From Pontibacter chinhatensis (lineage in GTDB: Bacteria; Bacteroidota; Bacteroidia; Cytophagales; Hymenobacteraceae), in contig NZ_FOOT01000003.1 in the NCBI RefSeq assembly GCF_900113285.1, positions 434,001-498,000 on the forward strand: a stretch of DNA of 64,000 nt. The letters run 5' to 3'. The translations under genes and the position numbers were made by a program. How positions within the stretch are numbered: position 1 is the first letter of the stretch; every line of letters begins with the position of its first letter. Under the pieces are notes generated by a model that saw only the letters and a list, made by a program, of their open reading frames with translations, did not search any database and had not been told where the DNA came from. Below are positions 1 to 64,000 of the stretch, in pieces.

Positions 1-50
1 CGAAGGTAGCGAGCGTAGCTCTGAGGGGGCAGGGGGTGGTTAGACCCGGC
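1..50 (-). repeat. Dispersed C-rich intergenic repeat with the CTACGCTCGCTACC module
   Basis: The first 50 bases are the reverse complement of a module seen at 45213-45265 (CCAACCACCCC... followed by CTCAGAGCTACGCTCGCTACCTTCG) and again at about 27150-27190. It lies just downstream of the DUF4175 gene. This is the non-coding repeat family that builds the three large islands further on. The window edge cuts it, so its full length is unknown. Confidence 0.7.
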
Positions 51-55
51 ACTGT

Positions 56-97
56 CAAGCTTTCTAACCTTCTAACTTCCCAACTTTCTAACTCCTA
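56..97. repeat. Low-complexity CTTTCTAAC tract
   Basis: A run of near-repeats of TTTCTAACTTCC (reverse GTTAGAAAGTT) fills the gap after the DUF4175 stop codon. Similar tracts stand at 7950-7985, 9370-9420 and 35961-36050. No coding potential is visible. Confidence 0.6.
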
Positions 98-103
98 GAC
101 TCT

Positions 104-2275
104 CTACTCCACTCGCTTCCTATACTCCTCTGCCAGCCTGCTTCGTACGGCCTGCCCCGGCTGCGGCGATTGTTTTGCCGGAGGCAGCAGTTCCGCCCAA
201 GCCTGTTCTGCCGCCATTAGGCACGAGGTACAAAGCTTTTTGCCAGCTCTTATCTCCGTTATCAGCTGCCGCACGTCCTGCAGGGCCTGTAGGTTCTTGC
301 CAGAGTTGCTCAGGGCATGCTCCGCCAGCTCCTGACCGGCTTTTTCCAGCAGCTGTGCATCGGCGGGTTTATACTTGCCCGTCTGTTTATACTTTGCCAG
401 CCAGTTTAGGGCGGCGCGTGTACTTGGCAGCTCCTGCTGCTGGTTTATACTTTTCTGCTCACTTGGCGGCGTGATTTTGTGTAGTTCGCCCGTCAGGCGC
501 AGCTCCGGCTCTTTTAGCGGTGGCGCCTCGAAGCCGGTTTTAGCCACGTACGCTCGCTGCGACTGCTGCACATCCTTCAACATCCGCAGGGCCTTGTACT
601 CGAAGGGCAGGGCTTCTTTGGGTTTGTGCGTGCGCAGCCGCAGCTCGGCTTCCCACATCTGCGCCAGCGCCCCTTTTAGCTTAGCTTTCACGGCAGGCTC
701 AAACAGCGTGGCGGCCTCCTCCATGTCGTGCTTGTGCAGGTAAGGGTCCAGCAGGGCTTCGGGGCTGTTCTGGTTCTCAAATTCCGGGTGGTTGTGGCCA
801 TCTCCCTCAAAATGCGTTTCTTCCTCATGCTCCTCGGCTCCCTTGGGGATACCGCCTCCCGGACCAATGCCGCTCTCAAACTCCTCGCCCAGAAACTTGC
901 CGTAGCGCAGGCGCAGCAGCTTTTGGTCTACCCCGATGTTGTTGGAGCGCTCCTCAAACTCGGCCCTGCTAATGCTTTTCTGCTCTTTTAGCAGCTTCTC
1001 GGTGTCGATAATGATTTGGCGCTGGCTGCGGAAGTACTCCGGCACCGGGTTCACGCCGGCCGTCATGTCGAAGTCGGCCTCTACGATGGTGGTGTCCTCA
1101 ATCTGCACAAAGTAGGTTTCAGAGCGGGTGTAGCCGCGGTGGTTGTCCCAGGCCTGCAGGTAAAAGTATAGCTCATCGCCGAAACTCATGCCCAGCTGCT
1201 GCAAATCCAGCGTTTGGTGGATGTTGTAGCTACGGCTGTTGCCGCTTAGGTTGAGTTTGATTTTCTCCTCCCGGAACTTGACGGCCTCGCCGCTACCTTT
1301 AGCCACTGTGGCAATCATGTTGGCTTCGCGGATGCCGTAGTCGTCGGTTAGGCTGGCCTGCAGGGTGACGCGCTGCTGCTCTCCAAGCCGGATTTCGGTA
1401 TACTCCTTTGGCTTGCTGATTTGAATGGCCGGGGGCTCGTCGGGGATAATCTCTAAAGTATAAAAAGCGGATTTCTGCCCGTTCAGGTTGAGGGTGTAGA
1501 GGCCAGGCTCCGTGAAGCTGCGTGAGAAAGTATAGGCCTCCTTTTCTTGCTTAAAGGCCTGTGGCGACTGCTCGTTCAGCTCCAGCTGCAGGTGTGCGGG
1601 TTTACTCGTACGGATGTGCCAGGTAACGGTGGCGCCTTCCTCCACGCGCAGGTTCAGGGTTTTGGCTTGGTAGGCCTGCTTGCCGGTGTAGCGGGGCGGT
1701 GTGATGGTGATATCTATACTTTGAATCTGCGCGGCAGTGTCGGCAGCGGCCACCGGAGCCTCCGGAAACTCAACCTGTATACTTTCAGGTTCAGGTGTGG
1801 TGAGCGCTGCCGCCGGCAAGTATAAAATCCCGACAGAAAGCAACAGCGCCAGGCCCAGGAAAGTATAGGTGGCGGAGCTGCGCAGGGTGAATGCTTGCTG
1901 CTGCTCGGGATGAAGCTCCTGTAGCGTTGCTGTGACGCGCTGCTGCTGAAGCTTTTGCAGTAGGTTTTGTGGCTCCTGCAAGAGCAGCTCGGTGCTGTCC
2001 TCGAGTTGCGGGTACTGCCGGTTCAGGTGGCGTGCCACGTGCTGCAGCGTAACCTCCGAAACCGCCCTCCAGCGAAGGATAAAGTATAAGACAGCGGTTG
2101 AAAGTATGGCAAAGGCCGTTACAGCCAGCAACGGTGCCCCAAACTGCCAGCGCCAAAGCATGGCCGCTGCCACCAAGATTGCCGCCAGCGCCTGCAAGGC
2201 ATAGAGCCACAGTTTCGCCCGCACATACTGCCTGCGAATCCGCTGTAAGATATGAATGCTCTCTGGTAAGGCCAT
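104..2275 (-). CDS. DUF4175 family membrane protein
   Basis: 723 residues, ATG start exactly abutting the stop of the preceding BatA-type gene, so the two are translationally linked. Two hydrophobic segments near residues 22-41 and 46-68 and a third near 135-155 anchor the protein. A long extracytoplasmic part with beta-rich, Ig-like stretches follows (about 170-400), then a helical Glu/Gln-rich C-terminal half. A striking acidic and His-rich patch lies near residues 480-500 (HEEETHFEGDGHNHPEFE), preceded by a GPGGG turn. The family is a Bacteroidota partner of MoxR/DUF58/BatA genes, and its biochemical role is not established. It is the last gene of the minus-strand cluster that starts with TldD. 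By inference it is the envelope effector or scaffold of that system. The His/acid patch could bind a divalent metal, but this is untested. Confidence 0.8.
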   Translation of the reverse strand: MALPESIHILQRIRRQYVRAKLWLYALQALAAILVAAAMLWRWQFGAPLLAVTAFAILSTAVLYFILRWRAVSEVTLQHVARHLNRQYPQLEDSTELLLQEPQNLLQKLQQQRVTATLQELHPEQQQAFTLRSSATYTFLGLALLLSVGILYLPAAALTTPEPESIQVEFPEAPVAAADTAAQIQSIDITITPPRYTGKQAYQAKTLNLRVEEGATVTWHIRTSKPAHLQLELNEQSPQAFKQEKEAYTFSRSFTEPGLYTLNLNGQKSAFYTLEIIPDEPPAIQISKPKEYTEIRLGEQQRVTLQASLTDDYGIREANMIATVAKGSGEAVKFREEKIKLNLSGNSRSYNIHQTLDLQQLGMSFGDELYFYLQAWDNHRGYTRSETYFVQIEDTTIVEADFDMTAGVNPVPEYFRSQRQIIIDTEKLLKEQKSISRAEFEERSNNIGVDQKLLRLRYGKFLGEEFESGIGPGGGIPKGAEEHEEETHFEGDGHNHPEFENQNSPEALLDPYLHKHDMEEAATLFEPAVKAKLKGALAQMWEAELRLRTHKPKEALPFEYKALRMLKDVQQSQRAYVAKTGFEAPPLKEPELRLTGELHKITPPSEQKSINQQQELPSTRAALNWLAKYKQTGKYKPADAQLLEKAGQELAEHALSNSGKNLQALQDVRQLITEIRAGKKLCTSCLMAAEQAWAELLPPAKQSPQPGQAVRSRLAEEYRKRVE

Positions 2276-3769
2276 TTATAGGTTGCTGCGCCGTCTGGCG
2301 ATAGTTCGCTCGATTAAAAATAAGGCAAAAGCCGCTAAAACAAACCACTTCAGCAGCGGGGTTTGCGCCGTTTTAGCTGCACTTGCGGGAGCTGCCTGTA
2401 CTTGGGCTTCCGGTAACAACTGCTGCTCGTCCAAGGCGCGGTAGTCGTGGGTGGCCTGTGGCTGCGGCAGGAGGATGGGCAGCAGTAACTCCGGCAGCTG
2501 CGCGCTCTGACCCAACTCGCTCCAGGCGGGTGAAAAGCCGCTGCGGAAAATATAAACTTTGCCCAGGCCGATGGCTTCTGCATAAAGTATAGCTTCTCCG
2601 CTTGCAGCTGTCCATACCTGGTTTTGCTGCTGCGGCGGTTGCTGGCTAAGCTGATGAATTTTTATACTTGTGCCGCTTATTCCTGTGAAGCTGGTTTTTA
2701 CAGCCTGCGGCACCTGCCCCGGCTGCACCCATACTTGTAACCCCTGCTTTATTTGATGATTTATACTTCCGGGCAGCGGCTCGTTGCGCAACCAGAAAAC
2801 CCAATCAGCGCCAGTAGTGTCAGCCTTAATCTGGATAGGCAAACCAGTGTAGCTGCTGATGGTCTGGATGGCTGCCTGAAGGTAGCGTACCTCTGCCTGC
2901 TGTGCCTCCTCCGAAAGTATGGCTACCTGCAGCGAATTCGTCTGTATTCTTACTTTACTGCTATGGCCGGAGAAGGTGGCTTGTAGCGAGTCCTGCTGGC
3001 GTTGCAGGTGCAGTTGCTGGTTGCCCGGCAGGTTTATACTTTGCACAGAAGCGGCAGCTTTATACTTGCTATAGGTAGTCCCCTCCCGGGAGCTGTGGCC
3101 AAGTATCAGCAACAGGCTATCGGGCGAGGTTTGGATGGCAGCCTGCAGCCAGGTTATACTTTTATCGGTGGCCACCGGAATCCAGCGGATGTGCCGGGGC
3201 ATTGCTTCGGGGCGCGTGCCGGCAAAATACTGCTGCTGGTCTGACGTGAAGAGCAGCACACTGTCCTGCGGGTTTTTATACTTAGCAGCCAGTGCCGGCA
3301 GCAAGCTCCAATAATTATACTTGCTGCTTACCAAGCTATCCTGCGCGAGACTGCTAATCTGCTGCCATGCTTCCTGTGGTACTTGCTCCAAATCAGGTGT
3401 ATACTTGTGCAGCGTATAGCCGCGCTGTAGCAATGAATCGATGGTTGGCTTAATAGGCTCAAGGGCGGAGTTATAAAGCAGCTCTTCACCCACCACGATT
3501 GCTTTTACTCCTTGTTGCTTCGGTGCCTGATGCTCCCACACCGGCTGTGCCAGCGCTACGGCCAAAAGTATAAGTATGAGGCAGCGCAGCACCAGCAGCC
3601 AGAAATTGCTGAGCTTTATACTGCTCCAGCGGTTACTTGCCGATGCCTCCAGCCAACGCAGACTGCCCACCTTCACCGTCTTCCCCTGCCGTTTGTTCCA
3701 CAGGTGAATGGCAATCGGGAGAAGTATAGCCGATGCTGCACAAAGCCAGAAAGGTGCTAAGAAGCTCAA
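2276..3769 (-). CDS. BatA-type protein (aerotolerance regulator N-terminal domain)
   Basis: 497 residues. The N-terminus has the BatA domain pattern: a first membrane helix (FLAPFWLCAASAILLPIAIH), the basic WNKRQGKTVKVGSLRWLE stretch and a second helix near residues 59-75. The long middle part lacks a clear VWA MIDAS motif (DxSxS not seen), and a C-terminal helix near 475-490 is followed by a basic tail. This gives an N-in, mostly periplasmic topology. The start used is TTG, because no ATG fits before the BatA domain; that TTG lies inside a CATACTTG copy of the iterated motif. The gene carries many exact AAGTATA/TATACTT copies. It is the usual partner of DUF58 and MoxR proteins in Bacteroidota. 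Function beyond family membership is not known. Confidence 0.85.
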   Translation of the reverse strand: MSFLAPFWLCAASAILLPIAIHLWNKRQGKTVKVGSLRWLEASASNRWSSIKLSNFWLLVLRCLILILLAVALAQPVWEHQAPKQQGVKAIVVGEELLYNSALEPIKPTIDSLLQRGYTLHKYTPDLEQVPQEAWQQISSLAQDSLVSSKYNYWSLLPALAAKYKNPQDSVLLFTSDQQQYFAGTRPEAMPRHIRWIPVATDKSITWLQAAIQTSPDSLLLILGHSSREGTTYSKYKAAASVQSINLPGNQQLHLQRQQDSLQATFSGHSSKVRIQTNSLQVAILSEEAQQAEVRYLQAAIQTISSYTGLPIQIKADTTGADWVFWLRNEPLPGSINHQIKQGLQVWVQPGQVPQAVKTSFTGISGTSIKIHQLSQQPPQQQNQVWTAASGEAILYAEAIGLGKVYIFRSGFSPAWSELGQSAQLPELLLPILLPQPQATHDYRALDEQQLLPEAQVQAAPASAAKTAQTPLLKWFVLAAFALFLIERTIARRRSNL

Positions 3770-3814
3770 GTATGAATTAGAAATTAAAAATTAGAAATTA
3801 TGCTCAGGGCGGTT

Positions 3815-3894
3815 AACCCACCCTTAACCCCTCCCGAGAGGGGAATTTTACTCGTGCATGTTATTCCCCTCCTCGGAGGGGCTAGGGGTGGGTT
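3815..3894. repeat. Inverted pair of C-rich repeats (REPIN-like hairpin)
   Basis: A 32-base element beginning AACCCACCCTTAACCCCTCC and ending GAGGGGAAT (3815-3846) is followed after 16 bases by its near-exact inverse (3863-3894). Each arm also has an internal CCTCC/GGAGG dyad. The pair lies between the DUF58 and BatA-type genes, both on the minus strand, so the transcript would carry a long hairpin inside the operon. Confidence 0.8.
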
Positions 3895-3927
3895 CATTCA
3901 CTCAATCACTCATTCGCTCATTCAAAA

Positions 3928-4821
3928 TTACCCATAAAGCAGCCGCTTCTGTAAAAATGCCTTCAGGGCCTTATCCAGCGGCTCGTCAGTTACAAACCTG
4001 TCGTAGGCGATGTGACGGTTGCGCATGTCTTTTTCGATGTCCTGCAGCCACTCCTGCTGTTTGGCTAAGTATGACTCTCGCTGGGCGGCGCTGCTTACCT
4101 GTAGCGTCTGCCCCGTTTCCAGGTCCTCGAAGGTGAGGGTGCCGGTGTAGCTAAAGTCCAGCTCGTTGCGGCTCATCAGGTGGGCCAGCAGCAGCTCGTG
4201 CCCCTGTGCGCCCAGTTTGTACAGCAAATCCTTTATCTCGTGCTCGTGCTCATACAAATCCGACAAAAAAACGGTAAGCTCTTTCTGCCGCCTGTCGGCA
4301 AACAGATTGGCGGCTACTTCCATCCCCGGAAACTTGCCCTGCGGCTTCACCTCGGCCAGCTGGTGCCAGAAGCGCTGCAGGTGCATATTGTCGGAGCGGG
4401 GCGTCAGGTTGATGAGCTGGTTTTCGTGCAGCACGTACAGCCCCACCGCGTCGCCCTGCGTCGTGGCCAAGTAAGCGAGCGAGGCCACCAGAAATCGTGC
4501 ATACTCCATCTTGCTGAGGCCGTTCACATCTTCATGCGCCATTGAGGCGCTGCCATCGAGTATAAACCGCACCGTGATGTTGGTGTCTACCTCGGCTTCG
4601 CGGATGTAATAGCGGTCGGAGCGGGCAAACATTTTCCAGTCGAGCTGGCGCAGGTCGTCGCCGGGCTGGTAGCTGCGGTACTGGCTAAACTCCAGCCCTG
4701 CCCCACGCCGCAAACTCTGGTTCTGCCCCGCCAAAAAGCCCTCCACCACAGTTTTAGCCAACAGCGGCAGGTCTTTGATGGTAGCCAGTACCTTCGGGTC
4801 GATGAATTTGTGGGTGGTCAC
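3928..4821 (-). CDS. DUF58 domain protein
   Basis: 297 residues from a GTG start. The family hallmark is clear: RRGAGLEFSQYRSYQPGDD near residues 38-56, followed by LRQLDWKMFARSDRYYIRE and a VWA-like segment FILDGSASM (D-G-S-A-S, a MIDAS-like DxSxS) near 88-96. DUF58 proteins are cytosolic partners of MoxR-family AAA ATPases, proposed to act in maturation or assembly of envelope complexes. It lies between the hairpin repeat and two extra genes, and it probably belongs to the transcript that starts at the MoxR gene. No ATG is available before the conserved block, so GTG is the chosen start. Confidence 0.9.
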   Translation of the reverse strand: MTTHKFIDPKVLATIKDLPLLAKTVVEGFLAGQNQSLRRGAGLEFSQYRSYQPGDDLRQLDWKMFARSDRYYIREAEVDTNITVRFILDGSASMAHEDVNGLSKMEYARFLVASLAYLATTQGDAVGLYVLHENQLINLTPRSDNMHLQRFWHQLAEVKPQGKFPGMEVAANLFADRRQKELTVFLSDLYEHEHEIKDLLYKLGAQGHELLLAHLMSRNELDFSYTGTLTFEDLETGQTLQVSSAAQRESYLAKQQEWLQDIEKDMRNRHIAYDRFVTDEPLDKALKAFLQKRLLYG

Positions 4822-4861
4822 GGACTAGGATTTTTAGGAGTTATGGGATGGTTAGGATTAA

Positions 4862-5425
4862 CTATGAGAGTTGCTTTGCTCTCCACTCATAATTAAACTC
4901 TTTTGCCTGTGGGCCAATATTACCAAAGTCAATGGTTACTGTGTTACCATTGTCGTTACTGCTATTCTGGTTATCAAGCATAAGGCAGAAAGCTATAATC
5001 AACTCATAGTTACTATCATCATCAGCAACAATCTTATAGTTGTCGCCTTCAAACCACGACACCATTTCTTTATCCCACCAAGCAACCTGAACATCATTTT
5101 TATAAACAGAGTGTTTTCGGCCTTTATGTCCATAAATATCATAAAGGTCAGCCCCATCCTGACATTGGTAATGGGATTTCCAGAGTGAGACTGTTGTAAA
5201 GTCTATCTCGTCGCCGTCCCAAAGAGTAACTTTATACTTTGTATTGAACCATGACCACCTCCTTCTCATGATGAGCCTTGCGCGTGAACTCTGATTACTG
5301 AATAAGTACAGTTTAGGTAAAAAGCTAATCAATTCAGTCGAAGCAGAATGTGATAATTTGCCATTGACATAAATTCTGTACTTATCTCCAAAGGCAATTT
5401 TCTTCTGGTTTATGTCGATTACCAT
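4862..5425 (-). CDS. Conserved hypothetical protein, possibly LURP-one/tubby-like fold
   Basis: 187 residues, ATG start. It is rich in short beta-type blocks with conserved aromatic residues (SWFNTKYKVTLWD, KSHYQCQDGADLYDIYGHKG, AWWDKEMVSWFEGDNYKI). The alternating pattern resembles the LURP-one/YxjI scramblase-like fold, but I assign this only tentatively. There is no signal peptide or transmembrane helix. The gene is clearly more AT-rich than its neighbours and sits with the next gene between MoxR and DUF58, which are normally adjacent, so it looks like an insertion into the cluster. Confidence 0.6.
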   Translation of the reverse strand: MVIDINQKKIAFGDKYRIYVNGKLSHSASTELISFLPKLYLFSNQSSRARLIMRRRWSWFNTKYKVTLWDGDEIDFTTVSLWKSHYQCQDGADLYDIYGHKGRKHSVYKNDVQVAWWDKEMVSWFEGDNYKIVADDDSNYELIIAFCLMLDNQNSSNDNGNTVTIDFGNIGPQAKEFNYEWRAKQLS

Positions 5426-5454
5426 TTCTCTAAATTTAAAGGGACAAAACTCAC

Positions 5455-5994
5455 CTACACCAAACTCTGCCGCAACTTCAAGTCCACCAACTCTGCCTCA
5501 ATAGTCGCTTCATCCAGTATGATGTCCACACCCCCGATTAGCTCCTCGCGCACCTTTAGCATATACTTTCGGGCGTCGGTGTAAAACACGATGGCGGCGT
5601 CGTAGTGGATGGTTTCGTCGAACTCCTGGTTCCAGTCCTGGTATATCTCTATCATGAGAACCGGTGAGGACAGCACCTTTATCTCCGAGTGCTTTCCCGA
5701 CTGCAATAGCTTTTCGCAGCGAAGCGGGGTCTTGCTTTCTTCCACCTCGAAAGTATAATAGGTGGTAGAGGACTTGTCGGATAGCCTGTAGTCGGCGCTG
5801 ATGTTGATAAAGCTTTGGTCTTGCTTGTTCTTCGTCAGCCCTAGTGCAAATTCCGGCGCCCAGTACAGCACCTTGTTATCGGTGGCGTGTACTTTTATGC
5901 TTTCGGTGAAGAAGTAACAGATTCTTTCTCCCACCAATCGCTTCAGGAGCTGTGTGCCCACCTCCGTCAACTTTATATTATCCAGCTCTTCCAT
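5455..5994 (-). CDS. Hypothetical protein
   Basis: 179 residues, ATG start, about 30 bases upstream of the next gene in the same direction. I do not recognise the family. It is soluble, acidic, with mixed alpha/beta character and no signal peptide or membrane segment. A TYYTFEVEESKTPLRCEKLL stretch and an aromatic core LMIEIYQDWNQEFDETIHYD are its most distinctive parts. An inverted repeat pair at 6031-6236 separates it from MoxR. Codon use and conserved-looking hydrophobic spacing make it a believable gene. Confidence 0.6.
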   Translation of the reverse strand: MEELDNIKLTEVGTQLLKRLVGERICYFFTESIKVHATDNKVLYWAPEFALGLTKNKQDQSFINISADYRLSDKSSTTYYTFEVEESKTPLRCEKLLQSGKHSEIKVLSSPVLMIEIYQDWNQEFDETIHYDAAIVFYTDARKYMLKVREELIGGVDIILDEATIEAELVDLKLRQSLV

Positions 5995-6030
5995 CTGTTG
6001 CTTTCTTTTAAATATTCACTCACAAGTATA

Positions 6031-6236
6031 AACCCACCCCTAACCCCTCCCAAGAGGGGAATATCATACTGCTGCTCATAGCTGTTCCTGATTTGCAATC
6101 CGGAGCTTATTTAGAAGCGGATTTGTAATCCGCCTGTTTGCTTATAGCTACGGCCTTTGCAAAGCGGATTACAAATCCGAAAGTGCATTCTTCTTTAATT
6201 CCCCGCCTTAGACAAGGAGGGGTTAGGGGTGGTTGG
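6031..6236. repeat. Second inverted pair of C-rich repeats with internal palindromes
   Basis: Outer arms: 6031-6062 (AACCCACCCCTAACCCCTCC... ending GGGGAAT) and its inverse at 6198-6236. Between them are GCGGATTTGTAATCCGC (6117-6133) and GCGGATTACAAATCCG (6164-6179), which are inverse copies of each other and each nearly palindromic. The whole gap between MoxR and the hypothetical gene is thus repeat DNA, nested two deep. Confidence 0.8.
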
Positions 6237-6241
6237 ATATT

Positions 6242-7237
6242 TTACACCAACACCGCCTTGGGCAGCTTTATACTTTGCAGCAGCTCGTCTACTACCCTAT
6301 CCGGCGTAATACGCTCTGCCTCGGCGGCGAAGTTTACCAGCACGCGGTGGCGCAGCACAGGATACGCCATCGTTGTAATATCGTCCGCAGTAACCGCAAA
6401 ACGGCCGTGCAGCAAGGCTCGGGCTTTGGCGGTAAGTATAAGCGCCTGCCCGGCGCGCGGACCAGCTCCCCAGCGGCAGTACTGTTTTACAAACTCTATA
6501 CTTGTGCTGTCGGGGCGGGTGGCGCGGACCAGTTGGTTTACAAAGCCCAGAAGCTCCTCGCTTATACTCACCTCGCGCACCAACTGGCGTAGCATGAGCA
6601 CCTCTTCACCGCTAAGTATGGGCTGTACCTGCGCATGCCTTGTGCCGGTGGTGCTGGAAAGTATATTCAGCTCCTCCTGCTCGGTCGGGTATTTTATCTT
6701 GATGAAGAGCAGGAAGCGGTCGAGTTGCGCTTCGGGCAGCGGGTATGTTCCGGCCTGCTCTATCGGGTTTTGGGTAGCCAGCAAAAAGAAGGGCTTGGGC
6801 AAAGTATAAGTCTTGCCGGCATACGTTACTTCATGCTCCTGCATCGCCTCCAGCAGCGCGGCCTGTGTTTTGGGTGGCGTCCGGTTTATCTCATCGGCCA
6901 GCACGATGTTGGAGAAAATCGGCCCCTCGTTAAATTTGAAAAAGCGCTTCCCAGTGGCATGGTCTTCTTCCAGCACCTCCGTACCCAGAATATCTGTCGG
7001 CATCAGGTCCGGCGTGAACTGGATTCTGCGAAAGCCTAGGTCCATCGCATTGCTGAGCGTGCGCACGAGCAGTGTTTTGGCCAGGCCCGGCACCCCTTCC
7101 AGCAAGCCGTGTCCGCCCGCCATCATGGTAATCAGCACCTCGTCGAGCACCTCCTCCTGGCCCACAATTACTTTCTGTATCTCCTGCTTTAGCCGGGGCA
7201 GCTTCGCCAGCAGGTGTTTTATATCTTGCTCTGTCAT
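6242..7237 (-). CDS. MoxR family AAA ATPase
   Basis: 331 residues, near the usual family length. Walker A is EGVPGLAKT (residues 47-55) and Walker B is IVLADEINR (111-119). A sensor-1 type ATQNPIEQAGTYPLPEAQLD stretch (near residue 154) and the lid domain follow. MoxR ATPases are cytosolic hexameric chaperones that work with VWA or DUF58 partners. Here the DUF58 and BatA-type partners follow on the same strand, with two unrelated genes between. ATG start, no Shine-Dalgarno. The DUF4159 gene lies just upstream, about 90 bases away. Confidence 0.95.
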   Translation of the reverse strand: MTEQDIKHLLAKLPRLKQEIQKVIVGQEEVLDEVLITMMAGGHGLLEGVPGLAKTLLVRTLSNAMDLGFRRIQFTPDLMPTDILGTEVLEEDHATGKRFFKFNEGPIFSNIVLADEINRTPPKTQAALLEAMQEHEVTYAGKTYTLPKPFFLLATQNPIEQAGTYPLPEAQLDRFLLFIKIKYPTEQEELNILSSTTGTRHAQVQPILSGEEVLMLRQLVREVSISEELLGFVNQLVRATRPDSTSIEFVKQYCRWGAGPRAGQALILTAKARALLHGRFAVTADDITTMAYPVLRHRVLVNFAAEAERITPDRVVDELLQSIKLPKAVLV

Positions 7238-7246
7238 TCCTTTATA

Positions 7247-7332
7247 ATTAATAATGACGGATGATTAATGAGTAATTATTATAGGAATGTATCGGCTGCA
7301 TTCTTATTCATTACTCATTAATAATCATTAAC
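7247..7332. repeat. AT-rich inverted repeat between DUF4159 and MoxR
   Basis: ATTAATAATGAC...GATTAATGAGTAAT on the left is mirrored by ATTACTCATTAATAATCATT on the right. The right arm runs into the end of the DUF4159 gene. It can form a stem in the transcript, but it has no GC-rich core and so is not a classical terminator. Confidence 0.55.
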
Positions 7333-7945
7333 TAGTTAAAGCGTACATGATGATGTTGACGCCAAACTTGGTGTTGTCCTCGGCCAGCCAGCGCTTGTTG
7401 CGGAAGTCGTAATCCCATTCGCAGCCGTAGTCTTTGTTGCTGTAGAGCACGGCGATGCGTCCGTTTACCTCAATGGCCTTCAGGTAGTCGTGCACCAGGT
7501 CGTCGCCCCAGCCGTTTAGCTCGAAACTGGTCGTGGGCGGGCCTTCCTCAAAGGTGAAAAAGCTGCGGTAAAGCTTGTGGGTGTTCGGGATTTTTTTGAG
7601 CGTTCCTGCCCCAAAAATCTGCCGCATCTGCTCTTCAAACGACTTGGCAAAAAGTCCGTCGATGTCGTGGTTGCAGTCGTCTACAAACACAAAGCCGCCG
7701 TTCTTCACATAAGTCTCGAAGTTCTGCCGCTCCTTCTGGTTAAACTGCACCAGCTTGTGCCCGCTCAGGTAGCTGAAGGGGTAGTGAAACAGCTCCGCGC
7801 TCTCCAACGAAATCACCTTCTCCTGCTCGTTTACCGGCACCGTGGTGTACTGGATAAGCGAGTGCAGCAGGTTGCTCGGCATACGCGGGTCGGTATCCCA
7901 GTTGCCGGAGCGGTATTGCAGGCGCACGAAGGTGAAGGGTTGCAC
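7328..7945 (-). CDS. DUF4159 domain protein
   Basis: 205 residues from a GTG start just before the conserved FTFVRLQYRSGNWDTDPRMP block. The later motifs FVFVDDCNHD, and GWGDDLVHDYLKA followed by AVLYSNKDYGCEWDYD, fit DUF4159, a family with a glutamine-amidotransferase-like fold but no established activity. Many relatives start with a signal peptide. None is visible here: the frame upstream of the GTG gives only the low-complexity GTTAGAAA tract. It precedes MoxR and DUF58 as in other Bacteroidota. Confidence 0.85.
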   Translation of the reverse strand: MQPFTFVRLQYRSGNWDTDPRMPSNLLHSLIQYTTVPVNEQEKVISLESAELFHYPFSYLSGHKLVQFNQKERQNFETYVKNGGFVFVDDCNHDIDGLFAKSFEEQMRQIFGAGTLKKIPNTHKLYRSFFTFEEGPPTTSFELNGWGDDLVHDYLKAIEVNGRIAVLYSNKDYGCEWDYDFRNKRWLAEDNTKFGVNIIMYALTS

Positions 7946-7949
7946 TTGG

Positions 7950-7985
7950 GAAGTTAAGAGTTAAGAGTGTAGAGTTATGAGTTAG
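7950..7985. repeat. Low-complexity GAAGTTAAGAGTTAAGAG tract
   Basis: Short tandem-like variation on AGTTAAGAGT upstream of the DUF4159 start. It belongs to the same loose family as the tracts at 56-97, 9370-9420 and 35961-36050. Confidence 0.5.
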
Positions 7986-7990
7986 AAAAC

Positions 7991-8024
7991 AGATGCCGCA
8001 TACAGCTGGCTGCATACGGCATCT
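7991..8024 (-). terminator. Hairpin terminator after pmbA-like gene
   Basis: AGATGCCGCATACAGC pairs with GCTGCATACGGCATCT with two mismatches and a minimal loop. On the minus strand it is followed by TGTTTTCT. It lies 21 bases past the PmbA stop and probably ends or attenuates the tldD-pmbA transcript before DUF4159. Confidence 0.65.
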
Positions 8025-8044
8025 GAAGTATAAATCAGCAGCAA

Positions 8045-9361
8045 TTACACTGCATCCGAAAGGCTTGTGAACGTGAAGTCGCGCACTTTCATCGGCGGAA
8101 TGAGGCTGCCGTTGATGCGTTGCGGCTTGCCCAGGGCTTCCAGGTTGTTGAGCATGATGACCGGGCTCTCGTTAAAGCGGAAGTTCTTTACCGGGTACAT
8201 AATCTTGCCGTTCTCGATGTAGAAGGTACCATCGCGGGTTAGGCCGGTGTAGAGCAGCGTTTGCGGGTCTACGGAGCGGATGTACCACAGGCGCGTTACC
8301 AGTATGCCGCGCTTGGTGCTCTTGATCATGTCCTCCAGCGACTGGTTACCGCCTTCCATGATCACGTTGCCGGGAGAAGGCACCGAGGCAGCGCCTGTTT
8401 TAGCGGCCCAGAAACGGGTGTTGTACAAGTTCTTCACTACGCCTTTGTCTATCCAGGTGATCTTCTTCTGCGGACGGCCATCCCCTGCGAACGGAGAAGT
8501 GGGCACCTCCGGGTGCGTTGGGTCGGAGTATACAGTGATGCGCTCATCCAGCAGTTTCTCCCCTATCTTGGTTTTGCCACCGGCTTTGCTCAGGAAGCTG
8601 CGGCCCTCCTCGGCACTGCGCTGGTCCATGTTAAAGAACATATTCCGCAGCAGGTCTATGGAAGCGGCCGGCTCCAGGATAACGGTATACTTGCCTGGCT
8701 CCAGCGCCCGCGCGTTGCGCGATGTGGCAGCTTTCTGCGCGGCTATCTCGGAGGCCTTGCCAGTGTCCAGCTTGCTTACGTCCGAGAAGTCCTGGGTTAC
8801 GTAGCCGGAGCCGGTGCCATCTTCTGTGCGCATGGTCACGGAGAAATCCACCACTGTGGAAGGGTGGTAGGCAAACAGGCCCTTGTTGTTCATCTTGGCC
8901 GTAAAGTTGGTATAGTGCTCCAGGAATCCGGCAGCCGTCAGGCCTTTGTCGGAGGCGGCTTTTATACTTTTGGCCGCGGCATCGGCCCGGTAAGTCGGGT
9001 CTATTTTAGCGGTAGCATCGAAATGGGCCTTGGTGGTGATGTACTGCTGGGGGCCGAGCAACTCCACATACTCCGGGCTTTCAGGTGCCAAACGCGCGAT
9101 CTCCTCGGAGCGGCGGATCACTTTTTCCAGCGATGCATCGTCGAACTCGTTGATGGTAGCCACGCCGGAGCGCTTGCCAAACCGCGATTCAACGGCCAGC
9201 GAGGTGTTTTCTTCCGCGCCGCTGGTAGATACTTCGTTGCGGGCGTAGCGGATGTTGCCGCCTGTGTTGCCGCTAAGTGTCACCTCACACTCATCGGCCT
9301 TCGAAAAGCCCAGCGCCTTTTTCAGTATCGCCTGAGCTTCTTCTCTTGATAATATTGCCAT
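8045..9361 (-). CDS. TldD/PmbA family protein, PmbA (TldE)-like subunit
   Basis: 438 residues, ATG start. The beginning (SREEAQAILKKAL... GNIRYARNEVSTSG) is the usual PmbA/TldE N-terminal half, and the C-terminal half carries the conserved GNVIMEGGNQSLEDMI and RGILVTRLWYIRSVDPQT blocks. It lacks the HExxxH zinc motif that its neighbour has, as expected for the non-catalytic partner of the TldD/TldE heterodimer, known for processing of microcin and CcdA peptides in Escherichia coli. No signal peptide. It lies 112 bases downstream of tldD on the same strand and probably is co-transcribed. Confidence 0.9.
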   Translation of the reverse strand: MAILSREEAQAILKKALGFSKADECEVTLSGNTGGNIRYARNEVSTSGAEENTSLAVESRFGKRSGVATINEFDDASLEKVIRRSEEIARLAPESPEYVELLGPQQYITTKAHFDATAKIDPTYRADAAAKSIKAASDKGLTAAGFLEHYTNFTAKMNNKGLFAYHPSTVVDFSVTMRTEDGTGSGYVTQDFSDVSKLDTGKASEIAAQKAATSRNARALEPGKYTVILEPAASIDLLRNMFFNMDQRSAEEGRSFLSKAGGKTKIGEKLLDERITVYSDPTHPEVPTSPFAGDGRPQKKITWIDKGVVKNLYNTRFWAAKTGAASVPSPGNVIMEGGNQSLEDMIKSTKRGILVTRLWYIRSVDPQTLLYTGLTRDGTFYIENGKIMYPVKNFRFNESPVIMLNNLEALGKPQRINGSLIPPMKVRDFTFTSLSDAV

Positions 9362-9473
9362 ATTCTTAGTTCAGAGTTAAGGAAGTTAGAAAGTTAAAAA
9401 GTTAGAGAGTTAGAAAGTTTGGCTCTATAAGCGTAACTGTTCTTCTGCGACCCACTTTTAACTATTAACTATT
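9362..9473. repeat. Low-complexity AGTTAGAAAGTT tract between tldD and pmbA
   Basis: Contains at least four close variants of GTTAGAAA in a row (9370-9420). The rest ends in a TTTAACTATTAACTATT near-repeat. I see no gene or terminator in it. Confidence 0.5.
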
Positions 9474-11120
9474 TTAGATTTTTCTGGCTGTGTTGATCAC
9501 GTTCACGCCGTTGAAGCGGGTGTGGGCAGAGCCGTGTGATACCGCGCTTATCTGGCTTGGCTGGCCTTTGCCGTCGAAGAACGAGCCGAACAGACGGTAA
9601 TCGCTCTCGTCGCACATATCGGCGCAGGAGTTCCAGAATTCCTGGGTGTTGCTCTGATACGCCACATCCTCCAGCGGACCTACAATTTTGCCTTTGTTGA
9701 TCTCGTAGAACACCGTGCCGCCAAACTGGAAGTTATAGCGCTGCTGGTCGATGGAGTAGGATCCGCGACCGGCGATGTAGATACCTTTATCCACACCTCT
9801 TATCAACTGATCCACATTCTTCTTCTCCTTGCCCGGCGCCAGCGACACGTTTGGCATACGCTGAAACTGTACCGAGCTCCAGCTGTCGGCGTAGCAGCAG
9901 CCGTGCGATTCTTTCTCATCGATGATGTGCGCCTGGTCGCGAATGGCCTGGTAGTTTACCAGCACACCGTTTTTGATAAGGTCCCACTGCTTGGTCTTCA
10001 CGCCTTCGTCATCCCAGCCCACAAAGCCCAGCGAGCCTTTCTGCGTCTTATCCGCAAAGATGTTCACCTTATCAGAGCCATACTTAAAGTTCTTGCCCTT
10101 CCACTTGTCCAGCGTGGCAAAGGAAGTACCGGCGTAGTTGGCCTCGTAGCCCAGCACGCGGTCCAGCTCCAGCGGGTGGCCCACCGACTCGTGGATCGTC
10201 AGGCCCAGGTGGTTCGGATCAAGCACCAGGTCATACTTGCCAGCCATCACCGATTTTGCCGTCAGTTTCTCTTTGGCCTGCTTGGCGGCCAGGGCGGCGT
10301 CTTCCAACATGTCGTAGGCATAGCGGTAGCCGGTTAAGCCTGTTCCCTCCGGTCCTTTTATTTTCTCAGAAGCCTTCGGAATCATATACTCCCAGCCCAT
10401 GCCCATCGGGGCGCTCAGAGCCTCGCGGGTTTTGAACTTGCCAGAGGCTTTGTCCACAGCCGTTACCGTGAAGTTTGGCCAGATGCGGTGGATGTCCTGG
10501 TCGATGTAAGATCCGTCGGTGGAGGCGAAGTACTTCTGCTCGTTTACCTGGAACAGGGCGGAGTTGACGAAGTTGGCTCCGTTGTCCAGGGCCTTGGCGT
10601 TGGCTGCCAGCAGCAGGTCGGCCTTCTCGCCCACCGGCACCTCAAAGGCGTTTTTCTCGATAGGGGTTTTCCAGGTAACCTCGCCGAAGCCTTTCACCGG
10701 GGCCAGCCTTACCGGCTCTTTCTGCAGTTTGGCGTTGGCCTTGGCAATGGCAACCGCTTGCTCGGCGGCTTTGGCAATGCCTTTATCTGTTACATCGGAA
10801 GTGGCGGCAAAGCCCCAGGTGCCGTTTGCCAGCACGCGCACGCCCACGCCGTAAGACTCGGCGTTTACGATGTTCTGCACCTGCTTCTCGCGTGTAAACA
10901 CGTATTGCTGCAGGTAGCGGCCAATGCGCACGTCGGCATAGGAGGCGCCCTTTGATTTAGCCGTGTTCAGGGCCACGTCGGCGAGGCGCTTCTTCAGGGC
11001 CGGGTCTACGGCTTCCAGCAAGCGCTCCGGCGACACAGCATCACCGAAAACCGGGATAGAAGGAAGCATCAAGCCCCCAAGTCCCAGCGCCGATAGTTCA
11101 AGGAAATTTCGTCTTTTCAA
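9474..11120 (-). CDS. tldD: TldD-type metallopeptidase subunit with Tat-like leader
   Basis: 548 residues from a TTG start. The N-terminus MKRRNFLELSALGLGGLMLP is a twin-arginine-type leader (RRNFL followed by a hydrophobic stretch). The zinc motif HESVGH (HExxxH) lies near residues 308-313, followed by LELDRVLGYEANYAG as in active TldD proteins. The conserved C-terminal FQFGGTVFYEINKGKIVGPL is also present. TldD is the catalytic half of the TldD/TldE peptidase; the partner gene follows directly. A Tat leader would place this subunit outside the cytoplasm while PmbA has none, which needs explaining. The leader could instead be uncleaved or ignored. No ATG is available upstream of the leader. 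Confidence 0.9.
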   Translation of the reverse strand: MKRRNFLELSALGLGGLMLPSIPVFGDAVSPERLLEAVDPALKKRLADVALNTAKSKGASYADVRIGRYLQQYVFTREKQVQNIVNAESYGVGVRVLANGTWGFAATSDVTDKGIAKAAEQAVAIAKANAKLQKEPVRLAPVKGFGEVTWKTPIEKNAFEVPVGEKADLLLAANAKALDNGANFVNSALFQVNEQKYFASTDGSYIDQDIHRIWPNFTVTAVDKASGKFKTREALSAPMGMGWEYMIPKASEKIKGPEGTGLTGYRYAYDMLEDAALAAKQAKEKLTAKSVMAGKYDLVLDPNHLGLTIHESVGHPLELDRVLGYEANYAGTSFATLDKWKGKNFKYGSDKVNIFADKTQKGSLGFVGWDDEGVKTKQWDLIKNGVLVNYQAIRDQAHIIDEKESHGCCYADSWSSVQFQRMPNVSLAPGKEKKNVDQLIRGVDKGIYIAGRGSYSIDQQRYNFQFGGTVFYEINKGKIVGPLEDVAYQSNTQEFWNSCADMCDESDYRLFGSFFDGKGQPSQISAVSHGSAHTRFNGVNVINTARKI

Positions 11121-11273
11121 GGTATCGTAAGGTTAGATAAAGTATAAAGGGTTCTGTTTTGCTATCTAAGTATAGCGATTCGATTTTATTTCTCAAAGTA
11201 TAAGTATGGCTTATCAGCTTAAAGAGAAGTTTTTATAGATGAAGCAAGTATACTTTTAGACAAAAAAAGGCAC

Positions 11274-11312
11274 AAAAAAAGCGCAGCGCCCTTGCAGGCA
11301 CCACGCTAAAAG
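11274..11312 (-). terminator. Intrinsic terminator of the RlpA-like gene
   Basis: On the minus strand AGCGTGGTGCC can pair with GGGCGCTGCGCT around a TGCAA loop (with G-U pairs), followed by seven T. It begins about 35 bases past the stop codon. Confidence 0.65.
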
Positions 11313-11344
11313 CGGAATTCTAAAGTAAAAAGGCTGCCGAGCGC

Positions 11345-11845
11345 CTATCTTATACTTAGCCAGTTGCCGGAGTCTATGCCGGTGCCAAGCTGGTTTTTAG
11401 CATAAGACGGGGCCTCAAAAGAGAAGCCTATTGCTGCAGCAATATCAGCCTTGGATTCCAGCACCTCTACCTTCACGTTGCCAATACCCTGGCTGTGGAA
11501 GTCGAGTTTCTGGGCGGCTGCCTCCGATACATCAATGATGCGGTCGCCCACGAACGGGCCTCTGTCGTTGATGCGCACGATAACCCATTGGTTGTTGTCG
11601 AGGTTGGTTACCTTAACGACCGTGCCGAAAGGAAGGGTTTTGTGGGCAGCGGTCATCTTGTTCTTGTTGTAGATTTCGCCGCTGCTGGTTTTTCTGCCGT
11701 GGTAACGGCTGCCGTACCACGATGCCTCGCCTTGCTGTACTTTGGCTTGGCTGGAGTTGTTGTCTAGTGCAAAGGTTGGTTGGCTAAAGCCAATAAATAG
11801 AAAAATGACTACTAAAAAAATAAAGCACTTTCTATTATTATCCAT
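11345..11845 (-). CDS. Septal ring lytic transglycosylase RlpA-like protein
   Basis: 166 residues with an N-terminal signal peptide (hydrophobic FIFLVVIFLFIGFSQPTFA) and a double-psi beta-barrel domain: GEASWYGSRYHGRKTSSGE at about 39-57, then TAAHKTLPFGTVVKVTN and VRINDRGPFVGDRIIDVS. These are the RlpA hallmarks, including the Asp of the ND-RGP block. RlpA proteins act on denuded glycan strands in the periplasm. The family member is short and lacks a SPOR domain. On the minus strand TAATTTTG, a possible -7 element, lies about 25-30 bases before the ATG. Confidence 0.9.
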   Translation of the reverse strand: MDNNRKCFIFLVVIFLFIGFSQPTFALDNNSSQAKVQQGEASWYGSRYHGRKTSSGEIYNKNKMTAAHKTLPFGTVVKVTNLDNNQWVIVRINDRGPFVGDRIIDVSEAAAQKLDFHSQGIGNVKVEVLESKADIAAAIGFSFEAPSYAKNQLGTGIDSGNWLSIR

Positions 11846-12193
11846 AAACTTAATAGTTGGTGAAGCCGCAAAATTACGGAATTAGTTTTTAAACGAGGCC
11901 TTTTACGGCGTTATTGCCTGCTGGGTGTGGAGGGGTACAGGCTGACAGGGTAAATTTATCCCAGGTCAGATAATGCAGAAATCGCCTTTTAAAGCACGTA
12001 TGGCTATATTTTCATACATCCGAGGTATAGAAAATAGACTATAAAAAATAATCAAATTTTTTTTCACGTCCAAGCCGATTTTAGCCTAATTGTGGAACTT
12101 TTCCCCAATTTTTAGCGCGTGTGTACCCGCAAATCATACTTAATTTGCCGTTGCCAAACAGGTGCACGTATAGGATAGCATATTTGTAGAAGT
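11846..12193. other. Divergent intergenic region
   Basis: 348 bases between two divergent genes. It holds a TAnnTTTG match (TAATTTTG, minus strand, 11869-11876) for the RlpA-like gene and a weak CATATTTG just before the DUF72 start. An AT-rich stretch lies at 12030-12070. No small gene or strong hairpin is visible. Confidence 0.4.
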
Positions 12194-13102
12194 ATGGACT
12201 TTGGAAAGCTTTCAGACATCAGCCGCGTAGACTTCACGCTGCCCCCCAACCATCCCGACACGCTGCCGCTGCTGCAGCGCTCGGGCTCTTACGTGAAGCC
12301 GCAAGTATACGTGGGGCTACCTGTATGGGTGAACAAGGCCTGGGTGGGCAAGTACTACCCGGCCGGCATGCCCGAAAAGGAGTCGCTGCTGTGGTACGCC
12401 AAACAGTTTAACACCATCGAACTTAACAGCACCCACTACCATATCCCCAGCCCCGACACCATCGACCGCTGGCGTAACATGGCGCCGCGCGGCTTTAAGT
12501 TCTGTCCTAAGTTTCCGCAGCTCATCAGCCACGAGGCGGCCCTGCGCAGCACCCAGGACGTAACCACCGCCTTCTGCACCGCCATCGCCGGATTGGAGGA
12601 TAAGCTGGGCGATGCCTTTCTGCAACTGCCCCCATACTTTGCACCCAACCAACTGCCCGACCTGGAGGCTTTTCTGGCTTTCATTCCCGAAAGTATACCC
12701 ATCACTGTAGAACTGCGCCATGAGGGATGGTTTGTGGATAATGTGGCCAGTCTGGAGCTTTTTGAGGTGCTGGAGAAGTATAAAGTGGGCACTGTAATAA
12801 CTGATGTGGCCGGCCGCCGCGACGTGCTGCACATGCGCCTCACCACGCCCTCTGCCATGATCCGCTTTGTGGGCAACGGGCTGCACCCGACAGACTACAC
12901 CCGCATCGATGCCTGGGTGGAGCGCCTGCAGGAGTGGTTTGATAAAGGCTTACGCCAGCTATACTTCTTCGTGCACGAACCCGACAACACGCTGGCGCCA
13001 GAGTTAGCAACCTATCTTATTGAGAAGCTGAACCAAGTATGCGGTTTTGACCTGAAGCCTCCCAAGAAGTACGTGCAGCCGGTGCAGGGGGAGTTGTTTT
13101 GA
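12194..13102 (+). CDS. DUF72 domain protein
   Basis: 302 residues with a TIM-barrel-like DUF72 pattern: VGLPVWVNKAWVGKYYP near the start, then LLWYAKQFNTIELNSTHYHI, FKFCPKFPQLISHE and VELRHEGWF, and near the end FFVHEPDNTLAPELA. The family is widespread and its enzymatic role is not settled. The start ATG is embedded in GAAGTATGG, a variant of the iterated motif. The gene is convergent with the M16 gene; a repeat island separates them. Confidence 0.9.
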   Translation: MDFGKLSDISRVDFTLPPNHPDTLPLLQRSGSYVKPQVYVGLPVWVNKAWVGKYYPAGMPEKESLLWYAKQFNTIELNSTHYHIPSPDTIDRWRNMAPRGFKFCPKFPQLISHEAALRSTQDVTTAFCTAIAGLEDKLGDAFLQLPPYFAPNQLPDLEAFLAFIPESIPITVELRHEGWFVDNVASLELFEVLEKYKVGTVITDVAGRRDVLHMRLTTPSAMIRFVGNGLHPTDYTRIDAWVERLQEWFDKGLRQLYFFVHEPDNTLAPELATYLIEKLNQVCGFDLKPPKKYVQPVQGELF

Positions 13103-13379
13103 TTTTCTCTGTGTTTATACTTTGCCGTGTCCAACCACCCCTAACCCCTCCTTGTTTAAGGCGGGGAATCTGAAATTGCTGATGCTAAAGTATAAGTGCT
13201 GGTAGTTGAGGCTATTGCGCGGACAGGTCACGACCTGTCCCTACAAAGTATAGACCCACCCCCGCCCCTCCGAGGAGGGGAATAGTCTTCAGGCGATTAC
13301 ACCCTTATTGGGCTTTGCTCGCAAGCTTCGAACTCTCATTCTTGTTTGTCCTCAAGGGGACAGTTGGTACCTGTTGCAT

Positions 13380-13634
13380 AGCAAAGGCAGCGGCTATCGA
13401 CTTTATCCCAGCCTTTGGGTTGAGCGCCTCGAGAGGTTCCGGTGCCTGAAAGGCATTGCGACGTAGGAGCAAAGGAAGCGAAAGCAGCGCGATGCCCGAA
13501 GGCGGGGCCTCCCGGCCTGGGAGGGCACCAAAGCAGGAAGTGCAACAATAGCTCATGCAAGGCTGGAGGATGAACGGCTGCTAGCAGGGATAGCTTGTGT
13601 CCAGTAGAAGGAAGCAGGGGCTATGGAAAGTATA
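13380..13634 (+). repeat. Family A dispersed repeat, copy 1
   Basis: About 250 bases starting GCAAAGGCAGCGGCTATCGA and continuing CCAGCCTTTGGGTTGAGCGC through a CCTCCCGGCCTGGGAGG dyad to GAAGCAGGGGCTATGG. It aligns along most of its length with 45480-45714 (same orientation) and 26785-27027 (opposite orientation). Open frames through it are not conserved between copies, so it is non-coding. Confidence 0.8.
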
Positions 13635-13790
13635 TTCTGTAGTATAAAGTATGACTTACGCGGATTAGGAAATCCGCAGCAGCTTTGGTTCCGGACAAGG
13701 ATGTCCGGAACAGCGGTGTAGCAAAGTATAAAAGTTTAGCCGAAGTATAAAGTATGGCTTTTCAAGCCAGCTGAGTCAGAGACTCGACAT

Positions 13791-13832
13791 CACTTATAGG
13801 ACACAAGTCTGAAGACTTGTGTCCTATAAGTG
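13791..13832. repeat. Perfect 20-bp inverted repeat
   Basis: CACTTATAGGACACAAGTCT is followed after two bases (GA) by its exact reverse complement. A 42-base almost uninterrupted palindrome would form a very stable hairpin or cruciform. No T-tract follows. Confidence 0.85.
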
Positions 13833-13895
13833 AGTTAAGATGGCAACAAGTATAAAAGTATATCTCAAGTTTAAGTAAGGAAAACCAGCAACAAA

Positions 13896-13927
13896 AAAGC
13901 GGCTGCCTTAACAAGAGCAGCCGCTTT
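13896..13927 (-). terminator. Terminator of the M16 operon
   Basis: AAAGCGGCTGC pairs perfectly with GCAGCCGCTTT around a 10-base loop. On the minus strand the stem is followed by TTTTTTG. It lies about 25 bases past the M16 stop codon. Confidence 0.85.
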
Positions 13928-13950
13928 AACTTTATCAGCAAGTATAAACC

Positions 13951-16038
13951 TTACAGCTTAAACGTATCGTCGCTCAGGTTCTTGTTTACCTCGATAGTCT
14001 GTACCTCCGCTTTGATTGTCTGCGGGCCAACCACGGTTTCTACTACATATGGAAATTTGACGCCACTTACCTCTTTGTAGTTGCTGTAGGTCTTGGTTTG
14101 GGTGATAACTCCTTGTGGTGTCTCCAGGCTATTTACCTCTTTCAGGCGCAGGCCGCTGTCTTTTGCAAAGTAATGGGTGGCTATCTGGCCGTTTGGCTGC
14201 TTCACCTCCACAGCATAAGCCTGGGTGCCGTCCACGTCTTCCATGCCGGTTAGCTTCGTTTCGATGCCTAGTTTCTCGTACAGCAGCACCGGGAACAGGT
14301 TGGCCTCCAGCTTCTGCGTGGCCAGCTGCTCTTGCGGTATCTCCTGGTTAACGCCTTGCATCGGGGCTTCCATTTTACCTTTGTCACCGTTGATAATCAC
14401 GCGCTGCATCGGGCTGTTGTTCATCAGCACCTGTACCGCAAATTTGTCGTTGCCCTTTTGCTGCTGCTTAAACACCAGCGTCATACCTTGTATGCTGGCG
14501 TTGCTCGTGATGCTGATATCCTTTAGCTTCTCGATGTTGGCTTTGCCGCCAACCGCTTTGATATAGTCGTTGATTACCTGCTCGGCGGTTAAGCCAGCCG
14601 GAACACCCATGGCCGCGCGGTCTACTTTCTCACCTACTGTATTGTAGTAAGTGATTTGGCTGTCGTCCTTGTCGAACTTCTTCAGCTTGTCGGCAATTTC
14701 CGAAGCGTTGCCCACCGCCAGCACGTACATTTTATCTGGCTGCACATACTTTTGCGCCACGCGCTGAATATCCGCTGCCGTTACAGCCTCCACTTTCTTC
14801 AGGTAGTTTGAGTAGTAATCGGCAGGCAAGCCGTAACGTGCCGTGTTGATGGCGTAAACAGCCACCGTAGCCGGGTTCTCCAGGCCGCGGCCGTAGCTAC
14901 CCATTGTGTAGGCCTTGGCGTCGCGCAGTTCTTCGTCAGTTACACGCTCGTTACGGATTTTGTGCAGCTCGTTCATGAACTCCACCACGGCGCTGTCGGT
15001 AACGGCGTTGCGCACATTGGCGCTGGCGTTAAAGCGGCCCAGAATCTCATCAGAGTTGATAGAAGAATAGGCGCCATAAGTATAGCCGTGCGTTTCGCGC
15101 AGGTTCTGGAACAGGCGGGCATCCATGCCACCGCCCAGGATGTTGTTCATCAAAGAGGCAGCCACCGCATCCTCTGCGCCTGGCTTCATATCCACCGGGT
15201 TGGTAAGTATAAGCGAGCTCTGCACCGAGCTAGGGCGGTCTACAATTACCACCTGCGTCTGCTCGGGCTGCTGCGGCAGGTTATACTTCACCTCCTGCAC
15301 ATCAGCCTTCTTCCACTTGGCAAACGACTTCTTCAGGAGCTTCTTCATCTCTTTCTCCGTCACGTCGCCCACTACGGCCAGGTAGCCGATGTTCGGTTTG
15401 TAATAAGCGTTGTAGTACTGCTGGATGTCCTCCAGCGTGAAGTTATCCACTGTCTGCTCAGTCATCAGCTCCCCGTACGGGTGGTCTTTGCCATAAAGCA
15501 CCAGGTTGCGGGTGCGGCTGGCGATGGCATCCGGGTTATCCTTGGCCTGCGCCAGGCTCGACTTCATCTGCTTTTTAATCTTGTCCAGCTCCTCCTGCGT
15601 GAACTTCGGGTTCAGCAGGGCGTCGGTGGTCAGGTCGAGCAGGGTGGGCAGGTGCTTCTTCATAGAGGAAGCCGTGAAGCCGGTAGAGGAGAAACTCAGG
15701 TCAGCTCCGATAAAGTCTACCTGCTCGTCGAACTGGTCTTTGGTGCGGTTGGAAGTACCCGTGCGCATCATCTGACCAGCTGCCTGCACGTAACCGGCTT
15801 TCTCACCCTCCAGAATCGGGTCGCGGTCTAGCACCAGCGACATGGATACTACGGGCAGTTTGTGGTTCTCCACCACGTATACTTTCAGGCCATTTTTCAG
15901 GGTGAAGTGCTTATACGCGCCCAGTTCGATTTTAGGGGCCGGGCCCGGAGCCGGAGGGGTTGTTTGCTGCGCCTGCGCCGGCATCACACACAGCAGTGCC
16001 AGCGACAGTAAGGCGGTACTATAAAATTTCTTTATCAT
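13951..16038 (-). CDS. M16 peptidase family protein, inactive-type subunit with C-terminal LolA-like domain
   Basis: About 695 residues from the ATG at 16038, which gives a clean signal peptide (MIKKFYSTALLSLALLCVMP then AQAQQ). Two M16 half-domains follow. The first lacks the HxxEH zinc motif: the equivalent stretch reads EKAGYVQAAGQMMRTG. The conserved ARYGLPADYYSNYLKKVEA is in the second. Residues from about 480 on form an extra domain (VINDYIKAVGGKANIEKL onward) resembling the LolA/LppX outer-membrane lipoprotein carrier fold. It is probably the structural partner of the active M16 protein encoded just upstream, together forming a periplasmic processing protease. An alternative ATG at 16080 would give a longer leader without a good signal peptide. 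Confidence 0.85.
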   Translation of the reverse strand: MIKKFYSTALLSLALLCVMPAQAQQTTPPAPGPAPKIELGAYKHFTLKNGLKVYVVENHKLPVVSMSLVLDRDPILEGEKAGYVQAAGQMMRTGTSNRTKDQFDEQVDFIGADLSFSSTGFTASSMKKHLPTLLDLTTDALLNPKFTQEELDKIKKQMKSSLAQAKDNPDAIASRTRNLVLYGKDHPYGELMTEQTVDNFTLEDIQQYYNAYYKPNIGYLAVVGDVTEKEMKKLLKKSFAKWKKADVQEVKYNLPQQPEQTQVVIVDRPSSVQSSLILTNPVDMKPGAEDAVAASLMNNILGGGMDARLFQNLRETHGYTYGAYSSINSDEILGRFNASANVRNAVTDSAVVEFMNELHKIRNERVTDEELRDAKAYTMGSYGRGLENPATVAVYAINTARYGLPADYYSNYLKKVEAVTAADIQRVAQKYVQPDKMYVLAVGNASEIADKLKKFDKDDSQITYYNTVGEKVDRAAMGVPAGLTAEQVINDYIKAVGGKANIEKLKDISITSNASIQGMTLVFKQQQKGNDKFAVQVLMNNSPMQRVIINGDKGKMEAPMQGVNQEIPQEQLATQKLEANLFPVLLYEKLGIETKLTGMEDVDGTQAYAVEVKQPNGQIATHYFAKDSGLRLKEVNSLETPQGVITQTKTYSNYKEVSGVKFPYVVETVVGPQTIKAEVQTIEVNKNLSDDTFKL

Positions 16039-16063
16039 GATTTCTCGTTGATTATACTTTGAC

Positions 16064-16144
16064 AAAGGACTTTGTGACATAAGACAAAAGAGGAATTATG
16101 CTTTTAAAAAGTCCTTTGTCTGTGGTCAAACCGTCTTTTGTCTA
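16064..16144. repeat. GACAAAGGAC / GTCCTTTGTC inverted repeat
   Basis: Variants of GACAAAGGAC, GACAAAAGA and their inverses GTCCTTTGTC and GTCTTTTGTC fill the gap between the two M16 genes. A related stretch lies at 30668-30745. The arrangement allows a long imperfect stem. Confidence 0.6.
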
Positions 16145-16150
16145 AAACTT

Positions 16151-17488
16151 CTACTTTTTTGCTTCCGCTGACTTTGGTAGGTAGTGCAGCACCACGCGGT
16201 TGTTTTTGGTGAGGTACTCCCTGGCCACGCGCTGCACATCTTCCTTCGTCACGTTCAGGTAGCGCTGCAATTCTGTGTTGATAAGGTTGGCGTCGCCGAA
16301 GTATACATGGTAGTTGGCCAGGCTCTCGGCACGACCGGCCACGGTGCGGTTCTGCTGCACGAAGCTGCTCTCTACCTGGTTGCGCAGTTTCTGGAACTCG
16401 CGGTCTGTGAGCGGCTCTTTTTTCGCGCGCTCAATCTCAGCGTCCATGGCTTGCTCCAGGTCGGCCACCTCCACGCCCATGTTGGCAATGGCAAAGGCCA
16501 TGAACAGGCCCGGGTCCTCGGTCGGGAAAGGAATAGAGGCGGCGGCCACGGCTTTCTGCTGCTTGTCTACCAGTGCCTTGGGCAGGCGGGCGCTCTCGCC
16601 ACCCGAGAGCAGCGTGGTCAGCATCGACAGGGCGTAGTAATCATCGGTGCCCTGTGCCGGGATGTGGTAGGCCTGGATAACGGCCGGCAACTGGATGTTA
16701 TCGTACACCGTTTTGCGGCGCTCCTCCGTTTGCTTAGGCTCTGTAATGTTAGGGCGAGGTATCTCCTTGGTTCCTTTCGGGATACCCGAGAAGTACTTCT
16801 CAATCATTTTCTTGGTGTCCTCTATGTTAATGTCGCCGGCCACCGACAGGGTAGCGTTGTTGGGTACATAGAAGGTCTTGTAGAAGTCGCGGAACTCTTC
16901 GATAGTGGCTGCGTTCAGGTCCTCGAAAGAGCCGATTGGCATGAAGCGGTACGGGTGCTTGGTATAGGCCAGCGAGAACACATTCTCGCCCATCGAGCCA
17001 TAAGGCTGGTTGTCGATACGCTCGCGCTTCTCCTCCTGCACCACCTTGCGCTGGGTTTCCACGCCCACCTGGTCAATCTTGGCATGCTTCATACGCTCAG
17101 CCTCCAGCCACAGGCCCAGTTCTACCTGGTTAGACGGCAGCAACTCGTAATAATACGTGCGGTCGAAGGAGGTATTGGCGTTTAGGGCGCCGCCTGCTTT
17201 CTGCACCAATGAGCTATACTCGCCACGGCCGATGTTCTCGGTGCCCTCAAACATCAGGTGCTCGAAGAAATGTGCAAAGCCGGAGCGTCCCTCCACTTCG
17301 TTTTTGGAGCCTACGTGGTACAGCACCGACACTGCCACGTTAGGCGTGGAGTTGTCCTGGTGCAGGATAACGTGCAGGCCGTTCGGGAGGGTGTACTCGG
17401 TAAACTCAATCTTGTTGCCATTGCTCTGCGCCATCGCCGACAGGCTGGTAACGCACCACAACAGGCAGATGATTAACTTGCTCTTCAT
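16151..17488 (-). CDS. M16 family zinc metallopeptidase, active subunit
   Basis: About 445 residues from the ATG at 17488, giving a signal peptide (MKSKLIICLLWCVTSLSAMA). The inverted zinc motif HFFEH is in SGFAHFFEHLMFEGTENIG near residues 65-85, with the downstream Glu in the LWLEAERM helix (E of the third ligand). The C-terminal half-domain follows without a second zinc site. The gene precedes the inactive M16 subunit on the same strand, an arrangement typical of heterodimeric bacterial M16 enzymes of the periplasm. The substrate is unknown. A longer upstream start lacks a signal sequence and is less likely. Confidence 0.9.
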   Translation of the reverse strand: MKSKLIICLLWCVTSLSAMAQSNGNKIEFTEYTLPNGLHVILHQDNSTPNVAVSVLYHVGSKNEVEGRSGFAHFFEHLMFEGTENIGRGEYSSLVQKAGGALNANTSFDRTYYYELLPSNQVELGLWLEAERMKHAKIDQVGVETQRKVVQEEKRERIDNQPYGSMGENVFSLAYTKHPYRFMPIGSFEDLNAATIEEFRDFYKTFYVPNNATLSVAGDINIEDTKKMIEKYFSGIPKGTKEIPRPNITEPKQTEERRKTVYDNIQLPAVIQAYHIPAQGTDDYYALSMLTTLLSGGESARLPKALVDKQQKAVAAASIPFPTEDPGLFMAFAIANMGVEVADLEQAMDAEIERAKKEPLTDREFQKLRNQVESSFVQQNRTVAGRAESLANYHVYFGDANLINTELQRYLNVTKEDVQRVAREYLTKNNRVVLHYLPKSAEAKK

Positions 17489-17705
17489 GTGTTTTTGTTT
17501 GTTTAAAAAAGGGTGTATTGGGCCAATAGCCCCTTGCTGCAGCTGTACTACAACGTCTAAAATTAATTCAAAAGCCGCTAAGAAACGAATGTGGCAGGGC
17601 AACAAAAGGCCGCTTTCTACAGATGAGAAGAGGAGAAAGATAAATCCGGTAATTTTATAGACGAAAAAGATGCAGGCAGAAGAGGGCCGGCAGTGAGGGC
17701 AAAAG

Positions 17706-18296
17706 CTACTTTAACTGCTTTTCCTGTAACAGCCAGTAAAGGCCTTTTACATTGTTTTGCCACCTCGGTAGCAGCAGTACCAGCACCAGTTCCTCCAACT
17801 CCCCAAGTATAGCCACCGCCATAGCGGCGTAAAATAGCCAATCGATGAACCCGAACAGGAAAAGGCTAAAGTAGAAGATGCCCAGAAGTATAAATGAGGT
17901 TTTATCGAGGTACGTATGGAAGCTGCTCGGTTTGCCGTAGCGAAGTATGGAAGAGGCGAGCTCCAGAAAGTATAGCCCCACCAGTAAGCTCAGCAGCACC
18001 GCCTGCTCCTCCAGAAACGCAGGCTTGAAGATGAAGAGGCTGGCTAGCATGAACGGCACCGTGAGCAGGTCGCCATAGGAGTCGAGCTGGCCACCGCGCT
18101 TATCCTGCTGCCGTAGCCAGCGCGCCAGCAAGCTATCTAGGGCATCGGTGGCCAAGCTTAGCGATAGCAGCACCAAGAACGGCACCTGCTGCCTGCTGAG
18201 CAGCGTGTACAGGAGCAAAGGCACTGCCAGCAGCCGGTAGGCCGATAGCCAGTCCTGCAGCCTATAGGTCTTGAAGTTGAACAGAGACTGTGACAT
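17706..18296 (-). CDS. CDP-alcohol phosphatidyltransferase family protein
   Basis: 196 residues from the ATG at 18296 (MSQSLFNFKTYRLQDWLSAY). The active-site signature is present with one change: D-S-x2-A-R-x8-G-x3-D-x3-D (DSLLARWLRQQDKRGGQLDS, then YGD), where the family usually has D-G. Five to six hydrophobic segments follow the family topology. The enzyme class transfers a phosphoalcohol from CDP-activated lipid during phospholipid synthesis; the actual head group cannot be told from sequence. It is just downstream of dGTPase, 52 bases away, on the same strand. Confidence 0.8.
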   Translation of the reverse strand: MSQSLFNFKTYRLQDWLSAYRLLAVPLLLYTLLSRQQVPFLVLLSLSLATDALDSLLARWLRQQDKRGGQLDSYGDLLTVPFMLASLFIFKPAFLEEQAVLLSLLVGLYFLELASSILRYGKPSSFHTYLDKTSFILLGIFYFSLFLFGFIDWLFYAAMAVAILGELEELVLVLLLPRWQNNVKGLYWLLQEKQLK

Positions 18297-18348
18297 GCGC
18301 TGAACCTTTAGACTTAGCTCATACGAATTATGATTAAATAAAGATACT

Positions 18349-19737
18349 TTAGTACATCCTAGGCAATTCAATACCCTTTATCTTGCGGTACAGGCCCAAA
18401 GCTGCCTGGTCGGTGAGGCTGGTCACGAAGTCGCAGATGTGGAGGATGCGCTCATAGTCTGTCGTCCCTTCCGGGAGCTGCAGGTAGTGCGGTGGGATAA
18501 GTGCAGCCAGCTTGCGGTGGTGCCTGGACTCGGGCTTGAACACGGCTTTTATACCCGCATCTAGCAAACCTCCCAGCACCTCAAAACCAGCAGCCTCAAT
18601 CTCCAGCACCGGGCGGTTCTGGTAAATCAGCCGGATGGATAGGTCCTTGATTTCGTCCAGTACAGGCTTGCTGCTTACCTCATTTATGAGCGGCTTGTCG
18701 TACGTGCCGGCGAGCATCGCCTCCTCGTGCTGCAGGAAGATGGCGGTGGTCTCTTCAATCAGCTTGTTAATGATGCGCGCCCGCAGGTAGCCGATTTCCT
18801 CTTTCCAGTCGTAAAAAGTGAGGCTGGATTTGCGGTTGGGGTCGTCGTTGAGGATTTGGCGGAGCAGGTTCATGCCCTGTTCCTGCGGCACCAACCCCAG
18901 CTTCAGGCCGTCCTCAAAATCAATGATGCGGTAGCAGATGTCGTCGGCGGCCTCTACCAGGAAAGCCAGCGGGTGGCGGTGGTAAAACACCTCGCCGACC
19001 TGTCCCTTCTTCAGTAGCCCTAATTCCTGCGCAATGGTATTGAACCAGGCTTTCTCCGTCTGGAAGAAGCCATACTTCTTCTCGCTCGTATTTTTGGTGC
19101 CGGCCACCTTAGGCAGCGACTCCTTCGGATACTTCGTGAATGTGGCTAGCGTGGTGTAGGTCAGGCTGAGGCCGCTGTGCGTCACACCTTCAGGTAATTG
19201 GCAGTGCGCCGGGTACGTATAAGTAAGCACCCGGAAGCCGGCGGCATTGCCCTCGTAGCTGTATAGATCTGCTCTTTCAGCATCCGTCAGGTTTTGCAGG
19301 TATGGCTGTGCTTCATCACTCTGGAAGTAAGCAGAGATGGCATCCTCGCCGGAGTGCCCAAAAGGCGGGTTGCCAATGTCGTGGGCCAGGCAGGCGGCAG
19401 CCACCACATCCCCAAAATCAGCCTCCTGTATGTTTTTCTCCTCTGCCAGGATGGGGTTTCGCTCGAGTATACTTTTGCCTACGATGCGGCCCAGCGAGCG
19501 GCCCACCACCGAGGCTTCCAGGCTGTGGGTCAGGCGGGTGTGCACAAAGTCGCTCTCGGGCATGGGCATCACCTGTGTTTTGTTCTGTAACCTCCTAAAG
19601 GCCGAGGAAAACACAATGCGGTCGTAGTCGCGCTGAAATTCGCCCCGCACCGACTCATCGGAAGTATACTTTTTGTCAGTTGTCTCGAAGCGTTTTTTGG
19701 AGAGAAGCTTATCCCAGGAAAGTGTAGTTTCAGGCAT
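18349..19737 (-). CDS. dgt: Deoxyguanosinetriphosphate triphosphohydrolase (dGTPase)
   Basis: 462 residues from the ATG at 19737, chosen because it avoids overlap with the preceding gene and gives the usual N-terminus. HD-domain residues are clear: RLTHSLEASVVGRSLG, then AACLAHDIGNPPFGHSGEDA, and the later FLVEAADDICYRIIDFEDG. The product hydrolyses dNTPs, typically dGTP, to the nucleoside and triphosphate. It sits between DUF3667 upstream and the phosphatidyltransferase downstream and may share their transcript. Confidence 0.92.
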   Translation of the reverse strand: MPETTLSWDKLLSKKRFETTDKKYTSDESVRGEFQRDYDRIVFSSAFRRLQNKTQVMPMPESDFVHTRLTHSLEASVVGRSLGRIVGKSILERNPILAEEKNIQEADFGDVVAAACLAHDIGNPPFGHSGEDAISAYFQSDEAQPYLQNLTDAERADLYSYEGNAAGFRVLTYTYPAHCQLPEGVTHSGLSLTYTTLATFTKYPKESLPKVAGTKNTSEKKYGFFQTEKAWFNTIAQELGLLKKGQVGEVFYHRHPLAFLVEAADDICYRIIDFEDGLKLGLVPQEQGMNLLRQILNDDPNRKSSLTFYDWKEEIGYLRARIINKLIEETTAIFLQHEEAMLAGTYDKPLINEVSSKPVLDEIKDLSIRLIYQNRPVLEIEAAGFEVLGGLLDAGIKAVFKPESRHHRKLAALIPPHYLQLPEGTTDYERILHICDFVTSLTDQAALGLYRKIKGIELPRMY

Positions 19738-19753
19738 GTCAGACAAGTATAAA

Positions 19754-20626
19754 TTAAGTGAGCAGCACACTTACCGCCACGTTTCCGAGTAGGGCAATGA
19801 GCAGGCAGAACAAATAAACCAGCGTAAGGGGCAGGAACGTAAGCAGTGTTTTAAGATAACTCTGCTTATACACGCGCCGCATGGCAAGATACGCATAAAC
19901 GGCGGTAATCAGTAGCACCACCGCAAAGAGGTCCACGTGCTCCGGCAGGATAAACTTGAGCGCCAGGTATACGGTGAACAGCATAAAGAAAAACGAGTGC
20001 ATGTGGATGGAGAACATAAGGTGCTCCACGTAATTGCGCTGTAGCCTTCGGTAAAACAGGTAGAGCAGGTACCCGAACAGCGGCATAAGCAGAAACATCA
20101 TAAAAGAAATGTTCTTGATTATCTTTTCGCGCAGCTGCTTGCTGTTCAGCTCCGGACTCTGTGCCCGCTCTAACAGCTCCGCCATACTTTCATTCGTCAC
20201 AGCCCCGCCTATGCTGGTCCGCAGGGAATCCAGTTCGGCCATCGCTTCCCTTTCCTCCGGGCCCATTTGCTCCAGCCTGTCCGACGCGTTTAAATCCACC
20301 TGCATGGCACTAGGGCTGATGGCCAGCGTGAAGAAAAACACCAGGCTGATGAACACATACAGCCGGAAGGGTGGCACATAGGAGGCGCGCTGTCCAAGTA
20401 TAAACTTCTCGGTCAGCAGGCCGGGCTTAAACAGCAGGTACTTCAAGGTTACCCAGAACTTGGCGTCGTAGTGCAGGGTGCCCTCCAGAAACTCCTCCAC
20501 CAGGTGCTTTACCGGCACATTCAGGTCGTGGTTCTCCTGGCCGCAGTTGGGGCAGTAGTTGTTTACCTCCTCAAAGATATAGCCGCAGTTAGGGCACTGC
20601 GTAAGCTTACGTCGTCTCTTTTGCAT
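19754..20626 (-). CDS. DUF3667 zinc-ribbon membrane protein
   Basis: 290 residues. The N-terminal zinc ribbon has two CPNCG knuckles (CPNCGYIFEE and YCPNCGQEN), followed by the DUF3667 block FLEGTLHYDAKFWVTLKYLL and KPGLLTEKFILGQRASYVPP. Several membrane helices fill the rest, with a helical insertion near residues 100-160. The family is common in Bacteroidota and has no known function. ATG start, 17 bases before dGTPase. Confidence 0.88.
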   Translation of the reverse strand: MQKRRRKLTQCPNCGYIFEEVNNYCPNCGQENHDLNVPVKHLVEEFLEGTLHYDAKFWVTLKYLLFKPGLLTEKFILGQRASYVPPFRLYVFISLVFFFTLAISPSAMQVDLNASDRLEQMGPEEREAMAELDSLRTSIGGAVTNESMAELLERAQSPELNSKQLREKIIKNISFMMFLLMPLFGYLLYLFYRRLQRNYVEHLMFSIHMHSFFFMLFTVYLALKFILPEHVDLFAVVLLITAVYAYLAMRRVYKQSYLKTLLTFLPLTLVYLFCLLIALLGNVAVSVLLT

Positions 20627-20751
20627 GGCTTTCCTTGGGCGTGCTGGTTTATTTTAAAATTTATATTAAAAATATACGATTTCACCATCATATTCCTGTG
20701 GTATAGTCGGGCTATTCGAGATAAATTTTTTTGAAAAACGCCCTACCTTTG

Positions 20752-21101
20752 TTCAAGCTGATGTGACAAAACGCAAATTCTTTGGCTATCCTATTGTGCG
20801 TTTAAACTCTACAATCGCACTCTGCACCTTAGATGCGTGTTAAAACTGCCTGTTTTCTGATGTAACAAAGTGCACTCCGAATGCCTTGTGTTATAAGAAT
20901 AGTGCGTGCACTTTTGTGCCATCGTTCATAGTCTTTTCCAAGCTTAGAAAACCCTTAATACTCCAACCAACAAAAGTGGCAGAAAGGCTTGGCAGTAATT
21001 TCTTCCATGTGCTACACAAAGCACCTGCCTGAGCCAACGCCACAGCCCCTGAAAAGGCAGGCAGCAGTAGTTTCCCCAGACTATAAGCTGCCTGCCTTTT
21101 T
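20752..21101 (+). ncRNA. Candidate structured RNA (unassigned)
   Basis: The 620-base region between DUF3667 and Hsp20 has no open frame but many dyads: ACAAAGTGCAC (20865-20875) pairs with GTGCACTTTTGT (20906-20917), GTGCT/AGCAC at about 21009-21023, and a perfect 14-bp terminator-like stem ending at 21101. Two direct repeats CTGATGTGACAAA (20758) and CTGATGTAACAAA (20857) lie 99 bases apart. TACCTTTG at 20744-20751 matches the -7 consensus, but no -33 element stands at the right distance. I cannot match it to 6S RNA, tmRNA or RNase P RNA. The call and strand are inferred. Confidence 0.3.
21052..21101 (+). terminator. Strong hairpin followed by T-tract
   Basis: AAAAGGCAGGCAGC pairs perfectly with GCTGCCTGCCTTTT across a 21-base loop, and T continues to 21101. 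No gene on the plus strand ends just upstream, so either an RNA is terminated here or the hairpin insulates the Hsp20 promoter. Confidence 0.7.
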
Positions 21102-21232
21102 ACTTTTCTAACGGCAGCTGCACCCCCTCTACCTCCCCTGCTTTGGCACAACGTATCCTATACGGGCCCGTAAATATTAATGGCAAAAGCCAAAGTTTTG
21201 TGGTATAAGTTTAGTTTTATAAACATAAGTAA

Positions 21233-21240
21233 AGGAGGCA
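21233..21240 (+). promoter_or_regulatory. Shine-Dalgarno sequence of the Hsp20 gene
   Basis: AAAGGAGG stands 6 bases before the ATG at 21247. Such a complete anti-16S match is unusual in Bacteroidota, where most genes in this window have none. Confidence 0.6.
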
Positions 21241-21246
21241 AGAACT

Positions 21247-21717
21247 ATGGCAAACTTAATGTCCAGGAGAAACAAGGGGAGCATGACGCCTACCCGCTCC
21301 GTTTTCTCAGATTTATTCAGCGATGTGGATCGCTTCTTCGACACTGACTTCTGGGGTATACCCTCGCGTGTGGGCCCGCAGATGATGGCGAATATGCCTG
21401 CTACCAATATCCGCGAAAACGAGAAAGACTTTAGCATTGAGTTGGCCGTGCCAGGCATGAAAAAGGATGACTTTAACATCGATGTGCACAACAACATGCT
21501 TACCATCAGCTGCGAGCGGGAGGAGGAGAACAAGGAAAATGAGGAGAACTTTATGCGCCGCGAGTATAACTACAGCTCCTTTAGCCGCTCTTTCCGGCTG
21601 CCAGAGACCGTGAAGGAGCAGGATATAAAGGCCAGCTATAAGGATGGCGTGCTACACGTGCTGGTGCCCAAGGGCGGAGCTGATGAAAAACCAGGCCGCA
21701 GAATAAAAATTGATTAA
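21247..21717 (+). CDS. Hsp20/alpha-crystallin small heat-shock protein
   Basis: 156 residues, normal length for the family. The N-terminal arm contains FSDLFSDVDRFFDTDFWG. The alpha-crystallin domain runs from about residue 55 (ATNIRENEKDFSIELAVPGM) to ASYKDGVLHVLVPK near residue 145, followed by a short tail ending RRIKID in place of the usual IxI motif. It is a cytoplasmic ATP-independent holdase that keeps unfolding proteins soluble. It is a single gene with its own terminator, consistent with stress induction. Full Shine-Dalgarno sequence upstream. Confidence 0.95.
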   Translation: MANLMSRRNKGSMTPTRSVFSDLFSDVDRFFDTDFWGIPSRVGPQMMANMPATNIRENEKDFSIELAVPGMKKDDFNIDVHNNMLTISCEREEENKENEENFMRREYNYSSFSRSFRLPETVKEQDIKASYKDGVLHVLVPKGGADEKPGRRIKID

Positions 21718-21750
21718 AAGAAACCGATAACAAAGTATAAAGGAAAGCAA

Positions 21751-21790
21751 ACAGGGCGGCCGGGGAATACACCCCGGCCGCCCTGTTTTT
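21751..21790 (+). terminator. Terminator of the Hsp20 gene
   Basis: ACAGGGCGGCCGGGG pairs with CCCCGGCCGCCCTGT around a six-base loop, followed by TTTTTG. It is the strongest GC stem in this part of the window, and as a perfect stem it can also serve the convergent gene. Confidence 0.92.
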
Positions 21791-21812
21791 GTATTTGCCA
21801 AAGCCAAACCTG

Positions 21813-23942
21813 CTACAGCACCATGATGCGCTCAGTGCCGTTTCTGCCCCCTTCTTTCCATTTCAGGAAGTATATACCAGCGGCCAGGCCTTGCAGGTCA
21901 ATGTTGTAGGCGCTGGTGCCGGAGCTGAAGCTAAGTTGGTAGCTCCGCACCTCCTGCCCCCTGGAATCATAAATCTGCACCGTCATGTTGCCCGAGCGGC
22001 TTACCAAATAGCTTAGGGTGAGTTGCGTGTTGCCGCCGCCAATCGGGTTAGGGTAGTAGCGCAGCACCCGCAAATCGGCAGGGTTTACCACCACCACCCG
22101 GGGCGAGAAGGCAGGGTCTCCGCTGTTGTAGATGACCTCCAGGCGGTAATAAAATTGGTTCCGTAGCGGATCCGGATCAGTGAAAGTGTAATCCAGGTCG
22201 TTGTTACTCGGACCTCTGGCGGCTACAGTGCCTATACTTTCCCAGGTTACACCATCCTGACTGCGTTGCACGATGTATTCCCGCACCTGCTGTTCTCCCC
22301 GGCTCGTCCAGATGACCTGTACGGCGTTAGAAGAGTTAAACTGCGCCTCCAGTGTCAGGATTTCAGGGGCCAGGTTACATTCTCCGTTCGGGTTGGGTAC
22401 CATGGGGGGCTCGTTACAGCTGTTCTCGCCGGCGCTTTTTTCCATGATCAGGTTAGCACCCCTGATGTCAAGCTGGCTCAGGTCGCGCTCAAGCCGGGAG
22501 CTTTCGATGGCATAGAACATCACAGCGCGCTCCAGGTTCACGTGGCCCAGCTGGTGGGCATGCCCCAGCTCGTGCAATATCACGGTTTCGAAGTCGAACT
22601 GCCGTGAGCCTGGCCCGCCGGGACCATACTGCCAGTCGATGTCGCTGTTTATCTCCATGTCAAACTCCGACACCCAGAACAGCGTGTCGTTGGTGACGCG
22701 GCTGGCGCAGCCTTCGTAGCGGCTGATGGTACGTGCCAGTACCTGCTCTCCCACCGTGGACTGCGAGGCGAACCGCACCACAGAAAAACCGTCGTCGGAG
22801 GCGGTATTGCGGCTGGTGAGTCCACCAATCGTCCAGTTTATCTGAGACACGCAAACCCACGTATTAACCGCCCTTCTGAACCCCTCCTTGGCGGCCAGGC
22901 GACTTTCCATACTTTCAGAGTAATAGATGGTATAGCCGCCGGCCCCGTTCTGGTTGGTAAGTATGGGGCGGAAAGACTTGTTGTCAAAATCGATGTTGGA
23001 ATAGGCGAACTCTAAGATGATGGGATCCAACGTGGTAAAAGAACTGCCGTCGTTGGTGGTAACCCTGATGGTGCCGGAGCCAGCGGTGCCCTCGTCCTGC
23101 ATCACCGAAGGAATGTACATGGTGATGCGGGTGTTGCTCCACGAGATATACTCTGATGGAAGCGGCTTCACGAAGGTCTGGCCACCGTCATCCGCGTTTC
23201 TGAACTCCACAAAGCCATTGCCGCGGCTGCTGCCAAAGCCTGTGCCGGTTATGGTAAGCACAGTGCCTGTGCCGGCGCTGGCCACCTTCGGCGAGAAGTT
23301 GGTAACCACCGGGGCCATCACGCTTTGCCCCTGCTGCTGCGCGTTTTGCGTGGAGGCGGCCTTCAGCCGCTGGTTTTCGGAAACAATACGGAACTGCTGC
23401 CCTGTTCTCTCGCTCACCGCCTTATAAAGCTCCTGCACGCTGTTATACCTGTCGAACACGCCGTTGGCGGTGCGGTCTGCAATGTTGTAACGCACAAGGC
23501 CCTGCTCGCTCGCGTAGGCGCGGGTACTCAGGAGCAGGTTGCCGGGGGTGCGCTGCAGCAACTGCTGGCGCTTGAGGAAAAACAGGCCCTGCTGGCCCTT
23601 CTTTAGCTTCAGGGCAGTGGAGAAAACGTGCTTTTTCAGGCCTACGGTGCCGCCCTCAGTAATTACCTCCAGCTCCTCGGCCCGCACTTCCCCTTTAAAG
23701 GACTTGTATACTTTAATGATGTTGGAAGTATAAATGTTTTCCTGGCGGGCGTCCCAGAAAGACTCCTGCCTGATAACCTCGCCCTCTACCACCATCTCAG
23801 CCTGCTGCACCCGCTCCTGCAGCGATACCGGGATCATGTGCTGGGTGTCGGAGGCAAAAGCCGGGACAGAAATGAGCAGAAGAAGCAGCAAAACACGCAA
23901 AATACGGTGCCATGCCTGGTGCAGCGGAAACATGTTAGCCAT
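21813..23942 (-). CDS. T9SS-sorted secreted protein with IPT/TIG domain and matrixin-like zinc motif
   Basis: About 709 residues from the ATG at 23942, giving a signal peptide (hydrophobic RVLLLLLLISVPAFA). A region resembling IPT/TIG follows (VVTNFSPKVASAGTGTVLTI, TGTGFGSSRGNGFVEF). The metzincin-type motif HELGHAHQLGH has all three His and the Glu, with Gln at the position usually held by Gly, and a possible Met-turn AVMFYAI. Next are a fibronectin-III-like stretch (AQFNSSNAVQVIWTSRGEQQ) and a type IX secretion C-terminal sorting domain (YYPNPIGGGNTQLTLSY, LAAGIYFLKW). The product is probably exported by T9SS and may be a surface protease. The machinery genes lie at 50.7-63.5 kb. Confidence 0.88.
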   Translation of the reverse strand: MANMFPLHQAWHRILRVLLLLLLISVPAFASDTQHMIPVSLQERVQQAEMVVEGEVIRQESFWDARQENIYTSNIIKVYKSFKGEVRAEELEVITEGGTVGLKKHVFSTALKLKKGQQGLFFLKRQQLLQRTPGNLLLSTRAYASEQGLVRYNIADRTANGVFDRYNSVQELYKAVSERTGQQFRIVSENQRLKAASTQNAQQQGQSVMAPVVTNFSPKVASAGTGTVLTITGTGFGSSRGNGFVEFRNADDGGQTFVKPLPSEYISWSNTRITMYIPSVMQDEGTAGSGTIRVTTNDGSSFTTLDPIILEFAYSNIDFDNKSFRPILTNQNGAGGYTIYYSESMESRLAAKEGFRRAVNTWVCVSQINWTIGGLTSRNTASDDGFSVVRFASQSTVGEQVLARTISRYEGCASRVTNDTLFWVSEFDMEINSDIDWQYGPGGPGSRQFDFETVILHELGHAHQLGHVNLERAVMFYAIESSRLERDLSQLDIRGANLIMEKSAGENSCNEPPMVPNPNGECNLAPEILTLEAQFNSSNAVQVIWTSRGEQQVREYIVQRSQDGVTWESIGTVAARGPSNNDLDYTFTDPDPLRNQFYYRLEVIYNSGDPAFSPRVVVVNPADLRVLRYYPNPIGGGNTQLTLSYLVSRSGNMTVQIYDSRGQEVRSYQLSFSSGTSAYNIDLQGLAAGIYFLKWKEGGRNGTERIMVL

Positions 23943-24069
23943 AAAGTTAGGTATGGGTGATGACAGTTTGTAAAACGGCATTTAGGCCAATACGCTACTT
24001 ACGCAAAACTCCCTGTAAAGGGATATATATGCGAGCTGTAAGATATAACCCGCATCCTGTTTAAAAAAG

Positions 24070-24105
24070 CAAAGCCTGCCTTTTGTCTTCAAAGGCAGGC
24101 TTTGT
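24070..24105 (-). terminator. Terminator of the BlaI/BlaR1 operon
   Basis: CAAAGCCTGCCTTT pairs with AAAGGCAGGCTTTG. On the minus strand a GCTTTTTTAAA tail follows. It lies about 30 bases beyond the BlaR1 stop. Confidence 0.88.
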
Positions 24106-24133
24106 TTGGTTGCTTATACTTCAGGCAGGGGGC

Positions 24134-26083
24134 TTACTCTTTGTCGGGGTGGAGCCACTTTTTATACTTGTCGTATACTTTCTGCGGCTGCTTTTTGCCG
24201 TTGATAAAGAACTCGCCGTTGTTTATCTGGATGTTGAGGTTGCTGCTGTCGTTCTCGATCAGCCCGTCCTTCACCAGCTCCTCCTTCATCTGGCGCATGT
24301 TCTCCATGTGCTTCTGGCGGCGTTCAGCCATCTCTTCCCTGCGCACTTCCAACTCAGCGCGGCGTTCCTCCAGCTCGTGTTGGCGCGCTTCCAGTCGGGC
24401 TCGCATTTCCTCGGTTCTGTGCTTGTCTCGGTTGACCATGATTCTCAGGCTGTCTTGCCCTATACGTCTCACCACCACTTCCCGTTCATACTTTTTCATG
24501 GCCTCTCCTACCTCTTTCTCATAGCGCTTCATCTCCTCCTGGTACTGCTTCATCTCGCGCTCGTAAGCCTTCTTCTCCTTCTCGCTTGCTCCGGCAGGCG
24601 GTGCTGGTGGGGCTGGAGGAGCCGGTGGAGCTGGCACTGGCGGTAAAGGAGCCTCAGGTGGAGGAGGTGGCAGCGGTGGCTCCCCGTCTCCGTCAAGCTT
24701 TCTTATAATCACCCGCTCTTCCCAGATGGCTGGCCGTGGCCTGTTCACGATGGCCTCGCGTTCCTCCTGCATGAGCACCTCTACCTCTTCGCGTGTGGCT
24801 TCGGGGGCATTGTTTGTGGCCTGCAGGCGCTGGTCTATCAGGTCCTTGTACTGGTTTATGTCTTTTTTAGGGATGCGCTTGCCATCCACATAGAGCTCTT
24901 TTACCTTGCCTTTTTTGTTGGTGATGATGACGATGTTGCGGTTGTTGCCCTGCCCATCCTGTGCGGTGTAGCTGATGGCTTCGCTAGGCTCGGCAGTGTC
25001 ATCGGTAACTGCGGCTGTTTTATTTTCCGGTTGCTTGAGCTGTTCTGCTGCCAATGGCTTTTTCTCGGCCACCGCCCCCAAGGAGAGCGCCAGCATACCC
25101 ACCACCAGCACCAGGCCAGCGGCGAAACCCTCGGTAAAGGTCGGCTTCAGTGGTTGCCCCACCAGGCGTTTAATGCGACTCATAAGCGAGCCTTGGCGGC
25201 CCGAAAAAGCCACCGCCATACTTGGGGCGGCCGGCATGCGCATGGCCTCCAACTCGGTTAGGGCGCGGGCATAGGTGAGGGAGTCGCCGCAAAGGGCCAC
25301 GGCCATATCATCGCAGCAGTGCTCGCGCTCGGCACGCACCACCCCTGATACCCACCACATCGCCGGGTGGTAAAAGTATAGCATATCCACCACCGACTGC
25401 AGCAGGTTGAGCAGGTAATCCTTGCGGAGGATGTGGGCCAGCTCATGGGCAAGTATAGCCTCCACCTGTGCCTGTGTCAGGCCGGTTACAGCGCCAATGG
25501 GCAGCAGAATGACAGGCTTGGCTACGCCTATGGCCATCGGCACCTGCACCAGCGCCGACTCAGCCAGGCGCACCGCCTGCGACACGCCCAGGCGCCGGCG
25601 CAGGATGTCCAGCTGCTGCTGCCACTGCTGGCCCAGATCAGAAATTCTATGGTAGCGCAGGCGCCTGCAATAGGCCAGGCCACCCATAAAGCGCAACGCC
25701 ATCAGCGTAAGGCCCAGCAACCACAGCGTCACCAGCAACGGCAGGTGCTGCTCAAAGTATACTTGCACTGCTCCGAGCGGGTTAGCCCAGAAAGAGGCTG
25801 CTTGTGTGGCAGCAGGTGTTTCTACCGCAAAATTCATACTCTGCGCTACCGCCACATTGGCCTTGCCAAAGTATAACGCAAATGTGCCCACCGACAGCAG
25901 CAGCTGCAGCAGCATAGCTCCGCAGGCAATCGCATAGCGGGTTTGGGCCGGGTGGCGCTGCAACAGCACCAAGAGCAGGCTCAGGAGCAGCGCCACAAAG
26001 GCGCCCTGCCACAGCGCGTGCAGCAGTGTCCAGCCGAGGGCGCTTACCAGCCCCTCCGGCAACAGGTTTTCGATCAGGTTCAT
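24134..26083 (-). CDS. M56 family (BlaR1-type) membrane metallopeptidase with long C-terminal extension
   Basis: 649 residues. The N-terminal half has about four membrane helices and the zinc motif HELAH (EAILAHELAHILRKDYLLN near residue 210) with the downstream REHCCDDMAVALCG. The second half is unlike BlaR1: no penicillin-binding sensor, but a segment with YTAQDGQGNNRNIVIITNKK, a Pro-rich stretch (PPLPPPPPEAPLPPVPAPPA and more) and a strongly charged predicted coiled coil of about 100 residues, ending in FFINGKKQPQKVYDKYKKWL. The ATG overlaps the blaI stop by four bases. The M56 part probably cleaves BlaI on receiving a signal; what is sensed is unknown. Confidence 0.9.
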   Translation of the reverse strand: MNLIENLLPEGLVSALGWTLLHALWQGAFVALLLSLLLVLLQRHPAQTRYAIACGAMLLQLLLSVGTFALYFGKANVAVAQSMNFAVETPAATQAASFWANPLGAVQVYFEQHLPLLVTLWLLGLTLMALRFMGGLAYCRRLRYHRISDLGQQWQQQLDILRRRLGVSQAVRLAESALVQVPMAIGVAKPVILLPIGAVTGLTQAQVEAILAHELAHILRKDYLLNLLQSVVDMLYFYHPAMWWVSGVVRAEREHCCDDMAVALCGDSLTYARALTELEAMRMPAAPSMAVAFSGRQGSLMSRIKRLVGQPLKPTFTEGFAAGLVLVVGMLALSLGAVAEKKPLAAEQLKQPENKTAAVTDDTAEPSEAISYTAQDGQGNNRNIVIITNKKGKVKELYVDGKRIPKKDINQYKDLIDQRLQATNNAPEATREEVEVLMQEEREAIVNRPRPAIWEERVIIRKLDGDGEPPLPPPPPEAPLPPVPAPPAPPAPPAPPAGASEKEKKAYEREMKQYQEEMKRYEKEVGEAMKKYEREVVVRRIGQDSLRIMVNRDKHRTEEMRARLEARQHELEERRAELEVRREEMAERRQKHMENMRQMKEELVKDGLIENDSSNLNIQINNGEFFINGKKQPQKVYDKYKKWLHPDKE

Positions 26084-26469
26084 TTGGCGCCTCCTTCCAG
26101 TTTATCTAACAGGTCCCGGATTTCATCAAGCTCTTCTTTAGACGTGCGGCTGTTGCCGAGGGCCTGCATCACCAGCTTGCTGGCTGAGCCCCGGAAAGCC
26201 GTATCAAGAAAGCGGTTGAGTAGTTGCTGCTGGGTGTCCTCCTCCTGCAGCAGTGGCTTAAAAATGTGCGAGCGGCTCGATTTATCGGCCTCCAGCATGC
26301 CCTTCTCCGTCATCAGCTGCATGATTTTGAGGGTGGTGGTGTAACCGGCGTCTTTGGTCTTGCTTAGCTCCTCGTGCACAAAGCGGACAGTGCTGGGGCC
26401 ATACTGCCACAGCACCTGCAGTATCTCCAGCTCGGCTTCGGTGGGTTTAGGGGTTTGTGATAAGGTCAT
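26080..26469 (-). CDS. BlaI/MecI/CopY family transcriptional regulator
   Basis: 129 residues, typical length. The winged-helix part contains PTEAELEILQVLWQYGPSTV and TTLKIMQLMTEKGMLEADKS, and the C-terminal half is a dimerisation helix region with RDLLDKLE. It is a repressor cleaved or released by the neighbouring BlaR1-type protein, whose start codon overlaps its stop. The candidate operators lie in its own promoter (26509-26563), giving autoregulation. Beta-lactamase genes are not in view, so the regulon is unknown. Confidence 0.95.
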   Translation of the reverse strand: MTLSQTPKPTEAELEILQVLWQYGPSTVRFVHEELSKTKDAGYTTTLKIMQLMTEKGMLEADKSSRSHIFKPLLQEEDTQQQLLNRFLDTAFRGSASKLVMQALGNSRTSKEELDEIRDLLDKLEGGAK

Positions 26470-26508
26470 AAGATTGAAGGTGTTAGGTGGTTCTGAATTT
26501 GTTTACTA

Positions 26509-26563
26509 CAAGTATATACGAATGGTTTCGTAATACAAAGTTTTATTTACGATTTTTTTCGTA
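26509..26563 (-). promoter_or_regulatory. blaI promoter with two operator dyads
   Basis: On the minus strand, TTTG (26536-26539) and TATACTTG (26509-26516) are separated by exactly 19 bases, matching the Bacteroidota promoter except one base in the -7 element. The dyad TACGAATGGTTTCGTA fills the spacer (26517-26532), and a second, TACGATTTTTTTCGTA, stands at 26548-26563. Both fit TACGA-N6-TCGTA, with 31 bases between their start points. Placement across the promoter is what a repressor site would have. Confidence 0.75.
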
Positions 26564-26784
26564 GGTAAGGGAGGAGTTGGGGAAGAAGGGGCTTTAGGTG
26601 TGTGGGAGATGAGGGAAGTTTGAAGGGGTTTAAGGGATTAGTGACTTCTGCTCAGCTTGATACAGATCCTTCGCTGGCGCGAGTTTGCAACTCGTGCCTA
26701 CTTATGATGTTGGGTTTGCAACCCAACTGGCTTGAAAAGTCAGACTTTAAAGCTGAGTTATACTTTTATACTTTGCTGGCTTAT

Positions 26785-27027
26785 ACTTCTATAGCCACTG
26801 CTTCCTGCAACTTGATGCAAGCTATCCTTGCTAGCCACCGTTCATCCTCCGGCCTTACATACCTATTGTTGCATCTATACTTTCTGCCCTCCCAGGCCGG
26901 GAGGCCTCGTTTTCCCGCTCAGCGCTGTGTTCCCTCCTGCCCTCGTGCCTCGGGCTGCCCTTGACGGGCACCGGATCTCACAAGGCGCCTCCCAGAAAAA
27001 CTGGGAACAGAATCGATAGCCGCTGCC
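26785..27027 (-). repeat. Family A dispersed repeat, copy 2 (reverse)
   Basis: Reverse complement of the repeat at 13380-13634 and 45480-45714. The ends match best (CACTGCTTCCTGCAACTTG on one side, ATCGATAGCCGCTGCCTTTG on the other); the middle is more diverged. Confidence 0.75.
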
Positions 27028-27032
27028 TTTGA

Positions 27033-27102
27033 TGTCATCTCGACCATCGGGAGAGATCTGTTTAGGATTCCCGATTGATCTCTCGCGCAGCTCGAGATGA
27101 CA
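27033..27102. repeat. TGTCATCTCGA palindromic element
   Basis: TGTCATCTCGACC...GAGAGATCTG is mirrored by TTGATCTCTCGCGCAGCTCGA and GATGACA. The same element stands at 45388-45457. Similar palindromes are common between genes in Bacteroidota. Confidence 0.75.
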
Positions 27103-27566
27103 GGGGAAGGAGTAAGTATAATTCCCCTCTTGTGGACTAGCCAAAACGAGAGTTTTGAGCTAGCGAGCGTAGCTCTCAGGGGTGGGTTTATACTTTGTAG
27201 GGACAGGTCGCGACCTGTCCGTGCGAGAACTGACGCTATGAAACTTATGCTTCAGCATCAGTAATAACAGGCTCCCCTCCTTGGCTAAGGAGGGGCAGGG
27301 GTGGTTGGACCCGGTGTTGCAAAACGCAATTTAGTATCCAAGAGAGGGGAAAACTCCCCACCTCTAGGTTAAGTAAAGTGTGAGTTTTGGGCTAGCCAGC
27401 ACAGCTTTGAGGGGTAGATTTATACTTTGTAGAGACAGGATGAGTGACCGAACCAGTCGTGAAGCAGATGCCTGCACCAGCGCAGGCTGCTTATCCCAAA
27501 AGAAAAACCGGTCAGCGGCGGAGTATACTTTGCCACTGACCGGTTGCTTATACTTTATCTTATACT

Positions 27567-28349
27567 TTACCAGTTGCTGCTGGCGCCGCCGCCGCCGAAG
27601 GAGCCTCCTCCGAAGCCACCGAAGCCACCGCCTCCACCTCCGAAGCCTCCCCCGCCTCCGAAGATACCACCGCCGGAGCGGAAGGTGCCGAAGCCGCCTG
27701 GGATGATAACTGGTCCTCCGAAGGTGCGGGCATAACGCCTGCCTCCTCTGCCGCCGCCTCCGCCGCCCATCTTGGAAAGTATAATCACTACCACAATCAC
27801 CAGAATGATAAAGAAAAGGATGCCCGGGCCACCACCGCCCTCACCCATCTGCGAAGGATCTGCCTGGTATGCGCCACTAGCCAGTTCTATAATTAGGGTT
27901 GTAGCCTGATCGAGGCCCTGGTAAAACTGCCCCTGCGAAAAAGCTGGCTTCAGGGTGCGCTCGGTAATGCGCTTGGCAATTGCGTCGGGGATATACTCCT
28001 CCAGTCCGTAGCCGGTTTGGATGGTAACGGTGCGCTCCTCTTTTGACACAAGTATAACAATGCCGTTGTCATACTTGCCGGCGCCTACGCCCCAAAGTTC
28101 ACCCAGTTCTGCGGCATACTGATTGGGGTCGTAGCCTCCTGTGGAGGTAACGAGCACCACGGCTATCTGGGTAGAGGTGGTGTCGGCGTAGTTTACCAGT
28201 TTCTGCTCCAGGGCCTGCTCCTCCTGCGGGCTAAGCATGTCCGCGTAGTCGTTTACCAAGCGGTCAGACTTGGGCGGAAAATCACTGTTTTGCGCAAAGG
28301 CTGTAAGGCTCAGGAGGCAGAAGTATAGAAAAAGAGGAAAGTGCTTCAT
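27567..28349 (-). CDS. TPM domain protein with Gly-rich C-terminus
   Basis: 260 residues. A signal peptide (MKHFPLFLYFCLLSLTAFAQ) is followed by a TPM (Repair_PSII) domain at about 25-170 (DRLVNDYADMLSPQEEQALE, TQIAVVLVTSTGGYDP, NGIVILVSKEERTVTIQTGY), a membrane helix near 180-198, and a tail very rich in Gly and Phe (GGGFGGGGGGFGGFGGGSFG) ending ASSNW. The family is linked to membrane protein maintenance, but its molecular role is not known. Third gene of the LemA/TPM set, nine bases after the preceding TPM gene. Confidence 0.92.
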   Translation of the reverse strand: MKHFPLFLYFCLLSLTAFAQNSDFPPKSDRLVNDYADMLSPQEEQALEQKLVNYADTTSTQIAVVLVTSTGGYDPNQYAAELGELWGVGAGKYDNGIVILVSKEERTVTIQTGYGLEEYIPDAIAKRITERTLKPAFSQGQFYQGLDQATTLIIELASGAYQADPSQMGEGGGGPGILFFIILVIVVVIILSKMGGGGGGRGGRRYARTFGGPVIIPGGFGTFRSGGGIFGGGGGFGGGGGGFGGFGGGSFGGGGASSNW

Positions 28350-28357
28350 AAGTATAC

Positions 28358-28795
28358 TTATTCTCCGAAGGAGACGTCGTCGCTCAGTTCATTGGTGTCG
28401 GTGTGGCGGTCGTAGGGGAAGTGCGCCTGCAGCTGCTGGCCGGCCATGCGGATGCCGCACGCCAGGCCCTCGGCATACTTTTGTTGCTTAAAGTGCTTTA
28501 TCACCTCGGCCGTAATGTCCTCCCAGAAATGGTCGTGCACAGTGGCGTTGATGCCCGCATCGCCCAGCACCGCAAACTGATGGTCTTCCAGGGCAATGTA
28601 GAACAGCACACCGTTGCGTTGTTCGGTCTGGTGCATGTGCAGCTCGGCAAATATCTCGGTGGCGCGGTCCAGCACGTCCTTGTCGCAGTTGCTCTCCACG
28701 TGCACCCGTATTTCACCAGAGGTTTTCTGCTCAGCCTCCTGTATGGCAGCCGTTATGATTTTCTCGTCGGCGGGCGTTATGACGTCTCTAGGCAT
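28358..28795 (-). CDS. TPM domain protein, soluble
   Basis: 145 residues, essentially just a TPM domain (EAEQKTSGEIRVHVESNCDK, GVLFYIALEDHQFAVLGDAG), with no signal peptide or membrane segment. It is a shorter paralogue of the next gene. The LemA, TPM, TPM order is a common Bacteroidota arrangement. ATG start at 28795, 67 bases after lemA. Confidence 0.9.
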   Translation of the reverse strand: MPRDVITPADEKIITAAIQEAEQKTSGEIRVHVESNCDKDVLDRATEIFAELHMHQTEQRNGVLFYIALEDHQFAVLGDAGINATVHDHFWEDITAEVIKHFKQQKYAEGLACGIRMAGQQLQAHFPYDRHTDTNELSDDVSFGE

Positions 28796-28800
28796 AGGTT

Positions 28801-28862
28801 TGATTGTTGATAGTTAATTGTTGTTAGTGCTCAGAAAACAATCAGCAACTAACAATCAGCAA
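28801..28862. repeat. GATTGTTGATAGTT / AACAATCAGC inverted repeat
   Basis: GATTGTTGATAGTTAATTG is partly mirrored by CAATCAGCAACTAACAATC in the gap between lemA and the TPM gene. It is one of several short inverted repeats that fill gaps inside operons here. Confidence 0.5.
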
Positions 28863-29441
28863 TTAAAACTCCACCGTTGGGGCTTGCTGGGCGCTGGCTT
28901 CTGCCTCAAAATAGCCTTTCTTCTCGAAGTCGAACATGCCGGCTATAAAGTTGCGCGGGAAGGAGCGGATATAGGAGTTGTAATCCTGCACCGACTCGTT
29001 AAACTTGCGCCGCTCTACGGAAATCCTATTTTCAGTGCCCTCCAGCTGCGCCTGCAGCTCCAGGAAGTTCTGGTTGGCCTTCAGCTCGGGGTATCTCTCC
29101 ACGGATACAAGCAGGCGGCTCAGTGCGCTGCTCAGTTCGCCCTGCGCCTGCTGGAAACGCTCGATATTCTCAGGAGTAAGATTGTCGGGACTGATGTTGA
29201 CGCTGGTAGCCTTGGCGCGGGCCTCTATCACCCGGGTCAGGGTCTCCTGCTCGAAGTTAGCAGCGCCCTTCACGGTGTTCACCAGGTTAGGAATCAGGTC
29301 AGCACGTCGCTGGTAGGCGTTCTGCACGTTGGCCCACTGTGCCTCCACGTTCTCATCTTTCTGCACCATAGTATTGTAGCCGCACGATGAGAGCGAGCTG
29401 ATCATGATAAATCCGATAAAGTAAAGAAACAGTCTTTTCAT
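28863..29441 (-). CDS. lemA: LemA family lipoprotein
   Basis: 192 residues. The leader ends in a lipobox-like SSLSSC, then GYNTMVQKDENVEAQWANVQ, the start of the LemA four-helix domain. NAYQRRADLIPNLVNTVKG and ERTEN-like NRISVERRKFNESVQDYN near the C-terminus are family hallmarks. It is anchored in a membrane by the lipidated Cys. Function is unknown, but it is regularly co-transcribed with TPM proteins, as here. Confidence 0.95.
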   Translation of the reverse strand: MKRLFLYFIGFIMISSLSSCGYNTMVQKDENVEAQWANVQNAYQRRADLIPNLVNTVKGAANFEQETLTRVIEARAKATSVNISPDNLTPENIERFQQAQGELSSALSRLLVSVERYPELKANQNFLELQAQLEGTENRISVERRKFNESVQDYNSYIRSFPRNFIAGMFDFEKKGYFEAEASAQQAPTVEF

Positions 29442-29660
29442 GGTTTTGATGTGTTTTTCAACTATACGCTTTTTGTGCCCCCAGGGCGATATGAGTACGA
29501 ATTTAGCAAATGCTTGTTAGATAGCCGGGATAATTATCGAATAATTAGAATACATAGATATGTGCAGGAGGTGAAAAAGCGTGTAAAAGTATGGCTGTTA
29601 CTCCTTGACAGCCTTTACATTGAGGGCCGAATTCAATATATTGCAGGAAATGTATAGTGG

Positions 29661-30662
29661 ATGAAAGCAATTATACCTGTAGCTGGCGTTGGTTCTAAGC
29701 TTCGTCCGCACACATACACCCAACCCAAATCGCTGGTACCTGTAGCCGACAATACCATCCTGGGCCATATCATAGATAAGCTGCTGGAGGCAGGCATCAC
29801 GGACTTTGTCTTTATCATCGGTTACCTGGGCGAGAAGGTGGAGCGCTACGTGCGGCAGAAGTACCCGCAGGCCAGGGCAGAGTTTGTCGTGCAGGAGCCA
29901 CGCGAGGGGCTGGGACATGCGCTCTGGATAGCCCGCCATACTTACGAGCAGGAAGAAAGTATCCTTATCATGCTTGGCGATGCGATTGTGGACGTGGACC
30001 TAACCCCCATTATAGAGGCTCCCTACTCTGTGCTGGGCGTGAAAAAGGTAGCCAAGCCTTCCTTGTTCGGGGTTACAGAGATGGGCCACGATGATTTTGT
30101 GGTGAAAGTGGTGGAGAAGCCCAAGATCCCGAAGTCGAACTTTGCGCTGGTAGGGCTCTACAAGATCATGCACCCGCAGAAACTGCTCGTTTCGCTACAG
30201 CACATCATCACAGAGGATCTGAGAACGCAGGGCGAGTACCACCTGACCGACGCGCTGATGCACATGATTAAGAACGGGGAGAAAATGGTGCCCTGGAGCG
30301 TGGATCACTGGTTTGACTGCGGCCGCAAGGAAACGCTGCTGGAGGCAAACGCCACCCTGCTCAGCCGCCCCAGGTTCCGCGACCGCGATTATAGCCAGCT
30401 TTGCCCGGGCAGCATCATCGTTCCGCCGGTAAGTATAGGCGAGGGCTGCGTCATCACCAACTCTATCATCGGGCCCAACGTGGCCATCGGCGACAATACC
30501 ACCGTCACTAACTGCGTGCTCAGCAACTCCATCATCGGTTCCTACTCCGAGCTGCGCTTTGCCGTTATGCACGACTCCATCATCGGCAGCGATGCCTCCT
30601 TCAAAGGCTTCAGCCACAGCCTCAACATCGGCGACAGCACCGAGATTAATTTCGGGCAGTGA
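29661..30662 (+). CDS. Sugar-phosphate nucleotidylyltransferase with left-handed beta-helix tail
   Basis: 333 residues. The N-terminal signature KAIIPVAGVGSKLRPHTYTQ, followed by PKSLVPVADNTILGHIIDKL, is that of the glucose-1-phosphate thymidylyl/uridylyltransferase superfamily, although the usual GxGTR is GVGSK. The C-terminal quarter has hexapeptide repeats (IGEGCVITNSIIGPNVAIGD, SIIGSYSELRFAVMHDSIIG). It activates a sugar phosphate as a nucleotide sugar for polysaccharide or glycan synthesis; the specific sugar cannot be assigned. Monocistronic on the plus strand. Confidence 0.85.
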   Translation: MKAIIPVAGVGSKLRPHTYTQPKSLVPVADNTILGHIIDKLLEAGITDFVFIIGYLGEKVERYVRQKYPQARAEFVVQEPREGLGHALWIARHTYEQEESILIMLGDAIVDVDLTPIIEAPYSVLGVKKVAKPSLFGVTEMGHDDFVVKVVEKPKIPKSNFALVGLYKIMHPQKLLVSLQHIITEDLRTQGEYHLTDALMHMIKNGEKMVPWSVDHWFDCGRKETLLEANATLLSRPRFRDRDYSQLCPGSIIVPPVSIGEGCVITNSIIGPNVAIGDNTTVTNCVLSNSIIGSYSELRFAVMHDSIIGSDASFKGFSHSLNIGDSTEINFGQ

Positions 30663-30667
30663 TTTCT

Positions 30668-30745
30668 TGACAAAGGGCATTGTGACAAAGGACAAAAGAC
30701 TGATTTTAGTAACTCTTTAGTCCTTAGTCATAAAGTCTATTGTCC
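30668..30745. repeat. GACAAAGGACAAAAGAC repeat
   Basis: TTGACAAAGGGCATTGTGAC and ACAAAGGACAAAAGACTG, followed by CTTTAGTCCTTAGTC and CTATTGTCC, lie between two convergent genes. It is related to 16064-16144, and imperfect pairing is possible. No clear T-tract terminator exists for either gene. Confidence 0.5.
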
Positions 30746-30770
30746 TGGGTCGTGCTATTTGGTATGGCTT

Positions 30771-31427
30771 CTACAAAAACGTCAGCTCGTTCAACTGGTC
30801 CAGCATCCAGCCAGTGAGGCTGTAGCGGTGGCGGGTGGCGGCCAGTACCTCGTGCGGAATCAGGTCGGCGCGGAAGCAGGCCAGGCGGCCGGCGATGGGC
30901 AGGATATCCACTTCTTCTTCGGTGCCGTCCTCCTGGGGCAAGTATAAACGCAGGTTACCGCCGTGCTCGGGCAGCCAATCCTCGTTCAGGTAGCAGATAA
31001 AAGAGAGGCGGCGGTGGTCGCTTTCCTTAAACTGGTCGATGTGGCGCTGGTACACGGTGCCCGGCGGGTACACCGTAAAGTGGAACTCGTAGTCCCGCAA
31101 ACCCAGGAAGCAGGTGCGGTTAATGTAGCGCAGCAGCTCGTTCATGCGCTCGAGAAACACCTGAGTGGGCGGCAGCGCCTCAGACGGCTCAATCCAGCGG
31201 ATATAATCGCCGCGCACCTCCTTGTCCACTACCACGCGGTCGGCAGAGCCGATGCCGGCCTTTTTAAAAGCCCCCTGTTCCTTGTGGAGAAGGAGCACGC
31301 CCAGCAGGTCGTTTACCTCCTGCTCCGTCAGGAAATTGTCAATGATGGCGTAGCCTTTGTCCGACAGCCTGTCGGCAATTTGTTCAAATTTCTGCAGCAT
31401 TTTTTCGTCTTCCCACACCATACGCAT
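30771..31427 (-). CDS. 2OG-Fe(II) oxygenase family protein
   Basis: 218 residues. Double-stranded beta-helix fold with iron ligands HID (in YQRHIDQFKESDHRRLSF) and a distal His in DLIPHEVLAATRHRYSLTGW, where the Arg would bind 2-oxoglutarate. The prolyl-4-hydroxylase-like layout fits the SM-20/PHD type. The substrate is unknown. The start ATG at 31427 lies in GAAGTATGCG, a variant of the iterated motif; M3 or M10 are alternative starts. It is convergent with the nucleotidyltransferase gene. Confidence 0.88.
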   Translation of the reverse strand: MRMVWEDEKMLQKFEQIADRLSDKGYAIIDNFLTEQEVNDLLGVLLLHKEQGAFKKAGIGSADRVVVDKEVRGDYIRWIEPSEALPPTQVFLERMNELLRYINRTCFLGLRDYEFHFTVYPPGTVYQRHIDQFKESDHRRLSFICYLNEDWLPEHGGNLRLYLPQEDGTEEEVDILPIAGRLACFRADLIPHEVLAATRHRYSLTGWMLDQLNELTFL

Positions 31428-31686
31428 ACTTCAAAATCAGGTCTATGATTGATGCTTTCAACCTGCATACTGTAATTGTTGGCTGCAGTTCAGGAAAAAA
31501 GCCGACAAAAGTATAAACCAGCGGTTTCCCTGTAAAGAAATGAAGAAATTATTTTTATAATCGGCCATTTCCGGCGCGTAAGCCGCTTTAAGAGCCGGAG
31601 GCGTACACGGTTGTTGGCGTATTTTTTGTAACTTGTGTGCCGACTGCTCTAAAAGCACCTTAAACAATTTCCTGTAAAAGCTTTTT

Positions 31687-33870
31687 ATGAAAAAGACAAC
31701 AGTATTGCTGCTGGCCGGTGGCCTCACGGCTGCATCGGCATGCACCACCACCCAGAAAGACACAACTGCCACTGGCATGACGACAGAAACGACAGCGGCC
31801 GCCGCAGAGGAGGTACAGCTAAATTACCCTGAGACGAAGAAAGTTGACCACGTGGATGACTACCACGGCACCAAAGTAGCCGACCCGTACCGCTGGCTCG
31901 AAACCCACACCGAGGAGGTAGACAGCTGGATACAGGCACAGAATGAGGTAACGCAAAGCTACCTGGGCGATATCAATTTCCGCGACAACATCAAAAGCCG
32001 CCTGACCGAAATCTGGAACTACCCAAAGTATGGCGCTCCATTTAAGAAAGCCGGCAAATACTACTTCTATAAAAACGATGGCCTACAGAACCAGAGCGTG
32101 CTGTACGTGCAGGAAACCCTGGAGTCGGAGCCAAAAGTGTTCTTCGACCCGAACAAGCTGAGCTCGGACGGCACTGTGGCCCTGACGGCTTTCGCCTTCT
32201 CTAAGGATGGCAAGTACGTGGCAGTGGGCACCTCCAGCGGCGGCTCCGACTGGAACACCTACCAGGTGATGGACGCGGCTACCGGCAAAATGCTGAACGA
32301 TAAGCTGGAGTGGGTGAAATTCTCTGGCCCAAGCTGGTACAAGGATGGCTTCTTCTACAGCCGCTACGATGCCCCTACCGAGGGTAACAAGCTGGCCAAC
32401 AAGAACGAGTACCACAAAGTATACTACCACAAGGTAGGCACGCCGCAGAGCCAGGACCAACTCATCTACGAGGACAAGGCACACGCGCTGCGCAACTTCT
32501 ACGGCCAAACTACCAACGATGAGCGCTTCCTGATCCTGAACGCGTCGGAAGGCGCGAGCGGAGCCAACGCGCTGTTCTACAAAGACCTCGCTGACCCGAA
32601 ATCCACAATCAAACCAATTGTGGACAACTTCGAAAATGAGTACAACGTGGTGGATAACTTCGGCGACAAGCTGCTGGTGATGACCAATAAGAACGCGCCA
32701 CGCTACCGCCTGGTGCTCATCGACCCGAAAAAACCACAGGAAGCTAACTGGAAAACCGTAGTACCGGAGTCGCAGAACGTGATCCGGGGCATCTCCACAG
32801 TGGGCGGACGCATCATCGTAACCTACATGAAAGACGCGGCCAGCCAGGTAGTGGTGTACGACCAGAGCGGTAAGCAGCTGAACACGGTTGAGCTGCCTAC
32901 ACTGGGCACGGTGAGCGGCTTCAGCGGCGACCAGAAAGACAAGGAGACGTTCTTCACGTTTACTTCTTTCACTTATCCGCCAACCATTTACCGCTACGAC
33001 GTTCCGAGTAACAAAGTAAGCCTGTTCCGCAAGACAGAAGTAAATGTGGACACGGAAGCCTATGAAACGAAGCAGGTGTTCTATACTTCGAAGGACGGAA
33101 CCAAGGTGCCGATGTTCATTGTGCACAAGAAAGGCCTGAAACTGGATGGCACTAACCCAACATACCTGTACGCTTACGGCGGCTTCAACATCTCCATGAC
33201 GCCAAGCTTTAGCATCGCCAACATGCTGTGGCTGGAGAATGGTGGCGTGTACGCGATGCCGAACCTGCGCGGTGGCGGCGAGTATGGCGAGGAGTGGCAC
33301 AAAGCCGGCATGACGCCAAACAAACAGAACGTGTTCGACGACTTCATTGCCGCTGCCGAGTACCTGATCGACCAAAAGTATACTTCCTCCGAGAAACTGG
33401 CTGTGGCTGGTGGCTCTAACGGTGGTCTGCTGGTAGGTGCCTTCATGACGCAGCGCCCGGAGCTGGCCAAAGTAGCCCTGCCTGCGGTAGGTGTAATGGA
33501 CATGCTGCGCTTCCACAAGTTCACTATCGGTTGGGCGTGGGTGCCGGAGTATGGCTCTGCCGATAACGCTGCCCAGTTCGAGAACCTGTACCAGTTCTCC
33601 CCGCTGCACAACATTAAAGAAGGCGCGAAGTACCCAGCCACGATGGTGAAGACTGCTGACCACGACGACCGCGTAGTACCAGCGCACTCGTTCAAGTATA
33701 TTTCGGAGCTGCAGGCCAAAGGTGCTCCGGGCAACCCCTACCTGATCCGCGTGGATGTGCGCGCAGGACACGGTGCCGGTAAGCCAACTTCGCTCGTGAT
33801 CCAGGAGTGGGCTGATACCTACGCCTTCATCTACCAGAACATGGGCGTAAACCCATACCTGAACCAATAA
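31687..33870 (+). CDS. Prolyl oligopeptidase family serine peptidase (S9A), lipoprotein
   Basis: 727 residues. The leader MKKTTVLLLAGGLTAASAC ends in a lipobox Cys, so the enzyme is probably membrane-anchored in the periplasm or outer membrane. It has the N-terminal seven-bladed propeller (from YHGTKVADPYRWLE) and the C-terminal alpha/beta hydrolase domain with catalytic Ser in AVAGGSNGG, Asp in TADHDDRVVP and His in RAGHGAGKP. It cleaves after proline in short peptides. Single gene with its own terminator. Only a few AAGTATA motifs are inside, in keeping with a well-expressed gene. Confidence 0.95.
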   Translation: MKKTTVLLLAGGLTAASACTTTQKDTTATGMTTETTAAAAEEVQLNYPETKKVDHVDDYHGTKVADPYRWLETHTEEVDSWIQAQNEVTQSYLGDINFRDNIKSRLTEIWNYPKYGAPFKKAGKYYFYKNDGLQNQSVLYVQETLESEPKVFFDPNKLSSDGTVALTAFAFSKDGKYVAVGTSSGGSDWNTYQVMDAATGKMLNDKLEWVKFSGPSWYKDGFFYSRYDAPTEGNKLANKNEYHKVYYHKVGTPQSQDQLIYEDKAHALRNFYGQTTNDERFLILNASEGASGANALFYKDLADPKSTIKPIVDNFENEYNVVDNFGDKLLVMTNKNAPRYRLVLIDPKKPQEANWKTVVPESQNVIRGISTVGGRIIVTYMKDAASQVVVYDQSGKQLNTVELPTLGTVSGFSGDQKDKETFFTFTSFTYPPTIYRYDVPSNKVSLFRKTEVNVDTEAYETKQVFYTSKDGTKVPMFIVHKKGLKLDGTNPTYLYAYGGFNISMTPSFSIANMLWLENGGVYAMPNLRGGGEYGEEWHKAGMTPNKQNVFDDFIAAAEYLIDQKYTSSEKLAVAGGSNGGLLVGAFMTQRPELAKVALPAVGVMDMLRFHKFTIGWAWVPEYGSADNAAQFENLYQFSPLHNIKEGAKYPATMVKTADHDDRVVPAHSFKYISELQAKGAPGNPYLIRVDVRAGHGAGKPTSLVIQEWADTYAFIYQNMGVNPYLNQ

Positions 33871-33899
33871 GCTCAAGTATAAATCTGCCTTTATACTTT

Positions 33900-33937
33900 A
33901 AGCCGTGCCGCCCGCCTTGGGTGGTGCGGCTTTTTGC
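33900..33937 (+). terminator. Terminator of the S9 peptidase gene
   Basis: AGCCGTGCCGCCC pairs with GGGTGGTGCGGCT around CGCCTT-like loop bases, followed by TTTTT. Confidence 0.85.
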
Positions 33938-34034
33938 TTTCGAGGCAAAAACGAAACATAAGCCATGCAAAAACGCTATAGAGTTTTTTGTATATTTATA
34001 AGTGACTATAAAGCTGCAAGTATAAATTAGCCAG

Positions 34035-34493
34035 ATGAGACCAGAGCAAGACAACACCGCAGGCCAGGACGAGCTGTACCTGGACGTAAGGCTGCTGAAC
34101 AACCTCCACGACACGGCCAAGTGGGCGAGGGTGCTGGCTATACTTGGGTTTATACTTTCGGGCTTTGTGCTGGTGTTCGGGCTGTTTATGCAGCAAATAC
34201 TTAAGTCGCCGGGGATAGAGGGGCGCGCCACCGACGTGGGCTTTTCGGGCTTTGCCATTGTGGTGTATGCCTTTGTGGCGCTCGTATACTTTTTCCCGTC
34301 GCTGTACCTGTATACCTTCGCTGGCCGGATGCAGCAGGGCGTGGAGCAGCGAAACCGGCAACTGGTGCACAAGGCGGTAAACAAACTCAAGATCCTCTTC
34401 AAGTTCATGGCCATCATGCTGGTGCTCTTTCTCCTGTTCTTCGGGCTGTCGCTGGGCATGCTGGCAACGGGTGTGTCGGAGCTGAGCTTTTAG
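34035..34493 (+). CDS. DUF5362 family membrane protein
   Basis: 152 residues with three to four membrane helices (LAILGFILSGFVLVFGLF, GFAIVVYAFVALVYFFPSLY, FMAIMLVLFLLFFGLSL). It shares the frame AKWARVLAILGF... YFFPSLYLYTFAGRMQ... LKILFKFMAIM with the next gene, so the two are tandem paralogues. The function of the family is unknown. ATG start. Confidence 0.82.
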   Translation: MRPEQDNTAGQDELYLDVRLLNNLHDTAKWARVLAILGFILSGFVLVFGLFMQQILKSPGIEGRATDVGFSGFAIVVYAFVALVYFFPSLYLYTFAGRMQQGVEQRNRQLVHKAVNKLKILFKFMAIMLVLFLLFFGLSLGMLATGVSELSF

Positions 34494-34619
34494 AGAAACT
34501 ATACGAGCGGCTCTTGTGGTGCTGGTGTGGTATAGATGGGAAGGTGAGAGATACACTTTGTATGAAGTATAGAAATTTTTTCATACTTTAAATACATCGT
34601 TCACCTAACCACCACACAT

Positions 34620-35081
34620 ATGGATTCAGGACTTTACGCAAATGCAGGGGCGCCGCAGCCCTTCAGTATCACACCCTCCTCGGCGGGCTATCTCGGCGAG
34701 GTAGCCAAATGGGGAAAATTTCTGGCGATCATAGGCTTTGTGATGATCGGAATCATGGTGCTGGCCGGCTTGTTTGCCGGGGCCGCCATGAGCATGTTCC
34801 TGCCGCAGGAGGCTGTGGGCATTGCCGGAGGCGGTTTCCTCACCTTCTTTTACCTGATGGGCGCCTTGCTGTACTTCTTCCAGGTGCTGTACCTGTACCG
34901 CTTTTCAGGCAAGATGCAGGATGCCCTGCGCCTGCACGACGAGGAACTGCTGGCTTCCTCCTTCGCCAACCTCAAATCGCTGTTTAAGTTCATGGGGGTA
35001 ATCACCATCGTCATGCTGGCATTCTACGGGTTGGGCATGCTGTTTATGTTCCTGGGTATGGGCATTGGCGCGATGATGTAA
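34620..35081 (+). CDS. DUF5362 family membrane protein, paralogue
   Basis: 153 residues. It is clearly related to the preceding gene (VAKWGKFLAIIGFVMIGIMV, YFFQVLYLYRFSGKMQDALR, LKSLFKFMGVITIVM). The 126-base gap between them holds AAGTATG and its inverse, but no obvious terminator. The pair probably arose by tandem duplication and may form a hetero-oligomer, which is only an inference. Confidence 0.82.
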   Translation: MDSGLYANAGAPQPFSITPSSAGYLGEVAKWGKFLAIIGFVMIGIMVLAGLFAGAAMSMFLPQEAVGIAGGGFLTFFYLMGALLYFFQVLYLYRFSGKMQDALRLHDEELLASSFANLKSLFKFMGVITIVMLAFYGLGMLFMFLGMGIGAMM

Positions 35082-35110
35082 CAGGCGCTTACTCTCAAAA
35101 TTATCACACC

Positions 35111-35146
35111 GGAAGCACGCCTCAACAGGTGTGCTTTCGCGTTTTT
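35111..35146 (+). terminator. Terminator of the DUF5362 pair
   Basis: GGAAGCACGCCT pairs imperfectly with AGGTGTGCTTTC, followed by GCGTTTTT. Confidence 0.6.
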
Positions 35147-35204
35147 CAGGTGGCATCGGCCGCGATTCTTGCGTACCTTGCAGCACAACAAGTATAACTA
35201 GGCA

Positions 35205-35960
35205 ATGAAGTCAAAGGCAGGGGCAAGTGAATTTACCGTTCGCTCCGGCGAGGTAGACTACCGGGGGCACGCGACGCTGCCGGCCTTGGTGGGCTATATG
35301 CAGGAGGCGGCCTGGGAGAACACCCGCGACCTGGGCATCTCGATGTACGACTTGCTGGAGCGCGGCCTGACGTGGGTGCTGCAGCGCATGCGCGTGGAGA
35401 TGTTCCGCTACCCCGGCCACAACGAGAAAATCACGGTGGAAACCTGGGCCTCCGGGCGGGAGCGCGTATTCCTGCACCGCGATTTCAGGATGTATACTTC
35501 GGAGCGGGAGCTGTTGGGCCAGGCAACAAGCGTGTGGCTGGTGATGGATGTGGTGAAGCGCCAACTCGTGTCGGTGCCCGATTTTATCATGGATGTAGAG
35601 ATAGTGCCGGGCCAGGAGCCGCTGCCTTTTGCCAAAGGGAAGCTGCCGCAACTGCAAGAGGCGCAGCACGAGCAGCAAGTGCCCGTGCGCTGGCACGACA
35701 TCGACCTGAACCGCCACGTGACCAACACCCGCTACTTGCAGTGGGCCCTGGACACGCTGCCGTTGGAAGTGCTGGAGCAACAGCAGCTGCGCGCGGTAGA
35801 CATCATCTTTAAAGCCGAAAGTATATTGGGCGATACAGTGGTGTCGGCGGTGGCGCCTGCCGATGCGGAAGGCCGTAATTTCCTGCACAAACTCACCAGC
35901 CAGGAGAGCGGCAAGGAACTGGTGCAGGCCAGGACAGCGTGGGAGGAGTTTGGGAGTTAG
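35205..35960 (+). CDS. Acyl-ACP thioesterase
   Basis: 251 residues, double-hotdog fold. The first hotdog has VGYMQEAAWENTRDLGIS and LERGLTWVLQRMRVEM. The second carries the catalytic loop WHDIDLNRHVTNTRYLQWAL with the Asn and His of the bacterial FatA/FatB-like family. It releases free fatty acids from acyl carrier protein in the cytoplasm. Plus-strand single gene, ATG start. Confidence 0.93.
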   Translation: MKSKAGASEFTVRSGEVDYRGHATLPALVGYMQEAAWENTRDLGISMYDLLERGLTWVLQRMRVEMFRYPGHNEKITVETWASGRERVFLHRDFRMYTSERELLGQATSVWLVMDVVKRQLVSVPDFIMDVEIVPGQEPLPFAKGKLPQLQEAQHEQQVPVRWHDIDLNRHVTNTRYLQWALDTLPLEVLEQQQLRAVDIIFKAESILGDTVVSAVAPADAEGRNFLHKLTSQESGKELVQARTAWEEFGS

Positions 35961-36050
35961 AGGGTTTGGGAGTTTAGGAGTTGTAGAGGCGCAATACGTT
36001 GCGTCTCTAGAGTTAGAAGGTTAGAAAGTTTGGAAGTTAGAAAGTGTGTA
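35961..36050. repeat. GTTAGAAAG tract with AGAGGCGCAATACGTTGCGTCTCT palindrome
   Basis: The region just after the thioesterase stop has near-repeats of GGGAGTTTAGGAG and GTTAGAAAGTTTGGAAG on both sides of a 24-base palindrome at 35985-36008. The palindrome type (AGAGACGCAAT...ATTGCGTCTCT) is a known scattered intergenic repeat in several phyla. Confidence 0.65.
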
Positions 36051-36121
36051 GGAACTTATGCATCAGTAAGATCTCCTTCATCACTGGTTAAACAATCAAC
36101 AAGAAGCAATCAACAAGTAAC

Positions 36122-36592
36122 ATGATAGAAATAAGAAGAGGAACGGTAGACGATTTGCCGCAGGTGTATGCACTGATACAGGAGCTGGCCGAGTATGAGC
36201 GGGCGCCGCAGGAGGTAACCAACACGCTGGAGGAAATGGAGCGCGATGGCTTCGGGGAAAACCCGATTTACAAATTTTTTGTGGCCGAGAACGAAGACGG
36301 CGTGGTAGGCATTGCGCTATACTACACAGCCTACTCTACCTGGAAAGGGCGCATGCTTTTCCTGGAAGACCTGGTGGTGACAGAAAGGTTGCGCCGCGCG
36401 GGTATCGGCAGGAAGCTGTTCGACGCGGTGGCGCAGGAGGCAAAAGACACCGGCGCCAAGCGCTTCAAATGGCAGGTGCTGGAGTGGAACGAGCCGGCCA
36501 TTGCCTTCTACAAGAAAATAGGAGCCGATCTGGATGGCGAGTGGATCAACTGCAACATGACCGAGGAGCAGATCCAGCGGTATGTAGGTTAA
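36122..36592 (+). CDS. GNAT family N-acetyltransferase (diamine acetyltransferase-like)
   Basis: 156 residues. The GNAT acetyl-CoA loop is VTERLRRAGIGRKLFDAV (R-R-x-G-I-G), followed by FKWQVLEWNEPAIAFYKKIG, the pattern of the spermidine/spermine N1-acetyltransferase branch (thialysine/polyamine substrates). Start IEIRRGTVDDLPQVYALIQE is typical. The product is cytosolic. Forty bases before the ABM gene, so possibly co-transcribed. Confidence 0.9.
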   Translation: MIEIRRGTVDDLPQVYALIQELAEYERAPQEVTNTLEEMERDGFGENPIYKFFVAENEDGVVGIALYYTAYSTWKGRMLFLEDLVVTERLRRAGIGRKLFDAVAQEAKDTGAKRFKWQVLEWNEPAIAFYKKIGADLDGEWINCNMTEEQIQRYVG

Positions 36593-36633
36593 ACTTCCGG
36601 TAGAGGAACAAAAAACAAATAGACTATACTTAA

Positions 36634-36954
36634 ATGATCGCCCAAACGCCGCAGCCGCCTTATTATGCCGTCATATTCACTTCCTCGCGCACCGACGGGG
36701 ACAACGGCTATGCCGAGATGGCAGACAAAATGGTAGCACTGGCCCGGCAGCAGGAGGGTTTTTTGGGAGTAGAGTCTGCCCGCGAGGAGGTGGGCATCAC
36801 CGTGTCCTATTGGCGGGATCTGGAGTCGATTAAAGCATGGCGCGAGAACGCGGAGCACACTGTAGCCCGCAACAAAGGCCGGGAGATGTGGTACCAAGTG
36901 TTCAAAACCCGGATTGCGAAGGTAGAGCGGGACTATGGCTTTGATAAAGGCTAA
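36634..36954 (+). CDS. Antibiotic biosynthesis monooxygenase (ABM) domain protein
   Basis: 106 residues, usual length for a single ABM ferredoxin-like domain. Family features include YYAVIFTSSRTDGD, EMADKMVALARQQEGFLGVE and VSYWRDLESIKAWRENAEH. It may act as a small oxygenase or a ligand-binding stress protein; the substrate is unknown. ATG start. It shares a bidirectional terminator with DUF4286. Confidence 0.92.
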   Translation: MIAQTPQPPYYAVIFTSSRTDGDNGYAEMADKMVALARQQEGFLGVESAREEVGITVSYWRDLESIKAWRENAEHTVARNKGREMWYQVFKTRIAKVERDYGFDKG

Positions 36955-37022
36955 GCAACCGGAGCAAGTATAAGAAGAACCATACATCACGTATGGCCTA
37001 TCGCTTAAGGCCATAAAACAAA

Positions 37023-37054
37023 CAAGCCAGCAGCTATACATTAGCTGCTGGCTT
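37023..37054. terminator. Bidirectional terminator between convergent genes
   Basis: CAAGCCAGCAGCTA pairs with TAGCTGCTGGCTTG around TACAT. On the plus strand TTTGTTTT follows, and on the minus strand TTTTGTTTTATGG does. Confidence 0.9.
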
Positions 37055-37077
37055 GTTTGTTTTAGCTCCTGCAGAGC

Positions 37078-37413
37078 TTACTCGCTCTCCTGCTTGCGCT
37101 CCACATCGCGGGCCACTACTTCCAGCATCGAGCGGAAGATCACATACTTTCCCTCGTAGCGCTGGTGGTGGCGGGTTTCGATGGCAGCGGCATGGTCGCG
37201 CTGGTATTCTTCCAGGTCCTCCATGTTGCGGCAGGTATACTGCACCGCGTAGGTGGTGCCACCGTTGGCTATCTCGTGCAGCAGGCGGCTAACCTGGTTG
37301 CCCAGGAAAAAACCAGTGCCCATCACGGCCGGAATATGCTCTTCCTGTATCCACTGCAGCCACTCGTCGGCTACAGCGTTATCCACGCTAATCGTTTCGT
37401 TGTATAAAATCAT
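37078..37413 (-). CDS. DUF4286 family protein
   Basis: 111 residues: MILYNETISVDNAVADEWLQ, then IQEEHIPAVMGTGFFLGNQV and YAVQYTCRNMEDLEEYQRDH, the layout of DUF4286, a small ferredoxin-like fold found in Bacteroidota. No known function. It lacks a signal peptide. ATG start, divergent from the following gene. Confidence 0.88.
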   Translation of the reverse strand: MILYNETISVDNAVADEWLQWIQEEHIPAVMGTGFFLGNQVSRLLHEIANGGTTYAVQYTCRNMEDLEEYQRDHAAAIETRHHQRYEGKYVIFRSMLEVVARDVERKQESE

Positions 37414-37560
37414 ACTACAAAATTACGAAATCCGAGCTAACATGGCCAAAGTATAAGTATGCGCTTCGAGTGCGGGCCTGCGAAAAGTATAAACAGCGGC
37501 GCATAAATGTGATTTTTGTAGTAGCTTAGGCGCAGCTATACTTTCAGAAACAGAGCAACG

Positions 37561-38190
37561 ATGGCAGACCTTGGTAAGAAACTACAGCTCAAAAAAGAGC
37601 ACGCTATACTTTTGCTGATGGCCCCGGAGGATGTGGCGCAGGCGCTGCAGCAGGAAGGCTATACGTTTACAAGAGCAGAGGAGGCGCCAAGTATGGGCAG
37701 CTACGAGGCGGTGCTCCTGTTTGTGCAGCAGGCCAGCGATCTGGAGCAACTGGCACCGCAGGCGGTGGCACTGCTGCAGCCGGAAGGCCTGCTTTGGGTG
37801 GCTTACCCCAAGAAGTCATCTGGCATAAAAACAGACCTTACCCGCGACAATGGCTGGCAGGTGATGGGCAGCATGCAGTATGAGCCGGTGCGGCAGGTGG
37901 CCGTGGACGAAGTATGGTCGGCGCTGCGGTTCAGGCCGCAGGCAGCGCGCAAACAGCCCTCCACGTTCGGGGTGGACATGCCCGGCATCGACAGAAAAGC
38001 TAAAACCGTAACGCTGCCCGACGACCTGAAGGAGGCGCTGCAGGAGGCAGGGCTGCTGGAGGCTTTTGAAAGTATGGCTTTTACGCACCGCAAGGAGTAC
38101 GTGGTGGCGGTGCTGGAGGCCAAAAGGCCTGAGACCCGTACCCGCCGCATCGCCAAAACCGTGGAGGAGATGGCGAAAAGGAAAGTATAA
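37561..38190 (+). CDS. YdeI/OmpD-associated (OmdA) domain protein
   Basis: 209 residues. The N-terminal part (about 1-120, with KKEHAILLLMAPEDVAQALQ and AVALLQPEGLLWVAYPKKSS) resembles DUF3052-type modules. The C-terminal part LPDDLKEALQEAGLLEAFES, MAFTHRKEYVVAVLEAKRPE and TRTRRIAKTVEEMAKRK is the OmdA/YdeI bacteriocin-protection-type domain. It is cytosolic and the function is undefined. The final codons AAA GTA TAA are an exact copy of the iterated motif. Confidence 0.88.
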   Translation: MADLGKKLQLKKEHAILLLMAPEDVAQALQQEGYTFTRAEEAPSMGSYEAVLLFVQQASDLEQLAPQAVALLQPEGLLWVAYPKKSSGIKTDLTRDNGWQVMGSMQYEPVRQVAVDEVWSALRFRPQAARKQPSTFGVDMPGIDRKAKTVTLPDDLKEALQEAGLLEAFESMAFTHRKEYVVAVLEAKRPETRTRRIAKTVEEMAKRKV

Positions 38191-38213
38191 AAGTATAAAC
38201 CAAAGTATAAAAG

Positions 38214-38247
38214 AAGAGGCGCAGCTCGATAGAACTGCGCCTCTTTT
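38214..38247 (+). terminator. Terminator between convergent genes
   Basis: AAGAGGCGCAG pairs with CTGCGCCTCTT around a 10-base loop, then TT. It can also serve the minus-strand gene ending at 38271. Confidence 0.85.
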
Positions 38248-38270
38248 GGCTTATGGTATAGCTTGTAAGG

Positions 38271-38804
38271 CTATTGAATGTTTACTGTAAAGGATGCCTC
38301 GATGTCCGTTTCGCCAACGGTCACGTCGCTGTCTGCATTCTTCAGGCCCGGCTGGTGCTTCAGCGTAACCTTCAGGGTGCCGGTCTGGCCAGCGTTGCCG
38401 GATAGCATTCTGGTTTTCAGACCTACCGGGCGGCCGTTGCTGTCGAAATCATCCGGAACGACTTTCTGCACGACCAGCACGTCCTCAGGAGCGTTAAAGA
38501 AAAACTCATGGTCTACGGCCTCTTCTCTGATTTCATCCTCAATCTTGTCGTTGAAGGTGATGGTGGCGGTGTATTGCGTGTTCGGCACCAGGCTGAGGGT
38601 TGGAGTGCTGCCGGCTGTAAAAGTAGCCGTAGCTGTCTGGATGCCCTTGTCGGTGGCAACTGGCTCCAATGTCAGCGTCATAGAGGTGATGTTTTCCTCT
38701 TCTTTGATTGGCTCCGGATCGTCATCGTCGCTGCAGGAGGTGGTAGATATGAATAGTGCGCCTAGTAAGAAAATCGTGAGGTAAGGTCTAAATAGTTTTT
38801 TCAT
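38271..38804 (-). CDS. Lipoprotein of the metal-receptor operon
   Basis: 177 residues. Signal peptide with lipobox (LFISTTSC) followed by a very acidic linker SDDDDPEPIKEEEN. The rest is a beta-rich domain (TLSLVPNTQYTATITFNDKI, HEFFFNAPEDVLVVQ, GTLKVTLKHQPGLKN) with no family that I can name. It follows the TonB-dependent receptor by 56 bases on the same strand, so it is probably the surface or periplasmic binding partner of that receptor. Confidence 0.8.
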   Translation of the reverse strand: MKKLFRPYLTIFLLGALFISTTSCSDDDDPEPIKEEENITSMTLTLEPVATDKGIQTATATFTAGSTPTLSLVPNTQYTATITFNDKIEDEIREEAVDHEFFFNAPEDVLVVQKVVPDDFDSNGRPVGLKTRMLSGNAGQTGTLKVTLKHQPGLKNADSDVTVGETDIEASFTVNIQ

Positions 38805-38860
38805 GGTAAAGGTTTATTTGAGAATGTACAACAATACGGTATTCACTATATAAATGATAC

Positions 38861-41254
38861 TTATTTCTTCATGTTGCTGAAATCGAACGGAATCCGCACG
38901 CGTAACAGCAGCATCCGGCCCAGTTCATCGGCGTAGTAACGCTGCTTGTTCAGGTAGTCGCGGTAGGCGGTGTTGAGCAGGTTATTGCCGGTGATGCCTA
39001 CCTCAACCGGCTGCTTGCCAAGGTGGATGGTGGTGCCTGCCTCCGCCTGCAGCAGGAAGTACCCATCCGGGGCCGGAGCAAAGTCCTGCTCCGTTTTTTC
39101 GGGAGTGCGCCGCTGCTTCGCCACATACACCCCTCCCACCGACAGGTAAGCGTCCGTTAACTTGCCGCCGTTGCCTGAGGCAAACTCGTAGCGCAGGCTG
39201 TTGTCGAAACGGTTGGCTGGCATGTAGATCAGGTAGTCATCGGTATCGAGGTTACGTGCATACAGCAACGAGGTTTTCGACTCCAGCAACAGCCCCGTCG
39301 CCAGCCTGTAATCCCAGCTCAGGTCTATGCCCGAAAGCGTGGCGTTGGCCTGCGTGTACTCAAAAGCCGGGAAGGCTCCGCGAATAGTCAGCACCGGATC
39401 CGGCAGCGGCCTCAGGTAAATATAATCACGAATGTAGTTGTGATACAGGCTCAGCGTTCCGTTCAGGCGCGGGTTACTGAAGTAGTCCACCGAAAACTCC
39501 AGGTTATAGGCCTGCTCCGACTTCAGGTTCGGGTTGCCGCTCTCGTAGGCGGCCGCGCTGTGGTGCACCCCCTCGCTAAACAGCTCGTTGGCACCCGGCG
39601 CGCGCCAGGCCGAGGTAGCGATCAGGCCGAAGGTCAGGTGGTAGCCCACGTCATACATGGCAGCCAGCGTGCCGGAGAGGTTGCTGAACTCATACTCGGG
39701 TTTGATGAGCTCGCGGTTATTCTCCAGCTTTTTCACCAGCAGGTGCTTGTAGTCGTAGCGCAGACCCGCCTCCAGCTGCAGGCGGTTTTTCCGCCAGGTT
39801 TCGGTGGCGAAGATGCCCGCCGTGGTGCCGGTAAAGTATGGCAGGAAGTCGCTGTAGCGGTAGGTGTTCTTCTGATAGATCGTGCTGATGCCCACCAGGC
39901 CTGTCAGGTTGCCCAGCGGTTTATGCTCAAAGGTGGCCTCGGTGGTATGCGTGTTAAGCGTGAGCTCCAGGGTCGGGGCCTGGCTTACGCGCCGGCGCAT
40001 GTCGTACTCCTGGCGCAAGTTGCGCTGCCAGCCGTACACAAATTCCAGCTTGCCCGCCTCGCCCAGCTGCCAAAACCCCTTGGCCTTGAACAGGTCGTGC
40101 TGCACGTCCTGGTACGGGCGGCCGATGTCGTAGGTGAACTCGGCGTTATCCGCGTTGCTCGGCCTGCCGCGCTCAATGGCATACATCAGGTCCTGCACAC
40201 TACCAATGTGTGACTCAAGCAGCACCCCCAGCTCCGTGCTGAAGCGGCTGTAGAAGAGCTCCGCGCCATACTTCTCCTTGTTATAGCCCAGCGCCGCCGA
40301 GAAATTCTGCTCCCGCATGCCGGTGTTCTCCAGGTAATAGTCCGGCGTTTTGGCGTTGCCGGCCTTGCGCAGTGTGCCTTGCAGGCGCCAGCTCAGCGGC
40401 GGCAGCTTCTCAAAGTTGCCTTCCACGGTGGCAGAGGTAGCCATCTGGCGGTTGTTGGTGCTGCCCAGCAAGTATAAATCGCCGCGGATGCCGGGTGAGG
40501 TGGGCAAAGCCTTGGGCTCTACCAGCACCACCCCGCCAATCGCATCAGCCCCGTAGCGCACACCGGCTGCCCCTTTAATCACCTTCATCTCAGAGGCAAT
40601 AAAGGGGTCTATCTCCGGCGCATGCTCAGCTCCCCACTGCTGTCCCTCCTGGCGCACGCCGTTGTTGAGCAGCAGCACGCGGTTGCTGTGCAGGCCATGG
40701 ATAACTGGCTTGGAAATGGTAGGCCCGGTTTGCAGTGTGGTCACGCCGGCGATGCCTTTGAGCGTTTCGGCCAGTGCCAGACCGCGCGTCTGCTCCAGCT
40801 CGCGGCCGCTTATAGTTTGCTGCGTCTGGGCCTGCTCGCGCAGGTGCTCCCCGGTCACCTCTACGGTGCGCAGCTGGCGTGGGCTGGCGTGCAGCTGCAG
40901 ATCGCGGGTAGCCGAAGCAGTAAGCCTGACGGCAAACTGCTCCTCCTCGTAGCCCAAATACTTTACCTGCAGCGTGTAGGCACCGCGGCATATCTGATGG
41001 AAATGGTAGTTGCCGTACGCATCAGACATGGTGGCGCGGTCCAGCTCCGGCAAGTAAATGGTAGCCCCGATGAGCGGCTCGCGCGTGTCATGGTCCAGCA
41101 CCTTACCCGAAATGGTCAGGCCGCAGTCCTGCTCGGCGTCCTCAGCTACCGGTCCGGGCAGCGATTGGGCCCGTAATACCGGCGCCTGCAACGCCAACAA
41201 AGCCAGCGCAAAAAATATGGTTTTCGTCTTCAGCACGTCTTCTAATTTCAGCAA
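38861..41254 (-). CDS. TonB-dependent receptor with carboxypeptidase-D-like N-terminal domain
   Basis: 797 residues from a TTG; the GTG at 41236 would give a cleaner signal peptide (LKTKTIFFALALLALQAP). After the signal comes a carboxypeptidase regulatory-like domain (SGKVLDHDTREPLIGATIYL), then the plug with KPVIHGLHSNRVLLLNNGVR, QEGQQWGAEHAPEIDPF and the KGAAGVRYGADAIGGVVLVE box, and the 22-stranded barrel, ending with Phe-containing RIPFDFSNMKK. The plug sequence resembles zinc- and other metal-linked receptors of the ZnuD type. The His-rich gene upstream supports a metal cargo, but I infer rather than see this. Confidence 0.88.
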   Translation of the reverse strand: MLKLEDVLKTKTIFFALALLALQAPVLRAQSLPGPVAEDAEQDCGLTISGKVLDHDTREPLIGATIYLPELDRATMSDAYGNYHFHQICRGAYTLQVKYLGYEEEQFAVRLTASATRDLQLHASPRQLRTVEVTGEHLREQAQTQQTISGRELEQTRGLALAETLKGIAGVTTLQTGPTISKPVIHGLHSNRVLLLNNGVRQEGQQWGAEHAPEIDPFIASEMKVIKGAAGVRYGADAIGGVVLVEPKALPTSPGIRGDLYLLGSTNNRQMATSATVEGNFEKLPPLSWRLQGTLRKAGNAKTPDYYLENTGMREQNFSAALGYNKEKYGAELFYSRFSTELGVLLESHIGSVQDLMYAIERGRPSNADNAEFTYDIGRPYQDVQHDLFKAKGFWQLGEAGKLEFVYGWQRNLRQEYDMRRRVSQAPTLELTLNTHTTEATFEHKPLGNLTGLVGISTIYQKNTYRYSDFLPYFTGTTAGIFATETWRKNRLQLEAGLRYDYKHLLVKKLENNRELIKPEYEFSNLSGTLAAMYDVGYHLTFGLIATSAWRAPGANELFSEGVHHSAAAYESGNPNLKSEQAYNLEFSVDYFSNPRLNGTLSLYHNYIRDYIYLRPLPDPVLTIRGAFPAFEYTQANATLSGIDLSWDYRLATGLLLESKTSLLYARNLDTDDYLIYMPANRFDNSLRYEFASGNGGKLTDAYLSVGGVYVAKQRRTPEKTEQDFAPAPDGYFLLQAEAGTTIHLGKQPVEVGITGNNLLNTAYRDYLNKQRYYADELGRMLLLRVRIPFDFSNMKK

Positions 41255-41430
41255 TAAGTAATGAGCGGCTACACCAGGTATAGCCTATAGCGGATTGGCC
41301 CAGCTGCGGCAGCCGCTACGCCAATGGCAGAAGCGGGCCTGTGAGGGCTCGTAAAATATGTTTGGAAGGGTAAGCACGTGCCGCGGCCATACCTGGCAAA
41401 GTATAGACGGAGCTGTGCGGGTTGCTGAAA

Positions 41431-41754
41431 TCAGGCTACGGGAGGTCCCCGGAGATAGTAGGGGATGGAGGTGCTGCCTAGCCAGGCACAGGTATAAGCG
41501 CCGGCATAAATAGCGGTATGGGTAAAGGTGGTAAAGCTGAGGGACAGCATTTCGCCCTGGTACGGTGAGTTGAACACATCCTCTACCGGGCAGTGCTTGT
41601 GTTTCATGCCTACCTGCGCCTCATGGGTGTCGCAGTGGTCGGCGTGCACCGTGTGCGTGTGCGGGTGCAGCTCCTGAATCAGCTCATCAGGCACCATGGC
41701 CCTGCTGAAGAGCAGGAGCAGCGCGAGGGCGATATGTTGGAGATAACGGTGCAC
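41431..41754 (-). CDS. Small His-rich exported protein
   Basis: 107 residues from a GTG start. A hydrophobic leader (LQHIALALLLLFSRAM) is followed by a His/Cys-rich stretch HPHTHTVHADHCDTHEAQVG and KHKHCPVEDVFN, then a C-terminal segment with aromatic residues. I know no named family. The His, Asp and Cys spacing suggests binding of zinc or copper. It is the first gene of an operon with the TonB receptor and lipoprotein and lies about 180 bases before the receptor. Confidence 0.7.
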   Translation of the reverse strand: MHRYLQHIALALLLLFSRAMVPDELIQELHPHTHTVHADHCDTHEAQVGMKHKHCPVEDVFNSPYQGEMLSLSFTTFTHTAIYAGAYTCAWLGSTSIPYYLRGPPVA

Positions 41755-41773
41755 GTCGGCGTTGAAACAAAAA

Positions 41774-41803
41774 CAAAGATATACTATTTTCTACAATGTT
41801 GCA
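41774..41803 (-). promoter_or_regulatory. Promoter -7 box with an upstream operator-like dyad
   Basis: Minus strand: TATCTTTG (41774-41781) is a perfect TAnnTTTG box about 20 bases before the GTG start. Eleven bases further upstream stands TGCAACATTGTA (41792-41803), an imperfect 12-base palindrome that would overlap the -20 to -30 region. A Fur/Zur-type repressor site is one possibility; no -33 TTTG is visible. Confidence 0.5.
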
Positions 41804-42072
41804 TTTAGGCTGGTTCCCAATTTATACTATTCCTGTACGCACAAGTATAAATTGGGGTGCTGCTGCGGGTGGTTAGATAGGTTTCAGGTCAAAAGGTTTA
41901 GTCGGGCAAGTATAAATTAGCCCCGGAAGTATAAAAGTCTGCCGTAGCGTTAGTTTTTTTCATCGCATCCTGCCATCCTGTCACTCCCTTGCCCTCTGGA
42001 ACAGGTTTTGAAAGCATGGCCTAAAGCATAGCATCCGCAAAAGATCAACCTTAACCATATAAAGTATAGACA

Positions 42073-43893
42073 ATGGAAGAAAGAGGTAATATCTCCATCC
42101 ACACCGAGAATATTTTCCCGATCATCAAGAAGTTCCTGTACTCCGACCACGAGATTTTCCTGCGCGAGCTGGTGAGCAACGCCGTGGATGCCACGCAGAA
42201 GATCAAGCGCCTGTCCTCCATTGGCGAGTATAAAGGCGAACTGGGCGAGCTGAAGGTGAAAGTGGCCGTGAACAAGGAGGCCAAAACCATCACCATCTCC
42301 GACAACGGCCTGGGCATGACAGCCGGGGAAATCAAGAAGTACATCAACCAGATCGCGTTTTCGGGCGCCACCGAGTTTGTGGAGCGCTACAAGGACGCCT
42401 CTGCCGACAAGGATCAGATCATCGGTCAGTTTGGCCTGGGCTTCTACTCGGCGTTTATGGTGGCCGAGCGCGTGGAGATCGTCACCAAATCTTACCAGGA
42501 GGGCGCAGAACCGGCCCGTTGGGAGTGCGACGGCAGCACCGAGTTTTCGATCACGACGGCTGAGCGTGCCGAGCGCGGCACGGATGTGATCCTGCATGTG
42601 GCCCAGGACTCGGAAGAGTTTTTGGAGACAGCCCGCCTCCGCACCATCCTGGACAAATACTGCAAGTTCCTGCCGGTGCCGGTGGAGTTTGAGGGCGAGA
42701 CCATCAACAACCCGAGCCCTATCTGGACCAAGCAGCCATCGGAGCTGAAGGACGAGGACTACAAGGAGTTTTACAAGGAGCTGTACCCCTTCTCAGAGCC
42801 GCCGCTGTTCTGGATTCACCTCAACGTGGACTATCCGTTTAACCTGACCGGTATTTTATACTTCCCGAAGGTGAAGAACGAGTTCGAGATCCAGCGCAAC
42901 AAAATCCAGCTTTACTCGCGCCAGGTGTTTATTACCGACGAGGTGAAGGACGTGGTGCCGGAGTTCCTGATGCTGCTGCACGGCGTGATCGACTCGCCGG
43001 ACATTCCGCTTAACGTGAGCCGCTCTTTCCTGCAGGCCGACTCCAGCGTGAAGAAGATTAACACCTACATCACCAAGAAGGTGGCCGACAAGCTGGCAGA
43101 GATTTTCCGCAAGGACCGCGAGACGTTTGAGAAAAACTGGGACGACATCAGCGTGTTTGTGAAGTATGGCATGCTCTCTGACGACAAGTTCTATGAGAAG
43201 GCGAAGGATTTTGTGCTGCTGCAGAATACGGAAGGCAAATACCATACGTTAGAGGCGTATAAAAACCTGGTGCAGGCCAACCAGACAGACAAGAGCGAGC
43301 AGCTGGTGCTCCTGTATACCACCGACGCCGACAAGCAGCACGCCTTTGTGGAGGCGGCCCAAAACCGCGGCTACGACGTGCTTCAACTCGACTCCATCAT
43401 CGACAGCCACTTTATAGGCATGCTGGAGCAGAAGCTGGAAAAAACCACCCTGAAGCGCGTAGACTCCGAGACAATCGACAAGCTCATCGAGAAGGACGAG
43501 ACGAAGGAGAGCGTGCTGAGTGAGGGCGAGAAAGAGGATCTGAAGAAAGTATACGAGGAGGCCATCAACAATAAAAACATGACTGTGGAGGTGGCCCCGC
43601 TTGCCCCGGACGACGCGCCGGTGGTGATTACGCTGCCCGAGTTTATGCGCCGCATGAAGGACATGAACCGCGCCGGCGGTGGCGGTATGATGTTTATGGG
43701 CGAGATGCCGGACATGTATAACGTGACCATCAACGCCAACCACCCGCTGAACCAGCGCGTGCTGAAGGCCGAAGAGAAAAGCCAGCTGGCGCGCCAGGCG
43801 TTTGATTTGGCCCTGCTGTCGCAGAACATGCTGTCCGGAGCGGCCCTTACCACCTTCGTGAAGCGCAGCTTTGAGCTGATGACCAAAGAGTAA
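42073..43893 (+). CDS. htpG: Molecular chaperone HtpG (Hsp90)
   Basis: 606 residues, slightly shorter than the 624 of Escherichia coli HtpG. ATP-binding motifs ELVSNAVDA, TISDNGLGM and GQFGLGFYSAFMVAERV are all present, as is the middle-domain SRSFLQADSSVKKINTYITK. The C-terminal dimerisation domain ends SFELMTKE. It is a cytoplasmic dimeric ATP-dependent chaperone. It has only two exact AAGTATA/TATACTT copies, against eight in the equally long uvrC, and codon use is that of a highly expressed gene. A good terminator follows. Confidence 0.97.
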   Translation: MEERGNISIHTENIFPIIKKFLYSDHEIFLRELVSNAVDATQKIKRLSSIGEYKGELGELKVKVAVNKEAKTITISDNGLGMTAGEIKKYINQIAFSGATEFVERYKDASADKDQIIGQFGLGFYSAFMVAERVEIVTKSYQEGAEPARWECDGSTEFSITTAERAERGTDVILHVAQDSEEFLETARLRTILDKYCKFLPVPVEFEGETINNPSPIWTKQPSELKDEDYKEFYKELYPFSEPPLFWIHLNVDYPFNLTGILYFPKVKNEFEIQRNKIQLYSRQVFITDEVKDVVPEFLMLLHGVIDSPDIPLNVSRSFLQADSSVKKINTYITKKVADKLAEIFRKDRETFEKNWDDISVFVKYGMLSDDKFYEKAKDFVLLQNTEGKYHTLEAYKNLVQANQTDKSEQLVLLYTTDADKQHAFVEAAQNRGYDVLQLDSIIDSHFIGMLEQKLEKTTLKRVDSETIDKLIEKDETKESVLSEGEKEDLKKVYEEAINNKNMTVEVAPLAPDDAPVVITLPEFMRRMKDMNRAGGGGMMFMGEMPDMYNVTINANHPLNQRVLKAEEKSQLARQAFDLALLSQNMLSGAALTTFVKRSFELMTKE

Positions 43894-43920
43894 TACCCTT
43901 ATTTTAAATACCTAACAGCT

Positions 43921-43953
43921 AAGGCAGTGTCCGTTTGGGCGCTGCCTTTTTTG
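43921..43953 (+). terminator. Terminator of htpG
   Basis: AAGGCAGTGTCCG pairs imperfectly with GGCGCTGCCTT, followed by TTTTGCTTTTTG. Confidence 0.8.
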
Positions 43954-44165
43954 CTTTTTGCTCCTGCTAAAGTATAAATGAAACTTACCCGGCGCCGGCA
44001 CAGTTATAGGGGCCTGAACGGTTGTGGGTGCGTATACTTATATAATATTTGCTAAATTGCTTTATTGTTAAATTGTTGGTTTTCCTGTAGCGGGATTAAA
44101 GTATACTAAGAACAACCGTTTAGCAGTTTAACAATTTATCCGGTAATAATAGAACGAGTCAAAAT

Positions 44166-45083
44166 TTGAAAAGCGCGGTTTATACTTTGTGGATAGGGAT
44201 TTTACTGCTAAGCCTGGGCAGCTGCGGCCAGCCCAAGTGGAACAGTGACTATAACCTGAACATGGCCCGCCTGAAGGACGGCGACAAGGCAAAAACCGAC
44301 GCCCTGGCCGCCGCCGACACCACCAAGCCTATCATCGAGACTAAAAACCCGCTGGAGGAGGAGATAGAGGAGAAAAAGAAGAAGCGCAAGGCCAAGCACA
44401 GCAAGCGTGAGTTTCTGGGCTACAAGATAAAGCGCGGCTTCACGAAAAGCGGCGGCAGCTACCGCGAAACCATCGAAACCTTCGGTTACCTGCCGGTGTA
44501 CGAGGCGCCGGACCGCTACGCCCCCTACAAGTACTACTACGATACTAAGAACCGCAAACTGGCCCGCTCTGCCGCTGTTCAGGAGGACACCGACCGCTAC
44601 AAGGTGCTGCACGGTCCTTACAAGAAAACCCTGGACGGTGAGGTAGTGGAGGAAGGTTACTTTTACGTGGGCACCAAGCACCTGCGCTGGGAGAAGTACC
44701 GAAACAACGAAGACCACACCCTGGTGGGCAAGGAGCACTATGAAAAAGGCTTCCTGCGCGATGCAGTGGTAACCTACTACGGCGACACCAAGAAGATAAA
44801 AGAGGTAATTCCCTATGAGTACGGACAAGTGCAGGGGCCTTATTACCGGTTCTATGAGAACGGGCAGCTGGAGTGGAGCGGGCAGTATGAGAAAGGCCGC
44901 AAGGTAGGTGTATGGATTAACTACTACGACTTCCGCAACCGCCGCCGCTACGAGTACCAGTACCCCAAAACTGCCTACGACGCACCGCACGAGCCGTACC
45001 TGCTCCGCGCCTACGACCGCCACGCCACCCCTATCTACGAGCGCGGCAAATTCGACAAACGCTCGCAGGCGAGTAGTAAGTAG
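44166..45083 (+). CDS. Lipoprotein with MORN-like C-terminal repeat
   Basis: 305 residues from a TTG start, since no ATG precedes the lipobox (LWIGILLLSLGSCG). A Lys/Glu-rich linker near residues 55-85 (EEEIEEKKKKRKAKHSKREF) is followed by a Tyr-rich domain. At about 225-250 GPYYRFYENGQLEWSGQYEK and GRKVGVWINYYD form two MORN/YwqK-type repeats. The role is unknown, but it is probably anchored at the outer membrane. The gap from htpG (272 bases) contains inverted TAAATTGTT/AACAATTTA. Confidence 0.78.
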   Translation: MKSAVYTLWIGILLLSLGSCGQPKWNSDYNLNMARLKDGDKAKTDALAAADTTKPIIETKNPLEEEIEEKKKKRKAKHSKREFLGYKIKRGFTKSGGSYRETIETFGYLPVYEAPDRYAPYKYYYDTKNRKLARSAAVQEDTDRYKVLHGPYKKTLDGEVVEEGYFYVGTKHLRWEKYRNNEDHTLVGKEHYEKGFLRDAVVTYYGDTKKIKEVIPYEYGQVQGPYYRFYENGQLEWSGQYEKGRKVGVWINYYDFRNRRRYEYQYPKTAYDAPHEPYLLRAYDRHATPIYERGKFDKRSQASSK

Positions 45084-45387
45084 TTTATACCCCACCCCAG
45101 CCCTCCTCTAAGAACAGGAAAGGGAGTTTCTAGAATATTCTGCTGTTCCGGGCTTCTTTGTCCAAAACTTCTGCTGCTGCTGTGGACATGCTTGTCCGCT
45201 TTTCTGCTATACCGGGTCCAACCACCCCTGGCCCCTCAGAGCTACGCTCGCTACCTTCGAACTCTCGTTCTCGGTAGTCAAAGAAGGGGGTTCTGTAGTT
45301 GCTGTTTCTGAAGTATAAGTTTCATAGTCAAAGTATAAACACCCCTGTAGTCCCCTCAAGGGGACAGTCTGTACTTGCCACCCGCTC

Positions 45388-45457
45388 TGTCATCTCGAGC
45401 AGGGCGAGAGATCTATCTGGAATTCTCTTTAGATCTCTCCCGAAGGTCGAGATGACA
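45388..45457. repeat. TGTCATCTCGA palindromic element, copy 2
   Basis: TGTCATCTCGAGC...GAGAGATCTA is mirrored by TTTAGATCTCTCCCG... GTCGAGATGACA. Homologous to 27033-27102. Confidence 0.75.
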
Positions 45458-45479
45458 GCAGGGGCAGGAGCTATTGAAT

Positions 45480-45714
45480 TATTCCCAGCCTTTGGGTTGA
45501 GCGCCTCGAGAGGTTCCGGTGCCCGTGAGGGCATTGCGACCGCAGGGCAGCAAAGGAAGCGAAAGCAGCGCGATGCCCGAAGGCGAGGCCTCCCGGCCTG
45601 GGAGGGCAGAAAGCAGGAGATGCAACGATTGGTATGTGGGGCTGGAGGAGGAACGGTGGTTTGAAAGGTTAGCTTGGTTCCAGTTGCAGGAAGCGGTGGC
45701 TAGGAAAGTATAGA
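45480..45714 (+). repeat. Family A dispersed repeat, copy 3
   Basis: Starts CCCAGCCTTTGGGTTGAGCG and includes AGCGAAAGCAGCGCGATGCC and the CCTCCCGGCCTGGGAGG dyad. Very similar to 13407-13634 in the same orientation. Confidence 0.8.
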
Positions 45715-45906
45715 CCAGCAAGTATAAATGTATAGCCAAAGTATAAGTATGGCTTTTCAAGCCAGTTGGGTTACAAACCCAACATCATAGGTAGGCACGA
45801 GTTGCAAACTCGCGCCAGCGGTAGGGATAGATAAACTATAGCAGCACAAGCGGACGCCTGCGCCAGAGAAAGTATAACTCGCCTTCGGCAGAAAAGCCAT
45901 ATCCCC

Positions 45907-46269
45907 TCAATGAAACGCATCCTCAATATGATGTATAACCGGCGGAGCCGACAAAGTAACCGAGATAATATCAAACCGCACCTCATGCCCCCACCCCTCC
46001 TGAAGTATAAACTCGTCCGCAGCGTTTAGCAGCATGGCCTCCTTCTTCGTGCCAACAGCCTCCTCCGGAAACCCGTACCTATCAGTAGACCTTGTTTTCA
46101 CCTCCACGAACACCAGCAGGTCGCCTTGCTGCGCGATAATGTCCACCTCGGCGCGCCGGTGCCGGTAGTTCTGCCGCAGGATGGTGTAGCCCTTGCCTAG
46201 CAGGTAGGCAACAGCGTGGTCCTCGCCTAGGCGGCCGGTGTGGAGGTGCTTGGTTATTTGAGAAGCCAT
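45907..46269 (-). CDS. YraN family (UPF0102) nuclease-like protein
   Basis: 120 residues, the usual length. The restriction-endonuclease-like core is clear: LGEDHAVAYLLGKGYTILRQ, then RRAEVDIIAQQGDLLVFVEV and KTRS (the D-x(n)-E-x-K catalytic pattern). It is linked to Holliday junction or recombination functions by its fold, but not proven biochemically. Divergent from the isomerase gene by 54 bases. Confidence 0.93.
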   Translation of the reverse strand: MASQITKHLHTGRLGEDHAVAYLLGKGYTILRQNYRHRRAEVDIIAQQGDLLVFVEVKTRSTDRYGFPEEAVGTKKEAMLLNAADEFILQEGWGHEVRFDIISVTLSAPPVIHHIEDAFH

Positions 46270-46323
46270 ATAAAAATTGTACTTTGCGGGCAGCTAAGGC
46301 TGCTTCGCCAACTTTAGCATCGG

Positions 46324-47319
46324 ATGAAAGAACTTATTGAAAACTTTGCCCAGCAGTTGCGCCAGGCGATGCAGGCCGGGGAAAGCGAAAACGTAAACCT
46401 TGCTGGCCCCAGGTATAGCAATGTAGTGATGGCGGGTATGGGCGGCTCAGGCATCTGCGGCAACCTGGCCAAAACCTATGTAGCTAACAAGTTAACGGTG
46501 CCCGTGTTGGTGCAGAAGTGCCATAGCCTGCCCGCCTTTGTTGGCTCCAAATCATTGGTAATCGCCACCTCCTTCTCAGGCAATACGGAAGAGACGCTGT
46601 CTATGGTGCGGCAGGCAATGGAGGCAGAAGCGACCGTTAGCTTTGTAAGCTCTGGCGGAGAGATGCTTCGCATAGCCCAAGCTAACAACGTGCCGCACCT
46701 CACGCTGCCAACAGATGCCGGTCCGCCCCGGGCTTGCCTGGGCTTTATGCTGGTGCAGCAGTTATACTTGCTGCACTATGCCGGTTTGCTGGACAATGCC
46801 TTTAAAACGGAGCTGCGGCAAAGTATAGACCTGCTGGAAGAGCAGGCCGGAAGTATAAAAGTACAGGCCAGCGCCCTGGCCAGCTCGTTGCACACAAGGC
46901 TGCCCATACTTTATGCCGATGAGACCTTTATGCCCGTGGCGATGCGCTTTCAGCAGCAACTGAACACCAACGCCAAGCAACTGGCCCACGTGAACGCACT
47001 GCCCGAGCTATGCCATAACGAGGTAGAGACCTGGCAAAACCCATCGGAACTAAACGAGCGGCTGGCTGTTTTGTACATTAAAACAGGCTACGACCACCTG
47101 CGCAGCAGGCTCCGCATGGGGCTGGTGCGGGAGGCTCTGGAGCAAAAGGGACAGCAGGTGCTGGAGGTAGAGGCCATTGGCGCCACCATGCTGGAGCAGA
47201 TGTTCTACCTTATCCACCTCTTCGACTGGGTGTCGCTGTACCTGGCCGGGCTGAATAAGGTAAACCCTGGCGACACAGAAACTATAAATCACCTGAAAAG
47301 GGAATTATCTAAAGTATAA
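46324..47319 (+). CDS. Bifunctional phosphoglucose/phosphomannose isomerase (SIS domain)
   Basis: 331 residues. Two SIS domains: the first with VVMAGMGGSGICGNLAKTY and ATSFSGNTEETLSM, the second with the C-terminal CHNEVETWQNPSE block and MLEQMFYLIHLFDWVSLYLA. These match the PGI/PMI bifunctional enzyme that interconverts glucose-6-, mannose-6- and fructose-6-phosphate in the cytoplasm. Terminal codons AAA GTA TAA form the iterated motif. One base separates its stop from the lipB start, so translation is linked. Confidence 0.9.
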   Translation: MKELIENFAQQLRQAMQAGESENVNLAGPRYSNVVMAGMGGSGICGNLAKTYVANKLTVPVLVQKCHSLPAFVGSKSLVIATSFSGNTEETLSMVRQAMEAEATVSFVSSGGEMLRIAQANNVPHLTLPTDAGPPRACLGFMLVQQLYLLHYAGLLDNAFKTELRQSIDLLEEQAGSIKVQASALASSLHTRLPILYADETFMPVAMRFQQQLNTNAKQLAHVNALPELCHNEVETWQNPSELNERLAVLYIKTGYDHLRSRLRMGLVREALEQKGQQVLEVEAIGATMLEQMFYLIHLFDWVSLYLAGLNKVNPGDTETINHLKRELSKV

Positions 47320-47320
47320 C

Positions 47321-48055
47321 GTGCAAAAAAATACCGACATACAGTTCAGGCACCTGGGGCTGATAGACTACCAAGAGGCCTGGGATTACCAGGACAAGCT
47401 CTTTACCGCCACCCTGGACATTAAGGTGAAGAACCGCGCCGCCGGCCCGGACGAGCAGACGCCTACGCCAAACTACCTTCTCTTCTGCCAGCACCCGCAT
47501 GTGTACACCCTGGGCAAGAGTGGCCACGAGGAGCACCTGCTGCTGAACCAGGAAGGGCTGCAGGCCAAAGGCGCCACCTACTACAAAATCAACCGCGGGG
47601 GCGACATCACCTACCATGGGCCGGGCCAAATCGTGGGCTACCCCATCTTGGACCTGGAGAACTACTTTACCGACATTCACAAGTACCTCCGCTTTCTGGA
47701 GGAGGCCATTATACTTACCCTGGCAGACTATGGCGTAGTGGCCGGGCGCATAGCGGGCCTAACCGGCGTGTGGCTCGACCACGAAGCGCAGCGCAACCCG
47801 CGCAAGATCTGCGCGATGGGGGTAAAATGCAGCCGTTGGGTAACCATGCATGGCTTTGCCTTCAACATCAACACTGACCTGGACTACTTTAATAACATTG
47901 TGCCGTGCGGTATTTCTGATAAAGCCGTAACTTCGCTGGCCAAAGAGCTGGGGCACGAGGTGCCGCTGGCCGAGGTAGAGGAAAAACTGTTGAAACACCT
48001 GGCCGCCCTTTTTGGCGCCAACATTACAACCGCTGCGCATGAAGAAAGACATTGA
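47321..48055 (+). CDS. lipB: Octanoyltransferase LipB
   Basis: 244 residues from a GTG. The octanoyl-ACP binding motif NRGGDITYHGPGQIVGYPIL is complete, followed by GVKCSRWVTMHGFAFN with the catalytic Lys and by IVPCGI with the catalytic Cys. It transfers octanoate from acyl carrier protein to lipoyl domains, the first step of lipoate synthesis. It follows the isomerase by one base and overlaps the next gene by 17 bases, suggesting one operon. Confidence 0.96.
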   Translation: MQKNTDIQFRHLGLIDYQEAWDYQDKLFTATLDIKVKNRAAGPDEQTPTPNYLLFCQHPHVYTLGKSGHEEHLLLNQEGLQAKGATYYKINRGGDITYHGPGQIVGYPILDLENYFTDIHKYLRFLEEAIILTLADYGVVAGRIAGLTGVWLDHEAQRNPRKICAMGVKCSRWVTMHGFAFNINTDLDYFNNIVPCGISDKAVTSLAKELGHEVPLAEVEEKLLKHLAALFGANITTAAHEERH

Positions 48056-48446
48056 TTTTGGGACGGTAGAGGGGATTGCGGTGGCTGTTGCCAAAGCCAC
48101 AGAAGCAGTTGCCGACCAGCCAGCCTGGAATGTATACTTGCTCAACTACAACAACTTTCCGGTAGAGAACGTGCTGGTGGCCTCTAAGGGCTACGGCGTG
48201 ATGGACGGGGAGGAAGTGAAGACCTCGGTGCTGCGCCACATGTTCGAGCGCGTGGAGGCAAAGAGCTTTGTGCAGGTAGAGCCCATCGACCCGGCTATCT
48301 TCCACATCAACAACGAGTACTGGGTGAGCTATTACATCGGCCGCCAGATTTACGACAAGCGCTTTGTGTTTGTGCCCGACTCTATTGTGGAGGAAAACCT
48401 GATCGAGATAGGCATGCTGCAAACGCAGGGCGTACTGCACTCCTGA
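48039..48446 (+). CDS. Conserved Bacteroidota hypothetical protein
   Basis: 135 residues from the ATG at 48039 (KKDIDFGTVEGIAVAVAKAT), which overlaps the end of lipB; an upstream alternative is less likely. It is a beta-rich small domain (WNVYLLNYNNFPVENVLVAS, VEPIDPAIFHINNEYWVSYY, RFVFVPDSIVEENLIEI). Such genes are conserved in Bacteroidota, sometimes mislabelled as a phenylalanyl-tRNA synthetase fragment. No enzymatic motif is visible. Confidence 0.8.
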   Translation: MKKDIDFGTVEGIAVAVAKATEAVADQPAWNVYLLNYNNFPVENVLVASKGYGVMDGEEVKTSVLRHMFERVEAKSFVQVEPIDPAIFHINNEYWVSYYIGRQIYDKRFVFVPDSIVEENLIEIGMLQTQGVLHS

Positions 48447-48517
48447 TCCGGCCCCACCCAAGTATAAAATAAAGTATAATCCGGCTGCCGCCGCTGCTCC
48501 CATTCACCTTTTATACT

Positions 48518-49696
48518 GTGCACAGCTTGCTTCCAAAGTATAGCCTTATTTTCCGGATGCTCTTAGTCGTGTTGTGGCTGGGCGTGTGGCAGGCGCCTGT
48601 GCAGGGGCAGGTGTTGCCGCTGGAGCAGAAAAACACTATCACGGGCAACTGGCTGGTGCAGCCCGAGGGGCAGGTGCAGCTGGTGCCCTATGTTTCCAGC
48701 CAGCACGCAAAGTATAAGGCCCTGCACCAGTGGCTGTCCATTACCCAGGCGCAGCCCTTTCAAATAGCCTTTACCGCCCCTAAGGATCTGTGCCTGTTTC
48801 TGAACAACCGGCTTGTCTTTAAGGCCGACTCCTCTGCCAACTATACTTTGGATTTGGCAGCGTTCAGCAGAGGAGCCGCGCCTGTGGAGGGCAAGTACCT
48901 GCTTACGGTATGGCATCCCAGCCAGCAGCCAAACGTGAGCACCTTCCGCAACGTGCCGCTCGTAGCCGATGAGCAGCAGGACGAGGGACAGCGACCTTTC
49001 TCGGTGCAGGTGCGCGAGTACGTGAACCAGAACACCTTCATTATATTCATGCTGCTGATCGGGCTGTTGTATGGCCTGCTGCGCGTCAACTTTCCCGCCG
49101 ACTTCAAAAGCCGGTTCAGCCCCCACAACTTCCTGCGCCACGATACACAGGAGATGCTCTATTCGGGCAAGCCGTTGGGCACGGCCTCCAACCTGCTGTT
49201 TATACTTGCCTTCTCGCTTTCCATGGGGCTGCTTATTGCGGCCATACACACTAACGTGCAGCACGTGCGGCTGTTCAACCGCCTTTTCCCTGTGTCGGAG
49301 GCCGATATCACTACCAAAGTCCTTTTTTATACTTTGCTTATTTTTGGGGTAGTGCTGCTGAAGTATGTTTACCTGAAGGTGATGTCGTTTGTATTTGGCC
49401 TGGAGGAGTTGGTAAAGCTGCAGTACCGGGAGTTTCTGCGCTCGCTGCTGTTTATGGGACTTTTCCTACCCTTCATCATGCTGCTTTACCTTTCCCTGAA
49501 CATGATAATGCCGGAAGCGATATTGCTTATTTCAAACCTATCGGTAGCTTTGTTGCTGGTTATCAGCATTTTGCGTGTGTTCTACGGCGTAAATAAGAAA
49601 GTCTCAGTGATTAATTTGCATTTATTTTCGTACCTTTGCGCCACGGAAGTGATTCCGCTGGCAATTATGCTGGAACTAATCGTTTTTAACTTTTAG
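48518..49696 (+). CDS. DUF4271 domain membrane protein
   Basis: 392 residues from a GTG, or 380 from the ATG at 48554; both give a signal peptide (LLVVLWLGVWQAPVQG). An N-terminal periplasmic part of about 160 residues is followed by six hydrophobic segments with the DUF4271 pattern (INTFIIFMLLIGLLYGLLRV-like, LLFILAFSLSMGLLIAAIHT, and the end YLCATEVIPLAIMLELI). It stands before hemD and porP as in other gliding Bacteroidota. Function unknown. Confidence 0.88.
   Translation: MHSLLPKYSLIFRMLLVVLWLGVWQAPVQGQVLPLEQKNTITGNWLVQPEGQVQLVPYVSSQHAKYKALHQWLSITQAQPFQIAFTAPKDLCLFLNNRLVFKADSSANYTLDLAAFSRGAAPVEGKYLLTVWHPSQQPNVSTFRNVPLVADEQQDEGQRPFSVQVREYVNQNTFIIFMLLIGLLYGLLRVNFPADFKSRFSPHNFLRHDTQEMLYSGKPLGTASNLLFILAFSLSMGLLIAAIHTNVQHVRLFNRLFPVSEADITTKVLFYTLLIFGVVLLKYVYLKVMSFVFGLEELVKLQYREFLRSLLFMGLFLPFIMLLYLSLNMIMPEAILLISNLSVALLLVISILRVFYGVNKKVSVINLHLFSYLCATEVIPLAIMLELIVFNF
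49631..49638 (+). promoter_or_regulatory. Possible internal -7 box upstream of hemD
   Basis: TACCTTTG inside the end of the DUF4271 gene matches TAnnTTTG and lies about 110 bases before the hemD ATG. TTTG at 49615-49618 is too close (12 bases) to be a good -33 box, so this call is weak. Confidence 0.3.
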
Positions 49697-49747
49697 ACAG
49701 CAGCGGGCGGGCATTACAGCAGGCGAACTTAAAAGCATTATTTTAAT

Positions 49748-50551
49748 ATGGCTGAAAGCAAAGCAAAGGGCTCTGCGAACCCTGAAAGACACAAGATTCC
49801 TATCAAAAGTATCCTGGTTACCCAACCACAGCCTACTACCGACAACTCTCCGTACCTTTCTATTGCAGAGAAGTATGGCATTAAGGTAGACTTCAGGGCA
49901 TTTATTGAGGTGGAGCCTGTTTCCTACAAGGAGTTCCGTAAGGATAAAGTGGATATCCTGTCGCACACGGCCGTTATCTTTACAAGCCGCAACGCCGTGG
50001 ATCATTTCTTCCGCATTTGCCAGGAGAGTAAGATAGAGATGCCTGCCGACATGAAGTATTTCTGCATCTCTGACCAAACGGCTTACTACCTGCAGAAATA
50101 CATCACCCTGCGCAAGCGCAAGCTGTTTGTGGGCGAGAAAACGGCCAAGGACCTGTTTGAGGTAATCAAGAAGCACAAGAACGAGAAGTACCTCTACCCT
50201 TGCTCCAACATCCGCAAAGACGATATCCCGGAGTTCCTGAAGCAAAACAAGATCAAGCACACCGAGGCTATTATCTACAAGACTGTGGCCGCCGATCTGT
50301 CGGATCTGGACGATGTGACTTACGACTGCCTGGCCTTCTTCAGCCCATCGGGTATCACGTCGCTGTTTGCTAACTTCCCGGACTTTAAGCAGAACAACAC
50401 CCGCATTGCTGCCTTTGGCCCCACCACTGCCAAAGCGGTGCGCGACGCAGGCCTGGAGCTGGATATAGAGGCGCCGCACCCCAATGCGCCATCCATGACC
50501 GGAGCCATAGAGGTATACATACAGAACCAGATGCAGGAGGCAAAAAAATAA
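49748..50551 (+). CDS. hemD: Uroporphyrinogen-III synthase
   Basis: 267 residues, the usual bilobed length. It has IKSILVTQPQPTTDNSPYLS near the start, AVIFTSRNAVDHFFRICQES in lobe one, and CLAFFSPSGITSLFANFPDF and AAFGPTTAKAVRDAGLELDI in lobe two; these mark the HemD family. It closes the linear tetrapyrrole to uroporphyrinogen III in heme and siroheme synthesis. hemD lies next to DUF4271 and porP in many gliding relatives, away from other heme genes. Confidence 0.92.
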   Translation: MAESKAKGSANPERHKIPIKSILVTQPQPTTDNSPYLSIAEKYGIKVDFRAFIEVEPVSYKEFRKDKVDILSHTAVIFTSRNAVDHFFRICQESKIEMPADMKYFCISDQTAYYLQKYITLRKRKLFVGEKTAKDLFEVIKKHKNEKYLYPCSNIRKDDIPEFLKQNKIKHTEAIIYKTVAADLSDLDDVTYDCLAFFSPSGITSLFANFPDFKQNNTRIAAFGPTTAKAVRDAGLELDIEAPHPNAPSMTGAIEVYIQNQMQEAKK

Positions 50552-50587
50552 GCGATAACGCAACTTTTAAGCCTGGTTTGCATACGT

Positions 50588-50641
50588 ACTAAAACGCAAA
50601 AGCCGTTCTCGATCCAAGGGGACGTGTGTTTGCGTTTTAGT
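50588..50641. repeat. Perfect 13-bp inverted repeat between hemD and porP
   Basis: ACTAAAACGCAAA (50588-50600) is matched exactly by TTTGCGTTTTAGT (50629-50641) with 28 bases between. The right arm includes the -33 TTTG of the porP promoter. It could be the hemD terminator, an operator, or both. Confidence 0.8.
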
Positions 50642-50659
50642 GTTTAATAGCTATATTTG
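50629..50659 (+). promoter_or_regulatory. Promoter of porP
   Basis: TTTG (50629-50632) and TATATTTG (50652-50659) are separated by exactly 19 bases, a perfect fit to the Bacteroidota TTTG-N19-TAnnTTTG promoter. The ATG is about 50 bases downstream. Confidence 0.8.
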
Positions 50660-50711
50660 AATACGCTAGGTGCATTACTAGTTCCTAAACCTTGCCTTCT
50701 TGCCGCAGCCT

Positions 50712-51674
50712 ATGAAAAAGCTTCTACCTGTCTTGTTGCTGGTGCTTCTGGCAGTGCCACTAGCGCAGGCGCAGCAACAGCCGCAGTTTACCCATTACGG
50801 GTTTAATGGCATGCAGATAAGCCCGGCTTACGCAGGTATAACCAAGCGGCCGGAGTTTATGTCCATTTACCGCTACCAATGGCTCGGCTACGATGCCACC
50901 TTTGATGACGGCGGCGCACCGCAGACGCTTTTTTTGTCGGCGCATGCGCCGGTGAGGCTGCTGCATGGCGGCGTGGGCCTGAACCTGATGCGCGATAAAG
51001 TAGCTAACACGACCGTTCTCACCGCAGCACTCTCCTACTCCTTCCATATTAATATAGGTGAGACCGGTAAACTGGGCCTGGGCATACAGGGAAATGTAAA
51101 CAATTATAAAAAGGGCCGCTACCGCGCCATAGATGAGGGCGACCCCAACGTGCCCTTCAACAGCGAGGACACCAAGTATGACTTGGGTGCGGGCGTTTGG
51201 TATGAGTCGGAGACGTTCTATGCTGGCGGTGGCATCACCAACCTGCTCAAGTCAGAGTATGAGTTTGCCGACTCCACTAATACCGGCCGTGGCGTATTGC
51301 TCGGAGAGAACCACCTATACCTGACAGCGGGCTTCCATATGCCGCTAACCGCCGATCTGACCCTGACACCAACCGCCCTTTTGAAGCACGATACCGAAAC
51401 CCTGTCGTTCGATGTGGGCGGCCGTTTAACTTATCAGGAAAAATATTGGGTCGGATTGAATTATCGGCATGAAGAAGCTGTTAGTGCCCTTGTGGGAGTT
51501 TCTTTGCTCCAGGATAACGCCCTGCGGGTTGGATATGCGCTTGATTTAACTACATTTAACAAGTCGGCCAAGGCTCCTACCTCGCACGAGGTAATGGTAA
51601 ACTATCGCCTGCCAGAGCCTGTGGTACGGTTTAAGCCGCCTGTAAGAACGCCTCGCTACTTTTTTGAGAGATAA
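50712..51674 (+). CDS. PorP/SprF family T9SS outer-membrane protein
   Basis: 320 residues from the ATG at 50712, giving a standard signal peptide (MKKLLPVLLLVLLAVPLAQA). The opening QPQFTHYGFNGMQISPAYAG is the PorP/SprF hallmark, and the rest is an outer-membrane beta-barrel with Gly-rich strand pairs. It provides the outer-membrane anchor for adhesins or GldKLMN-linked substrates. It lies directly upstream of gldKLMN. An upstream TTG (50700) would extend it by four residues. Confidence 0.92.
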   Translation: MKKLLPVLLLVLLAVPLAQAQQQPQFTHYGFNGMQISPAYAGITKRPEFMSIYRYQWLGYDATFDDGGAPQTLFLSAHAPVRLLHGGVGLNLMRDKVANTTVLTAALSYSFHINIGETGKLGLGIQGNVNNYKKGRYRAIDEGDPNVPFNSEDTKYDLGAGVWYESETFYAGGGITNLLKSEYEFADSTNTGRGVLLGENHLYLTAGFHMPLTADLTLTPTALLKHDTETLSFDVGGRLTYQEKYWVGLNYRHEEAVSALVGVSLLQDNALRVGYALDLTTFNKSAKAPTSHEVMVNYRLPEPVVRFKPPVRTPRYFFER

Positions 51675-51834
51675 CGTTTGGTAATTGTAATAGCATTGCT
51701 ACTTTTATGGGCACTTCTTCAAAAAGTGCATAAAAAAATAATTGTACATTCCAATAATAATCAACCCTTTAAGCCGTTTAAAAAATTAAAAAAGGCGTTG
51801 GAGTGAATTGTTTTTTATTTATTCCCATTTCTCA

Positions 51835-51842
51835 TATATTTG
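51835..51842 (+). promoter_or_regulatory. -7 box upstream of gldK
   Basis: TATATTTG fits TAnnTTTG and lies about 60 bases before the gldK ATG. ATTG at 51807-51810 is 24 bases upstream, slightly too far. A small dyad ACACTcgtagaAGTGT follows in the leader. Confidence 0.5.
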
Positions 51843-51900
51843 CTACACTCGTAGAAGTGTGCTAAAATTTATTACAGAAAATTTACTTTTAACAGTCATC

Positions 51901-52917
51901 ATGAATAAACTACTAAAGCTGTCTTCCTTCGTATTGGCGGTGGTGCTGCTTGCAAGTTGTGGTATGAGACGCGGGCCGCAAGGAGACCTTGTAGGTGCTG
52001 AAGACAGACCAGCATACAACCCTCAGGAAGTGCCTTACGGTATGGTAGCATGCCCGGGCGGTACCTTCCACATGGGGCAGGCTGACCAGGATATAGCAGC
52101 ATCTATGGCAAACTTAAACAAGCAGGTAACCATTGGTGGCTTCTATATGGACGAAACCGAGATTACCAACAACGAGTACCGTCAGTTCATCAACGTGATG
52201 ATGGAGGATTCGCTCGATGTACTGGGTGAGGAATATGTGATGACGGCGCTTTACCCGGACACCACTGTATGGGTAAAAGACTACACGTACCACATGGGCG
52301 ACCCGTTGATGGAGTACTACTTCTCTCACCCGGCGTTTGATGACTACCCGGTAGTGGGAGTGGATTGGTTTGCAGCCAAGTACTTCAGCGAGTGGCGCAC
52401 CAAGCACAAGAACCAGGCAAACGCCGAAAGCGGCCGCGCACCAATGCCGCAGTTCCGCCTGCCTTCAGAGGCTGAGTGGGAGTATGCAGCCCGTGGTGGC
52501 CGTGACATGGCCGTTTACCCTTGGGGTGGACCATACCTGCGCAATGCCAAAGGCTGTTTGCTGGCTAACTTCAAGCCAGGCCGTGGCGACTACTACAGCG
52601 ATGGCTTTACCTACACTGCCCCTGTTGCCCAGTTCTTCCCGAACGACTTTGGCCTCTATGACATGGCCGGCAACGTAGCCGAGTGGTGCGAGGATGCTTA
52701 TTCTGATGCCACTGTTCCGGTTACCTGGGACTTGAACCCAGTGTATAATGATGACAATGAGCCGCGTAAAGTAGTAAGAGGTGGTTCATGGAAAGACATC
52801 GCTTACTTCCTGGAGACAGGCACACGCAACTTCGAGTTTCAGGATTCAGCCAGATCCTATATTGGCTTCCGTAACGCTATGATCTACCTGGGACGTTCTT
52901 CAGGCAGAGAGTTTTAA
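51901..52917 (+). CDS. gldK: Gliding motility/T9SS lipoprotein GldK (PorK)
   Basis: 338 residues from the ATG at 51901, giving a lipoprotein signal (VLAVVLLASC). The sulfatase-modifying-factor (FGE-like) fold is clear: PYGMVACPGGTFHMGQADQD, GGFYMDETEITNNEYRQFI, FRLPSEAEWEYAARGGRD, GLYDMAGNVAEWCEDAY and RKVVRGGSWKDIA. It is non-enzymatic here; with GldN it forms the periplasmic ring under the outer membrane. First gene of gldKLMN. No exact AAGTATA copy is found in it. Confidence 0.96.
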   Translation: MNKLLKLSSFVLAVVLLASCGMRRGPQGDLVGAEDRPAYNPQEVPYGMVACPGGTFHMGQADQDIAASMANLNKQVTIGGFYMDETEITNNEYRQFINVMMEDSLDVLGEEYVMTALYPDTTVWVKDYTYHMGDPLMEYYFSHPAFDDYPVVGVDWFAAKYFSEWRTKHKNQANAESGRAPMPQFRLPSEAEWEYAARGGRDMAVYPWGGPYLRNAKGCLLANFKPGRGDYYSDGFTYTAPVAQFFPNDFGLYDMAGNVAEWCEDAYSDATVPVTWDLNPVYNDDNEPRKVVRGGSWKDIAYFLETGTRNFEFQDSARSYIGFRNAMIYLGRSSGREF

Positions 52918-52996
52918 GAAGATTTTAATATCAATTAAATACCAATCCCCCATTTAATCCTTAATCAATCGTTCACTACTTTAATTAGAAAACAAA

Positions 52997-53797
52997 ATGA
53001 GCAAAGCTAAAGGTCGCAGTTTCTTGTTCGACGTGTTGATGCCAAAAGTATACGGTATCGGTGCTGCTGTTGTGATTATTGGTGCGTTGTTCAAGATCCA
53101 GCACTGGCCAATGGCCGACTTAATGCTGATCCTTGGTCTGAGCACAGAGGCTATTATCTTCTTCCTAAGTGCGTTCCAGCCACAGCATGCGGAGCCGGAT
53201 TGGGCTAGAGTATATCCACAACTTGCCGATGACTACAATGGCCAAGGTATAGTACCAGCTACTGCTGCTGTTGCCGGCCCGTCTGTAACAGGTAAATTAG
53301 ACGAAATGATGCGTAATGCTGATATTACGCCAGAATCAATCCACCAGCTTGGCCTGGGCCTAAACCGCCTGAGCGAAACAGCTGCTACGATGGCTGACAT
53401 GAGCAACGCCGCCGCCGCTACAGAGGAATATACTGTGCGCGTTAGAGCTGCTGCCGGTCAATTGGATAAGATCAACGACGCTTACGCTACGACAGCGGAC
53501 GCTATCGCCCAGATGGCTGTTTCTGCTACGGATGCGAAAGAATACCATACTCAGATTCAGGGAATGACCCGCAACCTGGGAGCTCTTAACGCAGTGTACG
53601 AAATGGAGCTTCAGGATGCCAACAACCACCTGAAAGCCATGAACAAGTTCTATGGCAACCTGAGCATGGCCATGGAGAACCTCACTGACGCCAGCAAAGA
53701 TACAGAACAGTTTAAGCAGGAAGTTTCACGCCTGACGCAGAACCTACACTCTCTGAACACAGTGTACGGCAACATGCTGTCTGCGATGAAAGGTTAA
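52997..53797 (+). CDS. gldL: T9SS inner-membrane motor protein GldL
   Basis: 266 residues. Two N-terminal membrane helices are in FDVLMPKVYGIGAAVVIIGA and MADLMLILGLSTEAIIFFLS, with the Glu of the second helix that is needed for proton-driven rotation of GldLM. The rest is a cytoplasmic helical tail with three near-repeats (RNLGALNAVYEMELQDANNH, LTQNLHSLNTVYGNMLSAM). It forms a pentamer with a GldM dimer. Seventy-nine bases after gldK. Confidence 0.97.
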   Translation: MSKAKGRSFLFDVLMPKVYGIGAAVVIIGALFKIQHWPMADLMLILGLSTEAIIFFLSAFQPQHAEPDWARVYPQLADDYNGQGIVPATAAVAGPSVTGKLDEMMRNADITPESIHQLGLGLNRLSETAATMADMSNAAAATEEYTVRVRAAAGQLDKINDAYATTADAIAQMAVSATDAKEYHTQIQGMTRNLGALNAVYEMELQDANNHLKAMNKFYGNLSMAMENLTDASKDTEQFKQEVSRLTQNLHSLNTVYGNMLSAMKG

Positions 53798-53849
53798 TCT
53801 TGGTTAATAGTCCTATATCTTAAGAAAACAACAGTTAATATAGTATAAA

Positions 53850-55448
53850 ATGGCTGGAGGAAAAGAGACACCAAGGCAGAAGATGATCGGTATGATGTAC
53901 CTCGTACTGACTGCGATGCTTGCCTTGAACGTGAGCTCGGCTATCCTGTTAAAGTTCCAGTTCTTGGATGAGTCTTTACAGACGGTAAACAAGAAGACTA
54001 GAACGGATAACGCCGGGGTCGTATCGAATATAAAAGCTGCCATTGCGGAGAATAAGAATCCCTCTGCCAATGACCAGCGCGTGCTGAAAACAGCAGAAGA
54101 GGTACGTAACAGAACAACAGAAATGGTTACCTACATCCAGGGGCTGCGCGACATGTTGATTAAAGAGACAGGCGGGCAGAACGAGGAAGGTACCGGGTAT
54201 GCCAACCCAAGTGGAAATGACATCGTGGCAATGACGATGATCGGAGCTGCAAGCAAGAACAATGGCAAGGCTTACGACTTGGAGCAGAAACTGAATGAGT
54301 ATGCTAAGTTCCTGAGACAGTACCATGAGCAAGTGCCTGCTAAAATCGCATTAAGCGGTTCTGAAGACCCAGTAGCTGCAAAGGATCCTGCTCAGAAGCG
54401 TAAGGATTTTGCCCAGCTGAACTTCGAAGAAACACCAATGGTGGCTGCTCTGGCAGTGCTTTCTCAGAAAGAGGCTGAAGTACTAAAGTATGAAGCTGAC
54501 GTGCTGCAGAAACTCGCCCAGCAGGTTGGTGCGGATATCATCAAGTTTGAGAAGATTTTTGCCATGGCGCGCGCCGAGTCTAAAACGGTTGCTGCTGGTA
54601 CAAAGTATGCTGCTGATATGTTCATCGCGGCATCTTCTGACAATATCACGCCAAGAATGTCTTACGGTGGTAAGCCTGTTAAAGTAGAGAACGGAATGGG
54701 TAGAGTAGAGTTTGTGGCTTCTGCCTCTAACTACGATGCCGACGGTAACTCTAAACAGAAATGGACAGGTCAGGTGACTATCAACCAGAATGGCCGCGAC
54801 ACGACTTTCACTGTAACAGAGGAGTATATTGTTGCCAAGCCTGTAATTCAGGTGCAGTCTGCCTCTGTACAGGCCCTGTACTTCCAGTGTGCTAACGAGC
54901 TGAACATTCAGGTGCCTGCTCTGGGCGCTGTATATGACCCAAGCTTCAGCGCAAGCGGCGGTCAGGCCATCAAAGGTGCTAAGAAAGGCGAAGTAACCAT
55001 CATCCCGAACGCTACGGAGGTAACAATCAACGTTAGCAGCGGTGGAAACTCTATCGGATCTGAGAAGTTTAAAGTTCGCCCAATACCGAAACCAGAGATA
55101 GTGGCTATCGTGAATGGTAAACCAATAGACGTAAAGCGTGGTGTTCCGGCACAGGCTTTCAGAGCGGTTGAAATTCAGGCCGTAGCTGACGAAGGTTTCA
55201 AACAATTATTACCTAACGAGGCACGTTATAGAGTAACGAAGTGGAGAGCGTACCTGGTACGTGGCAACCAGCCGATTGATCAGGGTGAGTTTAACGGACC
55301 TACAGCCAACCTAACAAGCTTCGCATCAAAAGCAACCAAAGGTGACCGTGTAGTAATCGAAGTTCTGGACGTAAAGCGTCTGAACTATAAAGGCACTGCT
55401 GTAGATGTGAATGTTGGTAGCCCGAACTTCAACGTTCCTTTAAATTAA
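53850..55448 (+). CDS. gldM: T9SS motor/periplasmic shaft protein GldM
   Basis: 532 residues. The N-terminus GGKETPRQKMIGMMYLVLTA and MLALNVSSAILLKFQFLDES contains the single membrane helix that enters the GldL pentamer, followed by the long periplasmic D1-D4 domains (helical start, then Ig-like domains with KPVIQVQSASVQALYFQCAN and ending VDVNVGSPNFNVPLN). It transmits rotation to the GldKN ring. Standard length; AAGTATA copies are absent, while AAGTATG occurs twice. Confidence 0.97.
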   Translation: MAGGKETPRQKMIGMMYLVLTAMLALNVSSAILLKFQFLDESLQTVNKKTRTDNAGVVSNIKAAIAENKNPSANDQRVLKTAEEVRNRTTEMVTYIQGLRDMLIKETGGQNEEGTGYANPSGNDIVAMTMIGAASKNNGKAYDLEQKLNEYAKFLRQYHEQVPAKIALSGSEDPVAAKDPAQKRKDFAQLNFEETPMVAALAVLSQKEAEVLKYEADVLQKLAQQVGADIIKFEKIFAMARAESKTVAAGTKYAADMFIAASSDNITPRMSYGGKPVKVENGMGRVEFVASASNYDADGNSKQKWTGQVTINQNGRDTTFTVTEEYIVAKPVIQVQSASVQALYFQCANELNIQVPALGAVYDPSFSASGGQAIKGAKKGEVTIIPNATEVTINVSSGGNSIGSEKFKVRPIPKPEIVAIVNGKPIDVKRGVPAQAFRAVEIQAVADEGFKQLLPNEARYRVTKWRAYLVRGNQPIDQGEFNGPTANLTSFASKATKGDRVVIEVLDVKRLNYKGTAVDVNVGSPNFNVPLN

Positions 55449-55470
55449 CAAATAGAAGCTTACGAGGAGT

Positions 55471-56331
55471 ATGAAATTAGTTAAAGTAATAGGTGTAGCA
55501 GCCGGTTTGATGTTCTCTGCAGGAGCCATGGCCCAGCAGGTGTCAAACACTACTGAGAGCAATCCTTCAGCAAGGCCTATTCCTGAATCTGATATCCTGT
55601 TCAAGAAAACAGTGTGGCGTAAAATTGACCTTCGCGAGAAGCAAAACAAGCCACTCTTTTCGGAGAACAGAGAAATCACCAAGATCATTATAGAGGCTGT
55701 TAAGAGTGGTGAACTCACTGCCTACAGAAGCGATTCTGTAAGCACACCTATCACGCGTGAAGAGTTTATGACAAACCTGACGCCTAAAGAGGCTGAAGGT
55801 GGCCTGAGCGAAGAAGAAATCGCTGCTGGTTTTGGTCAGGTAGAGGAGGAAGACGATGCTTGGGGTGCTGCCCTTGGCTCTAGCGCCGGAACTACTGAAG
55901 CCGCTCCTGTAAGTAACGAGTACTTTCCAAAGCAGCTGTACCTGCTGGAGCTGAAAGAGAACGTAGTGTTCGATAAGAAGCGCTCACGCATGTACCACGA
56001 TATCCAGACAATCAGTATTAAAGTGCCTGCCACGCTCAACCCACTGGGCTTTGAGCAAAACGTGGCTAGCTTTAAGATGAGCGATCTGGTACGCGTATTC
56101 CGTAACAACCCGGAAACGGCTATCTGGTACAACGCGCAGAACGATGCACAGCACAAGAACCTGGCAGATGCGTTCGACCTGTGGCTGTTCAGCTCTTACA
56201 TCACTAAAATCTCTAACCCTGGAGACCAGAACCTTGCTTCCATCTACGGTGGCGGTAAGAACGGTCTGCTAGCTGCTCAGAATGCCTTGGAGGCGCTGAT
56301 TGAGTATGAGTATAGCCTGTGGAGCTACTAA
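55471..56331 (+). CDS. gldN: T9SS/gliding protein GldN
   Basis: 286 residues with a signal peptide (GVAAGLMFSAGAMAQQ). Family blocks: ARPIPESDILFKKTVWRKID, LREKQNKPLFSENREITKII, YLLELKENVVFDKKRSRMYH and TAIWYNAQNDAQHKNLADAF. It is the periplasmic partner of GldK. GAGGAG precedes the ATG, an unusual Shine-Dalgarno-like sequence. The gap to gldM is 22 bases and a terminator follows. Confidence 0.96.
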   Translation: MKLVKVIGVAAGLMFSAGAMAQQVSNTTESNPSARPIPESDILFKKTVWRKIDLREKQNKPLFSENREITKIIIEAVKSGELTAYRSDSVSTPITREEFMTNLTPKEAEGGLSEEEIAAGFGQVEEEDDAWGAALGSSAGTTEAAPVSNEYFPKQLYLLELKENVVFDKKRSRMYHDIQTISIKVPATLNPLGFEQNVASFKMSDLVRVFRNNPETAIWYNAQNDAQHKNLADAFDLWLFSSYITKISNPGDQNLASIYGGGKNGLLAAQNALEALIEYEYSLWSY

Positions 56332-56352
56332 TATCCGCAAGCAGCTTAAACA

Positions 56353-56386
56353 TAAAAAGGAGACTCATTTGAGTCTCCTTTTCTTT
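56353..56386 (+). terminator. Terminator of the gldKLMN operon
   Basis: AAAAAGGAGACTCA pairs with TGAGTCTCCTTTT around TT, followed by CTTTTTG. Confidence 0.92.
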
Positions 56387-56487
56387 TTGTATCTACTCCT
56401 GTAGCAGGGATTGGACTTTAGCTGTGAATTAGAAAGTACGAAGTTCATACTTTGAGGCGCAAGTATAATTAGCTGGCAAAGTATAAA

Positions 56488-58311
56488 TCATGCACCTGCA
56501 CCACTTTCAGTAGAACGAAGATGATCGAAAAGTATAGCGGCTTTTGCCTTGCCCACCTCAGCCGTTAGCTGATCCAGGGAAAGCTCGCGCAACTTCTTAA
56601 CGGATCTATACTTCTGCAGGAGCGCGTCTGCAGTAGAGGAGCCAATACCCTTGATGTCGGTCAGCTCAGTTTTTAAGGTGCCTGCATCCCGCTTGCTGCG
56701 GTGAAAGGTAATAGCAAACCGGTGCGCCTCGTTTCGGAGCCGCTGTATTAGCTTCAACGACTCGGATTTCTTGTCAATATAGAGCGGCAGAGAATCGCCA
56801 GGGTAGAAGATTTCTTCCAGGCGCTTAGCAATGCCCACCACGGCTATCTTACCATACAAGTTCAAATCTCGAAGCGCTTTGACGGCCATACTCAATTGAC
56901 CCTTGCCCCCATCGATGATAATGAGTTGCGGGAGAGGCTGGTTCTCGTCGAGCAGGCGGCGGTAGCGGCGGGTAACAATCTCATACATCGACTCGAAATC
57001 GTTGGGCCCTACAACCGTTTTGATGTTGAAGTGGCGGTAATCCTTTTTGCTCGGCTTGCCGTTCTTAAAGCACACCATCGAGGCCACCGGGTTGTCGCCC
57101 TGAAAGTTGGAGTTGTCAAAGCACTCGATCTGGCGAGGAAGTTCTGTCAGGCGAAGGTCCTTCTTCAGCGTTTCAAGTACACGCAGCTCGCGCTGCTCAT
57201 TCTTCTCCTTATACTTCTCCTGCCGTCCCTCACGCTCTTTGCGTAAGTATAAAGCGTTTTTCAGGGACAGGTTAAGCAGCTTTCTTTTATCTCCAATCTG
57301 TGGGTAAGTTACCGTCACGTTATCGAGCGGTAGCTGCAGCTCGATGTTCGTGATTATCTCGCGGGAGGTGCTTTCAAACTCCTGTCGCAGCTGTACGATT
57401 ACAGAGGCAAGTATCTCCGCATCCTCCTCGTCTAGTTTCTTCTCTAACTCCAGCGACTGGGTAAGTATAATGGAGCCGTTCATCACCTTCAGGTAGTTGA
57501 TGAAAGCACATTCCTCGTTGCTGGTGATGGTAAAGACATCGATGTTGGTGAGCGTATTACTCACAACGGTAGACTTGGCCTGGAAATCCTCCAGCAACTC
57601 GAGCTTTTGTTTATACTTGTGCGCCACCTCAAACTGATAGTCAGCGGCGGCGGCGGCCATCTGTTCCTTAAAGTATATTTTGGCCACGGAGAGGTTGCCA
57701 GAAAGTATGTTCCGGATCTGGGAAATGTTGGCGTTATACTCCGTCTCGTCCATCAGCGCCTCGCAGGGGCCCTTGCAGTTGCCGATGTGGTACTCCAGGC
57801 ATACCTTGAACTTACCGGCCGCAATATTTTCCGGGGAGAGGTTATAGGTACATGTGCGGATGGGGTACAGGGTACGGATAAGATCCAGCAGCACGTTCAT
57901 GGTCGTCACGCTGGGGTAAGGGCCAAAGTAACGTGAACCGTCGTTCTTCTTGTTGCGTGTGCTGATAACGCGCGGGAACCGCTCGTTTACGATGCAGATG
58001 TAGGGGTATGTTTTGCCATCCTTCAGCAGGATGTTATACTTAGGCTGATACTGTTTGATGAGGTTGTTCTCGAGCAGGAAAGCATCGGCCTCCGTGTCTA
58101 CAATCGTAAACTCGATGTCCTTAATCTGCGAGACGAGCTTCAGCGTTTTTTTATTATGCTGGGCAGAGCGATTGAAATAGGAACTAACGCGTTTCCTGAT
58201 ATCAATCGCTTTGCCAACATAGATGATGTCATGCTCGTCGAAGAACTTGTAGATGCCGGGTTTATGCGGCAGGTGCGGTATTTTCTCCTTCAGCTTCTCG
58301 TTTGCTGGCAT
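56488..58311 (-). CDS. uvrC: Excinuclease ABC subunit C
   Basis: 607 residues, the standard length. GIY-YIG nuclease at the start (PGIYKFFDEHDIIYVGKA), UVR domain near 200-240 (EVAHKYKQKLELLEDFQA), RNase H-like second nuclease (ECFDNSNFQGDNPVASMVCF with D, then NIKTV), and a tandem HhH near the end (LTDIKGIGSSTADALLQKYR). It makes the dual incisions of nucleotide excision repair. Eight exact AAGTATA/TATACTT copies lie within it. Stop at 56488; ATG 12 bases past PBP1A's stop. Confidence 0.97.
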   Translation of the reverse strand: MPANEKLKEKIPHLPHKPGIYKFFDEHDIIYVGKAIDIRKRVSSYFNRSAQHNKKTLKLVSQIKDIEFTIVDTEADAFLLENNLIKQYQPKYNILLKDGKTYPYICIVNERFPRVISTRNKKNDGSRYFGPYPSVTTMNVLLDLIRTLYPIRTCTYNLSPENIAAGKFKVCLEYHIGNCKGPCEALMDETEYNANISQIRNILSGNLSVAKIYFKEQMAAAAADYQFEVAHKYKQKLELLEDFQAKSTVVSNTLTNIDVFTITSNEECAFINYLKVMNGSIILTQSLELEKKLDEEDAEILASVIVQLRQEFESTSREIITNIELQLPLDNVTVTYPQIGDKRKLLNLSLKNALYLRKEREGRQEKYKEKNEQRELRVLETLKKDLRLTELPRQIECFDNSNFQGDNPVASMVCFKNGKPSKKDYRHFNIKTVVGPNDFESMYEIVTRRYRRLLDENQPLPQLIIIDGGKGQLSMAVKALRDLNLYGKIAVVGIAKRLEEIFYPGDSLPLYIDKKSESLKLIQRLRNEAHRFAITFHRSKRDAGTLKTELTDIKGIGSSTADALLQKYRSVKKLRELSLDQLTAEVGKAKAAILFDHLRSTESGAGA

Positions 58312-58323
58312 AAAGTAAGGGAA

Positions 58324-60633
58324 TTAGATTTCCAGGTTAAGCTCGGTGGGCAGGTTCAGAAACTCATCCTGCTGGGTTGAGTCAATCGGCACACCGCGGT
58401 TATACTTGTCACAATCTAATTCTACCGATAAAGGCATAGAAGGTTTAGGGAATGGCTCCTGTGTCAGGCCAATGGACTTATCGTTGTACACTTTCTGCAT
58501 GAAAGCGCCGTAGATAGGCATGGCCAATCGACCACCCTGGCCAAGGGCAAGCGTACGGAAGTGGATAGAGCGGTCCTCGCCACCAACCCAAACGCCGGCA
58601 ACCAAGTCAGGGGTAATGCCCATAAACCAGGCGTCAGAGTAGTTCTGGGAAGTACCGGTTTTAGCGCCCATCTCATTTTTAAGGCCATTGCGGAAGCGAA
58701 GGCCATAGTATGCGGTACCACCTGGCTCGGCAGCCGCCTTCAGCATGTGCACCATGGTATAAGCCGTTTCCTCGCTCAGGGCCTCTACCGTTTTAGGCAT
58801 GAACTCTACCAGCACGTTGCCATGCTTGTCCTCGATGCGGGTAATAAAGTTTGGCTGCACCCAGGTGCCACCGTTCACGAAAGTACCGTAAGCGCCAACC
58901 ATGTCGAACAGGGAAACATCACTTGTACCCAACACTAAGGCCGGCGTTTCATCCAAGTGTGTGGTAATGCCCATACGGCGGGCAGTTTGCGCGACAGCCG
59001 GTGCGCCCAGTTTGTTCACCAGGAAAGCAGAGATAGAGTTAACAGACTCTGCCAGGGCCTTGCGCAAGGTATAGCGCTCGCCGCTAAACTTGTTGTTGGC
59101 GTTTTTAGGGCACCACATCTTTCCGTCAGGCAGCGGGATACAGTTTTCCGTGTCCAGCACCTCGTAGCAGGGCGGGTAGCCATTCTCGATGGCGGTGGTA
59201 TACAGGAATGGTTTAAAAGTGGAGCCAGGCTGGCGGGAGCTCTGTTTCACGTGGTCATACTTGAAGTGCTTGTAGTTGATACCGCCCACCCAGGCTTTGA
59301 TATGGCCCGTCTGCGGCTCCATGGCCATAAAGCCCGTCTGCAGGAAGTGCTTGTAATGCTTGAGCGAGTCCATTGGGCTCATCACTACATCTTTCTCCCC
59401 CTCCCAGGTGAAAATCCGCATCGGGACTTTCTTGTTGAGGTAGTAGTTAATCGAGTCGTTGTCATCGCCGAAGCGCGCCTTCAGGCGGCGGTAGCGGTCG
59501 GTGCGCTTAATGGCCATTTCCGGGAAGCCCTTGAGCTCCTTCATGTTCTCATCCACCCATGGGTTACGGCCTTTCCAGTGCTCGAAGAAAACTTTCTGGC
59601 GGTCTTTCATGTGCTCTACCACAGCCTCCTCGGCATACTTCTGCATGCGCGCGTCGATGGTGGTGAAGATGCGCAGGCCGTCGGCATACAGGTCGTAGCC
59701 GTTTTCGCGGCACCACTGCAGCAGGAACTTGCTGGCCTCGGTGCGGAAGTAGGGCGCCAGGCCAATGTTGTGGCTTTCTACCCGGTAATCCAGGGAAATC
59801 TCCTCGTCTTTAAGCTTGTTGAACTCCGCATCGGTCATAAAGCCATACTTGACCATCTGAGCCAGCACCACGTTACGGCGGCGCTTGGAGTTCTCGGGGT
59901 TGAACTTGGGGCTAAAATTAGTCGGAGCTTTTAGTAGGCCAACCAGTACTGCCGATTCCTGCACATTCAGTTCCTCCGGCTTTTTGTTGAAGAAGGTCTT
60001 AGCAGCAACTTTGATACCGTAGGCGTTGGAACCAAAATCCACGGTGTTCAGGTACATTGTCATGATCTCCCGCTTGGTGTAAGAGCGCTCCAGTTTCACG
60101 GCCATGATCCACTCCTTGGTTTTCAGGATGAGCATCCCGAGGCCGGGCACATCATTCAGCACCCCGTTGTTGAGCTCCTCGCTACGCGTGTTAAAGAGGT
60201 TTTTGGCCACCTGCTGCGTCAGCGTACTGCCGCCGCCTTTCTGGTTACCGGTGATAATACCAGCCGCCACGCGTACCATGGCCTGCGGGTCAATGCCGGC
60301 GTGCTCCTCAAAACGGATGTCCTCAGTAGCCATCAGGGCGTTGATCAGGTTCTCCGGAAGCTCATCATACTCTACCGGGGAGCGGTTCTCTCGGAAGTAT
60401 TTTCCCAGGAGTTCGTTGTCGGCAGAGTATAACTCGGAAGCCACCTCGCTTTTAGGGTTCTCCAGGGTGCGCAGATCCGGCATCTCCCCAAACAAATTCA
60501 GGAAGTTTATACTTACCGTGAAGATATAAAGTACAAAAGCCGCAAAGCCGCCGATAAACAGCAGCCACAGCACCGACACTACCTTTGGGTAAAAGGATTT
60601 TTTAGGAGTAATGGTCTTTTGACGCGTAGTCAT
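58324..60633 (-). CDS. Penicillin-binding protein 1A
   Basis: 769 residues, bifunctional class A. A short cytoplasmic start and a membrane helix (VVSVLWLLFIGGFAAFVLYI) precede the glycosyltransferase (ATEDIRFEEHAGIDPQAM, GGGSTLTQQVAKNLF) and the transpeptidase with STFK in SSRQPGSTFKPF, SVN in AESVNSISAF, and KTGT in GAKTGTSQNYSDAWFMG. It polymerises and cross-links peptidoglycan in the periplasm. Four bases after sprE and 12 before uvrC on the same strand, so sprE-pbp1A-uvrC look like one transcript. Confidence 0.96.
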   Translation of the reverse strand: MTTRQKTITPKKSFYPKVVSVLWLLFIGGFAAFVLYIFTVSINFLNLFGEMPDLRTLENPKSEVASELYSADNELLGKYFRENRSPVEYDELPENLINALMATEDIRFEEHAGIDPQAMVRVAAGIITGNQKGGGSTLTQQVAKNLFNTRSEELNNGVLNDVPGLGMLILKTKEWIMAVKLERSYTKREIMTMYLNTVDFGSNAYGIKVAAKTFFNKKPEELNVQESAVLVGLLKAPTNFSPKFNPENSKRRRNVVLAQMVKYGFMTDAEFNKLKDEEISLDYRVESHNIGLAPYFRTEASKFLLQWCRENGYDLYADGLRIFTTIDARMQKYAEEAVVEHMKDRQKVFFEHWKGRNPWVDENMKELKGFPEMAIKRTDRYRRLKARFGDDNDSINYYLNKKVPMRIFTWEGEKDVVMSPMDSLKHYKHFLQTGFMAMEPQTGHIKAWVGGINYKHFKYDHVKQSSRQPGSTFKPFLYTTAIENGYPPCYEVLDTENCIPLPDGKMWCPKNANNKFSGERYTLRKALAESVNSISAFLVNKLGAPAVAQTARRMGITTHLDETPALVLGTSDVSLFDMVGAYGTFVNGGTWVQPNFITRIEDKHGNVLVEFMPKTVEALSEETAYTMVHMLKAAAEPGGTAYYGLRFRNGLKNEMGAKTGTSQNYSDAWFMGITPDLVAGVWVGGEDRSIHFRTLALGQGGRLAMPIYGAFMQKVYNDKSIGLTQEPFPKPSMPLSVELDCDKYNRGVPIDSTQQDEFLNLPTELNLEI

Positions 60634-60637
60634 GTAA

Positions 60638-63469
60638 TTAATAATTGTCTTTGAAGAAGGTCAGGTATACTTCAGGATCTTTCTTCTGTATAAATTTCTC
60701 GAAGTTGGCAGAAGAGATAACAAAGGTAAGGAATTCTACGCCTCTTATTCTACCCACCGGGGCCTGTGGCGCCTTTTGTTTGATGTTGTAAGAGGAGGCA
60801 AGCTTCAGATCCTGGAAAGAACGGGCTACCAGCATGGTTTTACCGTCTCCAAAATCCAAGGTCTCCAGCGTAAGCTTTTCATTTCTATAGTACATGTTGT
60901 TATACTTCTCATACTTCTGCCCAATGTCAGCAAAGGCCTTTTCACCTGCAGGGAAGATCAGCACAAAATAATAAGCCGAGTCTGCCTCCGTGGTATAGGC
61001 CAGTGGGTCAGCTGCCGGGTCTGCCAGGAGGGTGTCTATGGCCGTGGCCTCCTGCGTAACAGTAGTGTCTGCCTCTGATGTTGCCGGCTGCTCCGGCAGT
61101 GCCGTGTCTACTGGCTGCGGTTTAGGAGCAGGAGGCAGTACCGGCGATGCCTTGCCCGCTGATGCGGTAGCCTGTGCAATTTCTGTGCTAACTTTCTGCT
61201 CCGGGCTTAGGACAGCGGCTTCTTGCTTCGGGGCCGGTGGCGCAGGCGCCTCTGTTCTGAGCTGGTTTTTCTGTTCCAGGTCCTGGTAAGTGGCCAGCAG
61301 TTTGTCTGCCTGCTTCACCAGGGGGCTGTTCTTGTGTTCTTTCTTGAACCAGTTTAGCTTTTCGCGCAATACCTCCGGCTTCTCGGTTCGGGCCGCAACC
61401 ATGGCATCCAGAAACATAATTTTATCCTGAATGTCATTGAAAGGGTATTGTGCGGAGACCGTCTTCAGTAGCTCCACAGCTTGCTGATACTCCTGCGCCT
61501 CGTAGTGGGCATATGCTGAGTCGTACAGGGCATGTACCTTCAGGTTGTCGGCAGCGGTTTTGGCCAGGAAGCCCTCATCATCAAGCAAACGGGCATAGGT
61601 GGTGTTGGGGAACTGCTGCTTTATTTTCTGGTAGTATACCTGCTGCTGTTCCTGGTCTCCGGTGCGGCCATAGAGCAAGTATAAACTGTAGTAGGATGCG
61701 GCCGCGTGGGACGTATGCGGAAAGCGTTGCAGTAACTGCTCATAGGTGGTGATGGCCTCCTGCGGCTCCTGAAGGCTTTGGGCATAGATGCCGGCCAGGC
61801 GGAAGAGCGCTTCCTCCACCATTCGCTCCGATTGCTGCATGGCGGCGGTGCTGAGCGGCAGGTTCTGCAGGTAGGCATCCACCTGGGCTTTCATGCGTTC
61901 CTCCGGGCTAACTTCAGTTTCCGGCTCTGTTATACTTTCCGGAGTCTGTACAATCTGCACGGGCTGGGTACTGGTCTCGCCGCGGGTGCGGATGCGCCAG
62001 AAATCCTGGTTTGGGCGGTCGCCCCAGCGGCGGGTAAACTCGGCGCGTGCCGAGGCCATGGCCGAGGGGTTATCAAAGTACCATACGCCGTCGGTGTTGC
62101 TGGTGCCGAAGGTCGCGTTAGTATTGTTCGTGCGGGTCTGGTTGCGGCGGCTCTCCTGCTCCTGGCGCTGGGCCTGTTCCTGCTGCTTGGCTGCTAAGGC
62201 CAGGCGATCTTCCTCCTCGCGCTGCGCCAGGGTCTGCAAAAACTCCATGCGATCCGCCTCTGGCATGTTGGCGATGTGCTGCAGGCTGTCCTGCGTGTGG
62301 ATGGTGGTATACTGCTGGGCAAAGTCAGCCAGGATATCGCGGCGCTCGGCCACAGCCTCGTATTGGGCTGCCTGCTGCGGGTATACCTGTACGGCGCTGT
62401 CGTAGTAGGCGGCGGCCAGCTCATACTTGTTCAGGTTCTCGAAATAGATTTCACCGGCCAGTACATAACTATAGGCCTTCTGGTTGGGCAGCGCGCCTGG
62501 CGTGCGCAGCGACTGTTGCAGGTGCTCCAGGGCCTTGTCGTAGTGCTGCTGGCGCAGCTCGAAGCGCGCCATCTCATAGTATATCTTGTCGCGGTACTCC
62601 TTGTTCTTCTCGTCGCGGAGCATGCGCTGGTAATACCCTTCAATACGCTCCACCTCGTTGTTATCGGCCAGCTCAGTTACCTGCCCCAGGTTCAGGCGGC
62701 TGAAGAAACCCAGGTCGTAAGGAGGGTTGCTGCGCAGCACCTTGCTGTACTGCCGGTCGGCCTCCTTGTTCTGCCCCGTCAGCTGGTAAAGCTGCCCCAA
62801 CGTATAGCGTACACGCGAGGCGGCGTCTTTCTCGTCAAAATTAGGCAGGGAGAGGGCCAGGTTGTCAATCAATTGGGTGGTGTCGCCCTGCAGGCGGTAA
62901 TAGTGGGCCCGGGTTAAGTATAGCTCGCGGGCATTAGCCTTGTTGAGGCGCTCCTTGCGCAGGTACTCCGATACTTGCTGGGCGTTTTCCATCTCGCCTA
63001 ATACTATAAAGGAGCGCATGAGCCATACCAGCGCCTCATGCCGCTCGGCTTTGTCTTTGCCGTTGGCATTTACATACTTAAAGGTGCGTACCGCTTCCTC
63101 AAAGTTCAGCTCGTAAAAGTTTGCCTTGCCAATCAGCACATAGCTGTTGTCGACCCACTTGCTGTTGGGATGGTACTGTATTGGGAAAGAAGCTTTTTTC
63201 TTAATGTCCTCCAGGTCAGCGGCCATGGCAGTGGCTTTGGCGGTGTCGAGGGGCGGGAAGATGGGCAGCACCTGGCTATAGTCGTACACTGTTTGCTCCT
63301 GCAGCTGTTCTTCCAGCAGGCGCAGCTTCTCCTTAGCCAGAAAATAACCGTTGTAGCGGGCGGTGGTGTTGTGGTAGGCCTTGCTCATGAGGTTGTTGCG
63401 CTCGGCAGAGCAAGCCGACAACAGCAGTCCGGCAAGTATAAGAAGTATGTACAGCGGGTTCTTGTTCAA
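60638..63469 (-). CDS. T9SS/gliding lipoprotein SprE (PorW)
   Basis: About 943 residues from the TTG at 63469 (reading M-N-K-N-P-L-Y). This gives a lipoprotein signal YILLILAGLLLSACSAE; the longer open frame has no good leader. The family sign NNLMSKAYHNTTARYNGYFL follows, then many TPR-like helical repeats (residues 100-440 and 540-760), a Gln/Arg-rich linker near 440-470, and a C-terminal domain related to those near PorW ends. It is an outer-membrane T9SS component needed for secretion and gliding. It shares its transcript with PBP1A. Confidence 0.88.
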   Translation of the reverse strand: MNKNPLYILLILAGLLLSACSAERNNLMSKAYHNTTARYNGYFLAKEKLRLLEEQLQEQTVYDYSQVLPIFPPLDTAKATAMAADLEDIKKKASFPIQYHPNSKWVDNSYVLIGKANFYELNFEEAVRTFKYVNANGKDKAERHEALVWLMRSFIVLGEMENAQQVSEYLRKERLNKANARELYLTRAHYYRLQGDTTQLIDNLALSLPNFDEKDAASRVRYTLGQLYQLTGQNKEADRQYSKVLRSNPPYDLGFFSRLNLGQVTELADNNEVERIEGYYQRMLRDEKNKEYRDKIYYEMARFELRQQHYDKALEHLQQSLRTPGALPNQKAYSYVLAGEIYFENLNKYELAAAYYDSAVQVYPQQAAQYEAVAERRDILADFAQQYTTIHTQDSLQHIANMPEADRMEFLQTLAQREEEDRLALAAKQQEQAQRQEQESRRNQTRTNNTNATFGTSNTDGVWYFDNPSAMASARAEFTRRWGDRPNQDFWRIRTRGETSTQPVQIVQTPESITEPETEVSPEERMKAQVDAYLQNLPLSTAAMQQSERMVEEALFRLAGIYAQSLQEPQEAITTYEQLLQRFPHTSHAAASYYSLYLLYGRTGDQEQQQVYYQKIKQQFPNTTYARLLDDEGFLAKTAADNLKVHALYDSAYAHYEAQEYQQAVELLKTVSAQYPFNDIQDKIMFLDAMVAARTEKPEVLREKLNWFKKEHKNSPLVKQADKLLATYQDLEQKNQLRTEAPAPPAPKQEAAVLSPEQKVSTEIAQATASAGKASPVLPPAPKPQPVDTALPEQPATSEADTTVTQEATAIDTLLADPAADPLAYTTEADSAYYFVLIFPAGEKAFADIGQKYEKYNNMYYRNEKLTLETLDFGDGKTMLVARSFQDLKLASSYNIKQKAPQAPVGRIRGVEFLTFVISSANFEKFIQKKDPEVYLTFFKDNY

Positions 63470-63747
63470 AGTAGCGGCGTGCAGCAGGTTTTCGGTGCTT
63501 CTAATATATAAAGTATAAACGCATTGGCCGAGGCTAAAAGTATAGCCTTCTGCGCCACAACAGCCCACACGGCAACGCCTGCCGGGCCGATTCGCATCTT
63601 ATCTACAAAAATACAATAATCATCGGATAGTTAAGCATATAGCGCAATTGAGCCTGCTATTGAACTATACAATATTCCAAATGGTTTCAGGCCAGGTATA
63701 CTTTGCCCTGGTTGCACTGTTTTGGCACGTTGGCACGTAAAAAGGAG

Positions 63748-63755
63748 TATCTTTG
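63748..63755 (+). promoter_or_regulatory. -7 box upstream of the AtpZ/AtpI-like gene
   Basis: TATCTTTG, a perfect TAnnTTTG, lies 15 bases before the ATG. TTTG at 63721-63724 stands 23 bases upstream, slightly beyond the usual 19-21. Confidence 0.55.
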
Positions 63756-63770
63756 CAAACTTCTGAAGCC

Positions 63771-64000
63771 ATGGAACATCATCCGGAAAAAGAACAGGAA
63801 CCTGAGCAGCGCAGGCAGGATAGTATAAAACCCTATGTCAAATACTCAGGCATGGCGTTTCAGATGATCGGGGCGCTGGTGCTGGCTGCCTTTGGCGGCC
63901 GCTGGCTCGATGCCCAGGTGGGCAACGACAAGCCCTGGTTTACCATCGGCCTGCTGCTGGTGGCCGTGCTGGCCACCATGATCCTGACCATAGTCTCCAT
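63771..64000 (+). CDS. AtpZ/AtpI family protein (F0F1 ATP synthase accessory), partial
   Basis: 76 codons are visible, open to the right end of the window. After a charged start (MEHHPEKEQEPEQRRQD) it reads KPYVKYSGMAFQMIGALVLA, then AFGGRWLDAQVGNDKPWFTI and a second hydrophobic stretch LLLVAVLATMILTIVS. The two hairpin helices with AFGGRWLD are typical of AtpZ/AtpI-like proteins. Such genes stand at the head of the atp operon in Bacteroidota, so the ATP synthase genes should follow outside the window. Confidence 0.85.
   Translation, partial: MEHHPEKEQEPEQRRQDSIKPYVKYSGMAFQMIGALVLAAFGGRWLDAQVGNDKPWFTIGLLLVAVLATMILTIVS

What the first reader, a model, noticed from the sequence alone, without database searches (positions are those of the whole stretch)
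42073..56331. The iterated heptamer is nearly absent from htpG and gldKLMN
By eye, htpG has two exact copies in 1.8 kb and gldK to gldN has one in 4.5 kb, while uvrC, next to them and as long as htpG, has eight. A plain mutational process would not spare these genes, so selection against the codons the motif imposes (ATA, AGT) in highly expressed or conserved genes is likely. It also means the motif is tolerated, not required, in genes.
Basis: partly seen in the sequence, partly recalled or inferred. Interest (0 to 1): 0.6.

Follow-up and report, generated by a model that had tools for sequence, protein, structure and literature searches.

The report
Genome-wide heptamer with lineage dialects
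A seven-letter DNA word fills a Pontibacter genome wherever the proteins leave room for it and is spelled differently in related species; of the genes said to avoid it, one is average and the others mostly lack room, while its true deserts are the genes for ribosomal proteins.

Summary
The heptamer is AAGTATA: 177 copies in the window against 5 expected, 11,627 in the 5.07 Mb genome against 360 for the reversed word. htpG is not depleted: 2 copies, about 3 expected. gldKLMN is low here and when 20 other genomes are pooled (0.47/kb), but its proteins offer only 11 places where silent changes could spell the word (3.9 copies expected, 1 found), and its codon bias is in the top tenth. Counting such places removes the overdispersion between genes (1.55 to 0.80). 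Rare codons are not a sufficient cause, because the Lys-Tyr frame, which needs neither ATA nor AGT, falls to chance there too. The larger result: the word is strongly favoured (80% of Lys-Tyr sites) and has dialects on the Pontibacter tree (AAGTATA, AGGTATA, AACTATA, mixtures, losses). I read it as an uptake-like self-recognition word; uptake is untested and no recogniser was found.

The parts
42073..43893 (+). htpG; 2 copies of the heptamer (42857-42863 minus, 43547-43553 plus); average, not depleted
   Evidence: Pfam HSP90; 8 opportunities, 3.09 copies expected, 2 found
51808..52917 (+). gldK (one search used the start at 51898); 0 copies
   Evidence: Pfam FGE-sulfatase, name from synteny; 2 opportunities, 0.90 expected
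52997..53797 (+). gldL; 1 copy (53046-53052 plus)
   Evidence: Pfam GldL_N; 3 opportunities, 1.16 expected
53850..55448 (+). gldM; 0 copies
   Evidence: Pfam GldM domains; 2 opportunities, 0.64 expected
55471..56331 (+). gldN; 0 copies
   Evidence: Pfam GldN; 4 opportunities, 1.23 expected
56488..58311 (-). uvrC; 8 copies (56530, 57245, 57463, 57671 on plus; 56607, 57210, 57612, 58035 on minus)
   Evidence: Pfam UvrC domains; positions; 11 opportunities, 5.16 expected
49335..56460 (.). 7.1-kb low-density stretch holding hemD, the gene at 50712-51674 and gldKLMN, broken only by the copy at 53046
   Evidence: gap ranking

Best explanation
AAGTATA (intergenic preference A-AAGTATA-[A/G]-A) is an interspersed word kept at very high density by a sequence-specific pressure that acts on the chromosome on both strands, inside and outside genes. 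SHOWN: in coding DNA it occupies 37% of the places where silent codon choice permits it, so the number per gene is set first by how many such peptide contexts (Lys-Tyr, Ser-Ile, Ile-Leu and others) the protein has, and second by a reduction in strongly codon-biased genes, down to 1.5 times codon chance in the ribosomal-protein region against 12 times in the genome sample. htpG is average; gldKLMN has few contexts and high codon bias; uvrC has many contexts. SHOWN: within Pontibacter the word has dialects on the species tree, with mixed-dialect species and losses. INFERRED: the pressure comes from a DNA-recognising protein whose specificity drifts, most likely a DNA-uptake receptor that favours self DNA, so that copies spread and persist through biased uptake and recombination, as proposed for the Neisseria uptake sequence. 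INFERRED: in the most highly expressed genes the gain is offset by a cost of the word itself or of the recombinant alleles, only partly through codon cost. The confidence given is for the whole chain; the gene-level explanation alone I put at about 0.85.
For: Opportunity model. Codon-usage null: 1053 found against 88.6, while six rearranged heptamers stay near their own nulls. Dialect counts in 50 genomes and their place on the tree. Own-dialect site use 29%, 34%, 49% against 2-16% for foreign words. Copies kept between relatives beyond local identity in 10 of 10 locus pairs, though only 7 against 6.0 in the ribosomal region. Likeness to Neisseriaceae dialects, including a genome with two dialects in near-equal numbers (PMC3630211, abstract and one section read). 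comEC, dprA and HHH families in 50 of 50 genomes.
Against: No uptake was tested and no recogniser found. Pilus/secretion ATPase PF00437 gives only weak partial matches (3 of 50 just over the cut-off). comEC, dprA and HHH genes do not track the word: they have open frames in the nested loss clade, and G046, with broken comEC and dprA, keeps 2.02 copies/kb. DUF5689, the surface protein implicated in Riemerella (PMC8459023, passages), is found in 22 of 50 genomes and not in the window's. Ribosomal-region site classes are uneven: Tyr-Thr (14 of 34) and Ile-Leu (28 of 410) remain 4.4 and 2.9 times their null.
Confidence: 0.45

Rival explanations
1. One reading: copies are removed from conserved or highly expressed genes because the word forces rare codons (ATA, AGT).
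For: Site use falls with CAI. In the window's genome Ser-Ile sites (AGT ATA) fall from 38% to about 5% while Lys-Tyr sites go from 80% to 58%, and the slope difference is significant there.
Against: htpG is average. Ribosomal genes use ATA and AGT about as often as others, and the frame without them is also at chance. The slope difference is not found in G129 or G085. Gene differences shrink when opportunity is counted.
Confidence: 0.2
2. A HIP1-like word made or kept by an orphan methyltransferase and an associated repair process, the dialects reflecting changes of methyltransferase.
For: HIP1 reaches similar density and has alternates matched to methyltransferases (PMC4390886, abstract and passages). 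The AACTATA dialect often overlaps itself as a palindrome (82 overlaps in 400 kb).
Against: AAGTATA is not a palindrome; lost copies differ at many positions rather than at one preferred base. No methyltransferase was searched for here.
Confidence: 0.18
3. A selected binding site for recombination (Chi-like) or for chromosome packing or segregation.
For: Intergenic copies near one GC-skew switch of G000 lie 460 to 228 on one side of the fork, and orientation follows GC skew in G129 (r 0.51).
Against: No such correlation in G085 (r 0.01) and none of note inside genes of G000. Exclusion from ribosomal genes and spelling changes within one genus are not expected of such sites (inference).
Confidence: 0.15
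4. A plain mutational bias towards the word.
For: Would act on both strands and in all DNA.
Against: The ribosomal region is nearly at chance although its silent sites vary; copies are conserved beyond local identity; the spelling differs between sister clades. One-mismatch neighbours reach at most 2.7 times expectation except AAGTATG at 5.2.
Confidence: 0.04

Closest known systems
DNA uptake sequence dialects of Neisseriaceae (PMC3630211: abstract and section 'DUS dialects' read; PMC2397512: abstract lines and passages seen)
   Same: Thousands of copies per genome; spelling variants with a constant core in related species; a genome with two dialects; genomes without an obvious word; location in permissive parts of the genome.
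   Different: Shorter core (7 letters with weak flanks against 10-12); higher copy number (up to 13 thousand against at most about 6 thousand reported there); no convincing pilus ATPase; uptake function untested.
HIP1 and alternate HIPs of cyanobacteria (PMC4390886: abstract and passages seen)
   Same: Very dense iterated word, replaced by other words in some lineages.
   Different: HIP words are palindromes tied to methyltransferases; AAGTATA and AGGTATA are not palindromes and no methyltransferase was examined.
Chi and other recombination or segregation sites (recalled)
   Same: Short over-represented words.
   Different: No consistent orientation with replication; spelling changes within one genus.
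Natural transformation of Riemerella anatipestifer (PMC8459023: passages seen)
   Same: Same phylum; needs ComEC, DprA and a helix-hairpin-helix protein, families present in 50 of 50 Pontibacter genomes.
   Different: The terms 'uptake sequence', 'uptake signal' and 'DUS' occur 0 times in that paper; its DUF5689 surface protein family is not found in the window's genome.

Membership tests
DNA uptake sequence (DUS/USS) | thousands of copies of a short word, far above chance | tested here: met
   11,627 copies against 360 reversed
DNA uptake sequence (DUS/USS) | raises uptake or transformation by DNA that carries it | not testable with these tools
   needs an uptake assay
DNA uptake sequence (DUS/USS) | type IV pilus machinery with a pilin receptor | tested here: not met
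   PF00437: only partial weak matches, 3 of 50 just over the cut-off; pilins themselves not searched
DNA uptake sequence (DUS/USS) | dialects with a constant core that follow the phylogeny | tested here: met
DNA uptake sequence (DUS/USS) | rare in recently acquired DNA | tested here: inconclusive
   one motif-poor stretch (11 copies in 20 kb, L195) holds HipA, RadC and AbiEii genes; no systematic test
DNA uptake sequence (DUS/USS) | enriched in genome-maintenance genes | not tested
   uvrC is high; one gene only
HIP1-type iterated palindrome | palindromic word | tested here: not met
   AAGTATA is not a palindrome; overlapping palindromes occur (47 in 884 kb of G000)
HIP1-type iterated palindrome | matching orphan methyltransferase | not tested
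   no methyltransferase search was made
Chi-like polar site | strand bias with replication direction | tested here: inconclusive
   460:228 in intergenic DNA near one skew switch of G000, r 0.51 in G129, r 0.01 in G085

The most novel reading that the evidence does not exclude
Pontibacter has a self-DNA recognition system of the uptake-sequence kind that works without a type IV pilus, in a phylum for which I found no described uptake sequence; its word drifts between species through mixed-dialect intermediates and comes close to saturating the best sites the proteome allows, so that protein sequence and expression level decide which genes are marked.
Probability: 0.4. Interest if true: 0.88.

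Novelty: new variant of a known kind. Interest (0 to 1): 0.7.

Why it matters
Iterated words that act as uptake signals are described for Pasteurellaceae and Neisseriaceae (abstract of PMC7811141 as listed). A third case, in Bacteroidota and without a recognisable pilus ATPase, with living intermediates between dialects (AAG, AAG+AAC, AAC) and nested losses, would let one ask how a self-recognition word changes and what it costs. The opportunity model shows how to read such deserts: divide by what the protein allows before invoking selection. The ribosomal region gives a measurable limit: the excess over codon chance drops from 12-fold to 1.5-fold there although silent sites vary.

Tried and rejected
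htpG as an avoided gene: rejected. Protein conservation as the cause: rejected, since uvrC and htpG are similarly conserved (mostly 82-98% identity) and differ in density. Slow silent evolution as the reason for the ribosomal desert: unlikely; fourfold-site identity there is 0.51-0.62 with five more distant relatives (0.41-0.54 in other genes) and codons vary at 8 of 10 Lys-Tyr sites listed. Replication polarity: inconsistent. DUF5689 as receptor: does not track the word. Loss of comEC, dprA or HHH genes as cause of the loss of the word: not supported in the nested loss clade. Faster loss of copies in G089: 10 of 15 ancestral-like sites missing against 27-50% in eight relatives, but G089 branches off first in that group, so this is confounded. 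Protein-level adaptation: places for the own word are about 20% denser in AGG and AAC species than in most others, but AAG species show almost no such excess over the no-word group; few genes, relatedness not tested. Literature: ten searches, of which sought such a word in Pontibacter, Hymenobacter or Bacteroidetes; I saw none in the listings. Only open-licence PMC papers were searched.

Weak points. Gene calls are from my own simple caller; it missed many ribosomal genes, which I took as long ORFs, so the ribosomal set is 31 genes of the region, including fusA, secY and rpoA as recognised by eye. CAI includes codons of the motif sites; leave them out. Dropped rows: the 4 mixed species were left out of the 18-species test, where gldK was recovered in 11 of 18; matches covering under 60% of a protein were dropped. 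One search's list was cut, so frames of the HHH gene were not seen for every genome. One search passed over genes that run off a locus end.

Full report
WHAT WAS CHECKED. The finding does not spell the heptamer. The most over-represented 7-mer of the window is AAGTATA/TATACTT, 177 copies against 5.5 from composition and 5.03, at most 11, in 100 dinucleotide shuffles. The genome has 5623 + 6004 copies against 169 + 191 for the word read backwards.

GENE LEVEL. In 464 kb of the genome (375 called genes) coding density is 1.60/kb and intergenic density 5.84/kb; in 884 kb (690 genes) 1.59 and 5.14. Against the coding rate htpG (2 found, 2.9 expected) is ordinary, gldKLMN (1 found, about 6.8 expected over 4.3 kb, my arithmetic) is low and uvrC (8 found, 2.9 expected) is high. 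The contrast rests on gldKLMN and uvrC, not on htpG.

I then counted where each protein would permit the word by silent changes alone. On 375 genes this opportunity count, with one rate per frame, lifts the log-likelihood from -596 to -472 and brings dispersion from 1.55 to 0.80; on the 690 genes dispersion is 0.69. gldKLMN has 11 opportunities (2, 3, 2, 4), 3.9 copies expected, 1 found (P 0.10); htpG has 8, with 3.1 expected and 2 found; uvrC has 11, with 5.2 expected and 8 found. So the window's pattern needs no special avoidance. Across 18 AAGTATA-only relatives the gld genes have 25 copies against 81 expected from length (0.31) and 49 from opportunity (0.51; gldK in 11 of 18); uvrC has 78, 2.68 and 1.86 times expectation; htpG 44, 1.29 and 1.15 times. 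A residue remains, strongest in gldN (1 found, 12.7 expected) and opposite in uvrC.

EXPRESSION. With codon adaptation measured against the S10/str region (L2 by Pfam; the other genes recognised by eye from their sequence), used/expected falls along six CAI classes: 1.11, 1.17, 0.96, 0.96, 0.68, 0.58. The region itself, 31 genes in 20 AAGTATA-bearing genomes (one of them, G043, mixed), uses 99 of 1100 opportunities, 427 expected; in the window's genome 4 of 52, 21 expected. Against its own codon usage 99 is 1.5 times the 67.5 expected, whereas the genome sample has 12 times. The three largest gaps of the 884-kb sample are two in this region (10.1 and 5.7 kb) and one around rplA-rplJ-nusG-tuf (6.5 kb); other large gaps hold a HAMP/chemotaxis protein, a PKD/ice-binding protein and a pseudouridine synthase with scpB, so not every desert is a translation gene. 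gldKLMN lies at the 92nd-98th CAI percentile, htpG at the 82nd, uvrC at the 67th.

CODONS. The proposed cause, ATA and AGT, is at best part of it. ATA is 1464 of 7115 Ile codons, 239 of them inside the word. Genes of the S10/str region use ATA (56 of 365) and AGT (29 of 325) about as often as other genes and favour TAT, ACT and CTT, which are motif codons. Yet Lys-Tyr sites (AAG TAT A) fall from 80% used to 21%, equal to codon chance; Tyr-Thr and Ile-Leu sites keep some excess. In the window's genome ATA-forcing frames fall faster with CAI than others (slopes -0.44 and -0.16; difference interval -0.52 to -0.06), but not clearly in G129 (-0.41 to 0.23) nor in G085 with AACTATA (-0.13 to 0.46). 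Lack of time is an unlikely reason, since silent sites of the region vary among these species.

HOW STRONG THE PRESSURE IS. Codon usage predicts 89 copies at the 2857 opportunities; 1053 are there. Six rearranged words stay near their nulls (found and expected: 20, 37; 43, 70; 26, 23; 21, 30; 45, 38; 32, 40). One-letter variants range from AAATATA (39, 63) through AACTATA (83, 43), GAGTATA (129, 52) and AGGTATA (140, 80) to the tolerated AAGTATG (431, 64). Between relatives, copies are kept more often than local identity predicts in all ten locus pairs compared, weakly in the ribosomal one (7, expected 6.0) and clearly in others (for example 23 against 9.4, 19 against 7.5); control 7-mers are kept less often in most AAG pairs but about as often in one AGG pair (8 of 9 in one direction). 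Lost copies differ in many ways. Intergenic copies prefer A before and [A/G]A after.

DIALECTS. In 200 genomes of the family AAGTATA is strongly enriched only in the window's genus; 150 genomes of five other genera reach at most about 2.5 times the reversed word. Low-AAGTATA species of the genus carry other words. Counts in 50 genomes give AGGTATA (5.7-9.3 thousand) in 12, AACTATA (12.5-13.2 thousand) in 4, both AAGTATA and AACTATA in 4, AAGTATA alone in 19, and no strong word in 11, some of which have weak excesses (for example G117 for AGGTATA, G131 for AAGTATA) (grouping). On a FastTree tree of eight concatenated proteins the AGG species form one clade (support 1.0) beside an AAG species (0.78), the AAC species form two pairs, each next to mixed species (0.997 and 0.846), and one clade without a strong word (0.99) is nested within AAG species (0.996); several deep nodes have support under 0.6. 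Own-dialect site use is 29% (AAG), 34% (AGG) and 49% (AAC); foreign words in these groups and in the no-word group are at 2-16%; the mixed species use AAG at 45% and AAC at 33%. gldK and gldL are poor in the AGG dialect too (0 and 1 copies in 12 loci), while the gene at 50712-51674 is rich there (3.05/kb) and almost empty in AAG species (0.11/kb): the protein decides which word fits.

MECHANISM. Dialects with a constant core, mixed genomes, losses, both strands and permissive locations match the Neisseriaceae uptake sequences (PMC3630211, abstract and one section read; PMC2397512, passages seen). Uptake was not tested. The pilus ATPase family gives only weak partial matches. comEC, dprA and HHH families are present in 50 of 50 genomes. 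comEC and dprA frames are interrupted in the same two genomes, G089 and G046, and in G089 the listed ComEA-size HHH frames are short as well; no control gene was found broken in G089 (9 and 31 tested) or in G046 (9 tested), genes cut by a locus end not judged. This suggests that these genes work together in the genus, but they are open in species without the word too, and G046 keeps a high density. The recogniser is unknown; DUF5689 does not fit. I commit to an uptake-type self-recognition word as most likely, at moderate confidence, with HIP1-like and chromosome-protein rivals open.

Noticed in passing
window 13103-13950, 26470-27566, 45640-45906: Intergenic stretches with several copies of the heptamer share palindrome-like modules with one another (seen by eye), as if dispersed repeat elements carried the word.
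   Followed up: no
G089 and G046 (whole-genome rows): comEC and dprA frames are interrupted in the same two of 50 genomes, and in G089 the listed ComEA-size HHH frames are short too: likely loss of transformation in two species.
   Followed up: partly
G000 C11 sample, around offset 284000 of the joined stretch: Intergenic copies of the heptamer are oriented 460 to 228 relative to a GC-skew switch; weaker in G129, absent in G085.
   Followed up: partly
884 kb of G000; 400 kb of G085: Close pairs of copies are mostly tandem, with favoured spacings of 7, 8, 11, 14, 18-19 and 22 in G000; overlapping palindromes occur 47 times in G000 and 82 times in G085.
   Followed up: no
window 50712-51674 and orthologues: The gene upstream of gldK is almost free of AAGTATA in AAG species but rich in AGGTATA in AGG species (35 copies in 12 loci).
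   Followed up: partly
L195 (G085:C1:2387001-2407000): Motif-poor stretch (11 copies in 20 kb) with HipA, RadC and AbiEii genes, perhaps an acquired island.
   Followed up: partly
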